Assembly: GCA_029259115.1 (NCBI GenBank)
Contig: JAPDJO010000051.1
Coordinates: 1-61,338, forward strand
Origin: Thermoplasmatota archaeon
Lineage (GTDB): Archaea > Thermoplasmatota > E2 > DHVEG-1 > B18-G2
Length of the DNA stretch: 61,338 nt
Reading direction: 5' to 3'
This document shows, piece after piece, positions 1 through 61,338 of this stretch. The translations under genes and the position numbers were made by a program. Positions within the stretch are counted from its first letter, which is position 1. Each line of letters begins with the position of its first letter. The notes below the pieces were generated by a model. It was not told where the DNA came from. It ran no database searches and saw nothing but the letters and a program-made list of their open reading frames with translations.

Positions 1-372
1 TGTTATCTTTTCAACCTTTGTATCCAACAGATATTTGATTCCTCTGTCCTGAGCTAACTTGGCCATAAATCTGTCAAATTTTCCTCTGTCTATAGCGAAA
101 GCATGGAGTCTGTCTCCACCTATGCGGTATGTATTTCCTTTTGGGGAATGTATATATGCTCCAAATATCTTATTTTGCACAAAATCCACATCTTCTGGAT
201 TAAGGTTTAACAGCTCTAAGGTTTTCCTTGATATTAAACCGGCACACTCCGCAGGTTCACCTATGACTTTTCTTTTTTCGATGGCTAGGGTTTCTATGTT
301 ATCGACACCCTTTGCAACGGCATTTCCTGCTGCGCCTGCGCCAACGATTATCAGATCGTAACGCTCTCTCAC
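1..372 (-). CDS. Geranylgeranyl reductase family flavoprotein, 3' end cut by window edge
   Basis: The reverse strand reads from a GTG start as the N-terminal 124 residues of an FAD-dependent reductase. The dinucleotide-binding motif GAGAAG lies at about residues 10-15 and is followed by EPAECAGLIS, the typical geranylgeranyl-reductase (GGR) signature that places a Cys near the flavin. This family saturates isoprenoid double bonds of archaeal lipids or reduces related polyprenyl compounds; which substrate this paralogue uses cannot be told. It is divergent from the 416 gene, and a second, full-length GGR lies 1.4 kb away. The carboxyl end is outside the window. The GTG was chosen because no ATG lies between it and the GxGxxG motif. 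Confidence 0.85.
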   Translation of the reverse strand, partial: MRERYDLIIVGAGAAGNAVAKGVDNIETLAIEKRKVIGEPAECAGLISRKTLELLNLNPEDVDFVQNKIFGAYIHSPKGNTYRIGGDRLHAFAIDRGKFDRFMAKLAQDRGIKYLLDTKVEKIT

Positions 373-415
373 TAGGTTTAAGTAATGCAGAAAGATTTAT
401 AACCGAAGCGGTAGG

Positions 416-667
416 ATGAGAAGTAGAAATACCGATAATCTGTTGTGTAGGTTCGTAACCGATGGAAGCGGAAACAAGATAGGGGAGAGTGTAGCTATAG
501 ATAAAGATGTTCTTATCATAAAGATGGGTAAAGAATTCATAGGGGTACCCCTGAAACATGTGGAAGATCTTGGAGATTATCTAAAAGTTAGAGGTTTGTT
601 AAGCATAGATAAAGCTAGAGAGATGGGAAAGAGATGGGAGGGGAAGTATGCGAAGAGAAAAAGATGA
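416..667 (+). CDS. Small beta-barrel-like conserved archaeal protein (DUF5749-like)
   Basis: This 83-residue basic protein has short beta-rich segments (GNKIGESVAIDKDVLIIK, EFIGVPLKHV) reminiscent of PRC-barrel-type or DUF5749 archaeal proteins. The C-terminus is a cluster of Lys and Arg. It overlaps the following pth2 reading frame by 20 bases if Pth2 starts at its first ATG, so the two are probably co-transcribed. No catalytic motif is visible. Family assignment is from general resemblance and is not firm; that it is a real gene is supported by the tight packing with pth2. Confidence 0.6.
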   Translation: MRSRNTDNLLCRFVTDGSGNKIGESVAIDKDVLIIKMGKEFIGVPLKHVEDLGDYLKVRGLLSIDKAREMGKRWEGKYAKRKR

Positions 668-1016
668 TTATAAGATGGTTATCGTTGTCAGGGATGATCT
701 TAAGCTTTCTCCGGGAAAATTACCTGTGCAGGTTTCGCATGCTGCTGTAGAGTGCTCCCTTCTATCTAAAAGAAAAAAACCAGGATGGTTCAGGAAATGG
801 AGGGACCAAGGAGCAAAGAAAGTTGTTGTTAAAGTTAATGATCTTGATGATTTGCATAAGTTAAAAGATGAAGCAGAGGATCTAAAGCTTGTTGCAGAAA
901 TCATAAAAGATGCTGGTCTGACAGAGATTCCTCCTGGAACGGAAACAGTATTAGGCATAGGTCCAGCACCTTCGAGTGTGATCGATAGGATTACGGGCGA
1001 TTTACCTCTGCTTTGA
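648..1016 (+). CDS. pth2: Peptidyl-tRNA hydrolase, archaeal/eukaryotic type (Pth2)
   Basis: Pth2 cleaves the ester bond of peptidyl-tRNAs that drop off the ribosome, recycling tRNA. The sequence shows the Pth2 core: VIVVRDDLKLSPGKLPVQVSHAAV near the N-terminus (catalytic-region Lys, Gln and His) and the C-terminal GTETVLGIGPAPSSVIDRITGDLPL block. Two starts are possible, ATG 648 (122 residues, overlapping the upstream gene) and ATG 675 (113 residues). The family usually begins only a few residues before VIVVR, which favours 675. It belongs to a forward run of genes reaching to about 4.2 kb. Confidence 0.93.
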   Translation: MRREKDDYKMVIVVRDDLKLSPGKLPVQVSHAAVECSLLSKRKKPGWFRKWRDQGAKKVVVKVNDLDDLHKLKDEAEDLKLVAEIIKDAGLTEIPPGTETVLGIGPAPSSVIDRITGDLPLL

Positions 1017-1060
1017 TTTTGGGGTAAAGATTTTTACTGTGATCTTCCTATACCTCTTTC

Positions 1061-1636
1061 GTGATAAAAAAACAGGTACGCATTCTCGGAATAGATGATG
1101 GTCCCTTTCGTTTTGATCAGAAGAAAACGTTAGTTATTGGCGTTGTGCTGAGAGGTAATGGGTATTTAGAAGGTGTATTGAAAAGAGAGATAGAGGTAGA
1201 TGGTAAAGATTCAACTGGTGTGATTCTAGATATGATAAAGAAAACTAGACATAGAGATCAGATCAGAGTGATAATGCTGGATGGAATAGCTCTTGGTGGA
1301 TTCAATATAGTAGACATCGATAGACTGTATAAAGAATGCGAGATTCCTGTAATAACGATAACTAGAGAAAAGCCTGATTTTGATATGATACTGAAAACCC
1401 TTCAGATGAAGTTCTCCGACTGGGAGGAAAGGTGGAAGATGTTTAAAGACAACAAGATTTACGAGATTGAAACACCCCATAATCCTATATACATATCCTG
1501 CAAGGGCGTATCAGTGGAGGAAGCGAAAGAGATAATAAAGATATCAACTATACGAGGAGCAATTCCTGAGCCGATAAGGGTTGCTCACATCATAGCCTCT
1601 GGAGTAGTTAGAGGTGAATCCTATGGAAAAGCCTAA
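1061..1636 (+). CDS. DUF99 family protein (UPF0215, endonuclease V-related fold)
   Basis: The 191-residue protein starts with GTG and carries the DUF99 pattern: RILGIDDGPF at the N-terminus, IRVIMLDGIALGGFNIVDI in the middle and PEPIRVAHIIASGVVRGES at the end. DUF99 proteins are widespread in archaea and are related in fold to endonuclease V, but their biochemical role is not established. The last 14 bases overlap the ferredoxin gene that follows (if that starts at ATG 1623), pointing to an operon with it and the GGR. Confidence 0.85.
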   Translation: MIKKQVRILGIDDGPFRFDQKKTLVIGVVLRGNGYLEGVLKREIEVDGKDSTGVILDMIKKTRHRDQIRVIMLDGIALGGFNIVDIDRLYKECEIPVITITREKPDFDMILKTLQMKFSDWEERWKMFKDNKIYEIETPHNPIYISCKGVSVEEAKEIIKISTIRGAIPEPIRVAHIIASGVVRGESYGKA

Positions 1637-1805
1637 AGCAAAAGTAGATGAAAGTAAATGTCTAGGTTGTTCCGGTTGTGTAGCTATATGCCCAGAGGAG
1701 GCTATTGATTTTTATGACAAGGCTTTTGTGATTAGAGAGAGATGTATATCATGCTACCTTTGCATAAACTATTGTCCTGCAGGAGCTATTTCTGAGGAGG
1801 ATTAG
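1623..1805 (+). CDS. 2x[4Fe-4S] ferredoxin
   Basis: This 60-residue protein has two classic CxxCxxCxxxC clusters (CLGCSGCVAICPEE and CISCYLCINYCPAG). ATG 1623 is preferred over an in-frame GTG at 1614 because GAGGTG at 1611-1616 makes a good ribosome-binding site for it. It is followed after one base by the GGR gene. In Methanosarcina a ferredoxin encoded beside GGR is the electron donor for full saturation of archaeal lipids, so the same partnership is likely here; this is inference from gene order. Confidence 0.92.
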   Translation: MEKPKAKVDESKCLGCSGCVAICPEEAIDFYDKAFVIRERCISCYLCINYCPAGAISEED

Positions 1806-1806
1806 T

Positions 1807-2994
1807 ATGAAGAGGTTTGATTATGATGTTGTTGTAGTTGGAGGTGGGCCAGCGGGCCTAGTAACATCTATGTACATATCTGAAAAAGGCTTCTCTGTAG
1901 CTGTGCTTGAGAGGGATAAAGAGATAGGCGTTCCTGTCCTATGTGGAGAAGGGATAAGCAAGAAGGTTGATGATCTTGGAATAATTGATAGAGGAAGGTG
2001 GATAGAGAATGAAGTTGTAGGGGCTAGGATCTTTTCTCCAAACGGAACTACGGTTAAGTTATCAGCAGAACATGCTGGTGGCGAGACCGGATATATCATC
2101 GATAGGGAGATTTTTGATAAAGAGTTGGCTAGACTTTCGGCAAAGAAGGGAACAGATATATTTCTGAGGTGTAACGCAAAACAAGGCATCTTTGAAAACG
2201 GAAAGTTGGTTGGAGTAAAAGCGGATTTGGGTGGTGAAGAGGTTGAGTTTTTTGCAAAGGTTATAGTTGGGGCTGATGGTGTAGAGTCTAGAGTTGGAAG
2301 GTGGGTTGGGATAGATACAAGGCTCAAACCAAAAGATATAGTTTCCTGTTTTGAGTATACTCTGTCAGGAATAGAGTGTAATAGAGAATATAGTGACTTT
2401 TATGTAGGTAAAAGTCTAGCGCCAGGCGGATACATATGGATATTCCCAAAAAGTGATGATGTTGCAAATGTTGGTATAGGTGTTTTGGGAAGTTACAGTA
2501 AGCCTGGATTAGCCAAAGAACTTCTAGACAGATTTATAGAGAGTAAAGAGGAACTAAGAAAAGGTAAAGCGATCAGAGTTCTAACTGGTGCTGTCCCGGT
2601 AGCGAAACCAATAGAAAGTTTGAGAGATAACGTTATCTTGGTTGGAGATGCAGCAAGACATACGGATCCTTTGACTGGTGGGGGCATAATGCATGCTCTT
2701 ATAGGGGGAAGAATAGCAGGAGAAACCATAGCAGAGAGTTTAGAATCTAACGATGTTTCTATATTGAAGAAATACGAGGAGAGGTGGAAAGAAAAATTGG
2801 AAAAGAAGCTCAAAAGAAATTACATGATGAAGGAAATTGCATCGACCTTCGATGACAAAACTTTTGATATGCTTGCCGATTCTGTGAAAGATATAAACTT
2901 CGATGAGTTTAGTACGTATGGTCTCATAAAGGCTTTAGTTACAAAGCATCCATCTTTACTGATAAAGTTAAAACCTTTGTTGGGTTTAAGGTAA
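1807..2994 (+). CDS. Digeranylgeranylglycerophospholipid reductase (GGR family)
   Basis: The 395-residue flavoprotein starts after an AGGAGG-like site in the end of the ferredoxin gene. It has VVVVGGGPAGLVTS (FAD-binding GxGxxG) at residues 8-21, the PVLCGEGISKK active-site segment, and a second flavin-binding block (NVILVGDAARHTDPLTGGGIMHA) near residues 275-297. These are the features of archaeal GGR, which saturates the geranylgeranyl chains of membrane ether lipids at the cytoplasmic face. The adjacent ferredoxin and NAD kinase are consistent with reductive lipid work. Substrate range of the family is broad, so the exact lipid is inferred. Confidence 0.9.
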   Translation: MKRFDYDVVVVGGGPAGLVTSMYISEKGFSVAVLERDKEIGVPVLCGEGISKKVDDLGIIDRGRWIENEVVGARIFSPNGTTVKLSAEHAGGETGYIIDREIFDKELARLSAKKGTDIFLRCNAKQGIFENGKLVGVKADLGGEEVEFFAKVIVGADGVESRVGRWVGIDTRLKPKDIVSCFEYTLSGIECNREYSDFYVGKSLAPGGYIWIFPKSDDVANVGIGVLGSYSKPGLAKELLDRFIESKEELRKGKAIRVLTGAVPVAKPIESLRDNVILVGDAARHTDPLTGGGIMHALIGGRIAGETIAESLESNDVSILKKYEERWKEKLEKKLKRNYMMKEIASTFDDKTFDMLADSVKDINFDEFSTYGLIKALVTKHPSLLIKLKPLLGLR

Positions 2995-2998
2995 TTGG

Positions 2999-3811
2999 AT
3001 GATATGGGGTTTGATAGTTAAACCGAATGATAAGAGGACAGAGAAACTAGCAAGAGAAATATTAGAGCTATTGAAAGACAGTGGAGAGGTTTACATAGAG
3101 AAGGGTTTTGCAAAAGTTCTAGGTGAGGAAGGTTTTTCGAGGGAAGATTTGAATAGAAAATGCGATATAATTGTTACAGTTGGTGGCGATGGTACCATAC
3201 TCTATGCTTTAGAGAGGGTAGAGAAACCTATATTTGCAATAAACTGTAGCGCGATGGGTTTTTTGACGGAAGTTGATGCGAAGTTTGCGAAAAGCGGAAT
3301 AGAGAAGATCTTGAAAGGAGATTATAATATTGAAGAAAGAGCTAGACTAAAGGTTTTCTTGAACAAAAAAAGACTAGAAGATGCTTCAAACGAGATAACC
3401 GTTCAGACAGCAAATGTTGCAAAGATAATAGAGTTTTCTGTATCAGTTGATGGGGAGCTTATAGATAAAGTAAAAGCAGATGGAATAATAATAGCCACCC
3501 CAACCGGAGCAACTGGATATGCCCTAAGTGTGGGTGGCCCCATAGTTGATCCTAGCGTAAACGCAGCGATAATTGCTCCAATTGCTCCTTTCAAGTTATC
3601 ATCTAGGCCTTGGATAGTTCCAATAGATAAAAAGATATGTATAGATCTTTTGGAGAGTAGCAAAAGAGCTAAACTTGTTATCGATGGTAGAAACTCATAT
3701 GATGTCAAACCTGGAGAGAGGGTATGTGTTACTTTGTCTGAAAAGAAGTCTAGATTTGTGAGATTTGGAGAATCTTTCTATCAAACTGTGAGGTTAAAAC
3801 TGGTAAGATGA
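2999..3811 (+). CDS. nadK: NAD kinase
   Basis: ATP-NAD kinase, 270 residues, making NADP from NAD. It contains the diagnostic GGDGT motif (VTVGGDGTILYAL, about residue 62), INCSAMGFLTEV, the substrate-binding ATPTGATGYALSVGGPIVDP block and a C-terminal FVRFGESFYQ segment. It starts 4 bases after the GGR stop and its own stop overlaps the next start (ATGA), so it sits inside the same transcription unit as the lipid reductase. Confidence 0.94.
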   Translation: MIWGLIVKPNDKRTEKLAREILELLKDSGEVYIEKGFAKVLGEEGFSREDLNRKCDIIVTVGGDGTILYALERVEKPIFAINCSAMGFLTEVDAKFAKSGIEKILKGDYNIEERARLKVFLNKKRLEDASNEITVQTANVAKIIEFSVSVDGELIDKVKADGIIIATPTGATGYALSVGGPIVDPSVNAAIIAPIAPFKLSSRPWIVPIDKKICIDLLESSKRAKLVIDGRNSYDVKPGERVCVTLSEKKSRFVRFGESFYQTVRLKLVR

Positions 3812-4179
3812 GAAAGTGGAAAATAGATAGAGAATGTCTAGATACGATTCTTGAGAGTTCTAAATCTATGCATCCGAGAGAATTTGCTGGTTTTCTAAGA
3901 GCTGATGGAGATGTCATAAGAGAGGTTCTCCTTCTGCCTGGCATGATACATGGGGATAGGCATGCCATGTTCAATCTAGCGATGCTTCCCATAGATTATT
4001 CTATAGTTGGAACCGTGCATAGCCATCCATCTTTATCAAATAAACCTTCCAAGGAGGATTTGCAGATGTTTTTCAAATATGGTAAAGTACATATCATAGT
4101 TGCTATGCCTTATAATGAGAAATCGTGGAAAGCCTATGACTGGAATGGTAGAGAGATAGAGGTTGAGATTATTGAATAG
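3808..4179 (+). CDS. JAMM/MPN-family metallopeptidase
   Basis: This 123-residue protein has the JAMM zinc site: an upstream Glu in the MHPREFAGFL segment and the HSHPSLSNKPSKED motif at residues 71-84 (H71, H73, S81-type Ser and Asp). Archaeal JAMM1 proteins remove ubiquitin-like SAMP tags; others act on different isopeptide or peptide bonds. A SAMP-like MoaD gene and an E1-like gene are present at 31.7-32.7 kb in the window, so desampylation is a reasonable guess. It overlaps nadK by 4 bases. Confidence 0.85.
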   Translation: MRKWKIDRECLDTILESSKSMHPREFAGFLRADGDVIREVLLLPGMIHGDRHAMFNLAMLPIDYSIVGTVHSHPSLSNKPSKEDLQMFFKYGKVHIIVAMPYNEKSWKAYDWNGREIEVEIIE

Positions 4180-4208
4180 ATTTTAATTCTTGTATTTCTT
4201 AACGAAAA

Positions 4209-5246
4209 ATGATGGACCTCTCAATAATAGATACATTTATCATAGCCCCTCTAGCTCCGCTTGCTGGAATTGTGCTTTTCTGGTTTATCCAGCTATTGTT
4301 TGCAGAAAGTCTAAAGGTTTTGCTGAGAGAAATCTGGGAAAACCATAAAGCCTTCTGTAGATTCTCAAACTTTATTGCTCTCTTCTTCCAGTCCCTGTCT
4401 CATGCACTTGGATACACATTAACAGGGATAGGTGTAGGAGAGTTTTCTTTAAGTGTAAAAGATGCAAAGGTCTCTCCCAAGAAAGAGAAAAAGGGTTTGC
4501 CTAAGTTCCTTGCTAATCTTTTTCTGGTTTTGGGTCCTTTTTTCATCCCTCCTTTGATTGTTTTTCTCATCTACTTACCTTTCTTCCCGGGTTTTACTCT
4601 ACAGGAATGCTACACATTCTCAACCTCTCTTATATCGTTTGGCTCATTACTTCGGCAGTTTGGTATTAATTTCTTAAAATTCCTATTTTATCTCGATCTT
4701 TCTAACCCATTCCATATCATCTTTCTAATCATCTTTCTCCTAGTTGGATTGGGTATAAGGCCTAGCTTCATAGAGGAAGAAGAAAAGAGGGTTGGTATGG
4801 TTGATGATCTTCTGAGGGTAAAAGATCTTATTTTTTCTCATCCATACTTTGTTATAGCGCTCCTAGTTTCTCTGTACATCGTCTTTTACGTTCTTTACTT
4901 CCTTAATCTACCATTTTATGTTTTGATATTCTCGTTTTTTGGCTGGTTATCGATAATATCAATAACTTCTCTTCTTTTAGCACATTTCATTGTGTTTCTA
5001 GTTTTGGCAAGTGATAGGCTTCCTTCCTTCAAGAGATTCTTGCCTTTTTCTCTCCTCATCATATCCTATACACTTTACAGATTTATCTTTTATCTCACCA
5101 AGAGTGATTTGGCTCTTCCATTGTCTAACATTCTCAGCCTTGCTACAACCTTTGTAGTAGTTTTTCTAGTATTGAGGTTTGAGACCAATAAGCTTAAAAT
5201 GGAGAAAGAGATGGTCGAAGCTGAGGAAAGAGAAGATGAAGATTGA
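4209..5246 (+). CDS. Polytopic membrane protein, function unknown
   Basis: The 345-residue product has about eight strongly hydrophobic segments (for example residues 10-32, 108-130, 165-190, 215-240, 245-270, 280-300, 305-325) and an acidic C-terminus (VEAEEREDED). A charged stretch near residues 80-100 (DAKVSPKKEKKG) is probably cytoplasmic. No HExxH or other enzyme motif is visible. Its stop overlaps the start of the PH-domain membrane protein that follows by 11 bases, so the two are likely partners. I do not recognise the family. Confidence 0.7.
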   Translation: MMDLSIIDTFIIAPLAPLAGIVLFWFIQLLFAESLKVLLREIWENHKAFCRFSNFIALFFQSLSHALGYTLTGIGVGEFSLSVKDAKVSPKKEKKGLPKFLANLFLVLGPFFIPPLIVFLIYLPFFPGFTLQECYTFSTSLISFGSLLRQFGINFLKFLFYLDLSNPFHIIFLIIFLLVGLGIRPSFIEEEEKRVGMVDDLLRVKDLIFSHPYFVIALLVSLYIVFYVLYFLNLPFYVLIFSFFGWLSIISITSLLLAHFIVFLVLASDRLPSFKRFLPFSLLIISYTLYRFIFYLTKSDLALPLSNILSLATTFVVVFLVLRFETNKLKMEKEMVEAEEREDED

Positions 5247-6108
5247 AGAGGATCTGCTCAAAGGAGAAAAGATAGAGAAGGTTTTAACTCCTCATCCTCT
5301 CTCATTCATGGGTCTTCAATCAATATGGTTCTTCTTATTGGTCTTTGGTATAATCCTTTGGTGGTCAGCAAACTATTCTCAATACTCAAGTTATTTTAGC
5401 TCATGGATTGTTGTTCTATCCTTATGGTGGGTTGGCTTAATCTTGGCTGGGATTGTTGCATCTCTTGTTTCGATAAGATGGAGATTCTTTTTCCTCTATG
5501 TTTTTGTAGCATCCTTAGGAACCTTTATGGCATGGAAGTTTAATTGGTTAAAGGATGGAGCATCTACAAGTTTCTTTATCCTAATTTACTCTATCTGCGT
5601 ATCTGCTATCATATTTCTAGGAGTTTATGTTTTTGTAAAATCCCACAGATACATACTAACTGATTACAGAATCATATTTAAGGGAGGTGTTCTAAGGAAA
5701 AGAGAGAGGACACTAAGATATGATAAAGTTACGGATGTTGATGGCACTCAAGGCATACTTGGCCAGATTTTTGATTTCGGCACCATAATACCTATAACTC
5801 AATCTGGCTTTGGTCTCGGATCTGATCAGACGTTTGCGGCAGGCGGAGTCGAAGCTAAAGGAAAAAGACTAGGGATATTTGGTCTGGCTGGTGGAGCAAA
5901 AGAGGTAAAGACTCCAAGAGCTAGAACATATTATGAGTTGCATGGAGTTTATCCATATAGAGAGGTAAGGAAGCTCTTGGAGGAATTGATACAGGGACAT
6001 GTCATTACTCCCTATCAGAAGGAACAGGTTGAGTTGCAGAGAGAACAGCTAGAGTTACAGAGAGAAATGAAGGAGCTTTTGGAGAGACAGAAGGAGCTGA
6101 AGGATTAG
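5236..6108 (+). CDS. Membrane protein with bacterial PH-like (bPH2, YdbS-type) domain
   Basis: From ATG 5236 the protein is 290 residues. Four hydrophobic segments fill roughly residues 25-135, followed by a bPH2-type domain (SHRYILTDYRIIFKGGVLRKRERTLRYDKVTDVDGTQGILGQIFDFGTI), which is the hallmark of the YdbS/YdbT membrane family. The C-terminal 40 residues form a Gln/Glu-rich coiled coil (repeats of VELQREQLELQREMKELL). A glycine-rich insert (GFGLGSDQTFAAGGVEAKG) interrupts the domain. The in-frame ATG at 5179 is less likely because it would overlap the upstream gene by 68 bases. Function is unknown; the coiled coil suggests oligomerisation. Confidence 0.75.
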   Translation: MKIEEDLLKGEKIEKVLTPHPLSFMGLQSIWFFLLVFGIILWWSANYSQYSSYFSSWIVVLSLWWVGLILAGIVASLVSIRWRFFFLYVFVASLGTFMAWKFNWLKDGASTSFFILIYSICVSAIIFLGVYVFVKSHRYILTDYRIIFKGGVLRKRERTLRYDKVTDVDGTQGILGQIFDFGTIIPITQSGFGLGSDQTFAAGGVEAKGKRLGIFGLAGGAKEVKTPRARTYYELHGVYPYREVRKLLEELIQGHVITPYQKEQVELQREQLELQREMKELLERQKELKD

Positions 6109-6143
6109 GTTTAAAATCTAAAACTATATAGGGGGGTTGGCAA

Positions 6144-6692
6144 ATGATACCAAAGGCTGTCTTCTTGACCAGAGGAATGGGAGTGCACAAGGATAGATTA
6201 CAATCTTTTGAGCTGGCACTGAGAGATGCAGGTATTGGAATGTGTAATCTCGTGAAGGTTTCTAGCATCTTACCACCGAACTGCAAGATAATATCCAGAA
6301 GTAAAGGGGTAAAGCTTCTGAGGCCTGGAGAAATAACGTACTGTGTTCTCTCCAAAAATGAAACCAATGAACCCTATCGTAAGATATCTGCATCTATTGG
6401 CTTAGCTATACCTAAGGATAAAAATGCTTATGGTTACATTTCTGAGTACCATAGCTTTGGAGAAAGTCATAGAGAAGCTGGAGATTATGCTGAAGATCTA
6501 GCAGCGACTATGCTTGCTACTACGTTAGGCATAGATTTTGATCCTGATAAAGCATGGGATGAAAGAAAGCAACTCTTCAGAATGAGTGGAAAGATAGTAA
6601 AGACCAGGAGCATAACCCAGACTGCGATTGGAGACAAAGATGGAAGATGGACTACAGTAATAGCTGCTGCTGTATTTGTGGAGGATTTGTAG
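6144..6692 (+). CDS. pdaD: Pyruvoyl-dependent arginine decarboxylase
   Basis: The proenzyme, 182 residues, converts arginine to agmatine, the first step of archaeal polyamine synthesis. It self-cleaves at a Ser-Ser bond to create the pyruvoyl group: the sequence NLVKVSSILPPNCK puts the cleavage between S40 and S41. Conserved ISASIGLAIPKD and YISEYHSFGESHREAGDYAEDLAATML follow, including the active-site Glu. A GGGGGG run at 6131-6136 is the ribosome-binding site. It ends 5 bases before the glycosylase gene. Confidence 0.95.
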   Translation: MIPKAVFLTRGMGVHKDRLQSFELALRDAGIGMCNLVKVSSILPPNCKIISRSKGVKLLRPGEITYCVLSKNETNEPYRKISASIGLAIPKDKNAYGYISEYHSFGESHREAGDYAEDLAATMLATTLGIDFDPDKAWDERKQLFRMSGKIVKTRSITQTAIGDKDGRWTTVIAAAVFVEDL

Positions 6693-6697
6693 CGCGC

Positions 6698-7615
6698 ATG
6701 GAAGACGAAGGTATTGCTAGAAGATATCTGTACCTTGATTTTCCTCTGGATTGGAATCTAAAACTTAATTTCTCTGTCTTGCCTGAAAGACCGACCCCGT
6801 GTATAATCAATAGGCAAAAGGAGTGGATGAGACTTCTTGATTTAGAGGGGGAGACTGTACCAGTGATAGTCAAATCTGCTGGTAATATAGAAAATCCTAG
6901 ACTTCTCGTCGAGATACCTAAGGAGATGGAGAAGAATTGGAAAAGGATTGAAAGAGTTATCTTGGATATTCATGGACTGAGAGATGTTAGCGATCTTTAT
7001 GAATTTATGGAGAGAGATAGCGTATTGAGGGGTATCAAAGAGAAATTGTATGGTTTTGGTGGAGCTGGACTTATGGCTGTTAGTGTATATGAAGGTGTGG
7101 TCAAATCCATTATTCAACAACAGATCTCTCTGAAGGTAGCTGAGAATATAACAGCAAATGTTGTGGAAAGATACGGTAACAGGGTTAAATTTCTCGGCAA
7201 TACTATCTATGGATTTCCCAATCCCGAGGTTTTATCCAAACTAGATATTTTGGACTTGAGAAAATGTGGATTAAGCACAAGAAAATCCGAATACATAAAA
7301 GAATTGAGTATCGAAGTATGCAAAGGTTTTGACCTAGAGGATCTCAGAAATAAAGAGAATGATGAGATTATCGAAGTTTTAACTTCATTTAGAGGAGTTG
7401 GAAAGTGGAGTGCTGAATTGGTTATGGTTGCTACGATTGGAAGAAATGTTATTCCAGCTGATGATCTCGGTGTTAGGAAAGCTATTTCTTATTTTTATTT
7501 TGATAACGAATTACAACCTCCTGAAAGGATAAGAAATTTTGCTGAAAGGAAGTTTGGGAGATTTTTGAGAGATTGCTTGGTTTATCTTTTGATGGCTTAC
7601 CGCATGAATATTTGA
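6698..7615 (+). CDS. AlkA-like HhH-GPD DNA glycosylase
   Basis: A 305-residue base-excision glycosylase. The helix-hairpin-helix is FRGVGKWSAELVMVATIGR and the catalytic Asp follows in VIPADDLGVRKA, the AlkA/3-methyladenine or Ogg-like arrangement. An N-terminal beta domain (residues 1-100) and SIIQQQISLKVAENI also match AlkA. There is no iron-sulfur cluster motif. ATG 6698, just after the pdaD stop, is chosen; an in-frame ATG at 6647 would read back into pdaD. The precise damaged base is not predictable. Confidence 0.88.
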   Translation: MEDEGIARRYLYLDFPLDWNLKLNFSVLPERPTPCIINRQKEWMRLLDLEGETVPVIVKSAGNIENPRLLVEIPKEMEKNWKRIERVILDIHGLRDVSDLYEFMERDSVLRGIKEKLYGFGGAGLMAVSVYEGVVKSIIQQQISLKVAENITANVVERYGNRVKFLGNTIYGFPNPEVLSKLDILDLRKCGLSTRKSEYIKELSIEVCKGFDLEDLRNKENDEIIEVLTSFRGVGKWSAELVMVATIGRNVIPADDLGVRKAISYFYFDNELQPPERIRNFAERKFGRFLRDCLVYLLMAYRMNI

Positions 7616-7718
7616 TTTTTCTTTGAGGATGTATTGAAGAATTGCTATAGAATATTATGACTATACACTTTGCTTTTGCTTTTACTTGCTTCTCCTCTAT
7701 CTCATCAATGCAGTTACA

Positions 7719-7730
7719 TTTATATATAAA
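7719..7730 (+). promoter_or_regulatory. TATA box of caspase-like gene
   Basis: An uninterrupted TTTATATATAAA lies 28-39 bases ahead of ATG 7758. Transcription would begin near 7750, giving a leader of only a few bases. Confidence 0.6.
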
Positions 7731-7757
7731 TTTTCCAATTCAAATCGGGGTATAGAC

Positions 7758-9113
7758 ATGAGGGTACTTGCTATACTATCTGTGTGCTTCTTGCTCTTGG
7801 GTTGTATATCCCAAGTGGCGTCAGCCGCAGGGCATTATGTAGACAAGATAAATCGTCAGGGGAGTAGTAACTCTACATCTAATAGTATTGGTAGAAATTA
7901 CAGAGCTGTAATTATCGGAATTTCTGATTATCCTGGAACTCAAAACGATTTATCAACACCTGTTAAAAGTGCATTGGCTATAAAGAGTTGTCTAGAAAGG
8001 GGAAGTAGTTATTATACTGTAAAACTTTTAACTGATGGTTCGGCAACTCTAAGCAACGTGAGAAATGCCCTAGATTGGCTCAAAAGTAAGGCGGATGAAA
8101 ATGATATATCCTTTGTGTACTACTGTGGCCACGGGTCTCAAGTGGAAACAAAGAATCGCCGACAAGAAGGAGACAGTATGGACGAGTGTCTATTCCTATA
8201 CGATGATATAATGCGAGATGATGAGTTTGTAGAGAGGTTGCTAGATATAAAAGGCATAGTGTTTGTCATCCTTGATTGTTGCAAGAGTGCAGGTTTTCAA
8301 GATGATCTGGAATACAGATATGATAAAGATAAGGGACTTTGGGAAGAAACAAAGGTATTCATGGTAACCGCGTTTACTGAAAATCAACTTCATTATGAAA
8401 TACCAGTACTTGGATACGGTCTGCTTTCTTTCCACATAATCGGCACGATGTCTCAAGATCCCGATAATGATGGATCCATAACAATAGATGAGATATATAT
8501 GCTAGCAGGAGAGAATTTTAAAAGAGCGAAGGAAGTTTTTGGTATCAGTTACGAAGGTGAAGTTAATATATACCCCCGCAGGGGGACGAATCACTATTAT
8601 GATTACATGGATACTCCCATAATCAAAGGCTTCAGAAATAAAAGTCCTTGGTTATCAGATCTTTCCATAAGCACCCGTCGTGGAAAATGTGAGTTAGACC
8701 TGAGAATGATTGATCTCGACAAGAACAAAATGAAAATATTCGTGTATTGGGGAGATGGAGAAGGGGAATGGTATGGCCCCTACAGAAGTTACGAGGATGT
8801 TTCCATATCTCATTACTACGATAGGTATGACGATTACAAGATAGGGATTGTCATAAGGGATTCGCATGGAGCAATAAGTATGTGGGAGATCAAGGAGGTC
8901 TCTATTGATAATAAGGATATTACTAAAAATGCAACTGTTAATCCAATAAAAAATGTTCACTCCGAAGAGAAGAAGCATCATAACTCCGTTAAACCGAGAT
9001 TTCATAGAAGAGTGGAAATTTTTAGGCATGGCTCTCTACTACGTTTGATAAAGAATAGACATATCGATATTATCTCTGACATACGGAAATGGATTGATAG
9101 AAACCGATGGTAA
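7758..9113 (+). CDS. Secreted caspase-like (clan CD, C14-type) peptidase with PKD-like domain
   Basis: The 451-residue protein begins with a signal peptide (hydrophobic residues 4-16, then LLGC, a possible lipobox, and a possible ASA cleavage site at about 21-23). The caspase-like domain spans about residues 45-260: YRAVIIGISDYPG, catalytic His125 in YCGHGSQ, and Cys174-Cys175 in ILDCCKSAG, like the DCCHSG of metacaspases. A Ca-loop-like DPDNDGSITIDEIY follows. The part after residue 300 contains YWGDGEGEWYGPY, resembling the PKD-type repeats of the protein at 18410. It acts outside the cell or at its surface. Peptidase activity is inferred from the intact His/Cys dyad. ATG 7758 is preferred over 7686, which lies upstream of the TATA box. 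Confidence 0.82.
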   Translation: MRVLAILSVCFLLLGCISQVASAAGHYVDKINRQGSSNSTSNSIGRNYRAVIIGISDYPGTQNDLSTPVKSALAIKSCLERGSSYYTVKLLTDGSATLSNVRNALDWLKSKADENDISFVYYCGHGSQVETKNRRQEGDSMDECLFLYDDIMRDDEFVERLLDIKGIVFVILDCCKSAGFQDDLEYRYDKDKGLWEETKVFMVTAFTENQLHYEIPVLGYGLLSFHIIGTMSQDPDNDGSITIDEIYMLAGENFKRAKEVFGISYEGEVNIYPRRGTNHYYDYMDTPIIKGFRNKSPWLSDLSISTRRGKCELDLRMIDLDKNKMKIFVYWGDGEGEWYGPYRSYEDVSISHYYDRYDDYKIGIVIRDSHGAISMWEIKEVSIDNKDITKNATVNPIKNVHSEEKKHHNSVKPRFHRRVEIFRHGSLLRLIKNRHIDIISDIRKWIDRNRW

Positions 9114-9156
9114 AGCTTTTCTCCTCTCATCTTTTTTGTGATGATTCCAGCAACAT

Positions 9157-9166
9157 TTTAATATAA
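9157..9166 (+). promoter_or_regulatory. TATA box of ppsA
   Basis: TTTAATATAA lies about 46-55 bases before ATG 9212, with the ribosome-binding site GGAAGGGGG at 9197-9205. The leader would be roughly 25 bases. Confidence 0.5.
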
Positions 9167-9211
9167 CCTGTTTTATCTGGGTTGTCTAAGCGATGTGGAA
9201 GGGGGTTTAAC

Positions 9212-11620
9212 ATGGAGGAAGTGTTCATAAAATGGTTTGATGAGCTTGGGATGAAGGATGTTCCTCTGGTAGGGGGAAAGAATGCCTCTCTTGGAGAGAT
9301 GATTAGAAATCTATCGAGTAAAGGAGTGAACGTTCCAAATGGTTTTGCAATAACCGCCTATGCGTACAAATATACAATAGAGAAAGCTGGAATAGATAAG
9401 AAGATAAGAGAGATTTTGAAAGATTTGGATACTCATGACGTAAAAAATCTTGCAGAGAGAGGAGAAAAGATAAGAAATTTGATTAGAAATACTTCTCTTC
9501 CAAAAGAGCTTGAAGACGAGATAAGAAAATATTACAGAGAACTGGAAAAGATGTATGGAAAGAATGTAGATGTTGCTGTCAGGAGCAGTGCAACAGCCGA
9601 AGATCTTCCGGATGCGAGTTTTGCTGGTCAGCAGGAAACTTTTCTCAACGTTAGGGGAGAAGAGGAGCTTATAGAGAAAGTAAAGGAATGTTTTGCTTCT
9701 CTATTCACAAATAGAGCGATATCATACCGAGAAGACAAGGGGTTTGATCATTTTAGCGTGTATCTCTCTGTTGGTGTGCAGAAGATGGTGAGGTCTGATC
9801 TTGCAAGCTCTGGGGTTATGTTCACTCTAGACACGGAAAGTGGGTTCAAAGATGTTGTATACATAACTGGAGCTTATGGTCTTGGGGAAAATGTTGTTCA
9901 AGGTAAAGTTAATCCCGATCAATTCTATGTTTTCAAACCTACTTTGAAAAAGGGATTTAGGCCTATAATAGAGAAGAAATTGGGAACAAAGGATAAAAAG
10001 TTGATATATGGAGAACAAGGCGGAACCGTGGAAGTTGATGTCGATCCAGAGGACAGGAAGAAATTTGTCCTTAATGATGATGAGATATTAAAGCTTGCCG
10101 AGTGGGCATGCATCATAGAAGAGCATTATGGCAAGCCCATGGATATAGAATGGGCAAAGGATGGAATAACTGGAGAGCTCTTTATAGTCCAAGCGAGACC
10201 TGAGACTGTACATTCTCAGAAGAGTTATGCGACAGTGGAAACCTATATTCTGGAAGAGAAGGGTAAACTTCTTTTGGAGGGAGAGGCGGTTGGCACAAAG
10301 ATAGGTCAGGGAGAGGTCAATGTTATAGAGGATGCAAAGGATATTCACAAGTTCAAGAAGGGGCAGGTTTTGGTAACAGATATGACAGACCCTGATTGGG
10401 AACCTATAATGAAGATTGCATCAGCTATCGTTACAAACAGAGGAGGAAGGACCTGTCATGCAGCAATCGTATCGAGAGAACTTGGGATACCTTGTGTTAT
10501 AGGTACAGGAAATGCAACAGAGGTTCTGAAAAATGGCCAAAAAGTTACCGTGGATTGCTCTGAAGGTATCGGTAGGATATACGACGGATTGCTGAAATTT
10601 AAGGTAGAGAAACTTGATCTCGAGAAGCTTCCGAGAACAAAGACAAAGATCATGATGAATGTTGGTGTTCCTGAAAAGGCATTCTCTCAAGGGATGATAC
10701 CGAATGATGGCGTTGGCTTAGCCAGGGAAGAATTCATAATAAACTCTTACATAGGGATACATCCTCTCGCTCTGATAGAATACGAAAAACTCAAGGAGAA
10801 AGCAAAAGAGGATGAGAAGATAGCAGAGGTTGTCAAGATTATAGAAGAGAGAACTTATGGCTATGAGAATAAAGCAGACTTCTTCGTCGATATGCTCGCC
10901 AGAGGAATAGCAAGGATATCTGCAGCATTCTATCCAAACGATGTGATAGTCAGACTTTCTGATTTCAAGAGTAACGAATATGCGAATCTGATTGGAGGAT
11001 TTTTGTATGAGCCCAAAGAGCACAATCCGATGATAGGTTGGAGAGGCGCATCGAGATACTACGATGAGAAATTCAAGCCAGCGTTTGCTTTGGAGTGTAA
11101 GGCTATAAAGAAGGTCAGGGACGAGATGGGACTTACGAATGTAAAGGTTATGATACCATTCTGTAGAACGCCAGAGGAGGGTAAAAAAGTCATAGAAGTG
11201 ATGAAGGAATTTGGTCTGAAACAAGGAGAGAATGGACTAGAAGTCTATGTTATGTGCGAGATACCATCAAACGTTATCTTAGCAGATAAGTTTGCAGAAA
11301 TCTTCGATGGATTTAGCATAGGATCAAATGATCTAACACAACTAACTTTGGGGCTGGATAGAGACTCTGATCTTGTTGCTCATCTCTTCGATGAAAGGAA
11401 CGAGGCTGTAAAAAGGCTTGTAAAGCAAGTGATAGAAGTAGCTCACTCCCATAAACCAAGGAGAAAGGTCGGGATATGTGGTCAGGCTCCCAGCGATTTT
11501 CCTGAGTTCGCAGAATTTTTAGTCGAGTGTGGCATAGATTCGATGTCCCTGAATCCTGATGTTGTCGTAAAAACGAGGTTGTTGGTTGCAGACGTTGAAA
11601 AGAGACTCGGAATAAGCTAA
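9212..11620 (+). CDS. ppsA: Phosphoenolpyruvate synthase
   Basis: PEP synthase (pyruvate, water dikinase), 802 residues, full length for the family. The N-terminal ATP-grasp domain shows VGGKNASLGEMI and VAVRSSATAEDLPDASFAGQQETFLNV; the phosphohistidine domain has GGRTCHAAIVSRELGIPCVIG with the swivelling His at about residue 416; the C-terminal PEP domain ends with GSNDLTQLTLGLDRDS and CGQAPSD. It makes PEP from pyruvate for gluconeogenesis, or works in reverse in some archaea. With the FBP aldolase/phosphatase at 39.9 kb it supports a gluconeogenic route. ATG 9212 is set by the GGAAGGGGG site; the gene converges with the amidohydrolase and overlaps it by 4 bases. Confidence 0.96.
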   Translation: MEEVFIKWFDELGMKDVPLVGGKNASLGEMIRNLSSKGVNVPNGFAITAYAYKYTIEKAGIDKKIREILKDLDTHDVKNLAERGEKIRNLIRNTSLPKELEDEIRKYYRELEKMYGKNVDVAVRSSATAEDLPDASFAGQQETFLNVRGEEELIEKVKECFASLFTNRAISYREDKGFDHFSVYLSVGVQKMVRSDLASSGVMFTLDTESGFKDVVYITGAYGLGENVVQGKVNPDQFYVFKPTLKKGFRPIIEKKLGTKDKKLIYGEQGGTVEVDVDPEDRKKFVLNDDEILKLAEWACIIEEHYGKPMDIEWAKDGITGELFIVQARPETVHSQKSYATVETYILEEKGKLLLEGEAVGTKIGQGEVNVIEDAKDIHKFKKGQVLVTDMTDPDWEPIMKIASAIVTNRGGRTCHAAIVSRELGIPCVIGTGNATEVLKNGQKVTVDCSEGIGRIYDGLLKFKVEKLDLEKLPRTKTKIMMNVGVPEKAFSQGMIPNDGVGLAREEFIINSYIGIHPLALIEYEKLKEKAKEDEKIAEVVKIIEERTYGYENKADFFVDMLARGIARISAAFYPNDVIVRLSDFKSNEYANLIGGFLYEPKEHNPMIGWRGASRYYDEKFKPAFALECKAIKKVRDEMGLTNVKVMIPFCRTPEEGKKVIEVMKEFGLKQGENGLEVYVMCEIPSNVILADKFAEIFDGFSIGSNDLTQLTLGLDRDSDLVAHLFDERNEAVKRLVKQVIEVAHSHKPRRKVGICGQAPSDFPEFAEFLVECGIDSMSLNPDVVVKTRLLVADVEKRLGIS

Positions 11621-12648
11621 ATGCTCCAGTAATCTGAGAGGATTCTCTTCAGCTCCTTTATCCTTTCTATCGTTATCTCCAATTTCGTGTCAGGTATGTC
11701 CTCTTCTCTTACAATTTCCTCTACACCAAGCAAACCGCAAACTATGTTATAGTAGGATTTTACACTGGCATCACTATTGTATCCACCTCCGAATAGCACC
11801 AAAAGTTTGTTACATGTCTTCTCGCTCAGTTTCTTTATCTCTCTTGCAAAGTAGAAATAAATTGGATATGTGAGAAGGATATCCGCAAGCGGATCGCTGT
11901 GATGTGTATCAACTCCAGACTGATATATGATAATATCTGGTTTGAATTGTAGAACTATATCTGGTACAATTTCATCGAAAGCTCTCTTGTAACTTTCGTT
12001 TCCAGATCCTGGAAGAAAAGGGAGATTTATCGTGTAGCCTTTGCCTTCGTTTTCTCCAATCTCTTCAATGAATCCGCTTCCAGGATAGAGAGTTCTTCCG
12101 TCCTGATGGAAAGATATCAAAAGTACATCTGGGTCTTTGTAGTATATGTATTGCGTACCATTTGCATGGTGGACATCTAAATCTATGACTGCGAATTTCT
12201 TCACGCGATATCTATTTCTTAAGTACTCTATAGTTACAGCTATATCATTGAAAAAGCAGAAGCCAGATGATGCATCTCTCGATGCATGGTGAAAGCCGCC
12301 TAAAGGGTTTATAGATATTTTCGAATCTTTAAGTAAAGATTCTCCTCCTTCCTTGCTACCTCCGCATGCCAAAGATGCTATTTCAAATATTCCTCTTGGA
12401 GCTGGTGTGTCTATCGAAAGATATCCGCCTATTCTGCTAAGAAATCTCACCTTTTCTATGTACTCTCTAGTGTGTACTCTTAGAAGATCTTTTTCTTCGC
12501 ATGGTTTCGGTTCTTTAATTTCTAAATATCTGTCTATTTTACGCTTCTTTAAGAAATTCAAGGTTCTTCTCGGTTTGTCTCCTATAAGTGGATGATTCTC
12601 TCCCAGATCGTATTCGTTGTATCTCTCGTGATAGTAGAACTTTATCAT
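11617..12648 (-). CDS. Histone deacetylase-like amidohydrolase (AcuC/HDAC family)
   Basis: This 343-residue protein has the HDAC fold signatures: HPLIGDKPRR at the N-terminus, GGFHHASRDASSGFCFFND (active-site His pair), VIDLDVHHANGTQYI (metal-binding Asp and His), SGVDTHHSDPLADI (second metal Asp) and LLVLFGGGYN near the end. All expected metal and catalytic residues are present. In archaea and bacteria such enzymes remove acetyl groups from proteins or small amides such as polyamines. It overlaps the ppsA end by 4 bases tail to tail. The substrate is unknown; an acetylpolyamine substrate is possible. Confidence 0.9.
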   Translation of the reverse strand: MIKFYYHERYNEYDLGENHPLIGDKPRRTLNFLKKRKIDRYLEIKEPKPCEEKDLLRVHTREYIEKVRFLSRIGGYLSIDTPAPRGIFEIASLACGGSKEGGESLLKDSKISINPLGGFHHASRDASSGFCFFNDIAVTIEYLRNRYRVKKFAVIDLDVHHANGTQYIYYKDPDVLLISFHQDGRTLYPGSGFIEEIGENEGKGYTINLPFLPGSGNESYKRAFDEIVPDIVLQFKPDIIIYQSGVDTHHSDPLADILLTYPIYFYFAREIKKLSEKTCNKLLVLFGGGYNSDASVKSYYNIVCGLLGVEEIVREEDIPDTKLEITIERIKELKRILSDYWSI

Positions 12649-12704
12649 GATCTTAGCAAGATAAAATCTTTTTATTATCTTTTTCTTTCATCTGTTGTGT
12701 GGAT

Positions 12705-13238
12705 ATGAAGGAATTTCCTTTGATCTATGTTAAGAATGGTAAAATCATTGATGAAGATGGAAGAAAAATTATGGATTGGAAAGAAAAGGCGGATAGATTT
12801 GCAGAGATATATATCATGGATCTCGATGGGATAGAAAGGAACGAGCCGAATCTGGATTTTTATCAATCTATTTACAAGAAGAAGTGGATAGATGCATTTC
12901 CAAGGAAATTCGAAGATGTTATGGATTTGGTGGTTGCTGGAGGGAACAAGATAGTTATCAGAGAGGGGTTTGATGATAGAGATACCGATAGAGTATTTGA
13001 TGAAGTCGATGTCGAGCTGTATCTATCTTTATCCAAAGATTGCTCATTGAAACATTACAATTGGAATGGTTTTGTTTACCTCTTGAACAGGAAGATGAAC
13101 TTCGAAGTGAAGGAGTTCTTATCAGAGTTATCCAACGTCTTCATAATAGCCAGGCGCAAAGAATATATCGATTTTGATTGGGCTGATGAGAACAAAATTG
13201 ATGGTGTTGCTTACCCTTTGTGGGAGATGGAAGCATGA
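12705..13238 (+). CDS. HisA/HisF-related TIM-barrel-like protein, shortened
   Basis: The 177-residue protein opens with FPLIYVKNGKIIDED and has YIMDLDGIERNEPNLDFYQSI followed by AFPRKFEDVMDLVVAGGNKIVIREG, an order of elements like the first half of HisA-type isomerases (vDLdG, then an AG...vv strand). The second half is divergent and the protein is shorter than the roughly 220-250 residues of intact HisA. Catalytic activity is doubtful. GTG 12699 is an alternative start. Its TGA overlaps the next ATG (ATGA at 13235), so it is translated with the DUF2240 gene. The HisA relationship is a motif-level guess. Confidence 0.55.
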   Translation: MKEFPLIYVKNGKIIDEDGRKIMDWKEKADRFAEIYIMDLDGIERNEPNLDFYQSIYKKKWIDAFPRKFEDVMDLVVAGGNKIVIREGFDDRDTDRVFDEVDVELYLSLSKDCSLKHYNWNGFVYLLNRKMNFEVKEFLSELSNVFIIARRKEYIDFDWADENKIDGVAYPLWEMEA

Positions 13239-13711
13239 TAGAGGATGCAAAGAGAGTGATAGCATTTGTGTTTGAAAGATTGGGAAAAAGAGGTGTTTCC
13301 CCATCTGATTTTTATCTCACCCTATCAATGGATCTTAGATGGTGCTCTGTAGAGAAAGCAAAGAGATTCTTAAGATATGCGATGGATAAAAAGTTAATAT
13401 CAAATATAGAGGGGAAGCTCTTTCCAAATTTTCCTCTCGAAGATATAGAGATTCCTTTTGGATTCAGACCTAAGATCTTTGATGAGATAGAGGTTGAAGA
13501 AGAGCTCAAGGATAGAATAGTCCACTGGATATCTGAAAATACTGGTAAAGGTATAGATGAGGTGTGGAGAGAGGTTGAAAGTATTTCAGCAGAAAAATCT
13601 CTCAATCTTGAAGTATCAGCTTTATTCTATGCAAACAAACTGGGTTTAGATGTCTCCAGTTATGCGGATGAGGTCAAGAAATTCCTAGAAAGTGAAGGAG
13701 TAAAGGGATAA
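13235..13711 (+). CDS. DUF2240 family archaeal protein
   Basis: The 158-residue protein matches the archaeal DUF2240 pattern: an N-terminal winged-helix-like part (SDFYLTLSMDLRWCSVEKAKRFLRYAMDKKLI), then FPNFPLEDIEIPFGFRPK and a helical C-terminal half. The role is unknown. ATG 13235 lies in an ATGA overlap with the upstream HisA-like gene; the longer frame from 13220 is unlikely. The last 38 bases overlap the end of the convergent transporter gene. Confidence 0.8.
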   Translation: MIEDAKRVIAFVFERLGKRGVSPSDFYLTLSMDLRWCSVEKAKRFLRYAMDKKLISNIEGKLFPNFPLEDIEIPFGFRPKIFDEIEVEEELKDRIVHWISENTGKGIDEVWREVESISAEKSLNLEVSALFYANKLGLDVSSYADEVKKFLESEGVKG

Positions 13712-14975
13712 GCAGAATGCCCATACAACTACTTCGCCTTGCTCCGAGGAAGATTGGCAATAAGCCTATGGATGCCCCAACTAATAGAATGACAATTCCT
13801 ATGGTTCCAGAGAAGGCTAGAACGAGAAGAAGAATAAAGATGATGCTGATTTTTATCATGCTCTGATAAGATATTCTTCCCATCCTTTTAGCTATTGTTT
13901 TGCCAAGATAGCATGTTAAAGGGAATGATAGGGATGTAGATATCACGATCGGAATCAGGAGATAAACCAAGCTGTAGGGAGGTAAGATGTTACTCCATCT
14001 ATCTGGTCTTATTAGATTGTTAACAATTACAGCCACTCCGCTTCTTGCTTTCTGTATTATGAAAAGATTTGCTATTGTAGCTATTGCTGCAGATGTGTTC
14101 ACAGAAGATAATGTTATTATTGTTTGTTTCTCATCTGTTCTTCCTCTAAAAACCAGAGCAATTATCGTTCCTATAGCTGTAGTTATTCCCGGTACTATTG
14201 ATACAAAGATGCCAGATAATGTTCCTGTAATTGTAGAGATTATTGAGGACTTCTTTTCCGATTCTGTAAGTTCTGGCTCGATGACAGCTTGAGATTTTAT
14301 CTCTGTTCTGGATATGAATGAGGATATCAGTGTAGAGAATCCAAAGAGACCTGCCAGAGCAGGGAAAAGAGGGGTTGATGGGAAATCTATCAAAGGATTT
14401 AGTGGCAGTTTTAGTACTACCATTCCGTATACTCCTGATAAGATCAAGACAGTAACAGAGATTACCATTGCTTTCTTTGTTTTCTCTGTTAGGACCATTA
14501 TCGCTATCACCGCTATCAAAATCCATGGCATCAGGCTCTTAAGATCCTGATACAGATTTAGAGGATCTGCCAATAGAAATTTGATAGGTACTAGAAGAGA
14601 TAGAGTGAGTACAGCTGATCCAAAGCTTCCGATTGCAGATAGAACTATAGCTTCATATCCTCTGCCTTTGAGCAATAGAGAGTGGGCAGGTAGCAAAGTT
14701 AGAGCAACGTCTTCTTCCGGCGCCCCAAGGAACGTCGCTGGAATTATATTTGAGAAAGTACTTGCTATGTATGCAGAGACAATCGTTGAAGAGATCATCA
14801 ATGGAACGAGTATCGGCTCTATTCCGAGATATTCTGATAGGCTCCAAAACATTGTTTGAATTGAAAGTAGGAGCAGAGAGGTAGTATTTATATGCATTCC
14901 TGGAACGAGAGAGATTATCAATCCTATCAAAAACCCAAGTAGGGAAAAGATAAAGATGTAAAGAATCTCAATCAA
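13674..14975 (-). CDS. TctA/DUF112-type membrane transporter
   Basis: This 433-residue integral membrane protein has about ten hydrophobic helices and the internal duplication typical of the tripartite tricarboxylate transporter permease (TctA, DUF112) family: GLIISLVPGMHINTTSLLL near residue 17 and GIFVSIVPGITTAIGTIIA near residue 260, each carrying the VPG motif. The APEEDVALTLLPAHSLLLKGRGYEA stretch is typical of the archaeal branch. No TctB or TctC gene is nearby, which is usual in archaea. The solute is unknown. It shares 8 bases with the OB-fold gene upstream, indicating co-transcription. Confidence 0.85.
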   Translation of the reverse strand: MIEILYIFIFSLLGFLIGLIISLVPGMHINTTSLLLLSIQTMFWSLSEYLGIEPILVPLMISSTIVSAYIASTFSNIIPATFLGAPEEDVALTLLPAHSLLLKGRGYEAIVLSAIGSFGSAVLTLSLLVPIKFLLADPLNLYQDLKSLMPWILIAVIAIMVLTEKTKKAMVISVTVLILSGVYGMVVLKLPLNPLIDFPSTPLFPALAGLFGFSTLISSFISRTEIKSQAVIEPELTESEKKSSIISTITGTLSGIFVSIVPGITTAIGTIIALVFRGRTDEKQTIITLSSVNTSAAIATIANLFIIQKARSGVAVIVNNLIRPDRWSNILPPYSLVYLLIPIVISTSLSFPLTCYLGKTIAKRMGRISYQSMIKISIIFILLLVLAFSGTIGIVILLVGASIGLLPIFLGARRSSCMGILLIPLLLHFLGIS

Positions 14976-15576
14976 TCCTTTCCACCTCTACAGATAAGAT
15001 GTAATAGGAGAGTTTATTGGGATTGTAGAGAAATTTTCCCTTTAACCAGATCTTATCTCCCTTGGATATGTTTCTATTTCCTATCAAAGGATCTGTTACT
15101 CTTATTCTGTGATCGTTGTCTTCTATCTCCATAAAATCTTCTTCCAGTTTCCTCACATATCCTGATACATTGACATAGCTGTTGAGATATTTCTTGGGAT
15201 TCTTTGCTAGTTGCCAGATCTTTACTTCTACAACTCTACTCTCTAACTTGGAAATTTTATCCGCAACTATCTCAAGTTCCTCTCTGTATCTCTGCACTCT
15301 TCCAACAACCTCGACTCTATCGCCAACAAAAACATCCTTTTCCCCATATGCAAATATCTTCCCCTCTCCACTCTCATCAACTAAAGTCATTATTGTGTTT
15401 CCTCCTGACGTGATATCAATATCTACGATTGTTCCTTCAGCGAGTACAACATCTCCTTCGTGCTTTTCCAAATCTTCAAGATAGGTCTTCTCTGGACTGA
15501 CAAAGCTAGAAAGTATAAACAAAAGAACAAGACCAGAAACAGCAAAAATTGTTGATATTTCTACTCTCCTCATCAT
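14968..15576 (-). CDS. Membrane-anchored protein with tandem OB-fold domains
   Basis: The 202-residue protein has one N-terminal transmembrane or signal-anchor segment (residues 8-26) followed by two OB-fold-like domains: [15 protein letters not shown]...[27 protein letters not shown] and [20 protein letters not shown]...[14 protein letters not shown]. Such domains outside the membrane usually bind oligosaccharides or nucleic acid. It is the first gene of a two-gene unit with the TctA-type transporter and diverges from cdc48. The specific function is unknown. Confidence 0.75.
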
Positions 15577-15597
15577 CGAAATTTAATGATAGAAAGA

Positions 15598-15604
15598 TTT
15601 ATAT
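15598..15604 (+). promoter_or_regulatory. TATA box of cdc48
   Basis: TTTATAT lies 39-45 bases before ATG 15643, with GAGGGAGA just ahead of the start as the ribosome-binding site. This favours ATG 15643 over the upstream ATG 15586, which would precede the promoter. Confidence 0.6.
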
Positions 15605-15642
15605 CCATATGGCTTTATGGTGTCTCGATTTCGAGGGAGATC

Positions 15643-17856
15643 ATGACAAAGACAAAAGAAGTCTACCTTAAGGTTGCTGAGGCATTCCAGCAAGATGTTG
15701 GTTATGGAAGAGCTAGAATAGATACCCAAACTAGGATAGAGCTGGATCTGGCTATAGGAGATATCGTAGAGATTGAGGGAGAGAAGGTTACCGCTGCTAC
15801 AGTATGGAGGGCACATCCAAGTGATGAAGGGAAGAACATCATTAGGATAGATAATCTGACTAGGAAAAATGCAAAGGTTTCTATAGGGGATTCCGTAAAA
15901 GTTAGGAAAGCCGAGGTCAAAGAGGCTCAAGAAGTTACGATGGCTCCTCTCATCTCTGAGGGGCAAAGAATAGAGTTTGGCATAGGTATAGAAAATCTTG
16001 TCAGAAGAGGTTTATTGAGAAGACCCGTGGTAAAAGGAGATACGGTTATCGTTCCAGGCATCGCTCTCTTTGGTAGTGCTTTACCTTTTGGTATAGTAAA
16101 TACGGTTCCAAAAGGTGTGGTTGTTATAACAGAGGAGACAAAATTGATCGTGAAAGAAGAGGCGCCTTCTCTCAGAGAGCTTGAGGCTCCAAGAGTTAGT
16201 TACGAAGACATAGGAGGATTGAAGGAGGAGCTGAGGAAAGTAAGAGAGATGATAGAACTTCCTCTAAAACACCCAGAACTATTTGATAGATTGGGTATAG
16301 ATCCACCTAAAGGTGTTCTGCTATATGGTCCTCCAGGCACAGGGAAAACACTTATAGCCAAAGCAGTGGCAAATGAGAGTGGTGCTAATTTCTATGCTAT
16401 AAATGGCCCAGAGATAATGAGTAAATTCTATGGTCAGAGTGAGGAAAACCTCAGAAAGGTCTTTGAAGAAGCAGAAAAAAATGCCCCAGCAATAATTTTC
16501 ATTGACGAGATCGATGCCATAGCTCCGAAGAGAAGCGAGGTTCATGGAGAGGTTGAAAGAAGGGTGGTCTCTCAACTTTTAACTCTTCTTGATGGTCTCA
16601 AAGGTAGGGGAAAGGTAATTGTAATAGCCGCAACCAACTTACCAGATGCTATAGATCCCGCTTTGAGGAGGCCTGGGAGATTTGATAGGGAGATAAGGAT
16701 TGGCGTACCTGATAGAAATGGAAGGAAGGAAATTTTACAGATTCATACTCGAAGCATGCCAAAGAGTGAAGATGTTGACCTTGATTATCTCGCAGATGTT
16801 ACTCATGGTTTCGTTGGAGCTGATCTTGCTGCTCTTGCTAGAGAGGCAGCGATGAATGCATTGAGAAGATATCTGCCGGAGATTGATTTGGAGAAGCCTA
16901 TACCAGCAGAAGTACTAGAGAAGATGGTTGTAACGATGGATGACTTCAAAAATGCATTGAAAGGTATAGAGCCTTCAGCTATAAGAGAGTTCTTTGTCGA
17001 GGTTCCAAAGGTAACATGGGATGATGTTGGTGGATTAGAGAATGTAAAACAGGCTTTGATAGAAGCTGTAGAGTGGCCTATAACAAGACCAGATTCCTTC
17101 AAAAGGTTAGGAATAAGACCACCCAGAGGAATTCTTCTATATGGTCCTCCTGGAACTGGGAAGACCTTAATTGCTAAGGCTGTGGCAAACGAGAGCAATG
17201 CTAATTTCCTATCTATAAAAGGTCCTGAGATATTCAGCAAATGGGTTGGGGAAAGTGAGAAAGCTATAAGGGAATTATTCAAGAGAGCAAAACAGGTTGC
17301 ACCTACAGTTGTATTCCTAGATGAACTGGATGCAATAGCTCCGAGGAGAGGATCTTACGAAGGTTCTCATGTTACAGAGAGTGTTGTCAATCAGCTTTTA
17401 ACGAGCATAGATGGTTTGGAGAGTATGGAAGGCGTTGTTGTCATAGGAGCTACGAACAGGCCAGACATAATAGATCCTGGTTTACTGAGACCAGGAAGAT
17501 TTGACAGACTCATACTTGTTCCGGCGCCAGACAAAAAGGCTAGATTAGAAATTTTCAAGATTCATACCAAAAACATGCCCCTAGCTGAAGACGTAGATCT
17601 AGAAGAACTCGCTGAAAGAACAGAAGGATACTCTGGAGCTGACATAGAATCTCTGTGTAGAGAGGCAGCGATGAATGCATTGAGGAAAGATATGGATGTA
17701 AAGAAAGTTACGTTGGAGAACTTTGAAGAGGCTTTCAAGGTTGTAAAGGGATCGATAACCAAAGAGATGATGGACTACTACAAGAGGTTTGAAGAGGAGT
17801 TAGGAAAGAGATTGGCCAAAAAGGATAAAAGGGAATTGGAGATTCAATATCTATAA
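15643..17856 (+). CDS. cdc48: CDC48/VCP/VAT family AAA+ ATPase
   Basis: A 737-residue hexameric unfoldase. The N-domain (double-psi barrel, [19 protein letters not shown], residues 6-90) is followed by two AAA modules with Walker A GPPGTGKT at about residues 229 and 502, Walker [13 protein letters not shown] and [12 protein letters not shown], and arginine-finger [10 protein letters not shown] and [10 protein letters not shown] segments. It unfolds proteins, often feeding the proteasome. The C-terminus ends IQYL, close to but not a clear HbYX proteasome-docking motif because the residue before Tyr is Gln. The PRC-barrel gene follows after 17 bases. Confidence 0.97.
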
Positions 17857-17873
17857 TAAAGAGGTGGATTAAA

Positions 17874-18110
17874 ATGAAGATACCTGAGAGTGAGTTGAGA
17901 GGAAAAACTGTAATGACTGAGGGTGGTTTACTAATAGGGATACTAAGGAACATAACCATGGATCAGAGGACGGGAGAACTGAAGAATCTCTTAGTAGAAC
18001 CTTCTGAGGACATTGACACTAGATTATATCATCTAGATGAAAAAGGACATATAGTTCTAGACTTTGACTCTGTGAAGTCTGTAAAGGATGTTGTTATTGT
18101 TAAAGATTGA
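17874..18110 (+). CDS. PRC-barrel domain protein
   Basis: The 78-residue protein is a single PRC-barrel: LRGKTVMTEGGLLIGILRNITMDQRTGELKNLLVEP, typical of small archaeal PRC proteins. GAGGTGG at 17862-17868 is its ribosome-binding site. Family members are found beside cell-division and RNA-processing genes in archaea, and some (CdpB) are division proteins, but a role here cannot be assigned. It is followed by a T-rich stretch and the proposed replication origin. Confidence 0.85.
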   Translation: MKIPESELRGKTVMTEGGLLIGILRNITMDQRTGELKNLLVEPSEDIDTRLYHLDEKGHIVLDFDSVKSVKDVVIVKD

Positions 18111-18145
18111 TTTCTGATTTTTATCTTTTAATTTTTAAGAGTTTG
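18111..18145 (+). terminator. Oligo-T transcription terminator after the PRC-barrel gene
   Basis: Directly after the stop codon the coding strand runs through several T tracts (TTTCTGATTTTTATCTTTTAATTTTT). Archaeal RNA polymerase terminates intrinsically on such U-rich tracts without a hairpin. Confidence 0.45.
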
Positions 18146-18153
18146 AGGGGAGA

Positions 18154-18175
18154 GACCCCTTTATTTCGTGTGGAA
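18154..18175 (-). promoter_or_regulatory. ORB element, left copy
   Basis: Read on the reverse strand: TTCCACAC GAAATAAAGGGGTC. It differs from the right copy at two positions only. The G run points away from the AT-rich core, as expected for Orc1/Cdc6-binding ORBs flanking an unwinding element. Confidence 0.78.
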
Positions 18176-18264
18176 ATTATAATCTTCTATACTCCAGAAA
18201 TTTTTATTTTATTATTTTTATTAATCTATATCTCAAACTTTTAGCTTTTAATCAGTTTTAAGAC

Positions 18265-18286
18265 TTCCACAAGAAACAAAGGGGTC
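18265..18286 (+). promoter_or_regulatory. ORB element, right copy
   Basis: Reads TTCCACAA GAAACAAAGGGGTC on the forward strand, an inverted match (20 of 22) to 18154-18175. It fits the known archaeal ORB pattern of a TTCCA-type dyad arm plus G-string. Confidence 0.78.
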
Positions 18287-18409
18287 CCCGCTTGGAAAAA
18301 TTTAGACAATGATTAATAGAACAGCCACAAAATATTTACACTTCCAATTTATTTAAAAAACCAACATCCGGGGTTTTTGTTTACCTTGGGTGTGAAGGAG
18401 GAGATAAAC

Positions 18410-19600
18410 GTGAGAGGAAAGATATGGATGTGTTTGATAATTTGTTTGCTTTTTGCTGGCAATGTTCTAGCCCTATCAAATAACTCAAATAATATAAGTG
18501 GAAAAGTTGTTGCCAGAATAACATATAGAAGTAATGTACGTTCTATACAGACTCTACAACCAATAGTTGTCATAACACAACCACAAGACGGAGCAGTTGT
18601 TACGGATCCCCATCTTGTGGTTCGTGGATATGCTATGGATGAAGCTGGGATGAATTACTGGGAATGGGAATGGCACTGGAAGGGAGGTTCATATAGCAAT
18701 AGCTCATATTTTCAAATCGCTGAATATGTTGAATTCAGAATAGACATATATGGACTGCATTCTGGATGGAACCTAATCATAGTTAGATTTAAAAACATAT
18801 ATGGCGCCATCGGCGAGGACTCGGTAAATGTTACATATAATCCACCAAACAATCCACCAAATAAACCTTCCAAGCCAGAAGGTCCAAATAAAGGGAAAGT
18901 TAAGGAAACACTATATTTCAATACGGTTACAACAGATCCAGATGGTGATTCGCTGGAATATCTGATTGACTGGGGAGATGGTACCAACACAGGATGGCTT
19001 GGTCCGATTACTTCAGGCACTCCATTTGAAACATTCCATGCGTGGGATGAGCCTGGTACATATGCAGTCAGAGCAAAGGCGAGAGACATTCCATACCTAG
19101 AAGAGAGCGAATGGTCGGACACTCTGATTGTAACCATCGTTAGTGAAGGTAATAATCCTCCTTCAAAACCAGATAGACCGCAAGGCCCAACTAATGGTAT
19201 GATAGGCGTTACATATACCTATTCCTCACGTTCTGTAGATCCTGACGAAGACCAGATATATTATCTATTCGATTGGGGTGATGGTAGCAACTCAGGATGG
19301 ATAGGACCTTTTGAGTCTGGCCAGGTTGCCAGCGCCTCCCACAAGTGGAGCAAGGTAGGATTCTATCAGGTAAAGGTTAAAGCAAAGGACACTGAGGGAA
19401 AAGAAAGCGAGTGGTCGGATCCTCTACCCATAACTATGCCAAAGAGTAAAAATATCAAAGAAAGATACCATGGGGGACAGATATTCCAATTACCAATTTT
19501 AAGCCGCCTCAAACTATTCAAAACACCTACTTTCATGTATTTTAGAACTTTATTCAGCCCTATTATAGGTATGAAAAACTATAAACAAAAACTGATATGA
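18410..19600 (+). CDS. Secreted protein with tandem PKD-like domains
   Basis: From GTG 18410, preceded by the strong site AAGGAGGAG (18395-18403), the protein is 396 residues with a clear signal peptide (WMCLIICLLFAGNVLALS). Residues about 45-140 are an Ig-like domain (VVITQPQDGAVVTDPHLVVRGYAMDE). Two PKD-type repeats follow, each with PPxKPxxPxGP, DPDxD, then IDWGDGTNTGWLGP or FDWGDGSNSGWIGP, and KAKDxExSEWSDPL. The tail is basic without a PGF-type anchor. It presumably acts outside the cell in adhesion or as an extracellular binding protein. It sits between the origin and cdc6, an unusual place for a surface protein. Confidence 0.82.
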   Translation: MRGKIWMCLIICLLFAGNVLALSNNSNNISGKVVARITYRSNVRSIQTLQPIVVITQPQDGAVVTDPHLVVRGYAMDEAGMNYWEWEWHWKGGSYSNSSYFQIAEYVEFRIDIYGLHSGWNLIIVRFKNIYGAIGEDSVNVTYNPPNNPPNKPSKPEGPNKGKVKETLYFNTVTTDPDGDSLEYLIDWGDGTNTGWLGPITSGTPFETFHAWDEPGTYAVRAKARDIPYLEESEWSDTLIVTIVSEGNNPPSKPDRPQGPTNGMIGVTYTYSSRSVDPDEDQIYYLFDWGDGSNSGWIGPFESGQVASASHKWSKVGFYQVKVKAKDTEGKESEWSDPLPITMPKSKNIKERYHGGQIFQLPILSRLKLFKTPTFMYFRTLFSPIIGMKNYKQKLI

Positions 19601-19670
19601 AAAAACACTGAATCAACAAAATTAAAAACTAAAAACACATAACGAAAATTCCACGCGGGGAGGATCAATT

Positions 19671-20912
19671 ATGGTATCTGATGTATTTGACTCTCTCTTA
19701 GAAAAAAGCTCACTTTTTATCAATAGAGAAGTCTTAAGACCAACCTATACCCCAGAGGTTTTGCCTCACAGAGAAAAAGAAATAGAAAATCTTGCTCAGA
19801 TATTTTTACCAGCTCTGAGAGGAGAGGCACCGTCAAACGTGTTCATATATGGCAAAACAGGCACGGGAAAAACAGCTGTAACTAAGTATGTTGGAAAACA
19901 GCTTATAAAGAAGGGAGAAGAAAGAAAAGTCAATGTAAATTTCATATACATGAATTGTGAGGTTGTTGACACTCACTATAGACTTTTACAGAATATAGCA
20001 AATCACATCATAGATAGGTGGGAAGACAGGATACCATTTACAGGTTTACCAACAGATGAAGTATATGCAAGATTAACAAAGGCTATGGATGAAAAGGGAG
20101 GAGTTACTATAGTTGTCCTAGATGAAATTGACAAACTTAAGGGAGACGAAGCTCTCTACACTCTAACAAGAATAAACTCAGATCTATCGAGAGCTAAAGT
20201 CTCGTTGGTAGGTATATCAAACGATTTAAAATTCACAGAATTTCTCGATCCGAGAGTAAAATCATCTCTCGGAGAAGAAAATATGGTATTTTATCCTTAT
20301 GATGCAAGGCAACTTCAAGATATATTAGAACATAGGGCAAAGAAAGCCTTCAAGCCAGATGCTTTAGCTTCATCTGTAATACCATTATGCGCCGCCTTAG
20401 CTGCGCAGGAGCATGGAGATGCGAGAAGAGCCCTCGATTTATTGAGGGTATCCGCTGAGCTGGCAGAGAGAGAAAAAGCTGCAAAGGTTACTGAAAAACA
20501 TGTTAGAAAAGCTTTACATAAGATAGAACTCGATCATATTACAGAGGTCATTAAGACGTTGCCTTTACAGTCAAAAATCCTTCTCCTAGCTATAGTGAGA
20601 GAGGAAAGAGAAAAGAAGGCAACAGGTCTTAAGCCAAGCATGACAACAGGAGAGGTTTATGAGAGATACAAGCAACTCTCTAAGAAGTTGAAGATAGAGA
20701 GCTTAACACAAAGAAGAATAGCAGATCTTATATCAGAACTGGATATGCTCGGTATAATAACTGCAAGGGTGATATCAAAAGGGAGATATGGAAGAACTAG
20801 AGAAATAGAGTTATCCACGCCATCAAGTGAGATAATAAGAATCCTCCAGGATGATGATACAGTGAATCCTCTTATTCTCTATGGAGGAAGGGGACAAACA
20901 AGACTAATTTAG
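19671..20912 (+). CDS. cdc6: Orc1/Cdc6 replication initiator
   Basis: The 413-residue AAA+ initiator binds ORB elements and loads the MCM helicase. Walker A is YGKTGTGKTAVTKYV (about residues 60-74), Walker B VVLDEIDKLKG (about 157-167), sensor 1 VSLVGISNDLKF and sensor 2 EHGDARRALDLLRV. The C-terminal 120 residues are the winged-helix DNA-binding domain. GAGGATC at 19660-19666 is the ribosome-binding site. Its stop overlaps by 4 bases the end of the convergent permease gene. Confidence 0.96.
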   Translation: MVSDVFDSLLEKSSLFINREVLRPTYTPEVLPHREKEIENLAQIFLPALRGEAPSNVFIYGKTGTGKTAVTKYVGKQLIKKGEERKVNVNFIYMNCEVVDTHYRLLQNIANHIIDRWEDRIPFTGLPTDEVYARLTKAMDEKGGVTIVVLDEIDKLKGDEALYTLTRINSDLSRAKVSLVGISNDLKFTEFLDPRVKSSLGEENMVFYPYDARQLQDILEHRAKKAFKPDALASSVIPLCAALAAQEHGDARRALDLLRVSAELAEREKAAKVTEKHVRKALHKIELDHITEVIKTLPLQSKILLLAIVREEREKKATGLKPSMTTGEVYERYKQLSKKLKIESLTQRRIADLISELDMLGIITARVISKGRYGRTREIELSTPSSEIIRILQDDDTVNPLILYGGRGQTRLI

Positions 20913-22351
20913 AGAGACATCTCTCCTCTCCTTAGTGCCTCTACAGGAGGAAGCATGGCGGCTCTTTTAGCAGGAATCGATGCAGCCAATATGGACAATA
21001 CAACAGGAAGAACTACAGCTATTACAACTGTAAACCAGTTGACAACAAAACCGATTCTGAGTTGAGTTCCTGCTATAAACTTCATACTCACTCCATACCA
21101 GTTAACTATATTCATAACCAGTATCGCTAGGAATATACCGAGAACTCCTGAGATAAAACCGATAAACATCCCTTGATACAGAAATATTTTGAAAATAACC
21201 CTATCCCTTGCGCCAAAAGCTTTCAATGAACCTATCTCTCGCATCTTTCTTATTATTATCGAATCCATGACATACTTTATTGCTGCGCCGCACAGAAGAA
21301 GAGTAACTCCCATACTACCCCATAGAAGAATTGTTACGACATCTTGCATGGAGCCAGCACCATAGACTAGCAAATCATGCCATGAAAAAACCTTTAGATC
21401 TGGTACCACAGACTGAACCTTTTTCTTGACCTCTTCAGAATGTCCGATGGGATCGAGAGACACCGGTGGTGGGGGAGCTTTAACTATAATCGCATCTCCC
21501 ATATTTCTATCTATCTTTATAGGATTAAAGCCCTGAAAACTCCCTATTCCAGGGATATTCCAGCTTTTACCTTCTATTTCTCCATAGCACTTTATCTCTC
21601 TAAGAGAATCTGCTGGAATAAACCATATCATGGCATCTATGGTTGGGGTTCCGCTCTCGTAAAGCCCTATAATCTTCACCCTAACGCTTGCATAGTTTGT
21701 TCCTCTGGCTGCGGCGCTTATATATAGATCTAGCTCTTTTCCAACAGCTATAACAGATGGGTGAACCTTCGCTGCCGCTGCACCGACTATAACAGGATAA
21801 GGCTCATCTTTCTTTAACAATCTCTGACCGGAACCATATACTATGTCTGGTAGATATCCGGGTCCTTTCACTTTTATGTACAGAGGAGTATGTCCTCTGA
21901 GAATAGGATCATCTTCTCTAAAAAATCTCCCAGCCACTATCTTCTTCTTTAATTCTTCAACCATGACATCATTGTTTATATCTATGCCCTGCAGAGTGCA
22001 ACCATCTGCAGATTCATTCTTGGCTCCTATGCCATATGTTGCTTGAGCTGTGACCCTAACAGACGCTTTATATCCGGGTAATCTCTCTTCTATCAAACGA
22101 GCAATTTCGCCTGCATTTTCTATAGTTGTTTCGGTTCCATAGAGATCCCTTACATCACAATCTGGATTTGTTATGATCGCATCAGATGTAATATTTTTTA
22201 CAGTTTCATTCACAACTTGCATCATGTAATTTATGTAGGCATTCTCAAGAAGAAATGAGGCCATAGTCAAGGCTATAACAAATATTATTACCGTATAGAT
22301 CAACTTGTGCTCTTTTATTTCACTCCATGCGAAGCTTTTGCTTATACTCAT
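20909..22351 (-). CDS. ABC transporter permease, MacB/FtsX type
   Basis: The 480-residue protein has an N-terminal transmembrane helix (about residues 17-37), a large extracytoplasmic MacB-like domain (about 45-335) and three C-terminal helices forming the FtsX core (VTILLWGSMGVTLLLCGAA, MFIGFISGVLGIFLAILVM, WFTVVIAVVLPVVLSILAA) ending in PAKRAAMLPPVEALRRGE, a signature of this family. Such exporters handle lipoproteins, peptides or drugs without moving solute through a channel. The start overlaps the ATPase stop (ATGA), so the two form one transporter. Confidence 0.9.
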   Translation of the reverse strand: MSISKSFAWSEIKEHKLIYTVIIFVIALTMASFLLENAYINYMMQVVNETVKNITSDAIITNPDCDVRDLYGTETTIENAGEIARLIEERLPGYKASVRVTAQATYGIGAKNESADGCTLQGIDINNDVMVEELKKKIVAGRFFREDDPILRGHTPLYIKVKGPGYLPDIVYGSGQRLLKKDEPYPVIVGAAAAKVHPSVIAVGKELDLYISAAARGTNYASVRVKIIGLYESGTPTIDAMIWFIPADSLREIKCYGEIEGKSWNIPGIGSFQGFNPIKIDRNMGDAIIVKAPPPPVSLDPIGHSEEVKKKVQSVVPDLKVFSWHDLLVYGAGSMQDVVTILLWGSMGVTLLLCGAAIKYVMDSIIIRKMREIGSLKAFGARDRVIFKIFLYQGMFIGFISGVLGIFLAILVMNIVNWYGVSMKFIAGTQLRIGFVVNWFTVVIAVVLPVVLSILAASIPAKRAAMLPPVEALRRGEMSL

Positions 22352-23046
22352 CTTATCCTCCTATCAGACTTTATGGAACCATCAACTATTTCTATACGTC
22401 TTCTTCCATACTTTGCTATATCTGGATCATGCGATACAAAAACAATCGTAACTCCTTTATCTTTATTCATTTCTTTCAAGAGGTCCATTATTTCCTTGCT
22501 ACTCTCTGTATCAAGAGCTCCAGTTGGCTCATCAGCGAGCATTATTATCGGATCGTTTATTAGAGCCCTAGCAATAGCTACTCTTTGTTGTTCTCCACCT
22601 GATAGATGCACACCTCTATGCTCAGCTCTATGTTCTATACCAACCTCACGGAGAAGCTGCATAGCCTTCTTCTTTAACTCTTCTTTTTTCCTTCCTATTA
22701 TAAGACCAGGAAGTATAACATTCTCAAGAACTGTTAATCTAGGTATGAGATTGTAACTTTGGAAGACAAAACCAATCTTCTTACCCCTTAGGAGAGCAAC
22801 ATCTTTGCCAGTTATCTCAGATGTATCTTTTCCTTCAATGAATATCTTACCATTTGTTGGCCTATCTAGAAGGCCCATACAGTGCAGAAGGGTAGACTTC
22901 CCAGATCCAGAAGGACCTGTTATCGCTATAAACTCCCCAGGATATATTTTAAGAGAAACATCATTCAGTGCAATAACTTTAGAGTCATAACCTTCGTAAA
23001 TCTTTGTCACATGTGCAAATTCGATTATTGGATCACTTTTTACCAT
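22348..23046 (-). CDS. ABC transporter ATP-binding protein, LolD/MacB type
   Basis: The 232-residue ATPase carries Walker A GPSGSGKST (about residues 40-48), Q-loop GFVFQSYNLIP, the signature LSGGEQQRVAIARAL, Walker B IIMLADEPTGALD and the switch His in FVSHDPDIA. The LolD-like ADEPTGALDTESS form and coupling to the FtsX-type permease set the subfamily. A TATA box lies just upstream, so the exporter has its own near-leaderless promoter besides possible read-through from the regulator genes. Confidence 0.94.
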   Translation of the reverse strand: MVKSDPIIEFAHVTKIYEGYDSKVIALNDVSLKIYPGEFIAITGPSGSGKSTLLHCMGLLDRPTNGKIFIEGKDTSEITGKDVALLRGKKIGFVFQSYNLIPRLTVLENVILPGLIIGRKKEELKKKAMQLLREVGIEHRAEHRGVHLSGGEQQRVAIARALINDPIIMLADEPTGALDTESSKEIMDLLKEMNKDKGVTIVFVSHDPDIAKYGRRRIEIVDGSIKSDRRIR

Positions 23047-23070
23047 GATGTAAATAATATAGATAAACCT

Positions 23071-23081
23071 CTATATAAATT
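23071..23081 (-). promoter_or_regulatory. TATA box of the ABC exporter operon
   Basis: Read on the reverse strand as ATTTATATAG, 25-35 bases before ATG 23046; transcription would start almost at the start codon. Confidence 0.5.
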
Positions 23082-23085
23082 GAAT

Positions 23086-23373
23086 TTATGTGTAAAAGCC
23101 AGGTAGGTTTTCCTCATCATCCTTTTTCTTCTTCTCTTTCTTTTCGGAAATGACGTCTATAGCTAGGATAACCTGTAGGGGAATAATTCTCAGCGTTTTC
23201 TTCTTCCCTTTATTTTGCTCAATACATAACCCTACCTCATCTAACCCAAGTGTTGCAAACCCTTTGAATACACCTTCTGTTTCTATCACAGAGTCTTTTG
23301 CTCCTATAGATATAATTCTATATCTAGATCCTTCTGTTAGTCTCCATCCCTTCTTTTTTTCCACAAAAATCAC
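23086..23373 (-). CDS. Small beta-rich protein with Lys-rich tail, function unknown
   Basis: The 95-residue product has short alternating hydrophobic strands (SRYRIISIGAKDSVIETEGVFKGFATLGLDEVGLCIEQ, LRIIPLQVILAIDVI) that suggest a small Sm- or SH3-like barrel, followed by a highly charged tail (EKKEKKKKDDEEN). It is translationally coupled to the winged-helix regulator upstream (4-base overlap), so it may work with that regulator. No enzyme motif is seen. Confidence 0.65.
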   Translation of the reverse strand: MIFVEKKKGWRLTEGSRYRIISIGAKDSVIETEGVFKGFATLGLDEVGLCIEQNKGKKKTLRIIPLQVILAIDVISEKKEKKKKDDEENLPGFYT

Positions 23374-23798
23374 CTCTCCTCTAGCAACCTCTGTATATGT
23401 TCTACGGTTTTGCTATAATTTTCTAAAGCCACTTTTACATGAGCTTCAACAAAGTTCCAAGCCTTTGCAAAGTTACCGTACCTTAGTCTATAAGCTTTTT
23501 TGCTCTGTCCAGTTTCATCTGTAACCTGAACATCTTCTAAGATATCTAAACCCTTGAGCTTATTAAGATGCCTGTATATTGTGGGCTTAGAAACTTTCAA
23601 TTGGTTTGCTATCTCCTCGACCATCCATGCTTTCGTAGGATGCTTTAAGAAAAAGTCAAAGAATATCTTGAAAGGAATATCAGGATCTGCACCTTTTGAT
23701 AGGTATCCTATCTGATAAAGGAACATCTTGGTTGCTCTCTCCAAATCGTTCTCCCCTGTCAAAGGAGTGTTACTCACTATTCTAATTTCAAAGGACAT
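23370..23798 (-). CDS. Winged-helix transcriptional regulator
   Basis: From ATG 23798 the protein is 142 residues. The HTH is WMVEEIANQLKVSKPTIYRHLNKLKGLDIL with a following wing (VQVTDETGQSKKAYRLRY), ArsR/TrmB-like. The C-terminal helix (VEAHVKVALENYSKTVEHIQRLL) may dimerise. The start at 23798 is favoured over 23819 because the TATA box at 23819-23829 would place the transcription start at about 23798, giving a leaderless message. It heads the regulator, barrel protein and ABC exporter run, and so probably controls the exporter. Confidence 0.8.
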   Translation of the reverse strand: MSFEIRIVSNTPLTGENDLERATKMFLYQIGYLSKGADPDIPFKIFFDFFLKHPTKAWMVEEIANQLKVSKPTIYRHLNKLKGLDILEDVQVTDETGQSKKAYRLRYGNFAKAWNFVEAHVKVALENYSKTVEHIQRLLEER

Positions 23799-23818
23799 AC
23801 GGTTTTGGCATATATACA

Positions 23819-23829
23819 AAATTTATAAA
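23819..23829 (-). promoter_or_regulatory. TATA box of the winged-helix regulator gene
   Basis: CTTTATAAATT on the reverse strand. Its spacing sets ATG 23798 as a leaderless start. Confidence 0.55.
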
Positions 23830-23854
23830 GATTTTCGATTTACATAGAAAAAAC

Positions 23855-25633
23855 CTAAACTTTATTTTCCCTCAAAACCAAAACAACAGCAAAGATAACT
23901 AGGAGGAATAAAGATACCACAATCAAGATTGCATAGTCAATCTTTTCTCGATCATGTTTTGGTTCTTTTTCATATTCGCCCGACAGGAAGGCGTATATCT
24001 TTGAGAAACCCTGTTTGAAATTACCCTCCTCCATCTCTTTCACTCCACTTTCAAAAAACTCGAATCTGTCATCACTCAGATTTCCAGTAACTTTCAATTC
24101 CTCAAACCTCAACCTAGCTATGCTTTTTGCTATCTCGCCGAGCAACTCCAAATCTTTCTTGTCTAAATCATCTGAAAGAGCTAAAAATTTTGATATACTC
24201 GATCTGTAATCTTTACCCCATATTATAGGAATGACTTTTTCTTTCTCTCTTAGAGAAACAATAAACAACTCGGTTAGATACGCTTGTCTTTGCAGTTCGA
24301 GATCGATATTTGTAAGAAAATCGGAAGGATCTTCCCCCTTTTCAATCAGACTCCTCGCTATTTTTTCAGCTTTCTCTACTTCGCTTATAAAAATATCTTC
24401 AACCTTGCTGGCATAACTTGAAAATCCACCATGCCCAAAGAGATTCAAAATCTTTCTCGCAAGTTTTGCAGCATCTCCGTTTTCATAGGGATCCAAGATT
24501 TCTTTGCAACATATGTGTACAGGGATGTAGATGGATGAACACTGATCAGGAGCAAACCACATGCAACTCAGATACTCGTAATGTCTGTAAGGAATTTTAC
24601 ATATGGCTGTAGCTTTATTGAATCTCTCGCACATCCCTCTGATACCTTTGATATCATCGACATGCAACCTAGATAGATTCATCAAATCCTTTACATCTAT
24701 CTTCCCATACCTTTCCTTTAATCTATCAAGAATCTCCTTTTCCCACACTTTGTACTTATAGCAAACTCGTAGATCCACTCTCTTTCCATCTATCCTCAAA
24801 ACCTCTATCCAGAATGGATCAACAAGTTTACCCTCTTTTACTTTGATAAATACATCTTTCCCTAGAGGCCATAGTTTTACATATACTCCGTTCTTCTCTA
24901 TGTCTACCACTTTTATGCCAAGAACACCTCCCAATCTAACGATCGATCCTTTCCTAACGAATCTTTCTTTTTCAAGATCGAAAGATTTTGAGATGAACGC
25001 TCTTCTAATCAACCTATACTTCCACAGATCCTTCGGGTAATTTGACATGACTAAGATGTCTTTTATCTCCTTTATGCTATATCTGGCAACATCTCCTTCC
25101 ATTACATAAGCCTTTCTTGGGCCAACAACAAAGAGATTCTCGGACACGCCAGGCGCATGCATATCTACGACCTCTTTTAGTAGATCTATAGCTTCATCTT
25201 CATCATCTGCAGACTGACATGCATATCTTATCCAGTCAAAATCATCCCAGGACGTTCTAAGAGGATTTATCCAATAAGATGGAGAATCAGCATCTCCATA
25301 CGCTATGCCAGCATCACTCAATGCTATTCCTGCTTTGACTATGTTTGGCGGAGCATCTCCTTCTGTCACTACTCCTATAAATTTATGCTCAACAATGTAT
25401 TCTTTCTCGTCTCCCTTAATATTTGGAAGGTGATATCTATACTTATATCCAGGATATACCATGCATAGAACTTGAGGTCCAGGTCTACTAGGATCTCTAA
25501 CTTTCATGAGTATGTTAAAATCCCCTGCTGTAGCATCACCCATAACAATTACATCTTTGCATGCCATTGATGACAAACTCGAGAACGGTAAAAGTAACAA
25601 AACTATCAAGGCAATCCAGTATTTCTTTTCCAC
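23855..25633 (-). CDS. Secreted membrane-anchored Ntn-hydrolase-like protein (C69/acyltransferase-type)
   Basis: The 592-residue protein starts with GTG, followed by a signal peptide (WIALIVLLLLPFSSLSSMA) ending directly before Cys25 in ACKDVIVMGDATAGDFNILMKVRD. A Cys exposed at a new N-terminus followed by this strand pattern is typical of peptidase C69 / penicillin-acylase-like Ntn hydrolases. The Ntn domain covers about residues 25-300, then a mostly helical part, and a single C-terminal transmembrane helix (YAILIVVSLFLLVIFAVVLVL) with a short basic end. It would act on the outer face of the membrane, as a dipeptidase or amidase. The family call rests on the N-terminal motif. Confidence 0.7.
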   Translation of the reverse strand: MEKKYWIALIVLLLLPFSSLSSMACKDVIVMGDATAGDFNILMKVRDPSRPGPQVLCMVYPGYKYRYHLPNIKGDEKEYIVEHKFIGVVTEGDAPPNIVKAGIALSDAGIAYGDADSPSYWINPLRTSWDDFDWIRYACQSADDEDEAIDLLKEVVDMHAPGVSENLFVVGPRKAYVMEGDVARYSIKEIKDILVMSNYPKDLWKYRLIRRAFISKSFDLEKERFVRKGSIVRLGGVLGIKVVDIEKNGVYVKLWPLGKDVFIKVKEGKLVDPFWIEVLRIDGKRVDLRVCYKYKVWEKEILDRLKERYGKIDVKDLMNLSRLHVDDIKGIRGMCERFNKATAICKIPYRHYEYLSCMWFAPDQCSSIYIPVHICCKEILDPYENGDAAKLARKILNLFGHGGFSSYASKVEDIFISEVEKAEKIARSLIEKGEDPSDFLTNIDLELQRQAYLTELFIVSLREKEKVIPIIWGKDYRSSISKFLALSDDLDKKDLELLGEIAKSIARLRFEELKVTGNLSDDRFEFFESGVKEMEEGNFKQGFSKIYAFLSGEYEKEPKHDREKIDYAILIVVSLFLLVIFAVVLVLRENKV

Positions 25634-25656
25634 AAAATCAATATTATGTTTATCTC

Positions 25657-25666
25657 GATATAAATA
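25657..25666 (-). promoter_or_regulatory. TATA box of the C69-like gene
   Basis: ATTTATATCG on the reverse strand, 24-33 bases ahead of GTG 25633, implying an almost leaderless message. Confidence 0.5.
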
Positions 25667-25709
25667 TTCTTGAAAAAGTTTTTAAAATGGCTACCATCTG
25701 CTCTTTACC

Positions 25710-26204
25710 ATGAAGATTAAAGGAAGAGCATGGAAGTTTGGAGACAACATAGATACTGATCAAATCTTTCCAGGAGCGTATCTCACATTGACAGATATAG
25801 AGGAGATGGGAAAGCATGCCATGGAAGGCGTTCCAGGAAGAGAGGATTTTGCCAGAAAGGTTAACAGAGGAGATATAATCGTTGCTGGGAAAAACTTCGG
25901 ATGTGGGTCTTCGAGGGAACAAGCACCTATAGCAATAAAAGGCTGTGGAATAAGCTTAGTTATAGCTAAAAGCTTTGCAAGAATCTTTTACAGAAACGCT
26001 GTGAACATAGGTCTTCCCATAATGGAATGCAAAGATATTGACAAGATAGATGATGGAGATATACTGGAAGTTGATTTAGAAAGTGGAGAGATAAGAGACA
26101 TAGATAAGAATATCACTCTGAAAGGATCATCAGTAACGAGCTTAGAATTCGAGATAATGAAGGCAGGGGGATTAATTCCTTATCTGAAGAACAAAGAGAA
26201 CTAA
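25710..26204 (+). CDS. leuD: 3-isopropylmalate dehydratase / homoaconitase small subunit
   Basis: The 164-residue swivel-domain subunit of an aconitase-family isomerase. It shows [23 protein letters not shown], the substrate-specificity loop, then [45 protein letters not shown], the diagnostic small-subunit block. The substrate loop YLTLTD is not the common YLRT, so leucine-pathway isomerase versus methanogen-type homoaconitase cannot be settled. The iron-sulfur large subunit gene is not adjacent. It diverges from the C69-like gene and converges with gcvH with a 4-base overlap. Confidence 0.9.
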
Positions 26205-26581
26205 GATATCAACTTCCTGTAATCATCTGGAGATAGCAGATCATCAATCTCTTTTTCATCCTTTATCTCCATCTCGAACAGCCAACCTTCATCATAGGGA
26301 CTCTTGTTTAATTTCTCTGGGGAATTCTCTAATTCTTTATTTACATTAACTATTTTCCCTGTTAGAGGAGAGTACACTTCTGCAACAGATTTCACAGATT
26401 CTATAGTACAAACCTCCTCTCCTTTCTTAACTTCCTTGCCAATCTCTGGCAATTCAACAAAGACTACATCTGTCAGTTCACTTTGGGCATGATCCGTTAT
26501 ACCTATTCTTGCCACATTTCCCTCTATCTTAACCCACTCGTGCGTTTTCGTGTATTTTAAATCATCCCTTACCTCACTCAT
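26201..26581 (-). CDS. gcvH: Glycine cleavage system H protein
   Basis: The lipoyl carrier of the glycine cleavage system. The sequence has YTKTHEWVKIEGNVARIGITDHAQSELTDVVFVELPE, the lipoylated Lys in ESVKSVAEVYSPLTG, and the C-terminal SPYDEGWLFEMEI. MSEVRDD at 26581 is the likely start (126 residues); an in-frame ATG lies three codons upstream at 26590. The gcvT gene lies directly upstream on the same strand, 21-30 bases away. P-protein and L-protein genes are not in the window. Confidence 0.95.
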   Translation of the reverse strand: MSEVRDDLKYTKTHEWVKIEGNVARIGITDHAQSELTDVVFVELPEIGKEVKKGEEVCTIESVKSVAEVYSPLTGKIVNVNKELENSPEKLNKSPYDEGWLFEMEIKDEKEIDDLLSPDDYRKLIS

Positions 26582-26611
26582 AGAAATCAATTGAGAAAAG
26601 ATGGGACGAAT

Positions 26612-27715
26612 TTAAACATTTCCACATTCTTTTCCAACGAAAGGTGGCTTCACTATCTCTGCTTTAACCCTCGTACCTCTGATTACTATATCTAATGTAT
26701 CTCCAACTTTCCTGTACTCTTTTTTCACGTAAGCCATAGCTATCCCTGTATTCAAGCAAGGCGACAACCCTCCACTAGAAACTTTTCCAACCTTTTCACC
26801 ATCTTTTTCAACATCATAGCCATGCCTTGGTATACCTTTTTCTAAGCATTTTAGATAAGTCAACTTCTCTTTCACTCCTTCTTCCTTCTGTTTGAGTAGA
26901 GCATCCTTTCCGATGAAATCATGATCCCAGTTTATCGTAAAGCTTAGATTTGCTTCCAAAGGTGTGCGCCCTCCTTCAAATTCATTCCCAGCAAGAACAA
27001 AGCATTTTTCCAATCTCAAGCTATCTCTTGCACCAAGTCCAATCGGTTTTATACCATAATCCTTTCCTACCTCCAAAATCTTTCTGAACAGACCGTAAAC
27101 GTCTTTCTCGGCATCTACCTGTAATTCATAACCTAGCTCACCGGTGTAACCTGTTCTAGATACTATACATTCAATATCATCAAACTCTGCTCTACAACAA
27201 CCAAAAAGTTTGAGTTGAGAAAGATCTATGGAAGAGATTTTTTGTAGAACCTCTCTCGATCTAGGTCCTTGTACAGCAAGTATTACCATATCTCGTGATA
27301 TATTTTCAATCTCCGCATCAAAACCAAATTTATCCCTAACCTTTTTCAACCAATCTGCAACAACCTCATCTCTACCAGCATTTGGAACTAGCATAAAACC
27401 ATCTTCCAGATGAAGAAAGATAGTATCGTCTATTATGGTACCATCCTCTCTCAGGATGACAGTATATTGGCCCATACCTACAGGTATCCTATTCGCATCT
27501 TCCACTGTTGCTACACTCAGAAGATCTGCACCATCTTTTCCAGATATCCATACGTTCCCCATATGAGAAACATCAAAAAGACCAACATTTTTCCTTACGG
27601 TCAGGTGTTCATCCTTTATTGAGGAGTAATAGAGAGGCATCTCATAACCAGAAAACTCTGTAAATTTTGCACCAAGTTCTACATGCAGATCATGGAGAGG
27701 AGATCTCTTAAGCAT
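26612..27715 (-). CDS. gcvT: Glycine cleavage system T protein (aminomethyltransferase)
   Basis: The 367-residue GcvT transfers the methylene group from the H-protein-bound intermediate to tetrahydrofolate or tetrahydromethanopterin. It has SPLHDLHVELGAKFTEFSGYEMPLYY, NVGLFDVSHMGNVWISG, the catalytic Asp region, CIVSRTGYTGELGYELQV and RDSLRLEKCFVLAGNE, all typical. Full length for the family. It precedes gcvH on the same strand, so the two are probably one operon, and it diverges from the fibrillarin gene. Confidence 0.95.
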   Translation of the reverse strand: MLKRSPLHDLHVELGAKFTEFSGYEMPLYYSSIKDEHLTVRKNVGLFDVSHMGNVWISGKDGADLLSVATVEDANRIPVGMGQYTVILREDGTIIDDTIFLHLEDGFMLVPNAGRDEVVADWLKKVRDKFGFDAEIENISRDMVILAVQGPRSREVLQKISSIDLSQLKLFGCCRAEFDDIECIVSRTGYTGELGYELQVDAEKDVYGLFRKILEVGKDYGIKPIGLGARDSLRLEKCFVLAGNEFEGGRTPLEANLSFTINWDHDFIGKDALLKQKEEGVKEKLTYLKCLEKGIPRHGYDVEKDGEKVGKVSSGGLSPCLNTGIAMAYVKKEYRKVGDTLDIVIRGTRVKAEIVKPPFVGKECGNV

Positions 27716-27789
27716 AAAACTCGAAAAATGAAGGCAAGCTTAAATCTTTTGCAAAACCTTTATCTCCCTTAATACAATCCAAACAGGAG

Positions 27790-28437
27790 ATGGAGAATAT
27801 AGTAATAGAGAAGAAAAAGGTATTTACGGTAATTCCTGAAAAATTCGATGATAAAAGCATATACGGAGAGAAGATAGTAAAGAAGAAAAACCTTAGATTG
27901 AGAACCTGGAATCCTTACAGAAGCAAACTCTCTGCAGCATTAATTTTAGGTTTGAGGATACACATAAAAGAGAATTCAGAAGTACTCTATCTAGGGGCAG
28001 CAACCGGTACAACCGTGAGCCACTTATCAGATATATTATATGAAGGCAGGATATATGCTGTAGAAATATCCCCTTTTTCTATGAAAAAACTTCTAGAGTT
28101 GTGTGAAAAGAGGAATAACATATTCCCTATACTTGAGGATGCAAACCATCCAGAGAGATATCAGCATATAGTCCCAGAGGTTGACCTAGTATACCAAGAT
28201 ATTTCTCAAAGAAATCAAGTTGATATATTTGTAAAGAACTGTGACAAGTTTTTGAAAGGAGACGGAGAGGGAATAATAATGGTAAAATCTAGGAGTATAG
28301 ATGTTTCAGCCCATCCTAGAGAGATATACAGAAGGGTTGAGAAAGACTTAGAAGAAAAAGGTTACAAGGTCAAAGAAGTCAAGGAGTTAGATCCATATGC
28401 TAAAGATCATGCCTGTATAGTTATCAGAAGGAGTTAG
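27790..28437 (+). CDS. flpA: Fibrillarin-like rRNA/tRNA 2'-O-methyltransferase
   Basis: The methyltransferase of the box C/D sRNP, 215 residues. SAM-binding motif VLYLGAATGTTVSHLSDI (residues 76-93), then YAVEISPFSMKKLL, DLVYQDISQRNQVDIFVKNC, and the catalytic Lys in GIIMVKSRSIDVSAHP, all matching archaeal fibrillarin. In most archaea nop5 lies just upstream; here it does not. The start follows GGAG at 27784-27791. The membrane-protein gene follows one base after the stop. Confidence 0.95.
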   Translation: MENIVIEKKKVFTVIPEKFDDKSIYGEKIVKKKNLRLRTWNPYRSKLSAALILGLRIHIKENSEVLYLGAATGTTVSHLSDILYEGRIYAVEISPFSMKKLLELCEKRNNIFPILEDANHPERYQHIVPEVDLVYQDISQRNQVDIFVKNCDKFLKGDGEGIIMVKSRSIDVSAHPREIYRRVEKDLEEKGYKVKEVKELDPYAKDHACIVIRRS

Positions 28438-28438
28438 T

Positions 28439-29107
28439 ATGGATATCAAAAGATTGCTGGTATCTCTAGCTAAGATATTTATTCCTCCTGCAATAGGAAT
28501 ACTCACCCTTCTATTGATAGGTTTTTCTCTAGATCCAGATACAAGGATGAAATATTGGTACCTATGCATAGCCTATTTCTTTCCTCCACTTGGGAAGGAA
28601 TCTGTAATACCAATAGGCATTGCTGGAGGAGACCTTTTTGTTCCTATAATGAACATCAAAGCCCATATTTCACCTATAGATCCAAATATAATGGCATTTT
28701 CTATAGCCCTTATAGATAGTGTGGTTTCTCTATTCGTGGTTTGGAATTATGATCTTGTAAAGAAAATACCCATACTGGGAAGGTTTGTAAAAAAGGTTGA
28801 AGAGCTTGGAAGGAAAGGGAGCAAGGAATACGCATGGGTAAGACCCCTAAAATTCACAGGTATAGTACTCTTTGTTATGGTGCCCTTCCAAGGTTCCGGC
28901 GGTCTGGTGGGGTCGATACTCGGTAGACTTATAGGAATGAGAGCATCAACAACTTGGTTGGCAGTAACAATAGGAGCCTTTGCAGGATGCTTTATAATAG
29001 CATACTTTGCAAAGATAGCTTTTTCAAACATTATAATAGCTCTATCATTCGTACTTATTATGGTTGTAATAGTTGTTATTTTCAAAGCGTGGAAGGAATC
29101 AAGATGA
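28439..29107 (+). CDS. Small multidrug export (Sm_multidrug_ex, COG2426) membrane protein
   Basis: The 222-residue protein has about five to six transmembrane helices. It contains FFPPLGKESVIPIGIAGG and TGIVLFVMVPFQGSGGLVGSILGRLIGM, the re-entrant P-rich and G-rich segments of the COG2426 putative small multidrug export family, which is related to DedA-type proteins. Transport activity of the family is not well shown. It follows fibrillarin by one base and overlaps the end of rlmE by 9 bases, tail to tail. Confidence 0.8.
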   Translation: MDIKRLLVSLAKIFIPPAIGILTLLLIGFSLDPDTRMKYWYLCIAYFFPPLGKESVIPIGIAGGDLFVPIMNIKAHISPIDPNIMAFSIALIDSVVSLFVVWNYDLVKKIPILGRFVKKVEELGRKGSKEYAWVRPLKFTGIVLFVMVPFQGSGGLVGSILGRLIGMRASTTWLAVTIGAFAGCFIIAYFAKIAFSNIIIALSFVLIMVVIVVIFKAWKESR

Positions 29108-29698
29108 TCTTTTACCTATAGCTATGATGTATACTTCTCTACTTCTCTTCTTTGAAGCTCTTGGAGAAAACTTCCTGACAATCTTGAATCTTTTCCTAAC
29201 TTCTTTTAAGAACTCGTCTAGATCACTACCCTCGAAGCCCTTGCAAACAAATCTCCCTCCTTCTCTCAAGAAATCATCAACATATTCTAAAGCCTTCATA
29301 CACAACCAGAAACTCCTGGCCTGATCCAGATACCTATTTCCAGAGAGATTGGGAGAGAGATCAGATAGAACAACATCGACCTTTTCATCTCCAAGCTCTT
29401 CCTTTACCTTCTCTTTTGTGTCTTCTGATGTAGCATCTCCTTTTATAAAGATTAGACCATTCAATTTTTTAACAGGAAGAATATCAATACCTATAACCTT
29501 ACCATTAGAATATTCCAAAGCTACTTGGCTCCATCCGCCTGGAGAAGCACCAAGATCTATAATCCTGTCTCCCCTCTTTATGATCCCAAATCTCTGCTGT
29601 ATCTCTATAAGTTTAAATGCAGATCTAGCTCTGTAGCCTAGCTTTTTAGCCTCTTTGTAATAGAAATCTCTCCTTCTCTCCTCTTTCCATCTACTCAT
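29099..29698 (-). CDS. rlmE: 23S rRNA 2'-O-methyltransferase RlmE/FtsJ
   Basis: The 199-residue SAM methyltransferase shows the K-D-K-E catalytic set: Lys in [12 protein letters not shown], Asp in [13 protein letters not shown], Lys in FVCKGFEG and Glu in SREVYIIA. The SAM motif is [15 protein letters not shown]. It methylates a uridine ribose in the peptidyl-transferase A-loop of 23S rRNA. Its start overlaps the TFB stop (ATGA), so it is read from the tfb promoter. Confidence 0.95.
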
Positions 29699-30639
29699 AG
29701 AATGATGTCTATGTTTAACCTCTCAGCCAATTCCTTGTATCTATTTCTTATTGTTACCTCTGTAACTCCAGCAACATCTGCAACCTCTCTTTGTGTCCTT
29801 CTTTCTCCGCACAAGATAGATGCTATGTAAATTGCTGCAGCAGCAACTCCTGTGGGTCCTCTTCCAGAGGTAAGCTCTTTGTCTGCAGCCTCTTTGAGTA
29901 TCTCCATAGCTTTGGCTTGAACATCACCACTAAGCTTGAGTTCACTGCAGAATCTCGATACGTAGTCCTGAGGAGATGTTGGTAGAAGTTTCAATCCAAG
30001 TTCTCTTGCTATAAAACGATAGGTTCTACCTATCTCTTTTCTTGATACTCTAGATGTTTCTGCTATCTCATCTAAAGTTCTAGGAACACCACATTGCCTA
30101 CACGCAGCGTAGAGAGCTGCAGCAGCAACTCCTTCGATACTTCTACCTCTTATCAAGTTCTTCAGAACAGCCTTTCTATATATCATTGCCGCGGTCTCTC
30201 TCACATTCCTGGGCAATCCCATAGCAGATGCCATTCTGTCTAACTCGGAAAGAGCTACAGCTAGGTTTCTCTCAGTAGCATTTGATACTCTTATCCTTCT
30301 CTGCCACTTTCTCAATCTGTAGAGCTGAGCTCTGCTCCTGGTTGGTATAGACTTTCCATACGAATCCTTATTCTTCCATCCGATTACTGTACTCAAACCT
30401 TTATCATGAATCGTATAAGTCAAAGGCGCACCTGTTCTCGCTCTTTTCTCTTTCTGCTCCGCATCGAATGCTCTCCATTCAGGCCCCATATCTATTATGT
30501 TCTCATCAATAACGAGACCACAATCCTCACAGACCAATTCTCCTCTAGAATAATCCCTCCTGAGGTTTGTACTGCCACATTCTGGGCATTTTGTTATTTC
30601 TTCTACTGTTGGCCTTTTCTTTTTCTTTAAATCTTCCAT
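29695..30639 (-). CDS. tfb: Transcription initiation factor B (TFB)
   Basis: TFB recruits RNA polymerase to TBP-bound promoters. The 314-residue protein has the zinc ribbon [27 protein letters not shown], the B-finger region ([20 protein letters not shown]), and two cyclin repeats ([26 protein letters not shown] and [37 protein letters not shown]) with a C-terminal HTH ([19 protein letters not shown]). ATG 30639 follows a GGGGGATTT site; the longer frame up to 30741 would start before the TATA box and is rejected. Confidence 0.97.
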
Positions 30640-30702
30640 CAGAAATCCCCCATATTGAAGTTTTAAATTTTTCGATATGCTTTTAAAACAAAATATGCAG
30701 GT

Positions 30703-30713
30703 CATATATAAAC
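30703..30713 (-). promoter_or_regulatory. TATA box of tfb
   Basis: GTTTATATATG on the reverse strand, giving a start near 30682 and a leader of about 40 bases before ATG 30639. Confidence 0.55.
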
Positions 30714-30751
30714 TTTTTGTTTGATTTCCAAGGAGAAACAATAATCTTTAT

Positions 30752-30901
30752 CTAAATTTCGAACTCTCTCCCGCATTTTGGGCATTTTGCAAAGCCACAA
30801 CTTTCTATTGGTGAGAAGGAACAACCTCTACAGGCAAATGTTCTCCCATAACTCAAATCGAATCTAAATCCGCAGAAGGGACACGTTAATATCTTACCCA
30901 T
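30752..30901 (-). CDS. 49-residue double zinc-ribbon protein
   Basis: Read on the reverse strand from ATG 30901. The protein has four Cys pairs or near pairs: TCPFCGF, FACRGCS, one Cys in ESCGFAK, and KCPKCGRE, so it can bind one or two zinc ions. The ATG overlaps the stop of the DUF1858 gene by 8 bases, which supports co-translation and a real gene. Similar tiny rubredoxin- or ribbon-like proteins occur in many archaea. No specific function is assigned. Confidence 0.75.
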   Translation of the reverse strand: MGKILTCPFCGFRFDLSYGRTFACRGCSFSPIESCGFAKCPKCGREFEI

Positions 30902-31094
30902 TTTTCTTTATCGCATCATTCAACCCCTTTAATAGGTTATCTATGTCAACCCCGTGGATTCTAGCTATATCTTCTATCCTTTCTAAACTCATCATAGGAC
31001 AGCCGAAGCAGGCTACTCCATACTTTGCCAATATCTCTGCTACGCCTGGATATTTCAAAGCCTCGGCTATAGTGGTGTCTTTTGTTATTTTCAT
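30894..31094 (-). CDS. DUF1858 (hybrid-cluster associated redox disulfide) domain protein
   Basis: From ATG 31094 the 66-residue protein reads KITKDTTIAEALKYPGVAEILAKYGVACFGCPMMSLERIEDIA, the DUF1858 pattern with its redox-active CFGC pair. Small proteins of this type accompany iron-sulfur or sulfur-handling enzymes. A TATA box at 31135-31143 and GGTGAT just before the ATG support this start. It is divergent from an HTH regulator and coupled to the zinc-ribbon gene. Confidence 0.85.
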   Translation of the reverse strand: MKITKDTTIAEALKYPGVAEILAKYGVACFGCPMMSLERIEDIARIHGVDIDNLLKGLNDAIKKNG

Positions 31095-31134
31095 GATATC
31101 ACCATTAACGGCGTTAACTCTAAATAGAGATACT

Positions 31135-31143
31135 CTATATAAG
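31135..31143 (-). promoter_or_regulatory. TATA box in the DUF1858/HTH divergent intergenic region
   Basis: CTTATATAG on the reverse strand, about 41-49 bases before ATG 31094. It is too close to ATG 31156 to drive the forward gene, which may instead use the weaker TCTAAATA at 31119-31126. Confidence 0.45.
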
Positions 31144-31155
31144 TTTTTGGTAAAC

Positions 31156-31455
31156 ATGAGTCTGCCATGCGAGTTTATAGCAAAATATGTTATACCTTCT
31201 CTTAGGAGGGAGATAGTGAGAATTTTATCAGAGGAATATGAAATGAGCAACAGAGAGATAGCTAGAACACTTGATTTGACAGATGCTGCCGTCTCTCAAT
31301 ACCTGTCTGATAAAAGAGGGAAGGCATTCGAACTAGACAAAAACGTTATGGCTATGGTAAAACAATCCGCTGAACGCATAGCGAGAAGAGAAACAACCAT
31401 AGATGAAGAGATTTGCAGAATATGTGAGGATATTAAAGAGAGGAGAAGTTTTTAA
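31156..31455 (+). CDS. Small archaeal HTH transcriptional regulator (COG2522-like)
   Basis: From ATG 31156 the protein is 99 residues with LPCEFIAKYVIPSLRREIVRILSEEYEMSNREIARTLDLTDAAVSQYLSDKRG, the pattern of the archaeal COG2522 regulators: an N-terminal Cys, then an HTH. The C-terminal part has CRICEDIKER with a second Cys pair. The Cys residues could sense redox state or bind a metal. It is divergent from the DUF1858 redox gene and may regulate it. The longer frame starting at 30943 runs through the DUF1858 gene and is rejected. Confidence 0.8.
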   Translation: MSLPCEFIAKYVIPSLRREIVRILSEEYEMSNREIARTLDLTDAAVSQYLSDKRGKAFELDKNVMAMVKQSAERIARRETTIDEEICRICEDIKERRSF

Positions 31456-31503
31456 GAGATGGACAACATTTTTGCAAATTTTTGGAAAAATCTTTATAAT
31501 TGA

Positions 31504-31698
31504 CCCATAGAGGCAATCCCTGCTTTCATCCTCAGATTCATCACAAGCGGTTTTGTACATGAATTTGTACCAAGTGCAGGTCCTATTATGTTCATACTTG
31601 GACCTGTTACAAGTTATGGCACATTGCTGGTAATCCCAATTTATTTATGTCAAAGAAAAATAGTTATAATCGTAACATCCTTGGTATCTGGACATTGA
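31504..31698 (+). pseudogene. Possible remnant of a membrane permease gene
   Basis: An open frame of 65 codons without an ATG, GTG or TTG at its beginning encodes a strongly membrane-like peptide (AIPAFILRFITSGFVHEFV, SAGPIMFILGPVTSYGTLLV). The GPxTS and EFVP patterns resemble permease families of the COG0701 kind. A TATA-like CTTTATAAT lies at 31492-31500. It reads like the leftover C-terminal part of a transporter, but chance hydrophobicity in A+T-rich DNA cannot be excluded. Confidence 0.3.
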
Positions 31699-31725
31699 TA
31701 CTCTATGATAGTATGAGGTGTATGC

Positions 31726-32439
31726 ATGTTTCCAAAGAGATATGAGAGACAGATAATCATACCTGGTTTTGGAGAGAAGACACAAGAGAAATTATCAAGG
31801 GCAAGCGTTGTTATATTGGGATTAGGAGGACTAGGTTCGGTAGTCTCCACTTATCTCACTGCGGCTGGGATAGGCTACATGAGATTGATTGACAGAGATA
31901 AGGTAGAAGAAAGTAACTTAAACAGACAAATCCTGTATGATGAAAAAGACATAGGCGAATGGAAAGCAAAAATCGCAGAGAAGAAGTTAAAGAGTATGAA
32001 TAGCAGGATAGAAATAGAAGGTTTAAGGGAAGAGATCAACGATAGCAATATATACGATCTGATAGATGATGTTAATCTGGTTATAGACTGTCTAGATAAC
32101 TTTGAGACCCGATTTATAGTTAATAAAGCAGTAGTAGATCTAGAAAAACCCATGATTCATGGAGCATGCAGAGGTTTTTCTGGTCAGGTTACGACTATAA
32201 TACCAAGAAAAACGCCCTGTCTCAAGTGTGTATTTAGAGGAAACATATACGGTAAAGACAAATCGATAATTGGCACAACTGCCGGAGTAATAGGGCTGAT
32301 TGAGGCAACCGAAGCCATAAAGTATGTAACAAAGATAGGAAACCTTCTCGCAGGGACTATGCTGGTATACGATGCTAGAGACCTTGTATTCGAGAAGATA
32401 GAGATAGAAAGAGATCCTGAATGTGAGGTGTGCAGATGA
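31726..32439 (+). CDS. E1-like ThiF/MoeB/HesA family adenylyltransferase
   Basis: The 237-residue protein activates the C-terminal Gly of a ubiquitin-like sulfur carrier. It has RYERQIIIPGFGEKTQEKL, the nucleotide loop VVILGLGGLGSVVSTYL, the Asp/Arg motif LIDRDKVEESNLNRQ, and the zinc Cys pairs TPCLKCVF and CEVCR at the end. The segment that in UbaA carries a catalytic Cys reads DKSIIGTTAGVIGL, so no thioester Cys is evident and it may be adenylation-only like MoeB. It overlaps the MoaD-like gene by ATGA, making a pair. Confidence 0.92.
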   Translation: MFPKRYERQIIIPGFGEKTQEKLSRASVVILGLGGLGSVVSTYLTAAGIGYMRLIDRDKVEESNLNRQILYDEKDIGEWKAKIAEKKLKSMNSRIEIEGLREEINDSNIYDLIDDVNLVIDCLDNFETRFIVNKAVVDLEKPMIHGACRGFSGQVTTIIPRKTPCLKCVFRGNIYGKDKSIIGTTAGVIGLIEATEAIKYVTKIGNLLAGTMLVYDARDLVFEKIEIERDPECEVCR

Positions 32440-32681
32440 AGGTGAAGTTGAGATTCTATTCTGCACATAGAGAGATCGTAGGAACCGGAGAGATGGAAAT
32501 CGAGATAGAAGAGAAATCAACGATAAAGGATGTTATGAGAAAACTCATAGAAAGATATCCAAAACTAAGGGAGATAGAGAATACCACTCTATACTCTTTG
32601 AATCATAGATATGCAAAGGGAAATGAAGAACTCAAAGATGGAGATGAATTAGCGATATTTCCTCCAGTTGAGGGAGGATAG
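32436..32681 (+). CDS. MoaD/ThiS/SAMP-like ubiquitin-fold protein
   Basis: The 81-residue protein has the beta-grasp pattern KVKLRFYSAHREIVGTGEMEIEIEE, GDELAIFPPVEGG, ending in the essential Gly-Gly. It is either the small subunit of molybdopterin synthase or a SAMP-type protein modifier. ATG 32436 overlaps the E1 stop. The adjacent E1-like enzyme would adenylate its C-terminus, and the JAMM peptidase at 3808 could remove conjugates. No other molybdopterin gene is in the window. Confidence 0.9.
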   Translation: MKVKLRFYSAHREIVGTGEMEIEIEEKSTIKDVMRKLIERYPKLREIENTTLYSLNHRYAKGNEELKDGDELAIFPPVEGG

Positions 32682-32716
32682 AAACCAAGATTTATCTGTA
32701 TGTCTATTCCTATTCT

Positions 32717-32842
32717 ATGAACGGATACTGTCCTCTAATGAGCAGACAGGGAAATCTGGTTAAGTGTTTGGGTGTAAGATGTGAGTGGTTTGATGAGAAG
32801 CATAATCTTTGCTCGATAAAGGTAATAGCAATGAGAGAATGA
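32717..32842 (+). CDS. 41-residue Cys-containing small protein
   Basis: The small frame reads NGYCPLMSR, KCLGVRCEWFDEKHNLCSIKV: four Cys with the C-P, C-x4-C-x-W and C-S-I arrangement often seen in small metal-binding proteins. Its TGA overlaps the ATG of the radical SAM gene by 4 bases, which argues strongly that it is translated and works with that enzyme. It could be a metal-binding accessory or, less likely, a substrate peptide. No database-level family is claimed. Confidence 0.7.
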   Translation: MNGYCPLMSRQGNLVKCLGVRCEWFDEKHNLCSIKVIAMRE

Positions 32843-34533
32843 AGATCGCTATACTAGACTGCTACATAGATGAGCCGACATGCCTCGGAGTACCTCCATA
32901 CATAAGTCCATATCCAAGATACATAGCTGGTGCAATCTGGAGCGTTGATAAAAGTATAGATGTGAGATATTTAACTATAGATGATCTCAGGAAAGAAACA
33001 GAAAAATCGAAAACTATCGAAGAAGTTGAGATACTTGTAGTTATAGCTGGTATGATAGTGCCAGGGAAATATCTATCAACGTATCCAGCCCATCCCAAAG
33101 AAATAAGAAGATATCTCGAAAATTTGGCAAAACCAATAAAAATTCTGTGTGGTCCTGCTGCTGTATTTGGTTTTGGTGTAGGAGGAGGTAGTAGAACAAA
33201 AGAATTAGGAAAGTTATTTGATTTTGTCGTAAAAGGAGACCCAGAGATATTTATTAGAGATTTTCTTGAAGAAGAAAGCGTTGATCTTGATGCAAGGAGA
33301 GAAAGCGCTAGAGAGATCAGAGATTTTGCGATAAAGGGAGCAGCAATAGTAAAGCACCATCAGAACTATCCAGATTATCTGATCGCTGAGATAGAGACAT
33401 ACAGAGGATGCCCAAGATCCATATCTGGAGGTTGCTCATTCTGTGCAGAACCCTTGAAAGGCTTACCAGATTTTAGACTCGCCGAAGATATAGTCGAGGA
33501 GATTAGGGCATTATACGATAATGGAGTAAGACATTTCAGAATAGGAAATCAACCTTGTATATTCTCGTATAATGCCAAAGATGTAGGTAGAGAAGAATTC
33601 CCCAGACCAAATCCAGAGGCTGTAGAGAGACTATTTAGAGGAATAAGAAGAGTGGCACCAAACTTGAAAACCTTGCATATAGATAATGCAAATCCTGGAG
33701 TCATAGCCAGGTATCCAGAGGAGAGTAAGAAGATAGCAAAGATCATATGCAAGTATCACACGCCAGGCGATGTTGCTGCGTTTGGCGTAGAAAGCGCGGA
33801 TCCTAAGGTTATAAAAGAGAACAATCTTAAGGCTTATCCTGAAGATGTCATAAAGGCTGTCGAGATATTGAATGAGGTTGGAAGCAAAAGAGGATATAAT
33901 GGTTTACCCGAACTTTTGCCAGGATTGAATTTTGTATTCGGTCTTAAGGGAGAAAGTAAAGAAACGTTTGTTCATAACTTCAATCTGCTGAAAGAGATAT
34001 TGGACAGAGGACTGATGATTAGAAGGATAAATTTGAGACAGGTCATACCCCTGCCAGGAACAAGGATGTATGAGATTGGAGAAAAGATCATCAAAAAACA
34101 TAGAGAAATTTTCAAGAGATTCAAAAAGAAGGTTAGAGAGGAAATAGATAGAAAAATGCTGAAAAGAATCCTTCCTCTCGGAACAGTAATGAGAGATGTT
34201 TATACAGAGATGCACATTGGCAAGATCACATTTGCTAGACAATTAGGAAGTTATCCTATACTGGTTGGAATACCAGGGAAGTTAGATTTGAGGAAATTCA
34301 TGGATGTTAAGGTCATAGATTATGGTTACAGATCTGTAACCGCTATACCTTATCCAATAGAGATAAATAAAATCCCTATCGAGACTTTGGAGGCGATACC
34401 AGGGATAGGCAGGAAGAGAGCTTTGAGAATAGCGAGAGCTAGACCTATCTCTGGAAGAAAAGATCTGTTAAATATTTTGGATGATGAAAACATAGCAAGA
34501 AAATTAATGGATTTGGGAATATCTTTTAAATAA
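32839..34533 (+). CDS. Radical SAM protein with N-terminal Rossmann-like and C-terminal helix-hairpin-helix domains
   Basis: From ATG 32839 the protein is 564 residues. The N-terminal 170 residues (KIAILDCYIDEPTCLGVPPYISPYPRYIAGAIW) look like a B12-binding-type or flavodoxin-like domain without an obvious DxHxxG. The radical SAM cluster motif is CPRSISGGCSFC, that is C-x7-C-x2-C rather than the canonical CxxxCxxC. AFGVESADP and FVFGLKGESKETF fit the radical SAM barrel. The C-terminus has a HhH (IETLEAIPGIGRKRALRIARARP) that may bind nucleic acid. This architecture occurs in archaea and methanogens, but the reaction is not known to me. It is coupled to the Cys peptide and downstream of E1/MoaD. 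Confidence 0.85.
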   Translation: MKIAILDCYIDEPTCLGVPPYISPYPRYIAGAIWSVDKSIDVRYLTIDDLRKETEKSKTIEEVEILVVIAGMIVPGKYLSTYPAHPKEIRRYLENLAKPIKILCGPAAVFGFGVGGGSRTKELGKLFDFVVKGDPEIFIRDFLEEESVDLDARRESAREIRDFAIKGAAIVKHHQNYPDYLIAEIETYRGCPRSISGGCSFCAEPLKGLPDFRLAEDIVEEIRALYDNGVRHFRIGNQPCIFSYNAKDVGREEFPRPNPEAVERLFRGIRRVAPNLKTLHIDNANPGVIARYPEESKKIAKIICKYHTPGDVAAFGVESADPKVIKENNLKAYPEDVIKAVEILNEVGSKRGYNGLPELLPGLNFVFGLKGESKETFVHNFNLLKEILDRGLMIRRINLRQVIPLPGTRMYEIGEKIIKKHREIFKRFKKKVREEIDRKMLKRILPLGTVMRDVYTEMHIGKITFARQLGSYPILVGIPGKLDLRKFMDVKVIDYGYRSVTAIPYPIEINKIPIETLEAIPGIGRKRALRIARARPISGRKDLLNILDDENIARKLMDLGISFK

Positions 34534-35055
34534 TCAGAGGAAACCAGATAAGATCTTTGGCAGTTTCTCTAAGTTTCTGTTCATCCTATGGTCATCTTCT
34601 ATGAATTTTACTATGGCTTCTTGAAACATGGCAAATCTCAATATCCAATCTTTTGGTATAAGCTCATCTCTCGTTGACATTACTATAAATATCTCGCAAG
34701 GTATTTTCCTTTCAAACAATCCAGAATTTTGTATATCCTTTACAATCTCCTCAGGAAAATCCGATCCAGACAGATCAACATCAGGAGGTATGACCGCTGG
34801 ATTGAGCAAAATTATCTTTCTCACATTCTTATTCTCTAAAGCAATCTTTGCAGATAAGAAACCACCAAATGATGAACCTATAAGCACGACCTTCGTATCC
34901 TTGTCTATAGATTCTTTTATCCTCTTTAAACAATCACTGACAACGACCTTATCTCCTTCCATGTATTTCAATGGAATAGCACCAAGTTTTTCCCTGAAAA
35001 GAACCCCCTTCCTGCTATTTGGGCTGGAATCATAGCCATGAATATAGTAGAGCAT
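34534..35055 (-). CDS. Alpha/beta hydrolase (YqiA-like esterase)
   Basis: From ATG 35055 the protein is 173 residues. YYIHGYDSSPNSRKG starts the fold, the nucleophile elbow is VLIGSSFGGFLSAKIA, the acid follows in MSTRDELIP and the His in EDDHRMNRN, giving a complete Ser-Asp-His triad. It resembles small YqiA/UPF0227 esterases. The start at 35055 avoids a 17-base overlap with yjbQ that the upstream ATG 35076 would need. Substrate unknown. Confidence 0.8.
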   Translation of the reverse strand: MLYYIHGYDSSPNSRKGVLFREKLGAIPLKYMEGDKVVVSDCLKRIKESIDKDTKVVLIGSSFGGFLSAKIALENKNVRKIILLNPAVIPPDVDLSGSDFPEEIVKDIQNSGLFERKIPCEIFIVMSTRDELIPKDWILRFAMFQEAIVKFIEDDHRMNRNLEKLPKILSGFL

Positions 35056-35059
35056 GAAA

Positions 35060-35455
35060 TCAGGAATGGATTGCACCTAAAATAACCCTTCTATTTCTAG
35101 GTCCGTCACCTTCGAAAAAGAATATCCTCTGCCAGGTCCCCAGTAAAAGTTTTCCATTTCTAACAGGCACAATTTTACTTTCTCCTAGGATTGCAGATTT
35201 TATGTGAGCATCGCTATTTCCTTCAGAGTGCCTATAACTCCCATTTCTAGGTATCAACTTTCTCATCATTTCCATCAAATCTCTGCCAACATCAGGATCA
35301 AAACCCTCGTTTATCACCAAACCAGCGGTTGTATGAGGTACATACATAACAATAAAACCATCTCTCAAACCCTCTTCCTCAACAAATCTTTCAACTTCTT
35401 TAGTTATATCAATTAGTTCCTCTCTAGATTTACTCCTCACTATCACCTCTTTCAT
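35060..35455 (-). CDS. YjbQ family protein (secondary thiamine-phosphate synthase enzyme family)
   Basis: The 131-residue protein matches the YjbQ/UPF0047 family: VPHTTAGLVINEGFDPDVGRDL with a conserved His-Thr-Thr, HSEGNSDAHIKSAILGES with clustered His and Asp, and GTWQRIFFFEGDGPRNRRV. Members have weak thiamine phosphate synthase activity and bind metal; the main role is unclear. It is probably co-transcribed with the esterase. A bifunctional ThiDN is present at 59.6 kb. Confidence 0.92.
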   Translation of the reverse strand: MKEVIVRSKSREELIDITKEVERFVEEEGLRDGFIVMYVPHTTAGLVINEGFDPDVGRDLMEMMRKLIPRNGSYRHSEGNSDAHIKSAILGESKIVPVRNGKLLLGTWQRIFFFEGDGPRNRRVILGAIHS

Positions 35456-35513
35456 GAAACCCAGATACGCATCAATCTTTTAAATCGAATCCCATTCCAA
35501 AATGGGGATTGGA

Positions 35514-36077
35514 ATGAAGAGAGCAGTCGTGATCCTAGCAAATGGCTTCGAAGAAATTGAAGCACTTAGTGTTGTAGACATACTCAGAAGAAGTAATATA
35601 CAAACTGACATAGCAGGAACAGAGAAGAATTTTGTTGAAAGCTCTCACGGAATAAAAGTCATACCTGACAAATACCTAGATGAAATAAACGTAGATGATT
35701 ACGATGCTATAATACTACCAGGCGGATCTCCAGGGTATATAAACCTAAAGAACAACAAAAAAGTTCTAGACCTCATAAGATTGGCAAATGAGAAAGGAAA
35801 ATTAATAGCTGCAATATGTGCAGCCCCAACAGTTCTGGCGCATGCAGGAATTCTAAAAGGGAAAAAGGCGACAGTATATCCTGGAATGGAAGATCAGATA
35901 AAAGATTCTGGTGCAGAGTTTTTGGATGATCTAGTTGTAGTGGATGGAAACATAGTTACAAGTAGAGGACCATCTACCGCTCTGTTGTTTGGCTGGAAGC
36001 TTTCTGAGATCCTAGCTGGCAAAGCTACAGCTGATGAGGTAGCTAAGAGAATGCTTAGAGATCTAGTCTTCGGTTAA
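35514..36077 (+). CDS. DJ-1/PfpI family protein
   Basis: From ATG 35514 the protein is 187 residues with the DJ-1 core: VVILANGFEEIEALSVVDILRR (Glu partner), DAIILPGGSPG and the nucleophile Cys in AAICAAPTVLAHAGIL. Family members act as deglycases, chaperones or peptidases. ATG 35502 is an alternative four codons upstream. Its end overlaps the convergent 36063 gene by 15 bases. Confidence 0.9.
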   Translation: MKRAVVILANGFEEIEALSVVDILRRSNIQTDIAGTEKNFVESSHGIKVIPDKYLDEINVDDYDAIILPGGSPGYINLKNNKKVLDLIRLANEKGKLIAAICAAPTVLAHAGILKGKKATVYPGMEDQIKDSGAEFLDDLVVVDGNIVTSRGPSTALLFGWKLSEILAGKATADEVAKRMLRDLVFG

Positions 36078-36398
36078 TTCTTCTAGTTTTTCCAATCTCT
36101 CTAACACCTTACTCCAAGGCTTTATGAATAAAGTGCTTTCATCTGCACAACTTACTAGATCTAGTTCAACCGTTTCCTCTCCCTTCTTGGCTGATATTTT
36201 CAGATCTCTACTTTCTACATCCCATCCCCTCTCCTTTGCAAAATCCTGTACAATTTTGAAATATTCGCTTTCTACCATTTTAGTCTTTACTTCTTCTAGA
36301 TCTATTTCTCTCCTTTCGAGGTTTAGATCGGTAACATCTTCCCAGAAATCGTTCCTGAACTTTCTGAAGCTATCTTTTATTTCTTCGATATCTACCAT
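36063..36398 (-). CDS. Hypothetical archaeal protein
   Basis: The 111-residue acidic protein begins VDIEEIKDSFRKFRNDFWEDV and has a central EYFKIVQDFAKERGWDV segment and a beta-like KISAKKGEETVELDLVSCADESTLFIKPW. GGAGGG just before ATG 36398 is a good ribosome-binding site and a TATA-like TTTTATATAC lies about 40 bases further upstream. I do not recognise a family. It overlaps the DJ-1 gene end tail to tail. Confidence 0.65.
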   Translation of the reverse strand: MVDIEEIKDSFRKFRNDFWEDVTDLNLERREIDLEEVKTKMVESEYFKIVQDFAKERGWDVESRDLKISAKKGEETVELDLVSCADESTLFIKPWSKVLERLEKLEELTED

Positions 36399-36492
36399 CC
36401 CTCCTCACCACTCCACTTTAACATCGAGATTTCTGTATATAAAATTTGCAGAATTACGACTCACGAAAAGTTTAATATAAAACTTTTTCAAG

Positions 36493-37227
36493 TCAATGGA
36501 TATATAGCCCGCCATTCACATTAATAACCTCTCCAGTCACGTAGCTAGAAAGATCTGATGCTAGGAATAGACAAGCATTTGCAACATCTTCTGGCTTCCC
36601 CAATCTTCGAAGAGGAATCTCTGATATCCTCTTTTCTCTCATTTCTTGACTATAGTTCGATATGATGTCCGTATCTATAGTGCCAGGAGCAACTGCATTC
36701 ACCCTTATTCTTGGAGCCAATTCCAAAGCTAAACTTCTCATCAATCCAAGCATCCCAGCTTTGCTAGCTGCGTAATCTGCGCCGTGTTTACTTCCTTTGA
36801 ATGCGAGCTGAGAAGATATGAAGATTATACTTCCTCCATTACCTATATATGGTATAGCAAATCTGAGAACATGATAGCAGCTGGAGAGGTTAGTTGATAT
36901 TACTCTATCCCATCTTTCCTCATCTATTTCTAAGAAACTTCCTCTCTCGTATATCCCAGCATTCAAAACCAAGATGTCTATGGATTTTCTTTCATCTATA
37001 AATCTCTCGACAACTTCTTTACAATCTTTAGACGAGGACACATCACCTTTCAATAAAATTCCATCTCCTCCTCTATCTCTTATAATCTTCAAAACATCTC
37101 TAGCTTTATCCTCACTTTTGTTATAGTTTATGCCAACAAAAGCTCCATTCTCTGCAAACTTGATAGCTATCGCTCTTCCTATTCCTCTAGATGCGCCAGT
37201 AATAAGAGCATTTTTACCAGAGAGCAT
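36493..37227 (-). CDS. Short-chain dehydrogenase/reductase (FabG-like)
   Basis: The 244-residue NAD(P)-dependent oxidoreductase has the TGASRGIGRAIA cofactor motif, LVLNAGIYE, the catalytic Ser in IIFISSQLAF, and YAASKAGMLGL (Tyr-x3-Lys). The VAPGTIDTDI and C-terminal YVTGEVINVNGG segments are typical of 3-oxoacyl-ACP-reductase-like SDRs. Archaea lack the fatty-acid ACP cycle, so the true substrate is another alcohol or keto compound. It diverges from rpl15e. Confidence 0.92.
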   Translation of the reverse strand: MLSGKNALITGASRGIGRAIAIKFAENGAFVGINYNKSEDKARDVLKIIRDRGGDGILLKGDVSSSKDCKEVVERFIDERKSIDILVLNAGIYERGSFLEIDEERWDRVISTNLSSCYHVLRFAIPYIGNGGSIIFISSQLAFKGSKHGADYAASKAGMLGLMRSLALELAPRIRVNAVAPGTIDTDIISNYSQEMREKRISEIPLRRLGKPEDVANACLFLASDLSSYVTGEVINVNGGLYIH

Positions 37228-37291
37228 AGTAATAAATATGGGTTAAAGATTTAAAGGGTAACTCTATTCCATTTAGCCCAAGAGTGGTAAA

Positions 37292-37879
37292 ATGTCTAGA
37301 TCTCTATACCAATACATAGCGGAGCAGTGGAAGAAACCAGATAGAAGCTTCAATTCACCTTACAAGCAGAGACTAATCCAGTGGAGAAAAGAAGAGAGTA
37401 TAGTTAGAGTAGAAAAACCCTTGAGATTAGACAGGGCAAGAGCATTGGGTTACAAGGCAAAGCAAGGATTCGTGATAGTAAGAGTAAGAGTGCGACGCGG
37501 AGCCAGAAGAAAGCCAGCAATCAGAGGAGGAAGAAAACCATCAAAGATGGGTTTAGTTAAGATAACGCCGGGTAAAAGTTTACAGAGGATAGCAGAGGAA
37601 AGAGCCGCAAGAAAATATCCAAACTTAGAGGTGTTGAATTCTTACTGGGTTGGAGAGGATGGTACTCATAAATACTATGAGATCATACTTGTAGATCCTC
37701 ATCATCCTGCTATAAAAAACGATCCAAAAATAAACTGGATATGCAGACCAGCAAACAAGGGCAGAGCTTTTAGAGGCCTAACATCTGCTGGAAAGAAAGG
37801 AAGAGGCCTCAGAAACAAGGGTAAAGGAGCAGAAAAGGTAAGACCCAGTATAAGAGCACACGGAAGAAGAGGCAAGTAA
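37292..37879 (+). CDS. rpl15e: 50S ribosomal protein L15e
   Basis: The 195-residue basic protein is a full-length archaeal L15e: [57 protein letters not shown], and [40 protein letters not shown]. It has no bacterial counterpart, which confirms an archaeal genome. A TATA-like GATTTAAAGG at 37248-37257 and GAGTGGT before the start suggest its own promoter. Confidence 0.98.
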
Positions 37880-38287
37880 TCATCTTACAATCATAACTGG
37901 CTTATGGGCATGAGTTACAACTTTTTCTGCGACACTCCCTAGAACGTCTGGCCTTATCTCACTCTGTCCTTTCCTTCCTAAAATTATCAAGTCACAATTC
38001 AATCTATTCGCTACCTCTATAATCTTGTCTGCTGCATCTCCTTTCTCTACGATACCCCTTATACCGAAACTTTTCTCGCCTATTTCCTCTATCTTCCTCT
38101 TGATCATCTCATTGGCTTTCAATTTCACCATCTTGTAAGCATTACTATCAACAAAACTCTTCTCTTCCCTACTAGGAATAACGGCAAGCAAGATAAGTTC
38201 ACCATCTTCTTCAATAAGTTCCAAAGCCCTATTCAAAGCCTTTTCGGCTCCATCAGATCCATCATAACCTACCAATATCCTTTTCAT
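37880..38287 (-). CDS. UspA family universal stress protein
   Basis: The 135-residue protein starts KRILVGYDGSDGAEKALNRALEL and ends with LIILGRKGQSEIRPDVLGSVAEKVVTHAHKPVMIV, which carries the ATP-binding G-x2-G-x9-GS motif with a slightly altered spacing. It likely dimerises and binds ATP. The 4-base overlap with cysS implies translation from the cysS message. Confidence 0.93.
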   Translation of the reverse strand: MKRILVGYDGSDGAEKALNRALELIEEDGELILLAVIPSREEKSFVDSNAYKMVKLKANEMIKRKIEEIGEKSFGIRGIVEKGDAADKIIEVANRLNCDLIILGRKGQSEIRPDVLGSVAEKVVTHAHKPVMIVR

Positions 38288-39750
38288 AATACCCTTTTCT
38301 TATACCATACAGCTCCTCTCCTTGTATCCTCAACCTCTATACCCAATTTTTTGAGGTCATCTCTTATAGAGTCAGCAAGCTCCCAATCCTTTTTCTTTCT
38401 CGCCTCCTCTCTCCTCTTGAGAAGAATCTCAACACCTTCCTCTCCAGATTTTACATCCTTATCTATTCCATACTTCTCAAACAATCCCTTTATCTTATCG
38501 ATATCTATAATCTCATCTTTAACATCTTGAAGTAGGGTTAATATGTTACAGAATTTGAGGAGCGCTTCTCTTGCAACTTTACAAGATTTAGGACCAAGAT
38601 TCTTATCTCTTAATTTGTTATTCACCTTATCTATAAACTCAAATATCGATTTCATAGCTAATGGAGTGTTAAAATCATCATCCATAGCTTCCTCGAATTT
38701 CATCTTCAGTTCCTCTACGAACCTTTCTATTTCTTCATCCTCTTCTCCATCCTCTCTCTTTTCATAATACCCTAGGAGATCATAGACTCTATATATCTTC
38801 TCCAAAGATCTCTTTGCATTTTCCATAGCTTCTTCGGTAAAATTGGGAGGAGATCTATAATGCATACTCGCAAAAAAGAATCTTATCACTTCAGGATTGT
38901 ACATCTTTATAGCCTCTCTTATAGAGATTATGTTTCCGATAGATTTAGACATCTTTTCTCCTTTTATTTTCAGTAGACCAACATGCATCCAGTAATTCGC
39001 AAAGCCATTTCCATATGCAGCTTCTGTTTGAGCTATCTCGTTCTCGTGATGTGGGAATATTAAATCTTGCCCTCCTCCATGTATGTCAAAAGGAACACCC
39101 AGATACTTTGTACTCATAACAGAGCACTCTATATGCCATCCGGGTCTGCCTTCCCCCCATGGAGATTTCCATTTTGGTTCCCCTGGTTTTGCTGATTTCC
39201 AGAGAGCAAAGTCGAGAGGATTTTTCTTTTTCTCGCCTGGCTCAACTCTTGCGCCGGCTTTCATCTCTTCTATCTTCTGCTTTGATAATTTTCCGTACTC
39301 TTTGAACTTTTCAACAGAGAAATAGACATCACCATTAGAGACATATGCGTAGCCATTCTCTATAATCTTCTTAATCATCTCTATCATGTCATTGACATGC
39401 TCAGAGGCTTTTGGATAAATGTCAGCCCTCCTTATTCCTAGAGCATCCATATCATTTAGACATCTTTCCGTGTAATATCTCGAATATTCAATAGGATCCA
39501 TACCTCTCTCGTTTGCGGATTTTATTATCTTATCATCAACATCAGTTATATTTTGAACATAGATTACCTTATAGCCTTTGTATTCCAAGTATCTCCTTAT
39601 AATATCAAATGCTAGATATGTTCTTGCATGCCCTATATGAGCATCGGAATAAACAGTCATTCCACAGACATACATCTTTACCTTACCTTTTTCGACAGGA
39701 TGAAATTCTTCCTTTTTACCAGTTAGAGTGTTGAAGATCTTTAGCACCAT
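38284..39750 (-). CDS. cysS: Cysteinyl-tRNA synthetase
   Basis: Class I synthetase, 488 residues. HIGH motif is in AHIGHARTYLAFD, the zinc ligands are in MYVCGMTVY, WHIECSVMS and PHHENEIAQ, and the KMSKS motif is GEKMSKSIGN. A C-terminal helical anticodon-binding domain follows. Its presence shows that the organism charges tRNA-Cys directly and need not rely on the SepRS/SepCysS route used by many methanogens. No promoter was defined with certainty. Confidence 0.97.
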   Translation of the reverse strand: MVLKIFNTLTGKKEEFHPVEKGKVKMYVCGMTVYSDAHIGHARTYLAFDIIRRYLEYKGYKVIYVQNITDVDDKIIKSANERGMDPIEYSRYYTERCLNDMDALGIRRADIYPKASEHVNDMIEMIKKIIENGYAYVSNGDVYFSVEKFKEYGKLSKQKIEEMKAGARVEPGEKKKNPLDFALWKSAKPGEPKWKSPWGEGRPGWHIECSVMSTKYLGVPFDIHGGGQDLIFPHHENEIAQTEAAYGNGFANYWMHVGLLKIKGEKMSKSIGNIISIREAIKMYNPEVIRFFFASMHYRSPPNFTEEAMENAKRSLEKIYRVYDLLGYYEKREDGEEDEEIERFVEELKMKFEEAMDDDFNTPLAMKSIFEFIDKVNNKLRDKNLGPKSCKVAREALLKFCNILTLLQDVKDEIIDIDKIKGLFEKYGIDKDVKSGEEGVEILLKRREEARKKKDWELADSIRDDLKKLGIEVEDTRRGAVWYKKRVL

Positions 39751-39815
39751 CGTTTCTCATAAGGAATAAGAGATTTAAAACTGTTAGTATAGATACCAAT
39801 TTTATTGAACAAACC

Positions 39816-39825
39816 TTTTAAATAA
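39816..39825 (+). promoter_or_regulatory. TATA box of fbp
   Basis: CTTTTAAATA lies 34-43 bases before ATG 39859, and GGAGGTGG at 39846-39853 is an almost perfect ribosome-binding site. Confidence 0.5.
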
Positions 39826-39858
39826 TGGTTCATCGTTGTCATAGTGGAGGTGGATGGT

Positions 39859-40998
39859 ATGAAGGTAACGTTTAGCATAATCAAAGCCGACGTAGGCGGC
39901 TGGCCCGGGCATGCAAATGTACATCCCGCACTCATGGAGATAGCCAAGAACAAACTACAGGAAGCGAAAGAGGGAGGGCTATTGATAGATTTTCATGTTA
40001 CACACTGCGGAGATGACCTAGAGTTAATAATGACCCACACAAAGGGAGTAGATAATGAAGAAATTCATAGCTTAGCATGGGAAACATTCAAGGAGGCAAC
40101 TGAGAAAGCAAAAGAACTAAAACTCTATGGAGCCGGTCAAGATCTATTATCTGATGCATTCTCTGGGAATATAAAGGGTATGGGTCCAGGAGTTGCTGAG
40201 ATGGAGTTCACCGAGAGAAAAGCAGAACCGGTAATCGCTTTCATGATGGACAAGACAGAGCCAGGAGCTTTCAACATGCCAATCTTCAAGACATTTGCAG
40301 ATCCATTCAATACCGCAGGTCTGGTTATAGATCCATCTATGCACAATGGCTTTGTATTCGAGATATGGGATATCCAGGAGCATAAAATCGTGAAGATGAG
40401 TACGCCCGAGGAAATGTATGATATACTAGCTCTTATTGGAGCAAAATCGAGATTTGTCATAAAGAGAGTCTACCCGAAGGAAGGCGGAAAACTACCTGCT
40501 GATGAGCCTGTAGCTGTTGTATCTACCGAAAAGTTATACCAGATCGCTGGGAAATACATAGGTAAGGATGATCCTGTAGCTGCTGTTCGTTGCCAATCAG
40601 GATTACCAGCTCTAGGAGAGGTCCTTAACCCCTATGCATTCCCCCACCTAGTCTCTGGATGGATGAGAGGATCCCACAATGGCCCAATAATGCCTGTTGG
40701 AGTCAAGAATGCTATATGTACAAGGTTTGATGGTCCTCCAAGAGTTGTAGCTTTAGGATTCCAGTTATCCGAAGGAAAACTGGTAGGTCCCGTAGACCTA
40801 TTTGATGATCCTGGATTTGACAGAGCTAGACAGATAGCGTTAGAAGTTGCTGATTACATGAGAGCGCATGGTCCTTTTGAACCTCACAGGCTACCAATGG
40901 AGGATATGGAATATACAACCTTGCCAGGAGTTCTAGAGAAACTCAAGGGAAGATTTGTAGATGCTAAAGAAAAAGAGAACGTTATCGCACATTTTTAA
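39859..40998 (+). CDS. fbp: Bifunctional fructose-1,6-bisphosphate aldolase/phosphatase (type V)
   Basis: The 379-residue protein is a typical archaeal FBPA/P, which both condenses triose phosphates and dephosphorylates FBP to fructose-6-phosphate, forcing flux in the gluconeogenic direction. Recognised blocks: FSIIKADVGGWPGHANVHPAL, THCGDDLELIMTH (metal ligands), GAGQDLLSDAFSGNIKGMGPGVAEMEF, DKTEPGAFNMP, and the C-terminal RFDGPPRVVALGFQL. With PEP synthase it outlines gluconeogenesis. ATG 39859 is preferred to 39844 because of the ribosome-binding site. Confidence 0.97.
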   Translation: MKVTFSIIKADVGGWPGHANVHPALMEIAKNKLQEAKEGGLLIDFHVTHCGDDLELIMTHTKGVDNEEIHSLAWETFKEATEKAKELKLYGAGQDLLSDAFSGNIKGMGPGVAEMEFTERKAEPVIAFMMDKTEPGAFNMPIFKTFADPFNTAGLVIDPSMHNGFVFEIWDIQEHKIVKMSTPEEMYDILALIGAKSRFVIKRVYPKEGGKLPADEPVAVVSTEKLYQIAGKYIGKDDPVAAVRCQSGLPALGEVLNPYAFPHLVSGWMRGSHNGPIMPVGVKNAICTRFDGPPRVVALGFQLSEGKLVGPVDLFDDPGFDRARQIALEVADYMRAHGPFEPHRLPMEDMEYTTLPGVLEKLKGRFVDAKEKENVIAHF

Positions 40999-41045
40999 CT
41001 CCGCCACATCTTTTTCTTCTAATTTTTTCAGAGTATAGGAAAAAC

Positions 41046-41053
41046 CTTTAAAC
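41046..41053 (+). promoter_or_regulatory. TATA-like element of the PGF-type membrane protein gene
   Basis: CTTTAAAC lies about 22-29 bases ahead of ATG 41075, implying a leaderless transcript. Confidence 0.4.
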
Positions 41054-41074
41054 CACAACTTAATCCTCAAGCTA

Positions 41075-42163
41075 ATGGCAAAGAGGAGAAAGGTATCCGA
41101 GGAAATAGAGTTTAAGTTTCCAGAGTTTAATGAAGAGGAGTTTGTCAAAAAAGAGAAAAGAAACACAAAAGTTGTTATTCTCACTTTTATCTTTGGTTTA
41201 ATCGTAGGGATAGTATCTCAACCTCTCTGGGCGGGGATGAGTGAGAACATAAGATGGCCACTTATCCTCTTATTCGCGTTATTCATGACACCTTTCCTTT
41301 ACAAAATTATAACAAGAGTAGCTGATACATCAGATTACACTAGAAAGAACTGGTTCACCCTCTATAGTTCTTATCTTCTAACATGGGTAACTGTACTGAT
41401 AATCTTGATAAATCCACCCTTCTACGATGAGACCCCTCCACTAATAGACACTGCAATTCTACCCATCTATCAAGAGCCGGGCGGAACGGTGAAGATAGCA
41501 GCCTACATAACGGACAATTTCGGAATAAAAGAGGTAAATCTTTCTATAGAATCACCTGATGGAGAAAGAATCTATTTACCATATATTGAGAATAACAGTC
41601 TGTACGCGTGGGAATTTGAAAATAAAGATAATTTGCTGGGAAGATTCAACTTAACCATAACAGCTATAGACAAAAATGGAAACAAAAGAACCGCAAATGG
41701 AACATTCTGGTATTCCGAAGATGCTATTTCACTTGCATATCCAGAAAACGGAAGTACAGTAAATCATGCTACTCCAATAAGATTTGATGTAAAAGAATTG
41801 AGTAAGGATAACTTTAGAGTGTATTATCTAGTGGATGGCAACGAGATAAACTTGACGAAATCCGGAAACCTATATGAAACCTCTCCAGCTTATAAAGGTT
41901 GGGATAAAGGAAGAAATGTAACGATCACAGTAAAGGCTGAAGTTATACATTACTTCTATGATGTAAAAGTTAACAACACGGTCATAGATAGCTCGATGTA
42001 TATCTTTTCTACAGATCCAAATGATAACTACATAGGAACCGAGACTCCCCCAAAAGCAGAAAAGCTTCCACTACCTGAACAAAAGAGAATAACTCCAGGA
42101 TTTGAGATAGTTGCGCTTGTAATGGCAGTTATTCTAGTAGTGGCATGGAAGAGAAGGAAATGA
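41075..42163 (+). CDS. Membrane protein with extracellular beta domain and PGF-CTERM-like anchor
   Basis: The 362-residue protein has a charged N-terminus (1-30), three hydrophobic helices (about 32-52, 60-80, 96-115), then an extracellular part of two Ig-like repeats (TVKIAAYITDNFGIKEVNLSIESPDG and SLAYPENGSTVNHATPIRFDV) with many Asn-x-Ser/Thr sites. It ends TPGFEIVALVMAVILVVAWKRRK, close to the PGF-CTERM tripartite signal (Pro-Gly-Phe, helix, basic end) that archaeosortase A processes in other Euryarchaeota. N-terminal helices plus a sorting signal is an uncommon combination. Its stop overlaps the raSEA start. Confidence 0.72.
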   Translation: MAKRRKVSEEIEFKFPEFNEEEFVKKEKRNTKVVILTFIFGLIVGIVSQPLWAGMSENIRWPLILLFALFMTPFLYKIITRVADTSDYTRKNWFTLYSSYLLTWVTVLIILINPPFYDETPPLIDTAILPIYQEPGGTVKIAAYITDNFGIKEVNLSIESPDGERIYLPYIENNSLYAWEFENKDNLLGRFNLTITAIDKNGNKRTANGTFWYSEDAISLAYPENGSTVNHATPIRFDVKELSKDNFRVYYLVDGNEINLTKSGNLYETSPAYKGWDKGRNVTITVKAEVIHYFYDVKVNNTVIDSSMYIFSTDPNDNYIGTETPPKAEKLPLPEQKRITPGFEIVALVMAVILVVAWKRRK

Positions 42164-43197
42164 AGGAGCTGTGTGGCTTTATAAGAGAAATAAGGAGCAA
42201 AGCCAGATACAGAGAAAAAGATCCAGATCTTCCAGCTAGATTATGGAGAGAAGATGAGATCGTAGATGGAAAACCTGCCAAAGCTTTAGTTGTTGTTCTA
42301 ACTACAAAAGGCTGTAGCTGGAATCTATGCAGCATGTGCGGTTATTTTAGAGACTCTCTCAAGACCGTATCCCATGCTAATATCTTAAAACAAATCGAAT
42401 TTGTAATTTCAGAATATCAGGGAGAGAAGATAATAAAGATATTCACGTCCGGTAGCTTTCTGGACGAAAAAGAGATAGACTTTGCTACACAGAAAAAGAT
42501 AATAGAGCAACTTAGCGGATTGGAAGAACTGGATATCATATCTATCGAAAGCAGACCGGAATTTGTGGATTTAAAGAAACTAAAGGAGTTAATCAGAATA
42601 GTACATCCAAAGAGACTGGAAGTAAGCTTGGGGCTTGAATCAGCTAATGATAAAATACTGAGATACTCGATTAACAAAGGATTCAAATTCTCTGACTATG
42701 TAGAAAGTGCAAGGATAATAAAAAAATCGGGCGCCCTACTCAAGACATACATATTGCTGAAACCGCTTTTCTTAACAGAGAGAGAAGCGATAGGCGATTG
42801 TATCGAGAGTATAAAAAAGATAAAAAATACAACAGATACCGTATCCCTCAATCCGACAGCAGTTCATAGGTATACCCTCGTTGAGTATCTCTGGGAGAGA
42901 GGAGATTACAGACCACCATGGCTCTGGAGCGTTATCGAAGTGCTGAGGGAAGGAAAAAGAATCCTGGGAGATAGGAGAATAAAGTGTGATATAACTGGTG
43001 GAGGAGAGAAAAGAGGTGCACATAATTGCGGTAGATGTGACAGAAAAATTCTCGATGCCATAAAGAGATTCTCACTTGATCAAGATCTGAGTCATATTGA
43101 AAATATCTATTGCGATTGCATAGAAGAATGGAGAGATATTCTGGATTTGGAAACATTCTCTATAGGATCTATGGTGAGGATGTATGAAAGTTGCTGA
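42160..43197 (+). CDS. Archaeosine synthase radical SAM subunit RaSEA
   Basis: From ATG 42160 (ATGA overlap; ATG 42145 is an alternative) the protein is 345 residues. The cluster motif is TTKGCSWNLCSMCGYF, the C-x4-C-x2-C form of the RaSEA/TIGR01210 family, followed by SGSFLDEKEI, IESRPEFV and VSLGLESANDKIL. C-terminal Cys pairs (HNCGRCDR, YCDCIEEW) also match. RaSEA works with ArcS to turn tRNA preQ0-lysine into archaeosine at position 15. ArcS is not in the window. The adjacent downstream gene is another tRNA-modifying enzyme. Confidence 0.88.
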   Translation: MKELCGFIREIRSKARYREKDPDLPARLWREDEIVDGKPAKALVVVLTTKGCSWNLCSMCGYFRDSLKTVSHANILKQIEFVISEYQGEKIIKIFTSGSFLDEKEIDFATQKKIIEQLSGLEELDIISIESRPEFVDLKKLKELIRIVHPKRLEVSLGLESANDKILRYSINKGFKFSDYVESARIIKKSGALLKTYILLKPLFLTEREAIGDCIESIKKIKNTTDTVSLNPTAVHRYTLVEYLWERGDYRPPWLWSVIEVLREGKRILGDRRIKCDITGGGEKRGAHNCGRCDRKILDAIKRFSLDQDLSHIENIYCDCIEEWRDILDLETFSIGSMVRMYESC

Positions 43198-43951
43198 GGG
43201 TGACGAGATAGTCCTTCTCGATGAAAATGGAAAGAGATGCCTAGTGAACACATCTTGGAATAAGAGAAAGATAAAAGGTTTTGGAATTATAGATCCTAAG
43301 AACCTTATAGGATTTGAGTATGGAAGGAAGATAAGACTGAACCAAAAAGAAGTCTGGATTTTGAAACCATCATCTTACGACAGATGGAAATCTCTCAAAA
43401 GGAAAGCCCAGATAATATTACCAAAAGATTCAGCTCATATTGTGATAAACTGCTCAATCGTTCCAGGAAGTATAGTTGTGGAGGGAGGTATAGGATCCGG
43501 ATCCTTAACTTGCGTCTTATCACAGATCGTCGGCAGAGAAGGTAAGATTATATCCTATGAGAAAAGGAAAGATTTCAGAAGGTTCGCTGAAGAGAATCTG
43601 AGAAATGTAGGTCTTGGATACAATGTTGAAATAAAGGAGAAAGACATAACCAAAGGAATAGATGAAAAAGATGTTGATGCAGTGATCTTGGATATTCCAA
43701 ATCCTTGGGAAGTTGTTGAACATGCATACAATTCGCTGAAGATAGGAGGATGCTTTTGCTCTTACTCCCCCCTCATTTCTCAAGTTGAAAAAACTGTGAA
43801 AAAGCTAAGGGAATATCCTTTTGTTGAGATAAGAACCATAGAGACTCTGCAGAGAGAGATAGTTGTTCTTGAAAGGGGAGCAAGACCAAGCTTTGATATG
43901 CTTGGTCATACAGGTTATCTGACCTTTGCTAGGAAAGTTCTGGAAGTCTAA
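43184..43951 (+). CDS. trmI: tRNA (adenine-58/57-N1) methyltransferase TrmI
   Basis: The 255-residue SAM methyltransferase matches archaeal TrmI: an N-terminal beta domain, the SAM site VVEGGIGSGSLTCVLSQIVG, SYEKRKDFRRFAEENL, VILDIPNPWEVVEHAYNSLKIGG and SPLISQVEKTVKKL. It methylates N1 of A58 (and A57 in some archaea) in the T-loop. It overlaps raSEA by 14 bases, forming a tRNA-modification pair, and converges with dcd with a 4-base overlap. Confidence 0.92.
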   Translation: MKVAEGDEIVLLDENGKRCLVNTSWNKRKIKGFGIIDPKNLIGFEYGRKIRLNQKEVWILKPSSYDRWKSLKRKAQIILPKDSAHIVINCSIVPGSIVVEGGIGSGSLTCVLSQIVGREGKIISYEKRKDFRRFAEENLRNVGLGYNVEIKEKDITKGIDEKDVDAVILDIPNPWEVVEHAYNSLKIGGCFCSYSPLISQVEKTVKKLREYPFVEIRTIETLQREIVVLERGARPSFDMLGHTGYLTFARKVLEV

Positions 43952-44421
43952 TCAACAAGATTTATTCCTTTTTGATTCTGATAATGACCTGATCTTTTGT
44001 CATAAGTCTTCTCTACTTCACTTTCTAACAGCTCAAACACTATCTGACAAAATCTATCTCCTACCTGTAATTCTACCTCTCTATCTGCATTAAAACAACC
44101 TATTGTCAAATTTCCTTTAAACCCAGCATCAACCTTACCAAAGCTGGCAAATATTCCTCTCCTTGCATAACTCGATCTTATCCAGAGTTGAGCGGTTATT
44201 CTGCTACCAAGATCAACAAACTCTTTTGTACTGATAGCAAACCATGTGAGAGGAGGAATCTTTACCTTACCTTCATTTACATGCTTATCCACCTTCCTTA
44301 TGTATATTTCGCCTATGCTGAGATCGTAACCATTTGGAGTCAGATTTTCTTCTGAAAAGGGCTCTATCTTTAGATCTCCATTCTTCAACATCCTCAAAAT
44401 ATCTCTATCAGATAGTATCAT
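43948..44421 (-). CDS. dcd: dCTP deaminase (dUTPase-fold)
   Basis: The 157-residue protein has LTPNGYDLSIGEI, the deaminase motif LWIRSSYARRGIFASFGKVDAGFKGNLTIGCFNA and a C-terminal YDKRSGHYQNQKG. It converts dCTP to dUTP; some archaeal members also hydrolyse dUTP to dUMP. The His-to-Phe-type variation in the ASFGKVDAGFKG block relative to common forms does not remove the catalytic Glu/Arg set that can be judged here. It is coupled to the DUF763 gene upstream by a 4-base overlap. Confidence 0.88.
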   Translation of the reverse strand: MILSDRDILRMLKNGDLKIEPFSEENLTPNGYDLSIGEIYIRKVDKHVNEGKVKIPPLTWFAISTKEFVDLGSRITAQLWIRSSYARRGIFASFGKVDAGFKGNLTIGCFNADREVELQVGDRFCQIVFELLESEVEKTYDKRSGHYQNQKGINLVD

Positions 44422-45506
44422 ATTTGCCTCCCCTTTGGAACCAACCTCCTCAATCTCCTCAAAGCCCTAAGCTTATCTTCATTTCCTATCTTAGCCTCTT
44501 CTATACTATTTCTAAGAATCTCCACGGTTTCGTCCATAACCTTTCTGTCAACAGGATAGGGGACACCATCTTTTCCTCCAACCGTAAATGTGAATTTAAT
44601 CGGATCTTTCCATGAAGGCTCAGATCCATACACGAGATCAGATATAAGAGCTAAAGCTCTTACTGTTTTAGGACCAACACCCCTTATCGAAAGCAATTCT
44701 TCATAATTTCTTGGCTGAAAATCGTATATCTTTTTCATGAGGGACCAGTTTATGCTTACAGGCATAAAAAGCGTTTTTTCTTTATCCAATGTTTTTTGAT
44801 AGCCAAAATTTTTGATGGAACTCAATATCTTATTTGGTTTCTCTTTAACAATATCAACACAAGTCTTTCTGCAATCCTCGCTTTCTTTTGCAACCATGTT
44901 CAAGACCTTCTCTTTTTTCTCATATCCAGCTATACCAGAGTGAGGCTCTTCAACAAAACTTTTCACATCATCCGATAACCAATGATATCTTCTGGCATAT
45001 CGATTTTCTTCATTCATCCCCTGCTGTATAACAACCCATTTTCCATCCTCCGAGAATATGAAAACATGATGGTAGAGGTTGTAACCGTCTTGAATAGCAG
45101 AGTTATCTACCTTTGCCGTCATCCTGCTTGCGTATATCATAGATTTTATCTTGCCATCGCTTAAAGATAGAATATCTCCAAACTTTTCTATCTCTTCTGG
45201 AGTTCTCCTTGATACAGATCCTTTCCCACCTGCTACAGCTATGCCATATTCGGATAGATTTATAGCTTCTTTTAATGCACCACATGTTACAGTAGTAGTA
45301 CCTGATGAGGGCCAGTCGAAGCCTAAAACACAGGAAAAAGCTTGGAACCAGAAAGGATCAGATAATCTCCTCAAAAACTCATCCCTTCCATACTCTATGA
45401 TCAAAACCTCGCTTATTGCTCTTCCAAGCTTGACCATCCTAGTGAATAACCATCTGGGAGCCCTTCCCGGATGCAAAGGTAGGTTCGCTATCCCGGTTCT
45501 CTGCAC
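44418..45506 (-). CDS. DUF763 family protein
   Basis: The 362-residue protein is a full DUF763 member: RTGIANLPLHPGRAPRWLF at the N-terminus, FDWPSSGTTTVTCGALKEA, and AVAGGKGSVSRRTPEEI. The C-terminal third contains a helix-hairpin-helix (EELLSIRGVGPKTVRALALISDLVYG), which suggests DNA or RNA binding. Function is not established. It is translated ahead of dcd. Confidence 0.88.
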   Translation of the reverse strand: MQRTGIANLPLHPGRAPRWLFTRMVKLGRAISEVLIIEYGRDEFLRRLSDPFWFQAFSCVLGFDWPSSGTTTVTCGALKEAINLSEYGIAVAGGKGSVSRRTPEEIEKFGDILSLSDGKIKSMIYASRMTAKVDNSAIQDGYNLYHHVFIFSEDGKWVVIQQGMNEENRYARRYHWLSDDVKSFVEEPHSGIAGYEKKEKVLNMVAKESEDCRKTCVDIVKEKPNKILSSIKNFGYQKTLDKEKTLFMPVSINWSLMKKIYDFQPRNYEELLSIRGVGPKTVRALALISDLVYGSEPSWKDPIKFTFTVGGKDGVPYPVDRKVMDETVEILRNSIEEAKIGNEDKLRALRRLRRLVPKGRQI

Positions 45507-45615
45507 AACTTTGGATATCTTTGATGTGTTAATTAAGCTGATGGAGAAATTTAATATTATTAAAAACTAAAAATTAAAATAATACCGCGAAAATACTCAA
45601 AGTGAGGCTGGTACC

Positions 45616-47067
45616 ATAGCAGAAGTATGGAAATCAAGATTTGCATTTATCATGGCTGCAATAGGATCCGCAGTGGGATTAGGGAATGTTTGGAGATTTC
45701 CTTATGTCTGTTATAAAAATGGGGGCGGCGCCTTTCTAATTCCATATCTTATAGCTCTATTCACCGCTGGAATACCTCTAATGATTCTGGAATTTTCATT
45801 GGGTCATTGGTCCAGATCACCACCACCTCTAGCTTTCAAAAAGGTGAATAAAAAACTTGAGTGGGTTGGATGGTTATCGAGCTTGACTCCATTTGTGGTT
45901 GCATCATATTATGTAGTGGTTATGGCTTGGTGCTTCGCCTATATGGTTTATTCGGTGAATCTCCTCTGGGAGCCAGACGCAGAGAATTTCTTCTTTAACT
46001 TCCTTGGAAAAACGTCAGGAATTTCCGAGATAGGAGGAATAAGCATACCTGTTTTGCTTGGGCTGATAGCTGTATGGCTTTCCATATTTATCATACTCTA
46101 TAAAGGTGTTGATAGGATAGGGAAGGTTGTTGCTATTACCGTTCCTCTTCCAACCATCCTTCTGATAATACTGACGATAAGAGGTTTGACCTTGCCTGGA
46201 GCAATTGAGGGCGTGAGTTACTATCTCACTCCTGATTTTTCAAAACTTCTCAATGTAAATGTTTGGTTATCTGCATATGCCCAAGTGTTCTTTTCTCTAA
46301 GCTTGGCTCAGGGGATATTGATAACCTATGCCAGTTACTTGAGAAGAGATTCAGATATTTCGAACAATGCATTCATAACTTCTCTAGCTGATGCGGGGAC
46401 ATCATTTCTTGCTGGATTTACCGTATTTAGCGTGGTTGGTTATCTAGCATATGTAAAAAACGTTGATATAAACCATCTAGGTATAGCGGGCCCCCATCTC
46501 ACCTTCATAACATATCCAACCGCGATATCCTTGCTACCTTTTGCATCTGCAATTTTTGGAATGATATTCTACATAGCTCTGCTCACCTTTGGAATAGATT
46601 CTGCATTCTCGATGATAGAGCCTATGGCTTCTTCCTTAAACAGGAAGTGGAGAATATCGAAGTTTAAGGCAACAGCAATCATCTGTTTAGTTGGATTCAT
46701 AGCGAGCTTGTTTTTCACAACGGGTAGCGGGATATACTGGCTTGATATAGTAGATCATTTCATAGCCAACTTTGGTCTAGTAGCAGTGGGTTTGCTCGAA
46801 TGCATAACCCTGGGCTACCTCTACAAGGTATCTCTCTTTAGGGAGCATGCAAACAAAACATCAGATATAAGGATAGGAAGATGGTGGGATCTGCTTATAA
46901 GATATGTTGTTCCTTCAATTCTGGTCATGCTCCTGATATTATCCATCGTGGAGAACCTGAAGAAACCTTACATGGGTTTCCCTGTGTATGCTTTAATCAT
47001 TGCAGGTGTATTACCGATAGTTTTTATCGTGATAGCATCTTTTGTTCTTCAGAGGGTGAAAAGATGA
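45616..47067 (+). CDS. Na+-dependent neurotransmitter-symporter family (SNF/NSS) amino-acid transporter, non-canonical start
   Basis: The LeuT-fold transporter has about twelve helices. TM1 reads EVWKSRFAFIMAAIGSAVGLGNVWRFPYVCYKNGGGAFLIPYLIA, the family signature with its Na+ and substrate residues. The frame needs to begin before residue W to include TM1a, but between the upstream in-frame TAA and 45652 there is no ATG, GTG or TTG; ATA 45616, eight bases after GTGAGG, is where a start is expected. ATG 45652 would cut TM1a. A tiny MetS-like subunit gene follows. Substrate is probably a neutral amino acid such as Met or Ala. Confidence 0.85.
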   Translation: MAEVWKSRFAFIMAAIGSAVGLGNVWRFPYVCYKNGGGAFLIPYLIALFTAGIPLMILEFSLGHWSRSPPPLAFKKVNKKLEWVGWLSSLTPFVVASYYVVVMAWCFAYMVYSVNLLWEPDAENFFFNFLGKTSGISEIGGISIPVLLGLIAVWLSIFIILYKGVDRIGKVVAITVPLPTILLIILTIRGLTLPGAIEGVSYYLTPDFSKLLNVNVWLSAYAQVFFSLSLAQGILITYASYLRRDSDISNNAFITSLADAGTSFLAGFTVFSVVGYLAYVKNVDINHLGIAGPHLTFITYPTAISLLPFASAIFGMIFYIALLTFGIDSAFSMIEPMASSLNRKWRISKFKATAIICLVGFIASLFFTTGSGIYWLDIVDHFIANFGLVAVGLLECITLGYLYKVSLFREHANKTSDIRIGRWWDLLIRYVVPSILVMLLILSIVENLKKPYMGFPVYALIIAGVLPIVFIVIASFVLQRVKR

Positions 47068-47171
47068 ATCTACCTCTATCAGCAATAGTTATGCTAATCG
47101 TTGGTGTGGTTGTACTCTATGGAGGTTTGGCTTACTTTATCTACAGGGCGGTAAAATCTAAGAAGGAATGA
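47064..47171 (+). CDS. MetS-like small subunit of NSS-family symporter
   Basis: The 35-residue single-span membrane peptide (PLSAIVMLIVGVVVLYGGLAYFIYRAVKSKKE) has the layout of MetS, the small subunit of the MetPS methionine/alanine Na+ symporter described in Corynebacterium. It overlaps the transporter stop by 4 bases (ATGA), strong evidence of coupled translation. This suggests Met/Ala uptake for the symporter, by analogy. Confidence 0.82.
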   Translation: MNLPLSAIVMLIVGVVVLYGGLAYFIYRAVKSKKE

Positions 47172-47979
47172 GATGACTGCCATCGCAAGATTCTGCTCTA
47201 AATGGATAACCTTCTCTACACGTTGCAAATGAGAGGTTGTATTCTCTACAAATCCTTTCAACCCTTTCCAGCAGAGAGAATCTTAAATTTTCTGGAAGGT
47301 AAAAAGCCCCTTCCTTTCTCTCGAGTCTGTAGTCTCTGAGGTTTATAACCTTCTCGAGCCTTTTCAGAGAATCTCTCCTAGGTTTTATCGTGGATGCTAC
47401 CACATGATCAGCGTATGGATAAATCTCCTCAACAATCTCCTCGATCTCTTCATTATTAAATCCAGGTATGATGGGATCTATCCTGACGATACAGGGAATA
47501 CCTTCTCTGTTCAGCTTCTTCAGCGCGCTTAATCTTCTCGATGGCGCCGGCGCATTGGGTTCTATGATCTTCGCTTTATCATCATCCAAGGTTGTTATGG
47601 TAAAGCTCACCGCAACCCGCATCTCTCTGAGTAAGTCTACATCTCTTGTAACGATATCTGATTTTGTGAGAATCAACAGCCTGATATCGTTCTCTTTGAA
47701 GATTTGCAGACATCCCCTCGTAAACCTGTTGTACCTCTCTTCTGGAGGATACGGATCCGAGCTGTTAGCCATGCTTATGTAGGTATCCACTTTATGAACC
47801 TCTCTCCTCAACCTCCGGTAAAGATCTTTCTTTACTCTTGATTTGAAAGGGTTTGGTATGTATGAAGATATGTAGCAGTATACACATGCATGGGAACAGC
47901 CAGTATATGGACTAAAAGAATACTTCTTTGGGCATGTACAGAGTTTCGATTTCCATGGGTCGAATTCGGATATGAGCAT
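47158..47979 (-). CDS. SPL-like radical SAM protein (COG1533)
   Basis: The 273-residue protein has the motif YTGCSHACVYCYI (canonical C-x3-C-x2-C) and the YxxxxYxGCxHxCxYCY context of COG1533, the spore-photoproduct-lyase-like family, then SMANSSDPYPPEE, LLILTKSDIVTRDVDLL and VVASTIKPRRD. Archaeal members are thought to act in DNA repair or modification, but no function is proven. Its end overlaps the metS-like gene end by 14 bases, tail to tail. Confidence 0.88.
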   Translation of the reverse strand: MLISEFDPWKSKLCTCPKKYSFSPYTGCSHACVYCYISSYIPNPFKSRVKKDLYRRLRREVHKVDTYISMANSSDPYPPEERYNRFTRGCLQIFKENDIRLLILTKSDIVTRDVDLLREMRVAVSFTITTLDDDKAKIIEPNAPAPSRRLSALKKLNREGIPCIVRIDPIIPGFNNEEIEEIVEEIYPYADHVVASTIKPRRDSLKRLEKVINLRDYRLERKEGAFYLPENLRFSLLERVERICREYNLSFATCREGYPFRAESCDGSHLIPS

Positions 47980-48084
47980 GATACAGATACTAAAGATATG
48001 TAATTCTTTATCTGCTTTACCTCAGAAGCATCTAAAAATGGGCGCCAGGCGGATATGATTTTTTTAATTGTATCAGACAGATAT

Positions 48085-48317
48085 TCATGGCTTAGATAGG
48101 TCTGAAAATATTTTTCTGACTCCTAGCCAAGATTGTCCCCTAGATCTCTCTACATAGGTAAGCGTATTTTCGGAAAACTCCTCTAGATGATCCTTTTCAC
48201 TATATTCCAAGTGCAAAGTTGCTCTTTCCCTCTTAATCTCCTCAAATATTCCATAAATATGTTTTTGACATTTTGGAGAATCCAGTCAACTTCAAAGGTT
48301 ATCCTTTCCATCTCCAT
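48085..48317 (-). pseudogene. Frameshifted small gene, function unknown
   Basis: On the reverse strand ATG 48317 opens MEMERITFEVDWILQNVKNIFMEYL and soon stops. A second frame, in phase after a one-base shift near 48260, continues KHIYGIFEEIKRERATLH, LEYSEKDHLEEFSENTL, TYVERSRGQSWLGVRKIF to a TGA at 48085-48087. Together they would give a protein of about 77 residues with normal amphipathic character. Both parts are in frame with normal codon use for this genome, so a disrupted gene is more likely than chance. No family is recognised. Confidence 0.45.
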
Positions 48318-48434
48318 GTTAGATGTGCATCTTCTTTCAACCGACTGTAGCGAGGTATGAGTAACGTGATTTTAAATAATTCTTATCTCCAAAGATAAAA
48401 AATACCAAAAGGATTTGAAATTAGTTTTAGCGAA

Positions 48435-48443
48435 GTATTTAAG
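48435..48443 (+). promoter_or_regulatory. Probable TATA box of the C25 peptidase operon
   Basis: GTATTTAAG about 63-71 bases before ATG 48506; leader about 40 bases with GAGG near 48491. Confidence 0.4.
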
Positions 48444-48505
48444 AACAAAAACAAAAGATTAATTTAGAGTGTTCTATTTTACCAGAAAAAAAAGAGGTTT
48501 GGAAG

Positions 48506-51500
48506 ATGAGATCCAAAAAAACGTGCGGGACAATTTTTATGATAGTGTCTCTGCTCATGTTGAGCATGGGTGCATTGTCTGAGATGCTGTACTACTATGA
48601 AGGTCCGGATACAACCTATGACAATATCAGTTTAGAGGTTTTCTATGTGGAAGGACCATCAAATTTGAAAGAAGGTTCAAAAATATCTGCGAACTTCACC
48701 TTGCTCAACATGAACACGGTCTACATTTACAATTTCACAGCATTCCTGAAAATCAAGCTGCCTGACGGTAAAATAATCGAGTATGATGGGGTTTACAGGG
48801 AAAAGTTGAGTGGATTGGAGAAGATTAGCTGCAACATAACGGTGAATCTTAACATGACAGGCAACTGGAGTATATGGCCATCATACAGGTTTTATGAATA
48901 TCCCGATAATGAGGGCGAAAGGATCGGCCCTGATTACTGGCATGCTTATAATTTTTCGGTTGCTGAAGCATTTCCCGATTTGGCCATTCATGCCATAAGA
49001 TACAATGAAGACAAAAATACGATAGAGGTTGTGGTGGAAAATATTGGTGATGCAGATGTCTCTGAAAATTTTATCGTTGCTATGTATGTTGATGAAGAAC
49101 TGATCAGGGAAGAGGTGGTATCTTCTCTCAAAAAAGGTGAGAGAAAAACCCTTTCTGTAGATGCATCGAATCTGTTCGATGGAAAGAAGATAAAATTCAA
49201 AGCTTTTGCCGATGCATGGAAGTGGATTGATGAAAAGAATGAGAATAATAATATTCTTGAGAGATATTTGACCCCACCAGAGGATACAACACCTCCGCAT
49301 TTTGTAGAAGGTCCAAACGCAGAGAACATAACTTTCGAATCAGCCGAAATAATCTGGAGAACAAACGAACCGTGCACCGGTCTTATCGAGTACGGAAAGA
49401 AATTAACCGATATGAAAAAAGGTATCAAAATCCAGGATCTTTCAACAGAGCATCATGCCCTTCTTGATAATCTTGAATCTAATACCGTGTATGTATATAG
49501 AGTGACAATATTTGATGAGGCGGGAAACAGAGCAATGAGTAGGCACCTGTTCTTCAGAACCTTATCCTATGACGATATAAAACCAACCATCGATGTTGAT
49601 ATATCTGAAAATGTGAGCGGACTTATAGAGATAAAAACGAACTCCTCTGATAATGGAGAGATTGATAGAGTTATCTTTTATATTGACAACAAACCAGTGT
49701 ACACAGATTATCATCCACCTTTTGGTTTTCGGTTCAATACAGAACTTTACAGCGACGGTTCTCATACGTTTGAGGCTAGGGTTTTTGATGCCGCCGGAAA
49801 CATGAACAGCTTCAGAAAAGGCATCTTCATACAAAATGGTATTCCGGAACCTGTCCAGACGATATGTCCTCGAGTTGAAATACTGAGTCCTGCAGATAAT
49901 TCTGGTGTACTGGGATATACACCAATAAGAGTAAGGGTGAATCATACTGTCGGTATAGATAGGGTGGAATTCTGGATAGATGGTGAGCTCGAGCACGTGG
50001 AGTACGGATATCGCGAAATGACCCTTGTGGATCCTCACCAAGGTGAGGTGATCAACATGGGGGATGAATACGAGGAGCTGCCATTTGAAAAGGTGTACGA
50101 CTGGTATGCCGATTCTCTAGAAGGGATAAATCTTCGGAACAGCATGTTTAATGAAAGCAGTGAAATTATAGAAAATAAGAGCACGGTTATAGAGGTGAGG
50201 GCATACGACAAGTTTGGGGTAGTTGGTAAGGACTCGATAACAGTTTACCATGAATGGGCGTCCCCACCGGATGCATCTCTTTCTCTCTCGAGAAGGGTGC
50301 ACAGGAGAGGCCATTATTTTGTAGTTAATGTGACCATATGGAACATGGGCTATCTCGATGCCGATGATGTGATTATAGAAGAGCATCATCTCGGCTTCCA
50401 GCCGGGACAGCTCTTATATTCTGATACTCCAATAGATTTCGAATTCACCGGTATAGAGACTGATCTCCTGGTAACTCAGTGGGGGATAATAAAAGTACCC
50501 GATGGAAAACTGAGAATATCGATTCCAGAGATACCTGCGAGAGAATACTTGAGATTCTCCTACGAACTTTTCCCCGTACTGTTCAATAGTGTTACCGCAG
50601 ATAGATATGGCATAGCCTCCCAGACCATTGTCAGATACCTTTCCGATTCGAAAGCCAAAACAAAATATTACAACTCATCCTTCGAACCCTCTCCAGGGTG
50701 GACAGCGCAGGAGGTTATTAATGCCTTCAAAACATCGGATTATCTTATCGTAACCAATCCCTTACTCCTGTACGCATTCACAACATCCTCCTTCCAGGAT
50801 GAGAATGAACTGCTCCTCACAATGGCTGAGCTTGCTAGGGAAAAAAATGGCGTACTCGGCTATCTCATGTTCAATTCCTATACAAATCCTCCTGTATATC
50901 CAGAGGACATAGATAATATTATTGAAAGTTGGGGTAAGAACTATCTGAATGAGAGTTGGGAATCGGAGGGCTATCTGTTATTAGTTGGTGAGATAGAGAT
51001 AATCCCATCATTTGTGAAAGGTTGGGATAGAGATTATGACCTGAGTGATGAAACGATATATCATACCGATTATCCATATGCAAGCACGAGAGGAGAGGCA
51101 ATATCTCCAGAACTCCATCTTGGAAGGATAATAGGTAACACTGCGGCAGATCTGATTATACCCATAAGGTCGAGTCTGGATGTTCATTATGGAAGAGCGG
51201 TATTTATCAAAGGACAGGGTGGAAAGGCTGTTTGCATAAGTGGATGGGGCAATGGTGAAGGTGGCTTCTGGTCGGATATAGATAATATTGGATCCAAACT
51301 ACAAGATGCAGGATTCAGTGTAGTGAAGATAAGAGGAAGCTCATACAAGAAGAGTGATGGAAAAGTGGATCAAGTAAGAGTGTACAATGAACTTCGTAAC
51401 AACTCCTATGGTGCAAGCGTTATAGTATACAGAAACCATGGAAATGATAACGGTAGGGCCTGGTCTGGTGTTGTAAGCAGTGATCCAAGGGTTAAAAAAC

Positions 51501-51859
51501 AATATGCTGGAAATATCAGTTTTGGAAACTCAAGACCACTCGTATTTGCGTGCTGTTGCTGTGCAGGGCAGTACGAAGACAATCCAAACTACTCTCCGGG
51601 TGGTGAAAATGGAATTGCCGAAGCGATGCTCAAGATAGGGGCTGGGGTATACATAGGATCGACAGAAATATCAATGAGCAACACAAACAGCGAATACAGC
51701 AGGGACTTTTTCGATCGATGGTTAGATGATCCAGACAAAAGCATAGCTCAGGCATGGAAAGAAACGAGACGTTATGCTGCCGATGAATGGTGGTTTGAGA
51801 ACGATAGATACTGGTCTGCTGAGTATCAGTTTTATGGTGATCCCAAATTTGGGGAGTGA
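48506..51859 (+). CDS. Large secreted C25-type (gingipain-like) cysteine peptidase with CARDB and fibronectin-like domains
   Basis: The 1117-residue protein has a signal peptide (TCGTIFMIVSLLMLSMGALS), then CARDB-like (about 30-250: DLAIHAIRYNEDKNTIEVVVENIGDADVSEN), fibronectin-III-like (ENITFESAEIIWRTNEPCTGLIEYGKK), several Ig-like (PTIDVDISENVSGLIEIKTNSSDNGEIDRVIFYID) and a second CARDB-like region. The peptidase lies at about 720-1117: His978 in VYRNHGNDNG and Cys1016-1019 in VFACCCCAGQYED, then AGVYIGSTEIS and the C25-typical end YQFYGDPKFG. The His/Cys dyad spacing fits clan CD. It lacks the usual N-terminal C25 propeptide and any membrane anchor; both features appear in the next gene, whose ATG overlaps its stop. 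Many Asn-x-Ser/Thr sites suggest glycosylation. Confidence 0.85.
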   Translation: MRSKKTCGTIFMIVSLLMLSMGALSEMLYYYEGPDTTYDNISLEVFYVEGPSNLKEGSKISANFTLLNMNTVYIYNFTAFLKIKLPDGKIIEYDGVYREKLSGLEKISCNITVNLNMTGNWSIWPSYRFYEYPDNEGERIGPDYWHAYNFSVAEAFPDLAIHAIRYNEDKNTIEVVVENIGDADVSENFIVAMYVDEELIREEVVSSLKKGERKTLSVDASNLFDGKKIKFKAFADAWKWIDEKNENNNILERYLTPPEDTTPPHFVEGPNAENITFESAEIIWRTNEPCTGLIEYGKKLTDMKKGIKIQDLSTEHHALLDNLESNTVYVYRVTIFDEAGNRAMSRHLFFRTLSYDDIKPTIDVDISENVSGLIEIKTNSSDNGEIDRVIFYIDNKPVYTDYHPPFGFRFNTELYSDGSHTFEARVFDAAGNMNSFRKGIFIQNGIPEPVQTICPRVEILSPADNSGVLGYTPIRVRVNHTVGIDRVEFWIDGELEHVEYGYREMTLVDPHQGEVINMGDEYEELPFEKVYDWYADSLEGINLRNSMFNESSEIIENKSTVIEVRAYDKFGVVGKDSITVYHEWASPPDASLSLSRRVHRRGHYFVVNVTIWNMGYLDADDVIIEEHHLGFQPGQLLYSDTPIDFEFTGIETDLLVTQWGIIKVPDGKLRISIPEIPAREYLRFSYELFPVLFNSVTADRYGIASQTIVRYLSDSKAKTKYYNSSFEPSPGWTAQEVINAFKTSDYLIVTNPLLLYAFTTSSFQDENELLLTMAELAREKNGVLGYLMFNSYTNPPVYPEDIDNIIESWGKNYLNESWESEGYLLLVGEIEIIPSFVKGWDRDYDLSDETIYHTDYPYASTRGEAISPELHLGRIIGNTAADLIIPIRSSLDVHYGRAVFIKGQGGKAVCISGWGNGEGGFWSDIDNIGSKLQDAGFSVVKIRGSSYKKSDGKVDQVRVYNELRNNSYGASVIVYRNHGNDNGRAWSGVVSSDPRVKKQYAGNISFGNSRPLVFACCCCAGQYEDNPNYSPGGENGIAEAMLKIGAGVYIGSTEISMSNTNSEYSRDFFDRWLDDPDKSIAQAWKETRRYAADEWWFENDRYWSAEYQFYGDPKFGE

Positions 51860-53118
51860 TAGAGATGGTAAGAAGATTCTGGTTTGTTTTGTTTGTGCTA
51901 ATGATGCTACAGATTTTCACGTTTCCAGGATACTCAGAGAATGAGATGGAAGAGGAAATTGAAATCGAAATACCTGGGTATGAAGTGAACAAAACAGACG
52001 GATATGATGAAGTCACCATACCCGGCGGGAGGATTTTATCCGTAGAGGGTAAGCCTCTTGTTCCATATTACATAGTGAGAAAGTGGTATTCTCAAGATAT
52101 TGAAATACAAAGTGTTGACCTCATAGAGAGAAGTGGTTTGAAGGAAGAAACCGGGCTTAATCTGAAAACTTTCAAGATCCAGTGGGGAGGAGAAAATCTC
52201 ACAGATGGAGAAGCATCCTCGGGCGCCGCCGGATGGTTTCCAGAAGAAAATTACACATGGTTTGTGGATGAAGAGCCGAATGGAACGAGCAGGTTGGTTT
52301 TAATTATCTTTCCATTCTTTTACAATAATATCACCAAGGAGTCCAGATTCTATCGACACTACACATTCAGAGTGAGTTATATATCCTCAAAGTTTTCGAT
52401 ATCCTCGGTATATCCTGATAAGTTTGGATACGATATCGGTGAGACAGTTGTTATTCATATTGTGATATCAAGTGATGATGAGCAACCAAGAACATTAGTA
52501 ATTGATGGAACTGTCAAGAAGCAGGGAAAAATTGTTGATTCGTTGCCTCCGGTAGAGTTGAAGGATTTCATATCTCTCGGTGATGCGGCGCTGGAATGGG
52601 ACACGAAAGATATCGAGCATGGATGGTATGATATAGAAGTGGAATTGAGAGACATTGACGGTTTCATACTTGATAGAAAAGCTTTTTCGCTCACCATAGG
52701 CAAAATGGAGGTAAATATAACAAATCTCACCGTCAATAAGAAAACTTTTGAAATCGGAAAAAACATAAAATTTTACGCTACAGTGGAGAATTGTGGGAAT
52801 GTTTCGGCATCAGGTCATTTGATTGTGGAAATTAGATGTGGCGGAGAAACCATAAAGACATACAGCTATCCATTTAACAATCTCTCATCCGGGGAAAGCA
52901 TTGATTTTGATGGTTCATGGGACACTTCAAATGCCACCAAGAACCAGACCTATTACGTTGTTGGATACGTTTCCTATGCTGGAAGATCCTCACTGCCAAT
53001 TATTGTGGAAATAAAAGCAGTGGAGAAACAGGGAAAGACACCAGGTTTTGAGATCCCATTACTGCTGACAGCGACACTTTTGGTTGCATTTTGCAGAAGG
53101 AAGATATTTAAGTCGTAG
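51856..53118 (+). CDS. Surface protein with C25-propeptide-like domain and PGF-CTERM-like anchor
   Basis: The 420-residue protein starts in an ATGA overlap with the peptidase gene. A signal peptide (WFVLFVLMMLQIFTFPGYS) is followed by EIPGYEVNKTDGYDEVTIPGG and EGKPLVPYYIVRKW, the pattern of the gingipain N-terminal propeptide (Gly-x-Pro-x-x-Pro within a beta domain). Two beta domains follow, then a CARDB-like domain (MEVNITNLTVNKKTFEIGKNIKFYATVENCGN) and the tail TPGFEIPLLLTATLLVAFCRRK, a PGF-CTERM-like sorting signal. It may act as a separate inhibitor or chaperone and anchor for the peptidase. That partnership is inference from operon structure and domain logic. Confidence 0.78.
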   Translation: MIEMVRRFWFVLFVLMMLQIFTFPGYSENEMEEEIEIEIPGYEVNKTDGYDEVTIPGGRILSVEGKPLVPYYIVRKWYSQDIEIQSVDLIERSGLKEETGLNLKTFKIQWGGENLTDGEASSGAAGWFPEENYTWFVDEEPNGTSRLVLIIFPFFYNNITKESRFYRHYTFRVSYISSKFSISSVYPDKFGYDIGETVVIHIVISSDDEQPRTLVIDGTVKKQGKIVDSLPPVELKDFISLGDAALEWDTKDIEHGWYDIEVELRDIDGFILDRKAFSLTIGKMEVNITNLTVNKKTFEIGKNIKFYATVENCGNVSASGHLIVEIRCGGETIKTYSYPFNNLSSGESIDFDGSWDTSNATKNQTYYVVGYVSYAGRSSLPIIVEIKAVEKQGKTPGFEIPLLLTATLLVAFCRRKIFKS

Positions 53119-53136
53119 GGAAACATTATATCCTAG

Positions 53137-53891
53137 ATGACCGAAGGTCCAACAGCGAGATTGAGAGCCATACAGATAGAAAAAGAGTTTCTGGGCAAAA
53201 GACTGGAGAATATAAATATCAGAAGTAAAAGGGTATTTGTTGATCCCAATGAACTTGTTGGAACAAGGTTGCGAAGAGCATATACATATGGTAAAAACAT
53301 CTTCTGAGTTTTGAACCATACGGAATAAGAATTCACCTTATGATGTATGGTAGCATAAGATTTGAAGAAAAGTTCTCAAAACCCGAGAACAGAATTAGAT
53401 TGATTTTGGATTTTGAATCTGGAAGGATGGTCGTTTACAATGCCCCGATAGTTGAGGTGGATTTTCTTGAAAACATAGAGGATAGATTGTCCAAGGAGCT
53501 TGGTATAGATCCTCTCAGGAACTGGGATGAGGAGAAACTATTCAACATGCTTATCGAGAATAGGGACAGAGTTATAGGTGAGGTACTCCTTGACCAGTCT
53601 GTATTTGCAGGTGTTGGAAATATCCTGAGAAACGAAATTCTTTTCAGGTCAGGCATAAGACCTGACAGGAGAATATCAGATATTCCAGAGAAAAAACTCA
53701 AACTTCTCATCAGGATAACAAAAAGACTCTGTGAGGAATTTCTTGATAGCAAACTCAAAGGCAGAGGGATAAAGAGATTGTTGATGGTTTACAACCGCAA
53801 ATACTGCGGGAGATGTGAGGGTAAGATAAGTTATTACAGAGACGAATTCACCGGGAGAAAGACTTTCTTCTGTCCAAACTGTCAGTCATAG
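53137..53891 (+). pseudogene. nei: Endonuclease VIII (Nei/Fpg family) gene with an internal frameshift
   Basis: The first part, from ATG 53137, reads TEGPTARLRAIQIEKEFLGKR to GKNIF and stops at TGA 53305. A one-base shift just before the stop restores LSFEPYGIRIHLMMYGSIRFEE and the rest to 53891, including the H2TH region (LLDQSVFAGVGNILRNEILFRSGIRPDR) and the zinc finger CGRCEGK...FFCPNCQS. The combined product, about 250 residues, is the right length for Nei. The residue after Met is Thr where the family has the catalytic Pro. Either a real frameshift mutation, a programmed shift or a sequence error could explain it. Confidence 0.8.
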
Positions 53892-54654
53892 CCCTCTCAA
53901 TAACTCTCTCTTCAATCTCCTTTGCCTTTCTCCTGAAACTCTCATTAAACTCAAATTCAAATTCGTATTTCACATCAACCAGCACAAGATTTTCACCCCT
54001 CGCTATCCCAAAGAACCTCCTTTCATCCGGTTTTTCCAGAGCCATTTTCACTTCATTTATATCTATTTCGTGATACCCAAGTTTTTCGAGAGCGGAAACT
54101 ATCCTTCTGACTTGTTGCCATACAAATGTTTGGGCAAAGAAGTTTATTGATAAGAGATTACCAAATTTATCCACAATTATATTCTTTATCTCTCTAACTG
54201 TCTTTCTCCTTTCATCATGTTTGCAGAAATTCTTAAAATCTCTTTCACCGGTAAACAGATTTGCCCCCTCTAAAAAGGCATCGAAATCGAAATCATCGTT
54301 TACTTTTAGATAATACCGGTAATGTCTCAGTTTTGCAAATCTCGGATAAAACTTCTGGTCAACTTCTTTGAAGCCATAGAACCATATATCGTCCAGCTCT
54401 TCATTGATTTCCCTCAGCACCTCTATAGATAAATCATAATAGCAGTCAAATGCTATCACATTTCCGAGAGCAGATACACCTTTATCTGTTCTACTCGCAG
54501 ATCTGAATCTGTTTATCTTTGGATTGTTTATCAACCTTAGGATCTCGAGAGTATTAATTATTGCTCCTTCCACAGTGTAAACATTTGGCTGTCTTGCGTA
54601 GCCATGAAAATTTATCCCATCATAGGCAAATTTGAAAGCATATCTCATCTTCAT
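53848..54654 (-). CDS. truA: tRNA pseudouridine synthase A (TruA)
   Basis: The enzyme modifies positions 38-40 of tRNA anticodon arms. Catalytic Asp is in FRSASRTDKGVSALGNVIAF; YAFKFAYDGINFHGYARQPNVYTVEGAI opens the protein, and KLRHYRYYL, FFAQTFVWQQVRRIVSAL and FFGIARGENLVLVDV complete the family pattern. 54660, 54654 and 54648 are all in-frame ATG starts; 54654 or 54648 fits the promoter. The last 44 bases overlap the end of the convergent nei gene. Confidence 0.94.
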   Translation of the reverse strand: MKMRYAFKFAYDGINFHGYARQPNVYTVEGAIINTLEILRLINNPKINRFRSASRTDKGVSALGNVIAFDCYYDLSIEVLREINEELDDIWFYGFKEVDQKFYPRFAKLRHYRYYLKVNDDFDFDAFLEGANLFTGERDFKNFCKHDERRKTVREIKNIIVDKFGNLLSINFFAQTFVWQQVRRIVSALEKLGYHEIDINEVKMALEKPDERRFFGIARGENLVLVDVKYEFEFEFNESFRRKAKEIEERVIERAMTDSLDRRKSFSR

Positions 54655-54670
54655 TCTCAAAACAAGGGTT

Positions 54671-54681
54671 GATTTAAATAG
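54671..54681. promoter_or_regulatory. Shared bidirectional TATA box, truA/gatD
   Basis: GATTTAAATAG contains the palindrome ATTTAAAT midway between the divergent starts (ATG 54648/54654 and ATG 54705), at a distance that suits both genes; both messages would have very short leaders. Confidence 0.5.
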
Positions 54682-54704
54682 TTATCAAGTGATAACCACC
54701 AACC

Positions 54705-55979
54705 ATGGGTACAAAAGATATACTCCTTTCACGCTCTGGTGCGGCGCCAGGCGATTTGATTAGAATAAAAAAAGAAGGCGAAGAGTTCGTTGGCATTCTC
54801 ATGCCTTCTCATGATTTCAGTGATGATGATATTGTTGTTATAAAACTCAGAAACGGGTATAACATAGGTGTGGAAGTAAGCGACAATACAGAAATTGAGA
54901 TAATCGAAAAGGGGGAGATTTCAAGAAGGATAATCGAGAAGGAGATACCATTTGATCCCAGCAAGCCGACGATTTCCATCCTTGGCACAGGCGGTACAAT
55001 AGCGAGCTACGTGGATTACAGAACAGGAGCTGTTCATCCCGCGTATTCAGCTGAGGACTTGGCCTATTCTGTTCCGGAGATATTTGAGATATGTAACATA
55101 AGGGCAAGAATTCTATTCCAGTTGCTGAGCGAGAATATAGGTATCGAAAACTGGAAAATTCTAGCCAGAGAGATAGCAAACGAATTCAACAAAGAGGATG
55201 TAAGAGGAGTTATCATCCCTCATGGAACCGATACAATGGGCTACACGGCGGCGGCGCTATCTTTCATGCTCAAAAAGTTGTCTGGTCCTGTTGTCCTAGT
55301 CGGTGCACAGAGGTCAAGTGTTAGGCCTTCTTCAGATGCTTATCAGAATCTGTACCATGCTTCTCTCGTGGCATCAGAAACTGACATTGGCGAAGTAGTT
55401 GTGGTTATGCATGGAGAAAGCTCCGATACATACTCATTGATACACAGAGGAGTCAGAGTTCGAAAGATGCATACATCAAGGAGAGATGCCTTCAGGAGCA
55501 TAAATTCTGAGCCTATAGGAAAAATAGAAAACGACGTAATAACAGTAGAGAATGATTACAGAAAAGCAGAGAGCGGGGAAGTTGAGGTCGATGATAAAAT
55601 GTGTGAAGATGTTGCGCTTGTATACTTCTATCCGGGCATGAGGGCTGATGACATTCCTGAAAAAAAGGGGATAGTCATAATGGGAACAGGGCTTGGACAT
55701 GTATCTAAAAATCTTCTGTCACGACTGAAAGAGCTTATAGAGAATGGCTCAACGGTTGTGATGACATCACAGTGCTTATATGGTAGAGTTAATCTCAATG
55801 TGTATTCTACAGGAAGAGAGCTTCTGAAAATAGGTGTTATTCCAGCTGAAGATATGTTGCCTGAGGTGGCTTATGTAAAATTGATGTGGGTACTAGCTCA
55901 TGCAAAAGACAGAGAGGAAATAAAAAAACTGATGTTAACAAATATAGCTGGCGAAATTGGTGATAGAACCCTCTACTAA
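54705..55979 (+). CDS. gatD: Glutamyl-tRNA(Gln) amidotransferase subunit D
   Basis: The 424-residue GatD is the asparaginase-like glutaminase of the archaeal GatDE complex that makes Gln-tRNA(Gln). An N-terminal tudor-like domain (GDLIRIKKEGEEFVGILMPS) precedes the amidase: ISILGTGGTIASYVDYRTGAVHPAYSAEDL, VIIPHGTDTMGYTAAALSFML and GAQRSSVRPSSDAYQNL. It is archaea-specific. The usual gatE neighbour is absent from the following genes. Confidence 0.97.
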   Translation: MGTKDILLSRSGAAPGDLIRIKKEGEEFVGILMPSHDFSDDDIVVIKLRNGYNIGVEVSDNTEIEIIEKGEISRRIIEKEIPFDPSKPTISILGTGGTIASYVDYRTGAVHPAYSAEDLAYSVPEIFEICNIRARILFQLLSENIGIENWKILAREIANEFNKEDVRGVIIPHGTDTMGYTAAALSFMLKKLSGPVVLVGAQRSSVRPSSDAYQNLYHASLVASETDIGEVVVVMHGESSDTYSLIHRGVRVRKMHTSRRDAFRSINSEPIGKIENDVITVENDYRKAESGEVEVDDKMCEDVALVYFYPGMRADDIPEKKGIVIMGTGLGHVSKNLLSRLKELIENGSTVVMTSQCLYGRVNLNVYSTGRELLKIGVIPAEDMLPEVAYVKLMWVLAHAKDREEIKKLMLTNIAGEIGDRTLY

Positions 55980-55997
55980 TCTCACTATAGGTCTATT

Positions 55998-57047
55998 TCA
56001 TTCGATCGAGGGCGGTATCAGAAAGATTTCATCTCTGTATTTCACAATTTTTACAGTTTTGTCAAGTTCTATCTCTGCTGGTATAACTGCATCTACTGTT
56101 CTGTAGGTATCTGGATCAAGTATCTGTATCTCTTTACCCCTTTTACTGACAACCACAGCTTCTCTCACAAAGTCCTCTTTCCTCAGGACGTTAAAATCTA
56201 CAATTTCCTTATGTCGAAAACTGTACTCTTTCCAGCTCTTCAAATCCACAGCCTTTACACCGCTGGATGAGAACCATTTTATATAGAATATCTTCTCATC
56301 CTTGACTATAACATCGTGCTTCCTGTACTTATGGAGCCTTAGCAGATACGTCATCCTGTATTGTTTTACACCATCTTTCATACCAAACAGTTTTGCAGAT
56401 GTTTTAATCTCCCCTCCAAATCTGTCCCTTATCTGGTACACCAGAGAGTGGGCAACTCTCTTATCACTTATATAAAAGTCAACCCCTCCTCTTGTCTCTT
56501 TCCTATCAGCTATAAAGACGTCTCTCCCTTCCTTTCCGAGCCTGTTCACGCTTTCTGTAAGATACTTTTCTATGGACTCCATTTCCCCCTTGTCAAAACC
56601 CCTTTCATCCGTCCTTATCTGGATAATTGCCTCATAGTATTTTCCGGCTTTTCTCGAGCATCTTGGACATACTGTTTTCTCAACTAGAATCTCTGTGTAA
56701 AGATTCTCTTCAACCTTATTTCCATCTATTTCACCTTCTATTTTGATGGCAGCATCATAGAGAGTTTTTCCTTTTCTGCGGAAATCAACATCAACCCTTC
56801 TCCATGTTATCTGTGGAGAGAAGGATGTATTTTCAATTATTAATCTTCTCATCCCTTCGTATAAGTCTTCCTCTATCCATTTACCCCTATGCTTGATAAA
56901 ACCACAAACCGGACACATCTCTATTCTCAGCCTGCCATCAATCTGAGAAAAGCTTCCTTTCTCAGAGTAGCACTTTGCGCATAGCCCATCTATCAGCTTA
57001 TCTGTTTCTCTTCCGCAATTAACGCAGAACGCTTTGCTTCTTCTCAT
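55998..57047 (-). CDS. nmd3: NMD3 family ribosome-export/assembly protein
   Basis: The 349-residue protein has the NMD3 zinc-binding layout: FCVNCGRETDKLIDGLCAKCYSE (C-x2-C...C-x2-C), EMCPVCGFIKHRGKW and TVCPRCSRKAGKYYEAIIQIR. It shares the eukaryotic 60S-export adaptor's N-terminal region; in archaea a role in large-subunit assembly is likely. It overlaps iorB by 29 bases and is probably read from the ior promoter. Confidence 0.93.
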   Translation of the reverse strand: MRRSKAFCVNCGRETDKLIDGLCAKCYSEKGSFSQIDGRLRIEMCPVCGFIKHRGKWIEEDLYEGMRRLIIENTSFSPQITWRRVDVDFRRKGKTLYDAAIKIEGEIDGNKVEENLYTEILVEKTVCPRCSRKAGKYYEAIIQIRTDERGFDKGEMESIEKYLTESVNRLGKEGRDVFIADRKETRGGVDFYISDKRVAHSLVYQIRDRFGGEIKTSAKLFGMKDGVKQYRMTYLLRLHKYRKHDVIVKDEKIFYIKWFSSSGVKAVDLKSWKEYSFRHKEIVDFNVLRKEDFVREAVVVSKRGKEIQILDPDTYRTVDAVIPAEIELDKTVKIVKYRDEIFLIPPSIE

Positions 57048-57633
57048 CTTTCAATTTCAATATCTCTTCTCTCCCGAGGTTAAAAGCTTTACTGTTGATG
57101 TCCTTGTTTGGAAGTCTCTCCTCAATAATTTTCAGCAATAATTCGTGAGAAAAAGGAAGTATATCCAGAGCAGATAGTGCTCCGAGCAGCACTATATTCT
57201 TTGATATGATATCACCAGCTTTTATGGCGAGGGAGTTTGCGTCGATTGCGTACACCTCTTTACAGTTCCTTTCCACCTCGTCGAGTATCTTTTTAACAGA
57301 TGGGTACTCCACACCTTCAAATATAACAGAGGGCGGAACAACTGGATTCACATCAGTTACCACAATAGTATCTTTATTTGCTTTATCTATCTGTCTCAGG
57401 GCTTCTGCTGGCTCTGTACTCACAATTACATCGGCAGAACCTCTCGCTACAAGAGGAGAATTGATATCACCCATCCTGACATCGCATTTGACAATGCCGC
57501 CTCTCTGCGCCATACCATGAACTTCAGATACAAGGACATTCAAACCGGTTTTTACAGCGGCTCTGCCAAGAAGTGAAGCCATTGTAAGTATACCCTGCCC
57601 TCCAACACCTGCCAGAACGATTTCTATTTTCAT
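57019..57633 (-). CDS. iorB: Indolepyruvate:ferredoxin oxidoreductase, beta subunit
   Basis: The 204-residue IorB has EIVLAGVGGQGILTMASLLGRAAVKTGLNVLVSEVHGMAQRGG, the gamma/beta-type 2-oxoacid oxidoreductase signature with the MAQRGG motif, and SADVIVSTEPAEALRQID. With IorA it oxidises arylpyruvates from aromatic amino-acid transamination to aryl-CoA and reduces ferredoxin. It overlaps iorA by 4 bases. Confidence 0.95.
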   Translation of the reverse strand: MKIEIVLAGVGGQGILTMASLLGRAAVKTGLNVLVSEVHGMAQRGGIVKCDVRMGDINSPLVARGSADVIVSTEPAEALRQIDKANKDTIVVTDVNPVVPPSVIFEGVEYPSVKKILDEVERNCKEVYAIDANSLAIKAGDIISKNIVLLGALSALDILPFSHELLLKIIEERLPNKDINSKAFNLGREEILKLKDEKKQSVLR

Positions 57634-59501
57634 CTTTTCTCACCAGCCTTTTCTATTGCACCAAATGGGCAAACCTGTACGCAAACTCCACATCCATTGC
57701 ATATCTCTTCGTTTATCCTGACATTCTTTTCTTCATCAAAATAGAAAGCGGGACATCCGAATTTCATTATACATATGTTACAGTGCTTACATTTCTCCTG
57801 GTTGACCTGGTAGATAGGTATTTTTTCTCCTCTCTTTCTTTTATCTCTGACCTCCAGCAAGATGCACGGATATTTGCATATTACCACAGAGGGACCCTTG
57901 AAATTCAAAGCTCTTTCGAAAGCTTTGGCTGTCTCTTCTATGTTGGTTGGGTTCACAACTTCAACGTGCTCTACTCCCAATCCTCTAACGACCTCTTCTA
58001 TATCAAGCGCGATAGCTTCATCACCCATCCCCGTTACTTTTGAACCCGGGTGTGGTTGATGACCCGTCATGGCAGTGGTTCTGTTATCAAGTACAGTTAT
58101 GACACAGTCATGGTTATGATGAACCGCATTGACAATCGCTGGTAATCCAGCGTGGAAGAAAGTTGAATCTCCCATAAAGGATATAATTTTCTGGTCTGTG
58201 GATTTTGCAAACCCACATGCCATCCCTGCGTTGGAACCCATACACAGCAGAACATCAGCCACTTTCAGAGGAGGATACCTGCCCAGGGTGTAGCATCCAA
58301 TATCTGTAGGATATATGGTTCCCTTCGGAGCCACCTTTTTGACAGCATAGTAGCTTGCTCTGTGTGGACAACCGGGGCACATAACCGGAGGTCTACTTGG
58401 CAATTTTAGATCAGTTTTCCCTCCATCAGGAATCGGATTTTTCACTCCCAGAATCTTTGATATTCCAGATATAACGATCTCAAGATTGTACTCGTATAAT
58501 CTGGAAAAGTGTCCACTTCCCTTTCCATATATCTCCACATCTATACCGGCATCAAACGCTAGGGATTTCAATCTCTCTTCAAGTATGGGCTCGAGCTCTT
58601 CCAGAACAATAATCTTACCGTGCTCCTCCATAAACTTACGACATTTCTCTCTCGGAAGAGGATTTGTGAATCCCAGTTTCAGAATATCTGCATCAATTTT
58701 CATGATGTCCAGAGCATCCATGGCGTAGCCAACTGATATTCCAGATGCCACTATCCCGACGCCGCCGCCGTGTTCTATTATCCTGTTAAATTGTGATTTC
58801 TCGGATAACTCTTCCGCTTTCTCCATTTTTTCCAGTAAGACAGGATGTCTGGCTCTTGCCACAGATGGGACGGTTACCATCATTTCATCTTTTTCAAAAT
58901 GTCCTTTCTTTTTCGATTCCTTGCATGCATCTATCTTGACGGGACCTCTCGTATGGCTGACTCTTGTGGTGGTTCTCAGTATTATCGGCAATTCCAGAGA
59001 TTCTGATATTTTGAAACCCTCCTTTGTCATATCTTTTGCTTCCTGGGGGTTGTATGGCTCGAGCATGGGGGCATTTCCAAAGAGAGCATAGTATCTATTA
59101 TCCTGTTCATTCTGGGATGAGTGACAAAAAGGATCATCGGCTGTAACTATGATGTGACCACCCTTGCACCCCACATACATGTATGTCATGAAAGTGTCAC
59201 TTGCTACATTCAACCCAACATGTTTCATGCATGTGAGAGACCTTAGTCCAGACAATGATGCTGCGGCAGCAACCTCCAGGGCAACCTTTTCATTGGTTGA
59301 ATACTCAAAATAAAAGGGAACTTCCTTTCCTTTACTCTTCAGATACTTTGCTATTTTGGAGAAAGTATCTGCTATCTCTGAGGATGGCGTCCCTGGATAT
59401 GTTGTGGCAAAATCTATGCCCTCCTCCAGTGCCCCTCTGGTTATAGCCTCATTCCCGAGCAGTAAAATGGTGTCCCCAGGTTTTGCTTCTATAATTTCCA
59501 T
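57630..59501 (-). CDS. iorA: Indolepyruvate:ferredoxin oxidoreductase, alpha subunit
   Basis: The 623-residue IorA starts MEIIEAKPGDTILLLGNEAITRGALEEGIDFATTYPGTPSSEI. The TPP-binding part has RASYYAVKKVAPKGTIYPTDIGCYTLG, GMACGFAKS, FMGDSTFFHAGLPAI, and the C-terminal ferredoxin domain carries CKHCNICIMKFGCP and CNGCGVCVQVCPFGA, two 4Fe-4S clusters (the first with an extended spacing). ATG 59501 has GGGGAT just upstream. It indicates use of aromatic amino acids. Confidence 0.96.
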   Translation of the reverse strand: MEIIEAKPGDTILLLGNEAITRGALEEGIDFATTYPGTPSSEIADTFSKIAKYLKSKGKEVPFYFEYSTNEKVALEVAAAASLSGLRSLTCMKHVGLNVASDTFMTYMYVGCKGGHIIVTADDPFCHSSQNEQDNRYYALFGNAPMLEPYNPQEAKDMTKEGFKISESLELPIILRTTTRVSHTRGPVKIDACKESKKKGHFEKDEMMVTVPSVARARHPVLLEKMEKAEELSEKSQFNRIIEHGGGVGIVASGISVGYAMDALDIMKIDADILKLGFTNPLPREKCRKFMEEHGKIIVLEELEPILEERLKSLAFDAGIDVEIYGKGSGHFSRLYEYNLEIVISGISKILGVKNPIPDGGKTDLKLPSRPPVMCPGCPHRASYYAVKKVAPKGTIYPTDIGCYTLGRYPPLKVADVLLCMGSNAGMACGFAKSTDQKIISFMGDSTFFHAGLPAIVNAVHHNHDCVITVLDNRTTAMTGHQPHPGSKVTGMGDEAIALDIEEVVRGLGVEHVEVVNPTNIEETAKAFERALNFKGPSVVICKYPCILLEVRDKRKRGEKIPIYQVNQEKCKHCNICIMKFGCPAFYFDEEKNVRINEEICNGCGVCVQVCPFGAIEKAGEKR

Positions 59502-59542
59502 CTTTATCCCCATCCAGAAGTCAAGTTTGAAAATCAGGAGAA

Positions 59543-59553
59543 GCATATAAATC
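59543..59553. promoter_or_regulatory. Shared TATA box between iorA and thiDN
   Basis: GCATATAAATC reads as TATA on both strands; distances to ATG 59501 (reverse) and ATG 59578 (forward) both fit archaeal promoters. The forward message would be almost leaderless. Confidence 0.5.
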
Positions 59554-59577
59554 TAACGAAAGAGATGTCGTCAATGA

Positions 59578-60894
59578 ATGAAGAGAGACGTGCTGGTAAT
59601 TGCCGGCTATGACCCAACAGGTGGGGCAGGAATACTTGCGGATATGAAAGCCCTTTTTTTATCAGGAGTGAGAGGTCATTTTATCACAACATGTTTAACT
59701 TCTCAAACTCCGGACAGGGTAATCTCTATCGAACCTCTTGACGTTGAAAAGCTCTATCATCAGATAGAAGAGGCTCTGGACAGATACAAACCCGGATACT
59801 GTAAACTTGGTATGATTTACAGCAGAGAGTTGCTTCACTGTATCTCTGCACTACTTGAAGATAGAGAGATAAAACTGATTGCAGATCCTGTTTTCAGGGC
59901 ATCTGATGGTACGCAATTGTGTGAGGACGGATATGTAGAGGTGTACAGAAGAAAAATTTTGCCGATAACCTATCTTCTCACACCGAACATGTATGAGCTG
60001 TACCAGCTAACTGGAATCAACGACGTCCGCCAGGCGGCGCAAAATATAATTGATAGGGGTACTGAAAATGTGCTTGTCAAGGGCGGGGATGCAGAAGGAA
60101 AGGAATCTGTGGATGTACTGTTTGATGGCAAAAAATTCTATAAGTTTGCTCTTCCAAGGGTGAAAGGCAAGTTTCATGGTACAGGATGTACATTCTCTTC
60201 TCTAATAGTTGCAAATCTTTCAAGAGGTAGAGGATTGAGACCATCTATAGTTGAGGCGAAAAGAATTTTATGGAGTATGATGGTCAATTCTTACAAACTG
60301 GAAAACTTTGAGAGTCGGCTGTTGGGAATGCCAGAAGAGGTAGATGTTCCACCGGAGAATCCTGTGGGAGAGAGATTCGATGTGTGGTTATCTCTCAACA
60401 GAGGGGTCAAACGCTTTGTGAAAATGATACCCGATCATCTCATTCCGGAAGTAGGAATAAATTTTGGATACGCTCTGAGCAATGCTGAAAGCAGAGATGA
60501 TGTGTGTGCTCTTACGAGGAGGATAGATAGAAGCAGACAACTAGGTAGACTTGATTTTGCATCTTCGATGCATATATCCAGAGTTATACTGACTGCGATG
60601 AAATTTGACAGAAGATTCAGGAGTGCGGTCAATCTGAGGTATTCTGAGGACTTCATTTCACATTCTGAAAAAATGGGTTTCACAGTGGCGTATTTTGATA
60701 GGAAGGAGGAACCGGAGAATGTATCAACCATGGAATGGGGAACTGGGGTAGCCATAGAAAAAACTGGAAAGATACCTGATATCATATATGACACGGGAGG
60801 CGTTGGAAAGGAAGCTATGATAAGATTACTTGGAAGAAATCCTGATGATGTGGTGAGAAAGGTCGAGACTGTCCTCAGGAGTATGTCTCTATGA
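59578..60894 (+). CDS. thiD: Bifunctional HMP(-P) kinase / thiamine-phosphate synthase ThiDN
   Basis: The 438-residue fusion has an N-terminal ThiD kinase (LVIAGYDPTGGAGILADMKAL, LTPNMYELYQLTG, VKGKFHGTGCTFSSLI with the catalytic Gly-Cys loop) and a C-terminal ThiN thiamine-phosphate synthase (MIPDHLIPEVGINFGYALSNAES, RLDFASSMHISRVILTAMK, WGTGVAIEKTGKIPDIIYDTGGVGKEAMIRLLG). The ThiDN fusion is the usual archaeal arrangement. It makes thiamine phosphate needed by IorA and others. Its end overlaps the DUF6485 gene by 20 bases. Confidence 0.96.
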   Translation: MKRDVLVIAGYDPTGGAGILADMKALFLSGVRGHFITTCLTSQTPDRVISIEPLDVEKLYHQIEEALDRYKPGYCKLGMIYSRELLHCISALLEDREIKLIADPVFRASDGTQLCEDGYVEVYRRKILPITYLLTPNMYELYQLTGINDVRQAAQNIIDRGTENVLVKGGDAEGKESVDVLFDGKKFYKFALPRVKGKFHGTGCTFSSLIVANLSRGRGLRPSIVEAKRILWSMMVNSYKLENFESRLLGMPEEVDVPPENPVGERFDVWLSLNRGVKRFVKMIPDHLIPEVGINFGYALSNAESRDDVCALTRRIDRSRQLGRLDFASSMHISRVILTAMKFDRRFRSAVNLRYSEDFISHSEKMGFTVAYFDRKEEPENVSTMEWGTGVAIEKTGKIPDIIYDTGGVGKEAMIRLLGRNPDDVVRKVETVLRSMSL

Positions 60895-61072
60895 ACTTTT
60901 CGAAGGAGCGATCATAGGTTCTCTCAACTTCTTTCGGGAAGCAACAGGCAGGAAGCTCTCTTCTCGATAGGTGATATCTGAGACACTCACAGCACTTTCC
61001 TTTCTTATCGCAGGGTTCGTATGTGCATGGACAGTTTTCGAGATTTTTCTTAATATTGCATATCTGCTGCAT
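60875..61072 (-). CDS. Cys-rich DUF6485-like small protein
   Basis: From ATG 61072 (or 61093) the protein is 65 residues with ENCPCTYEPCDKKGKCCECLRYHLSRRELPACCFP, eight Cys in a conserved pattern of the DUF6485 family, ending EVERTYDRSFEKFIETYS. Such proteins likely bind zinc or an iron-sulfur cluster. It lies on the opposite strand at the end of thiDN and downstream of the partial peptidase gene. Confidence 0.78.
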   Translation of the reverse strand: MQQICNIKKNLENCPCTYEPCDKKGKCCECLRYHLSRRELPACCFPKEVERTYDRSFEKFIETYS

Positions 61073-61116
61073 GAGGGTATATATGCGGTACATCCTTAAA
61101 AGGATTCAGTTTCGCC

Positions 61117-61338
61117 CTATTGCTCCTCTCCGGGTATGTATGGGTTGAACGCTGGATCACCGTAAAGCTGCCATTCCTGGAATTCGAAGTATTTGTTGGG
61201 CAGCACCTTTGTCTTCTTCGAACCGAACATTTCCACGAATTGATCGTATTTCTCCTCCCACAGTTTGAAATCAAGCAATGGGTTTCCCGTAGCTACAAGA
61301 GGTGGTGACCACCAGAAAGTTGCGTTCGCATCCTTGTA
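61117..61338 (-). CDS. C-terminal fragment of a C25-type peptidase or related surface protein, cut by window edge
   Basis: The reverse strand is open from the window edge for 73 codons, reading ATFWWSPPLVATGNPLLDF, EMFGSKKTKVLPNKYFEFQE and EWQLYGDPAFNPYIPG to TAG. The LYGDPAFNPY ending is how C25 (gingipain-type) peptidases and relatives finish, matching the FYGDPKFG end of the protein at 48506. The catalytic part would lie beyond the window, so peptidase identity is likely but unproved. Confidence 0.5.
   Translation of the reverse strand, partial: YKDANATFWWSPPLVATGNPLLDFKLWEEKYDQFVEMFGSKKTKVLPNKYFEFQEWQLYGDPAFNPYIPGEEQ

Follow-up and report, generated by a model that had tools for sequence, protein, structure and literature searches.

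In Sulfolobus islandicus, a mutagenesis study of oriC1 describes a 130-bp ORB-DUE-ORB unit that requires both of its ORBs in vivo (PMC12141716). An 11-bp motif, ucm, lies in the unwinding region of Sulfolobales and Aeropyrum origins, where it is bound by UBP, and is essential in Sulfolobus. In Haloarcula hispanica, the minimal oriC1 origin precedes a conserved cdc6 gene and consists of two inverted ORBs with A+T-rich DNA between them, and haloarchaeal ORBs carry an extended G-string together with an inner G-rich inverted repeat (PMC3936714). Methanomassiliicoccales have two orc1/cdc6 genes, and their ORBs occur mostly in pairs close to one of them (PMC4153887).

The window analysed here, a stretch of 61,338 nucleotides, corresponds to the whole of contig C8 in a draft genome of 1.4 Mb (94 contigs, 98.7% complete, 5.5% contaminated). 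At about 18.2 kb it contains two inverted 22-bp ORBs, a left one on the reverse strand (TTCCACACGAAATAAAGGGGTC, 18154..18175) and a right one on the forward strand (TTCCACAAGAAACAAAGGGGTC, 18265..18286). Both are canonical and fit the archaeal consensus, agree with each other at 20 of 22 positions and direct their G-strings away from the 89 bp between them, so that the ORB-gap-ORB unit measures 133 bp in total. Recounting the letters returned the same positions and the same identity as the preliminary description of this DNA. Each box is followed by a C-rich extension, which on the left reads TCTCCCCTC after GGGGTC (18145..18153, reverse strand; a tendency seen in many relatives) and on the right CCCGCTTGG (18287..18295, forward strand), giving GGGGTCCCC.

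This layout resembles Sulfolobus oriC1 (ORB3-DUE-ORB2), where inverted ORBs also surround an A+T-rich region within approximately 130 bp, although three ORBs are present there and two in the window. Outward-pointing ORBs around an A+T-rich region are likewise shared with the oriC1 of haloarchaea (Haloarcula hispanica, Haloferax). In contrast to the haloarchaeal boxes, the G-string of the window is followed by C-rich sequence, and 18145-18295 contains neither the extended G-string nor the internal G-rich inverted repeat of the haloarchaeal subtype. The pairs beside orc1/cdc6.1 in Methanomassiliicoccales, which also belong to Thermoplasmatota, have nearly the same ORB consensus, but their spacing and side vary and several of them lie downstream of the gene. 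We consider the site to be a chromosomal replication origin of the archaeal oriC1 type with a probability of about 0.92. It is standard in design, conserved across relatives and of the known oriC1 kind.

The two ORBs stand out in their own genome. Within the 61-kb window, they represent the sole inverted repeat that matches at 20 or more of 22 positions within 250 bp. When the window was searched for the ORB-like 20-mer with up to three mismatches, only two places were hit, both of them the ORBs (0.18 expected by shuffling), and every other site in the genome carries three mismatches. Using a search model (R1) built from an alignment (A3) of the ORB sites of relatives, from which the ORBs of the window were excluded, we recovered the two boxes from the genome at E 4.2e-6 and 6.4e-5, and the next match had an E-value of 0.36. 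A short inverted match between 18285-18297 and 19649-19661 most probably reflects GGGGAGG, the Shine-Dalgarno-like sequence of orc1. We also asked whether the leader of orc1 (19590-19630) retains a degenerate third ORB, because a relative of the same genus (G001) has an ORB there, and the alignment gave no convincing remnant.

The gap enclosed by the ORBs (18176..18264) is the presumed duplex unwinding element. It has 82% A+T versus 60.5% for the window as a whole, and no other stretch of its length in the window is as rich in A+T. Among 61,250 segments of 89 bp, the A+T maximum was reached only by those overlapping the gap, and the nearest-neighbour stability of the gap is among the lowest few of this set. 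The preliminary description had seen about 90 A+T-rich bases here, which agrees with our count, but had added that nothing else in the gap appears to have a function. The latter statement is unproven and too strong: GAAATTTTTAT (18197..18207, forward strand) recurs in each of the three genomes that represent the genus, 19-23 bp inward of the left ORB, a conservation for which function and common descent cannot be separated with so few close relatives. GAAATTTTTAT could be a promoter-like element, and the gap may hold further elements.

Downstream of the pair lies an orc1/cdc6 initiator gene (19671..20912, forward strand), whose 413-residue product has an AAA+ ATPase domain, a Cdc6 lid and a C-terminal winged helix and belongs to the conserved Orc1-1/Cdc6-1 class. 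The solved structure closest to it is that of Sulfolobus Cdc6-1 (2qby_A, E 4.5e-115), followed by 2v1u_A, A. pernix ORC1 on ORB DNA. As in Sulfolobus, orc1-1 is thus close to the ORBs and encodes a protein nearest to the Cdc6-1 structure of that genus; in the window, however, the gene starts 1.4 kb off, with one PKD-domain gene between. The latter (18410..19600, forward strand) encodes a probably secreted protein of 396 aa from a large paralogous family, and a partial paralogue on contig C47 is 76% identical. In this order, a single genome can hold 70 or more matches to the family. On the simplest reading of the sequences, the PKD-domain gene is likely an insertion in the lineage of the window, because orc1 is immediately preceded by an ORB in two relatives, G001 and G003; other histories could apply as well, because the contigs of both relatives break in the gap. 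On the other side, the origin is directly preceded by a PRC-barrel gene (17874..18110, forward strand), a conserved neighbour, and by a gene for a CDC48/VCP-type AAA ATPase (15586..17856, forward strand), which is conserved on the left within the family. The genome encodes two further Orc-like proteins, at C1:77334-78443 and, as a weaker third member, at C2:59463-60245 (approximately 30% identity). The genome-wide scan with model R1 detected no ORBs near either of these genes.

The unit of cdc48, PRC-barrel gene, ORB, A+T-rich gap, ORB and orc1 was found again in relatives, whole or in pieces. In G004, a member of the same family, an intact ORB pair with a gap of 127 bp follows the cdc48 and PRC-barrel genes, and orc1, 4.4 kb from the pair and inverted, is separated from it by a peptidase-like gene. 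This gene, predicted to encode a secreted protein and without a Pfam match, is located on the far side of orc1 in the window (23855-25633) and at about 2853-4368 of contig C132 in G004. Relative to orc1, the gene thus differs in side between the window and G004, as an inversion with an endpoint close to the origin would produce. Two further relatives, G001 of the same genus and G003 of the same family, have their ORBs on different contigs: the left one comes after the PRC-barrel gene, and the right-facing one stands upstream of orc1 at a distance of 56 to about 105 bp. Here we infer the pairing, because the contigs end inside the gap. G002 contains the left half of the unit and then other genes. 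Contig ends inside the origin gap were seen in G001 (C46 and C49), G002 (C88) and G003 (C79 and C117), and assembly therefore seems to fail there in these three relatives.

Conservation extends beyond the family. In more than 20 genomes of the sister family, the left and right ORBs are located approximately 310 and 140 bp upstream of orc1, respectively. Methanosarcinales relatives, Methanomassiliicoccales and haloarchaea have ORBs at the equivalent place of their orc1 loci, and euryarchaeal orc1 loci usually have one left-facing and at least one right-facing box, pointing outward. Because ORB pairs upstream of orc1 recur across the order and Euryarchaeota, comparison of the loci identifies the site as an orthologue of the widespread oriC1. 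Genomes of genus g11 contain one further perfect ORB at a great distance from orc1, nearly identical in sequence among them (G022:C1:597577, G016:C1:2085653, G025:C36:27956, G040:C92:22651 and G050:C53:1604).

The comparison with relatives also bears on whether the boxes might instead be a transcriptional control site, through which Orc1 or another protein regulates the downstream genes and at which no replication starts. The gene that follows the unit varies, being a PKD-domain gene in the window, the peptidase-like gene in G004 and orc1 in G001, whereas ORB-gap-ORB stays. The boxes are intergenic and upstream of two co-directional genes, as a control site would be, and Orc paralogues such as Orc1-2 can be transcription regulators (PMC9738581). 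Nevertheless, boxes that point outward from the most A+T-rich DNA are in keeping with an origin, and a skew break, described below, coincides with them; we regard pure transcriptional control as extremely improbable.

Origins of the sister family differ from that of the window in their gap. They share two conserved blocks with the consensus roughly GACGTnAGTAtntCC.. and TATTTGAATATTnCGATTTTTAAAAwTAT, which reach 0.73 and 0.98 bits per column, compared to 0.27 and 0.50 for the remaining gap positions. A 67-bp model of this element (about 65 bp) gave one match per genome, at the origin, in each of the seven tested sister-family genomes that have the orc1 side of the origin assembled. Matches at the origin had E-values from 2.5e-7 to 1e-15 and all others were above 0.02; examples in the gap between the ORBs are G028:C88:13668-13733, G046:C1:312456-312519 and G016:C1:1927886-1927949. 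In the family of the window, the model found no match in any genome tested, and the element was not found in the gap of the window itself (PWM p of 0.1-0.2; with the element model, no match in its own genome below E 0.1). The sister-family element is similar to the ucm of Sulfolobus in position but not in demonstrated function.

The right ORB of the sister family is altered as well. At the place of the G-string, the 30 aligned origins read CCCC (14 of 30) or GGCC (11 of 30), with GGGG-like sequences in the few that remain. The spacing of the altered letters from GAAA is unchanged, and the left ORB keeps GGGG nearly always. Loci with an altered right ORB upstream of orc1 include L021, L029, L030, L040, L041, L264, L265, L267, L269-L271 and others. 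A broader proposal, which we put forward as doubtful, is that origins of this order combine ORBs with an extra gap element read by a further factor, that CCCC and GGCC ORBs are tolerated, and that binding of the initiator is asymmetric. The extra element would be about 65 bp long in the sister family and diverged or shorter, around GAAATTTTTAT, in the genus of the window.

Raw GC skew in 2-kb steps was dominated by gene direction; strand composition was analysed as gene-strand-corrected skew with an unconstrained change-point search. The best break fell between the stop-to-stop frames ending at 17853/18107 and those starting at 18319, i.e., at the ORB pair. With positions 1-18110 taken as the left and 18319-61338 as the right side, whole-gene corrected GC skew had means of +0.08 on the left and -0.05 on the right (p 0.0025-0.006, depending on the ORF cut-off), and GC3 skew changed from +0.124 to -0.070 (R2 0.38), a break that none of 2000 permutations matched in strength. 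Five control stretches of 60-120 kb each from the same genome gave R2 values of 0.08-0.17 and p values of 0.045-0.8. AT skew did not break at the ORB pair. To the right of the pair, the strand carries less G than C, the reverse of the bias that is usual for leading strands in bacteria. In four complete genomes of the sister family, skew did not change significantly at the ORB pairs, with G021 leaning the same way as the window, and skew as an origin marker is therefore lineage-dependent and not general in the order.

The position of the break is relevant to the possibility that the origin is dormant. Here, the unit would be intact and bound by Orc1, and most replication would start elsewhere, for example at an origin that lacks canonical ORBs and serves the second paralogue, or through recombination. 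The genome does encode a second Orc paralogue (C1:77334-78443) and is a draft of 94 contigs, and Thermococcus kodakarensis can replicate without its origin, both the origin and Cdc6 being dispensable there (PMC5663688), so the presence of an origin does not prove its use. However, the strongest skew break in the sampled part of the genome falls exactly at the ORB pair, which implies long-term use, and both ORBs are conserved in the family and the order. We therefore judge dormancy to be very unlikely.

Taken together, the unique ORB pair, its conservation with orc1, the extremely A+T-rich gap and the break in skew count for an oriC1-type origin, and the skew null in the sister family, the reversed polarity and the 1.2-kb gene between the pair and orc1 count against it. 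The preliminary description had proposed a compact two-ORB origin and had named three observations that would contradict it: no skew inflection at 18.2 kb, many equally good ORB copies elsewhere, or a better ORB cluster beside another cdc6 gene. None of the three was made, as corrected skew breaks at the pair, the mismatch scan and model R1 found no equally good copy in the genome, and neither the C1 nor the C2 paralogue has an ORB beside it. The origin reading thus holds, with uniqueness, conservation and skew behind it and firing expected by analogy, and the view of a gap devoid of other functional sequence goes too far.

From work on the origins of Sulfolobus, Aeropyrum and Haloarcula, we infer how the site would operate. 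The Orc1/Cdc6 protein encoded at 19671-20912 would bind each ORB with fixed polarity, its winged helix contacting the TTCCA/GAAA half and its AAA+/initiator-specific motif the G-string. Two oppositely oriented initiators would then flank the A+T-rich gap. The gap would melt, MCM would be loaded, and two forks would leave in opposite directions.

These results locate a probable origin on the draft genome of an uncultured lineage, apparently of Thermoplasmatota, with skew and conservation agreeing on one intergenic spot. With the origin placed on the genome, growth rate would become estimable from metagenome read depth. The variants of the sister family, with CCCC or GGCC in the right ORB and an additional element in the gap, represent natural tests of the roles of the G-string and the unwinding region.

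Follow-up and report, generated by a model that had tools for sequence, protein, structure and literature searches.

Adjacent genes for a C25 peptidase and a C25 prodomain-like protein in a Thermoplasmatota archaeon, and their permuted single-chain relatives

Introduction

The gingipains RgpB and Kgp of Porphyromonas gingivalis are peptidases of family C25 with a caspase-like catalytic domain carrying a His/Cys pair. Their prodomain is located N-terminally in the enzyme chain and is removed at maturation (PMC4357240, PMC3677877). The RgpB prodomain inserts an arginine into the S1 pocket (PMC4357240), and isolated gingipain propeptides inhibit the mature enzymes in trans, with Ki values of 12 nM for RgpB and 2.04 µM for Kgp (PMC3677877). 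A regulatory prodomain in the C-terminal position is known from legumain, a clan CD peptidase of family C13 (PMC4357240). The canonical secreted C25 peptidases of archaea (MBG-D/Thermoprofundales and kin) carry the prodomain in front of the C25 domain in one chain, as was the case in all of about 48 loci surveyed in this study. PorU, the type IX secretion sortase, is a further cell-surface C25 enzyme and is not known to us to have a prodomain encoded in a gene of its own.

Here we describe two adjacent genes in a DNA stretch of 61,338 nucleotides (hereafter the window) from an archaeon of the phylum Thermoplasmatota. As in the gingipains, a C25 domain with the His/Cys pair is combined with a prodomain predicted to have the same fold. 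In contrast to the gingipains, this prodomain is encoded by the next gene, it is C-terminal to C25 in fused relatives, and the inhibitory Arg/Lys is not conserved in its family. The canonical archaeal enzymes belong to the same phylum and have the same two domains, but in the opposite order and in a single chain. Legumain resembles the permuted family as a clan CD peptidase with a C-terminal prodomain, yet it is a single chain of another peptidase family, in which the prodomain controls the zymogen. The author of a preliminary description of the window knew of no account of the arrangement; in open-licence papers, we likewise found no report of C25 prodomains that are C-terminal or encoded by a separate gene.

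Results

Gene 1 (positions 48506–51859 of the window; all features described are on the forward strand) was an open reading frame of 1117 aa with a signal-peptide-like start. Three domains were detected with Pfam N-terminal to the peptidase: a CARDB domain (aa 157–252, 48974–49261; PF07705, E = 5.3e-13), an fn3/PAP-N-like (purple-acid-phosphatase-N) domain (aa 280–352, 49343–49561; PF16656, E = 9.6e-6, with 26.5 bits below the cut-off of 30) and a Big_7 Ig-like domain (aa 369–424, 49610–49777, one of two matched stretches; PF17957, E = 9.7e-19). The Peptidase_C25 catalytic domain was located at the C-terminus (aa 813–1114, 50942–51847; PF01364, E = 1.2e-23, 84.5 bits versus a cut-off of 23). 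His978 (codon 51437–51439) was aligned with histidine and Cys1018 (codon 51557–51559) with cysteine in 33/33 rows of the tree set, which placed the nucleophile column at Cys1018 within the run Cys1016–1019. Judged by its sequence, gene 1 is a member of peptidase family C25 with an intact His978/Cys1018 pair. Pfam gave no match to Propeptide_C25 in gene 1, and a gingipain-style N-terminal prodomain was not present in the same chain. The conserved motif at the end of C25 (YGDPKFGE) was followed immediately by the stop, and since the last 60 residues contained no hydrophobic segment, the protein appears to have no C-terminal anchor. The preliminary description had reported the dyad (His978, Cys1016–1019) and the lack of both propeptide and anchor in the upstream protein, which was confirmed by Pfam, by the alignment and by the missing C-terminal hydrophobic segment.

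Gene 2 (51865–53118, 417 aa from the ATG at 51865) followed head to tail in a different frame, with a gap of 5 nt. The junction (51851–51867) comprised a Shine-Dalgarno-like ggggag (51851–51856) within the last codons of gene 1, the TGA stop and the ATG start. The listed open reading frame of gene 2 begins at GTG 51856; we preferred ATG 51865 because it lies 5 nt past the TGA of gene 1 and has the ggggag 8 nt upstream. The N-terminal segment, MVRRFWFVLFVLMMLQIFTFPGYS (aa 1–24, 51865–51936), was signal-peptide-like with a hydrophobicity peak and was absent from the single-chain relatives in the alignment. It was followed by the C25 prodomain-like domain (aa ~30–178, 51952–52398), a beta domain delineated by alignments (aa ~180–283, 52402–52713), which is located after the prodomain in all of the permuted family, and a CARDB domain (aa 287–364, 52723–52956; PF07705, E = 6.3e-5). 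The C-terminal end, TPGFEIPLLLTATLLVAFCRRKIFKS, contained TPGFE, a hydrophobic segment and an RRK tail (aa 393–417, 53041–53115), presumably a membrane anchor or sorting signal. Thus, the beta and CARDB domains named in the preliminary description were found again, while its 'PGF-CTERM-like' tail fits only loosely: TPGFE and RRK are in place, but no NCBIfam C-term model scored over its cut-off (Heimdall-CTERM, 15.0 bits versus 24), and PF09721, the archaeosortase/exosortase model searched, had no match in the window's genome (98.7% complete). We rejected a reading of gene 2 as the beginning of another, canonical C25 gene, since Pfam found no C25 domain in it and the fused relatives have the prodomain after the catalytic domain.

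The prodomain of gene 2 was recognized only with profile–profile, genome-wide HMM and fold comparisons. Pfam reported no match of PF08126 (Propeptide_C25) to gene 2 at E up to 2, and the domain also went undetected with gene 2 alone against Pfam and PDB sequences and with a five-sequence profile against the PDB. The AlphaFold2 model of gene 2 had an overall pLDDT of 63, with mostly ~70–94 by block for residues 31–100 and 141–170. In a Foldseek search of the PDB with this model, ranks 1–6 were all gingipain prodomains, namely RgpB (4ief, four chains; top match with E = 8e-6 and a target TM of 0.56) and Kgp (5mun, two chains; next match with a TM of 0.61). An hhalign comparison of the gene 2 family with 19 archaeal C25 propeptides aligned 129 columns (P = 2.6e-5). 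The gene 2 family HMM retrieved, throughout the phylum, the propeptide regions of archaeal C25 proteins with the canonical order at E of about 1e-10 when built from three seeds and up to E = 4.6e-15 when built from five. The profile of the 19 canonical archaeal propeptides in turn matched the sequence of the RgpB prodomain 4ief at E = 5e-45. Profile, HMM and predicted structure support the assignment of the N-terminal part of gene 2 as a C25 prodomain with the gingipain prodomain fold, as the preliminary description had proposed. Since Pfam misses the prodomain in the window, such proteins look prodomain-less in annotation.

The residue at the inhibitory position was R in 18 and K in one of 19 RgpB-like archaeal propeptides. 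In the gene 2 family, the same column, which was inferred by matching Arg126 of RgpB via the chain numbering of 4ief, held a basic residue in 1/22 sequences (one K), within a short, variable loop. Gingipain-type inhibition is therefore doubtful for this family. Most members of a broader collection of canonical archaeal propeptides also had no Arg/Lys at this position, so that inhibition may be possible without it.

Around 25 single chains from Thermoplasmatota, methanogen-type archaea, Chloroflexota and others carried the prodomain directly C-terminal to C25. In two genomes of the window's order, both window proteins matched one continuous chain with C25 followed by the prodomain (L033, L032), and the same order was present in two chains of genome G076 and one of G155 (L032, L033, L086, L087 and L088 in all). 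The fused G076 chains ended in a membrane segment. An AlphaFold2 model of a fused relative had a pLDDT of 80.8 and a pTM of 0.59. The gingipain-like catalytic fold was supported for the fused relative L032 rather than for gene 1, with Foldseek matches to catalytic domains of RgpB and Kgp (1cvr, E = 3.5e-16; 4ief_D; 4rbm) and a weaker match to PorU (6za2). L032 had two in-frame stops further upstream.

The survey was partial: 1160 scans of genomes, some of which were scanned more than once, were combined with one productive pattern scan of GTDB. Metagenome-assembled genomes made up nearly all of the data, the window's assembly (5.48% contamination) included. A contig scan with gene 1 as a single-sequence query found nothing, whereas a motif alignment as the query succeeded. 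The pattern scan, for which only the C25-domain motif was used, returned 23 loci from Thermoplasmatota, Methanosarcinales/Methanomicrobia, Chloroflexota, Deltaproteobacteria/Myxococcota, Sumerlaeota, Caldiserica and Actinomycetota. The prodomain followed C25 in 23/23 of these, in the same frame in 20 and in the next gene in three; two of the loci (L116 and L129) ran off the contig end, and the match in L129 was weak. Most of L111–L133 had C25 and then the prodomain in one chain, and the Thermoplasmatota loci L118, L121, L131 and L133 were on the same contigs as L032, L033, L087 and L086. All of the approximately 48 other Thermoplasmatota loci with a prodomain and C25 had the canonical order. 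Fused and split forms had all core domains in common. Aligned with these relatives, the window reads as a permuted single-chain protein divided precisely between C25 and the prodomain. Hence, the two-gene arrangement given in the preliminary description stands, but not as a displaced N-terminal gingipain propeptide, since the relatives carry the prodomain C-terminally.

A separate downstream prodomain gene was found in six loci besides the window: four in Dehalococcoidia (L124/L163 of NIOZ-UU108, and L160, L161 and L162 of genomes G719, G764 and G632, of the same class), one in Actinomycetota (L125/L164 of STE_197) and one in Caldiserica (L130/L165). The adjacency, which the preliminary description had suggested looking for in other archaeal genomes, was recovered in at least six other genomes, all of them bacterial by records or class. 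It was not found in the closest genomes, which were of the same genus and family and several of which were incomplete, so the arrangement is not conserved near the window. In all seven split loci, gene 1 ended in YGDPKFG plus 1–2 residues without a hydrophobic segment after C25, a purine-rich ribosome-binding-like motif was located in its last codons, and gene 2 started 2–9 nt past its stop with its own signal peptide, then the prodomain. The front of gene 1 was mostly CARDB, fn3-like and Big_7, as in the window. Gene 2 ended in a hydrophobic segment and a basic tail in 5/7 loci. In L164, it ended in PKD and Cu_amine_oxidN1 domains (Pfam), and the end of L165 was similar in sequence to the Cu_amine_oxidN1-type end of L164. 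Because these two proteins lack a membrane segment, a membrane anchor is not universal among the split systems.

In a phylogeny of C25 plus prodomain, five split rows were grouped (support 99/96), while the window and L125 were unplaced. The split label required two changes on this tree, and a single clade of all seven was not rejected (p-AU = 0.161). Fission is the likelier direction because fused chains predominate and form the outgroup; one to three fission events would account for the splits. Judging from the tree, the splits may have spread by horizontal transfer.

Discussion

We propose that the two genes encode a two-subunit cell-surface cysteine protease, in which gene 2 docks and anchors the catalytic protein of gene 1 through the old C25–prodomain interface, a reading that we hold with somewhat more belief than doubt. 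The ancestor would have been a single chain with N-terminal Ig-like domains, C25, the prodomain-like domain, the beta/CARDB part and a membrane anchor. In the window's lineage, this chain would have been severed between C25 and the prodomain, with the downstream part acquiring a start site and a signal peptide of its own. Given the 5 nt gap and the ribosome-binding site within gene 1, translational coupling would be expected to yield near-equal amounts of both proteins. Both proteins would be exported separately by Sec and then associate in trans, the gene 2 prodomain docking on the gene 1 C25 domain via the interface that gingipains use in cis. The isolated gingipain propeptides, which inhibit their enzymes in trans, provide a precedent for such binding (PMC3677877). 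Gene 2 would then serve as a folding partner, with a possible chaperone role, and as a non-covalent membrane tether for the anchorless enzyme. The prodomain would thus have become a lasting docking and folding module, placed between enzyme and anchor in the fused relatives.

The same prodomain could also act as a trans-acting zymogen control, with gene 2 blocking the active site of gene 1 until it is cut or displaced. In favour of this, its predicted fold matches the one known from inhibitory prodomains, those of the gingipains are inhibitors in trans (PMC3677877), the tight gene coupling would provide the inhibitor in equal amounts, and many canonical archaeal propeptides likewise do without Arg/Lys. 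However, only one of the sequences has a basic residue in the inhibitory loop, which is short and variable, and because the prodomain lies between the catalytic domain and the anchor in the fused relatives, its removal there would free the enzyme from the cell. We regard this control as unlikely, though worth keeping in view, and the inhibition in trans that the preliminary description had raised is unsupported so far. The opposite case, in which the prodomain has lost its contact with the peptidase and is merely a beta-sandwich surface domain beside it, would agree with the unconserved inhibitory-loop residues and with the abundance of adhesive domains in both proteins. Against it, the domain immediately follows C25, fused or adjacent, in every C25-motif locus, and sequence distances of the C25 and prodomain parts were correlated among 29 relatives (r = 0.48, p = 2e-4), although shared ancestry alone could explain this correlation. 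Such a loss of contact seems very improbable to us.

The split itself could be without meaning, the product of a neutral gene fission after which the two proteins work exactly as their single-chain relatives do. Gene fission and fusion are common, the core domains are all shared between fused and split forms, and horizontal transfer may have spread the splits in the tree. Yet one border, close spacing and a signal peptide of gene 2's own are shared by all seven split loci, which suggests selection for coupled parts; we consider neutrality improbable, and it would involve the same docking mechanism as the two-subunit protease, differing only in the purpose of the split. A single copy in one metagenome-assembled genome might raise the suspicion that one gene was disrupted by a frameshift or a misassembly, and L032 does contain two in-frame stops. 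Against this, no fused relative had a signal peptide at the place where gene 2 has one, gene 2 possesses a start and a ribosome-binding-like site of its own, and six independent assemblies show the same layout. With the same cut, a new signal peptide and a 2–9 nt gap in those six loci, the two-gene arrangement is recurrent, and we rejected an artefact as hardly credible.

Beyond the window, we see about an even chance that these proteins form a widespread, so far undescribed class of archaeal and bacterial C25 surface proteases, in which the prodomain moved behind C25 and, instead of a disposable inhibitor, became a module for permanent docking and anchoring, and in which several lineages made it a separate, co-translated subunit that binds a soluble catalytic subunit. 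The known role of C25 prodomains is that of an N-terminal inhibitor that can be removed, whereas here they occur behind C25 or as a partner protein. Their position behind C25, and the recurrence of one split border in seven genomes from several phyla, suggest that the domain pair can work in the other order and in trans. If docking is correct, uncultured archaea and bacteria would possess a natural two-part protease of anchor and enzyme, and the system lends itself directly to testing if a prodomain can take on a structural role as a subunit. The window's genome also contained at least one complete example of the canonical C25 arrangement (L035).

Other clan CD peptidases

Two further C25-like proteins were encoded side by side, in opposite orientations, at another locus of the window's genome (L035; contig C5, 6000–16000). 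The first (L035 111–3056, + strand) had the canonical order, prodomain then C25, with the C25 halves separated by an insertion of approximately 155 residues. The second (L035 3278–5773, − strand) matched C25 less strongly and gave no hit to the prodomain. Propeptide_C25 domains were very abundant in the archaeal order of the window, with up to 30 per genome; the window's own genome contained only two, based on Pfam.

Among the permuted C25 enzymes, in which the prodomain follows the catalytic domain, several carried a large FG-GAP/VCBS-like insertion within the catalytic domain (loci L033, L086, L087 and L164). The permuted gene of the relative G026 (locus L032) contained two in-frame stop codons, TAG and TAA, spaced 13 codons apart (5456–5502), and homology continued past both. 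These may reflect a decayed gene, a sequence error or readthrough.

A second clan CD peptidase of the window, located approximately 40 kb from the split C25 pair, was a caspase-like protein (7686–9113, + strand; Peptidase_C14, Pfam E 1.8e-18) with a weak C25 match and a signal-peptide-like start.

Shared tail and downstream gene

The tail of the C25 prodomain/anchor protein (gene 2), TPGFE followed by a hydrophobic segment and RRK, was also present in the protein encoded at 41075–42163 (+ strand), which ended in RITPGFEIVALVMAVILVVAWKRRK. Both tails matched Heimdall-CTERM below the model cut-off. Throughout the genome, this tail may serve as a signal for surface anchoring, with no sortase of the PF09721 (exosortase/archaeosortase) family.

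Directly downstream of gene 2 was a formamidopyrimidine-DNA glycosylase/Nei-type gene (53140–53891, + strand). The match of its 183-aa ORF began only at model position 68–79. Since the N-terminal portion was apparently in a different frame, the gene looks broken by a frameshift or sequence error.
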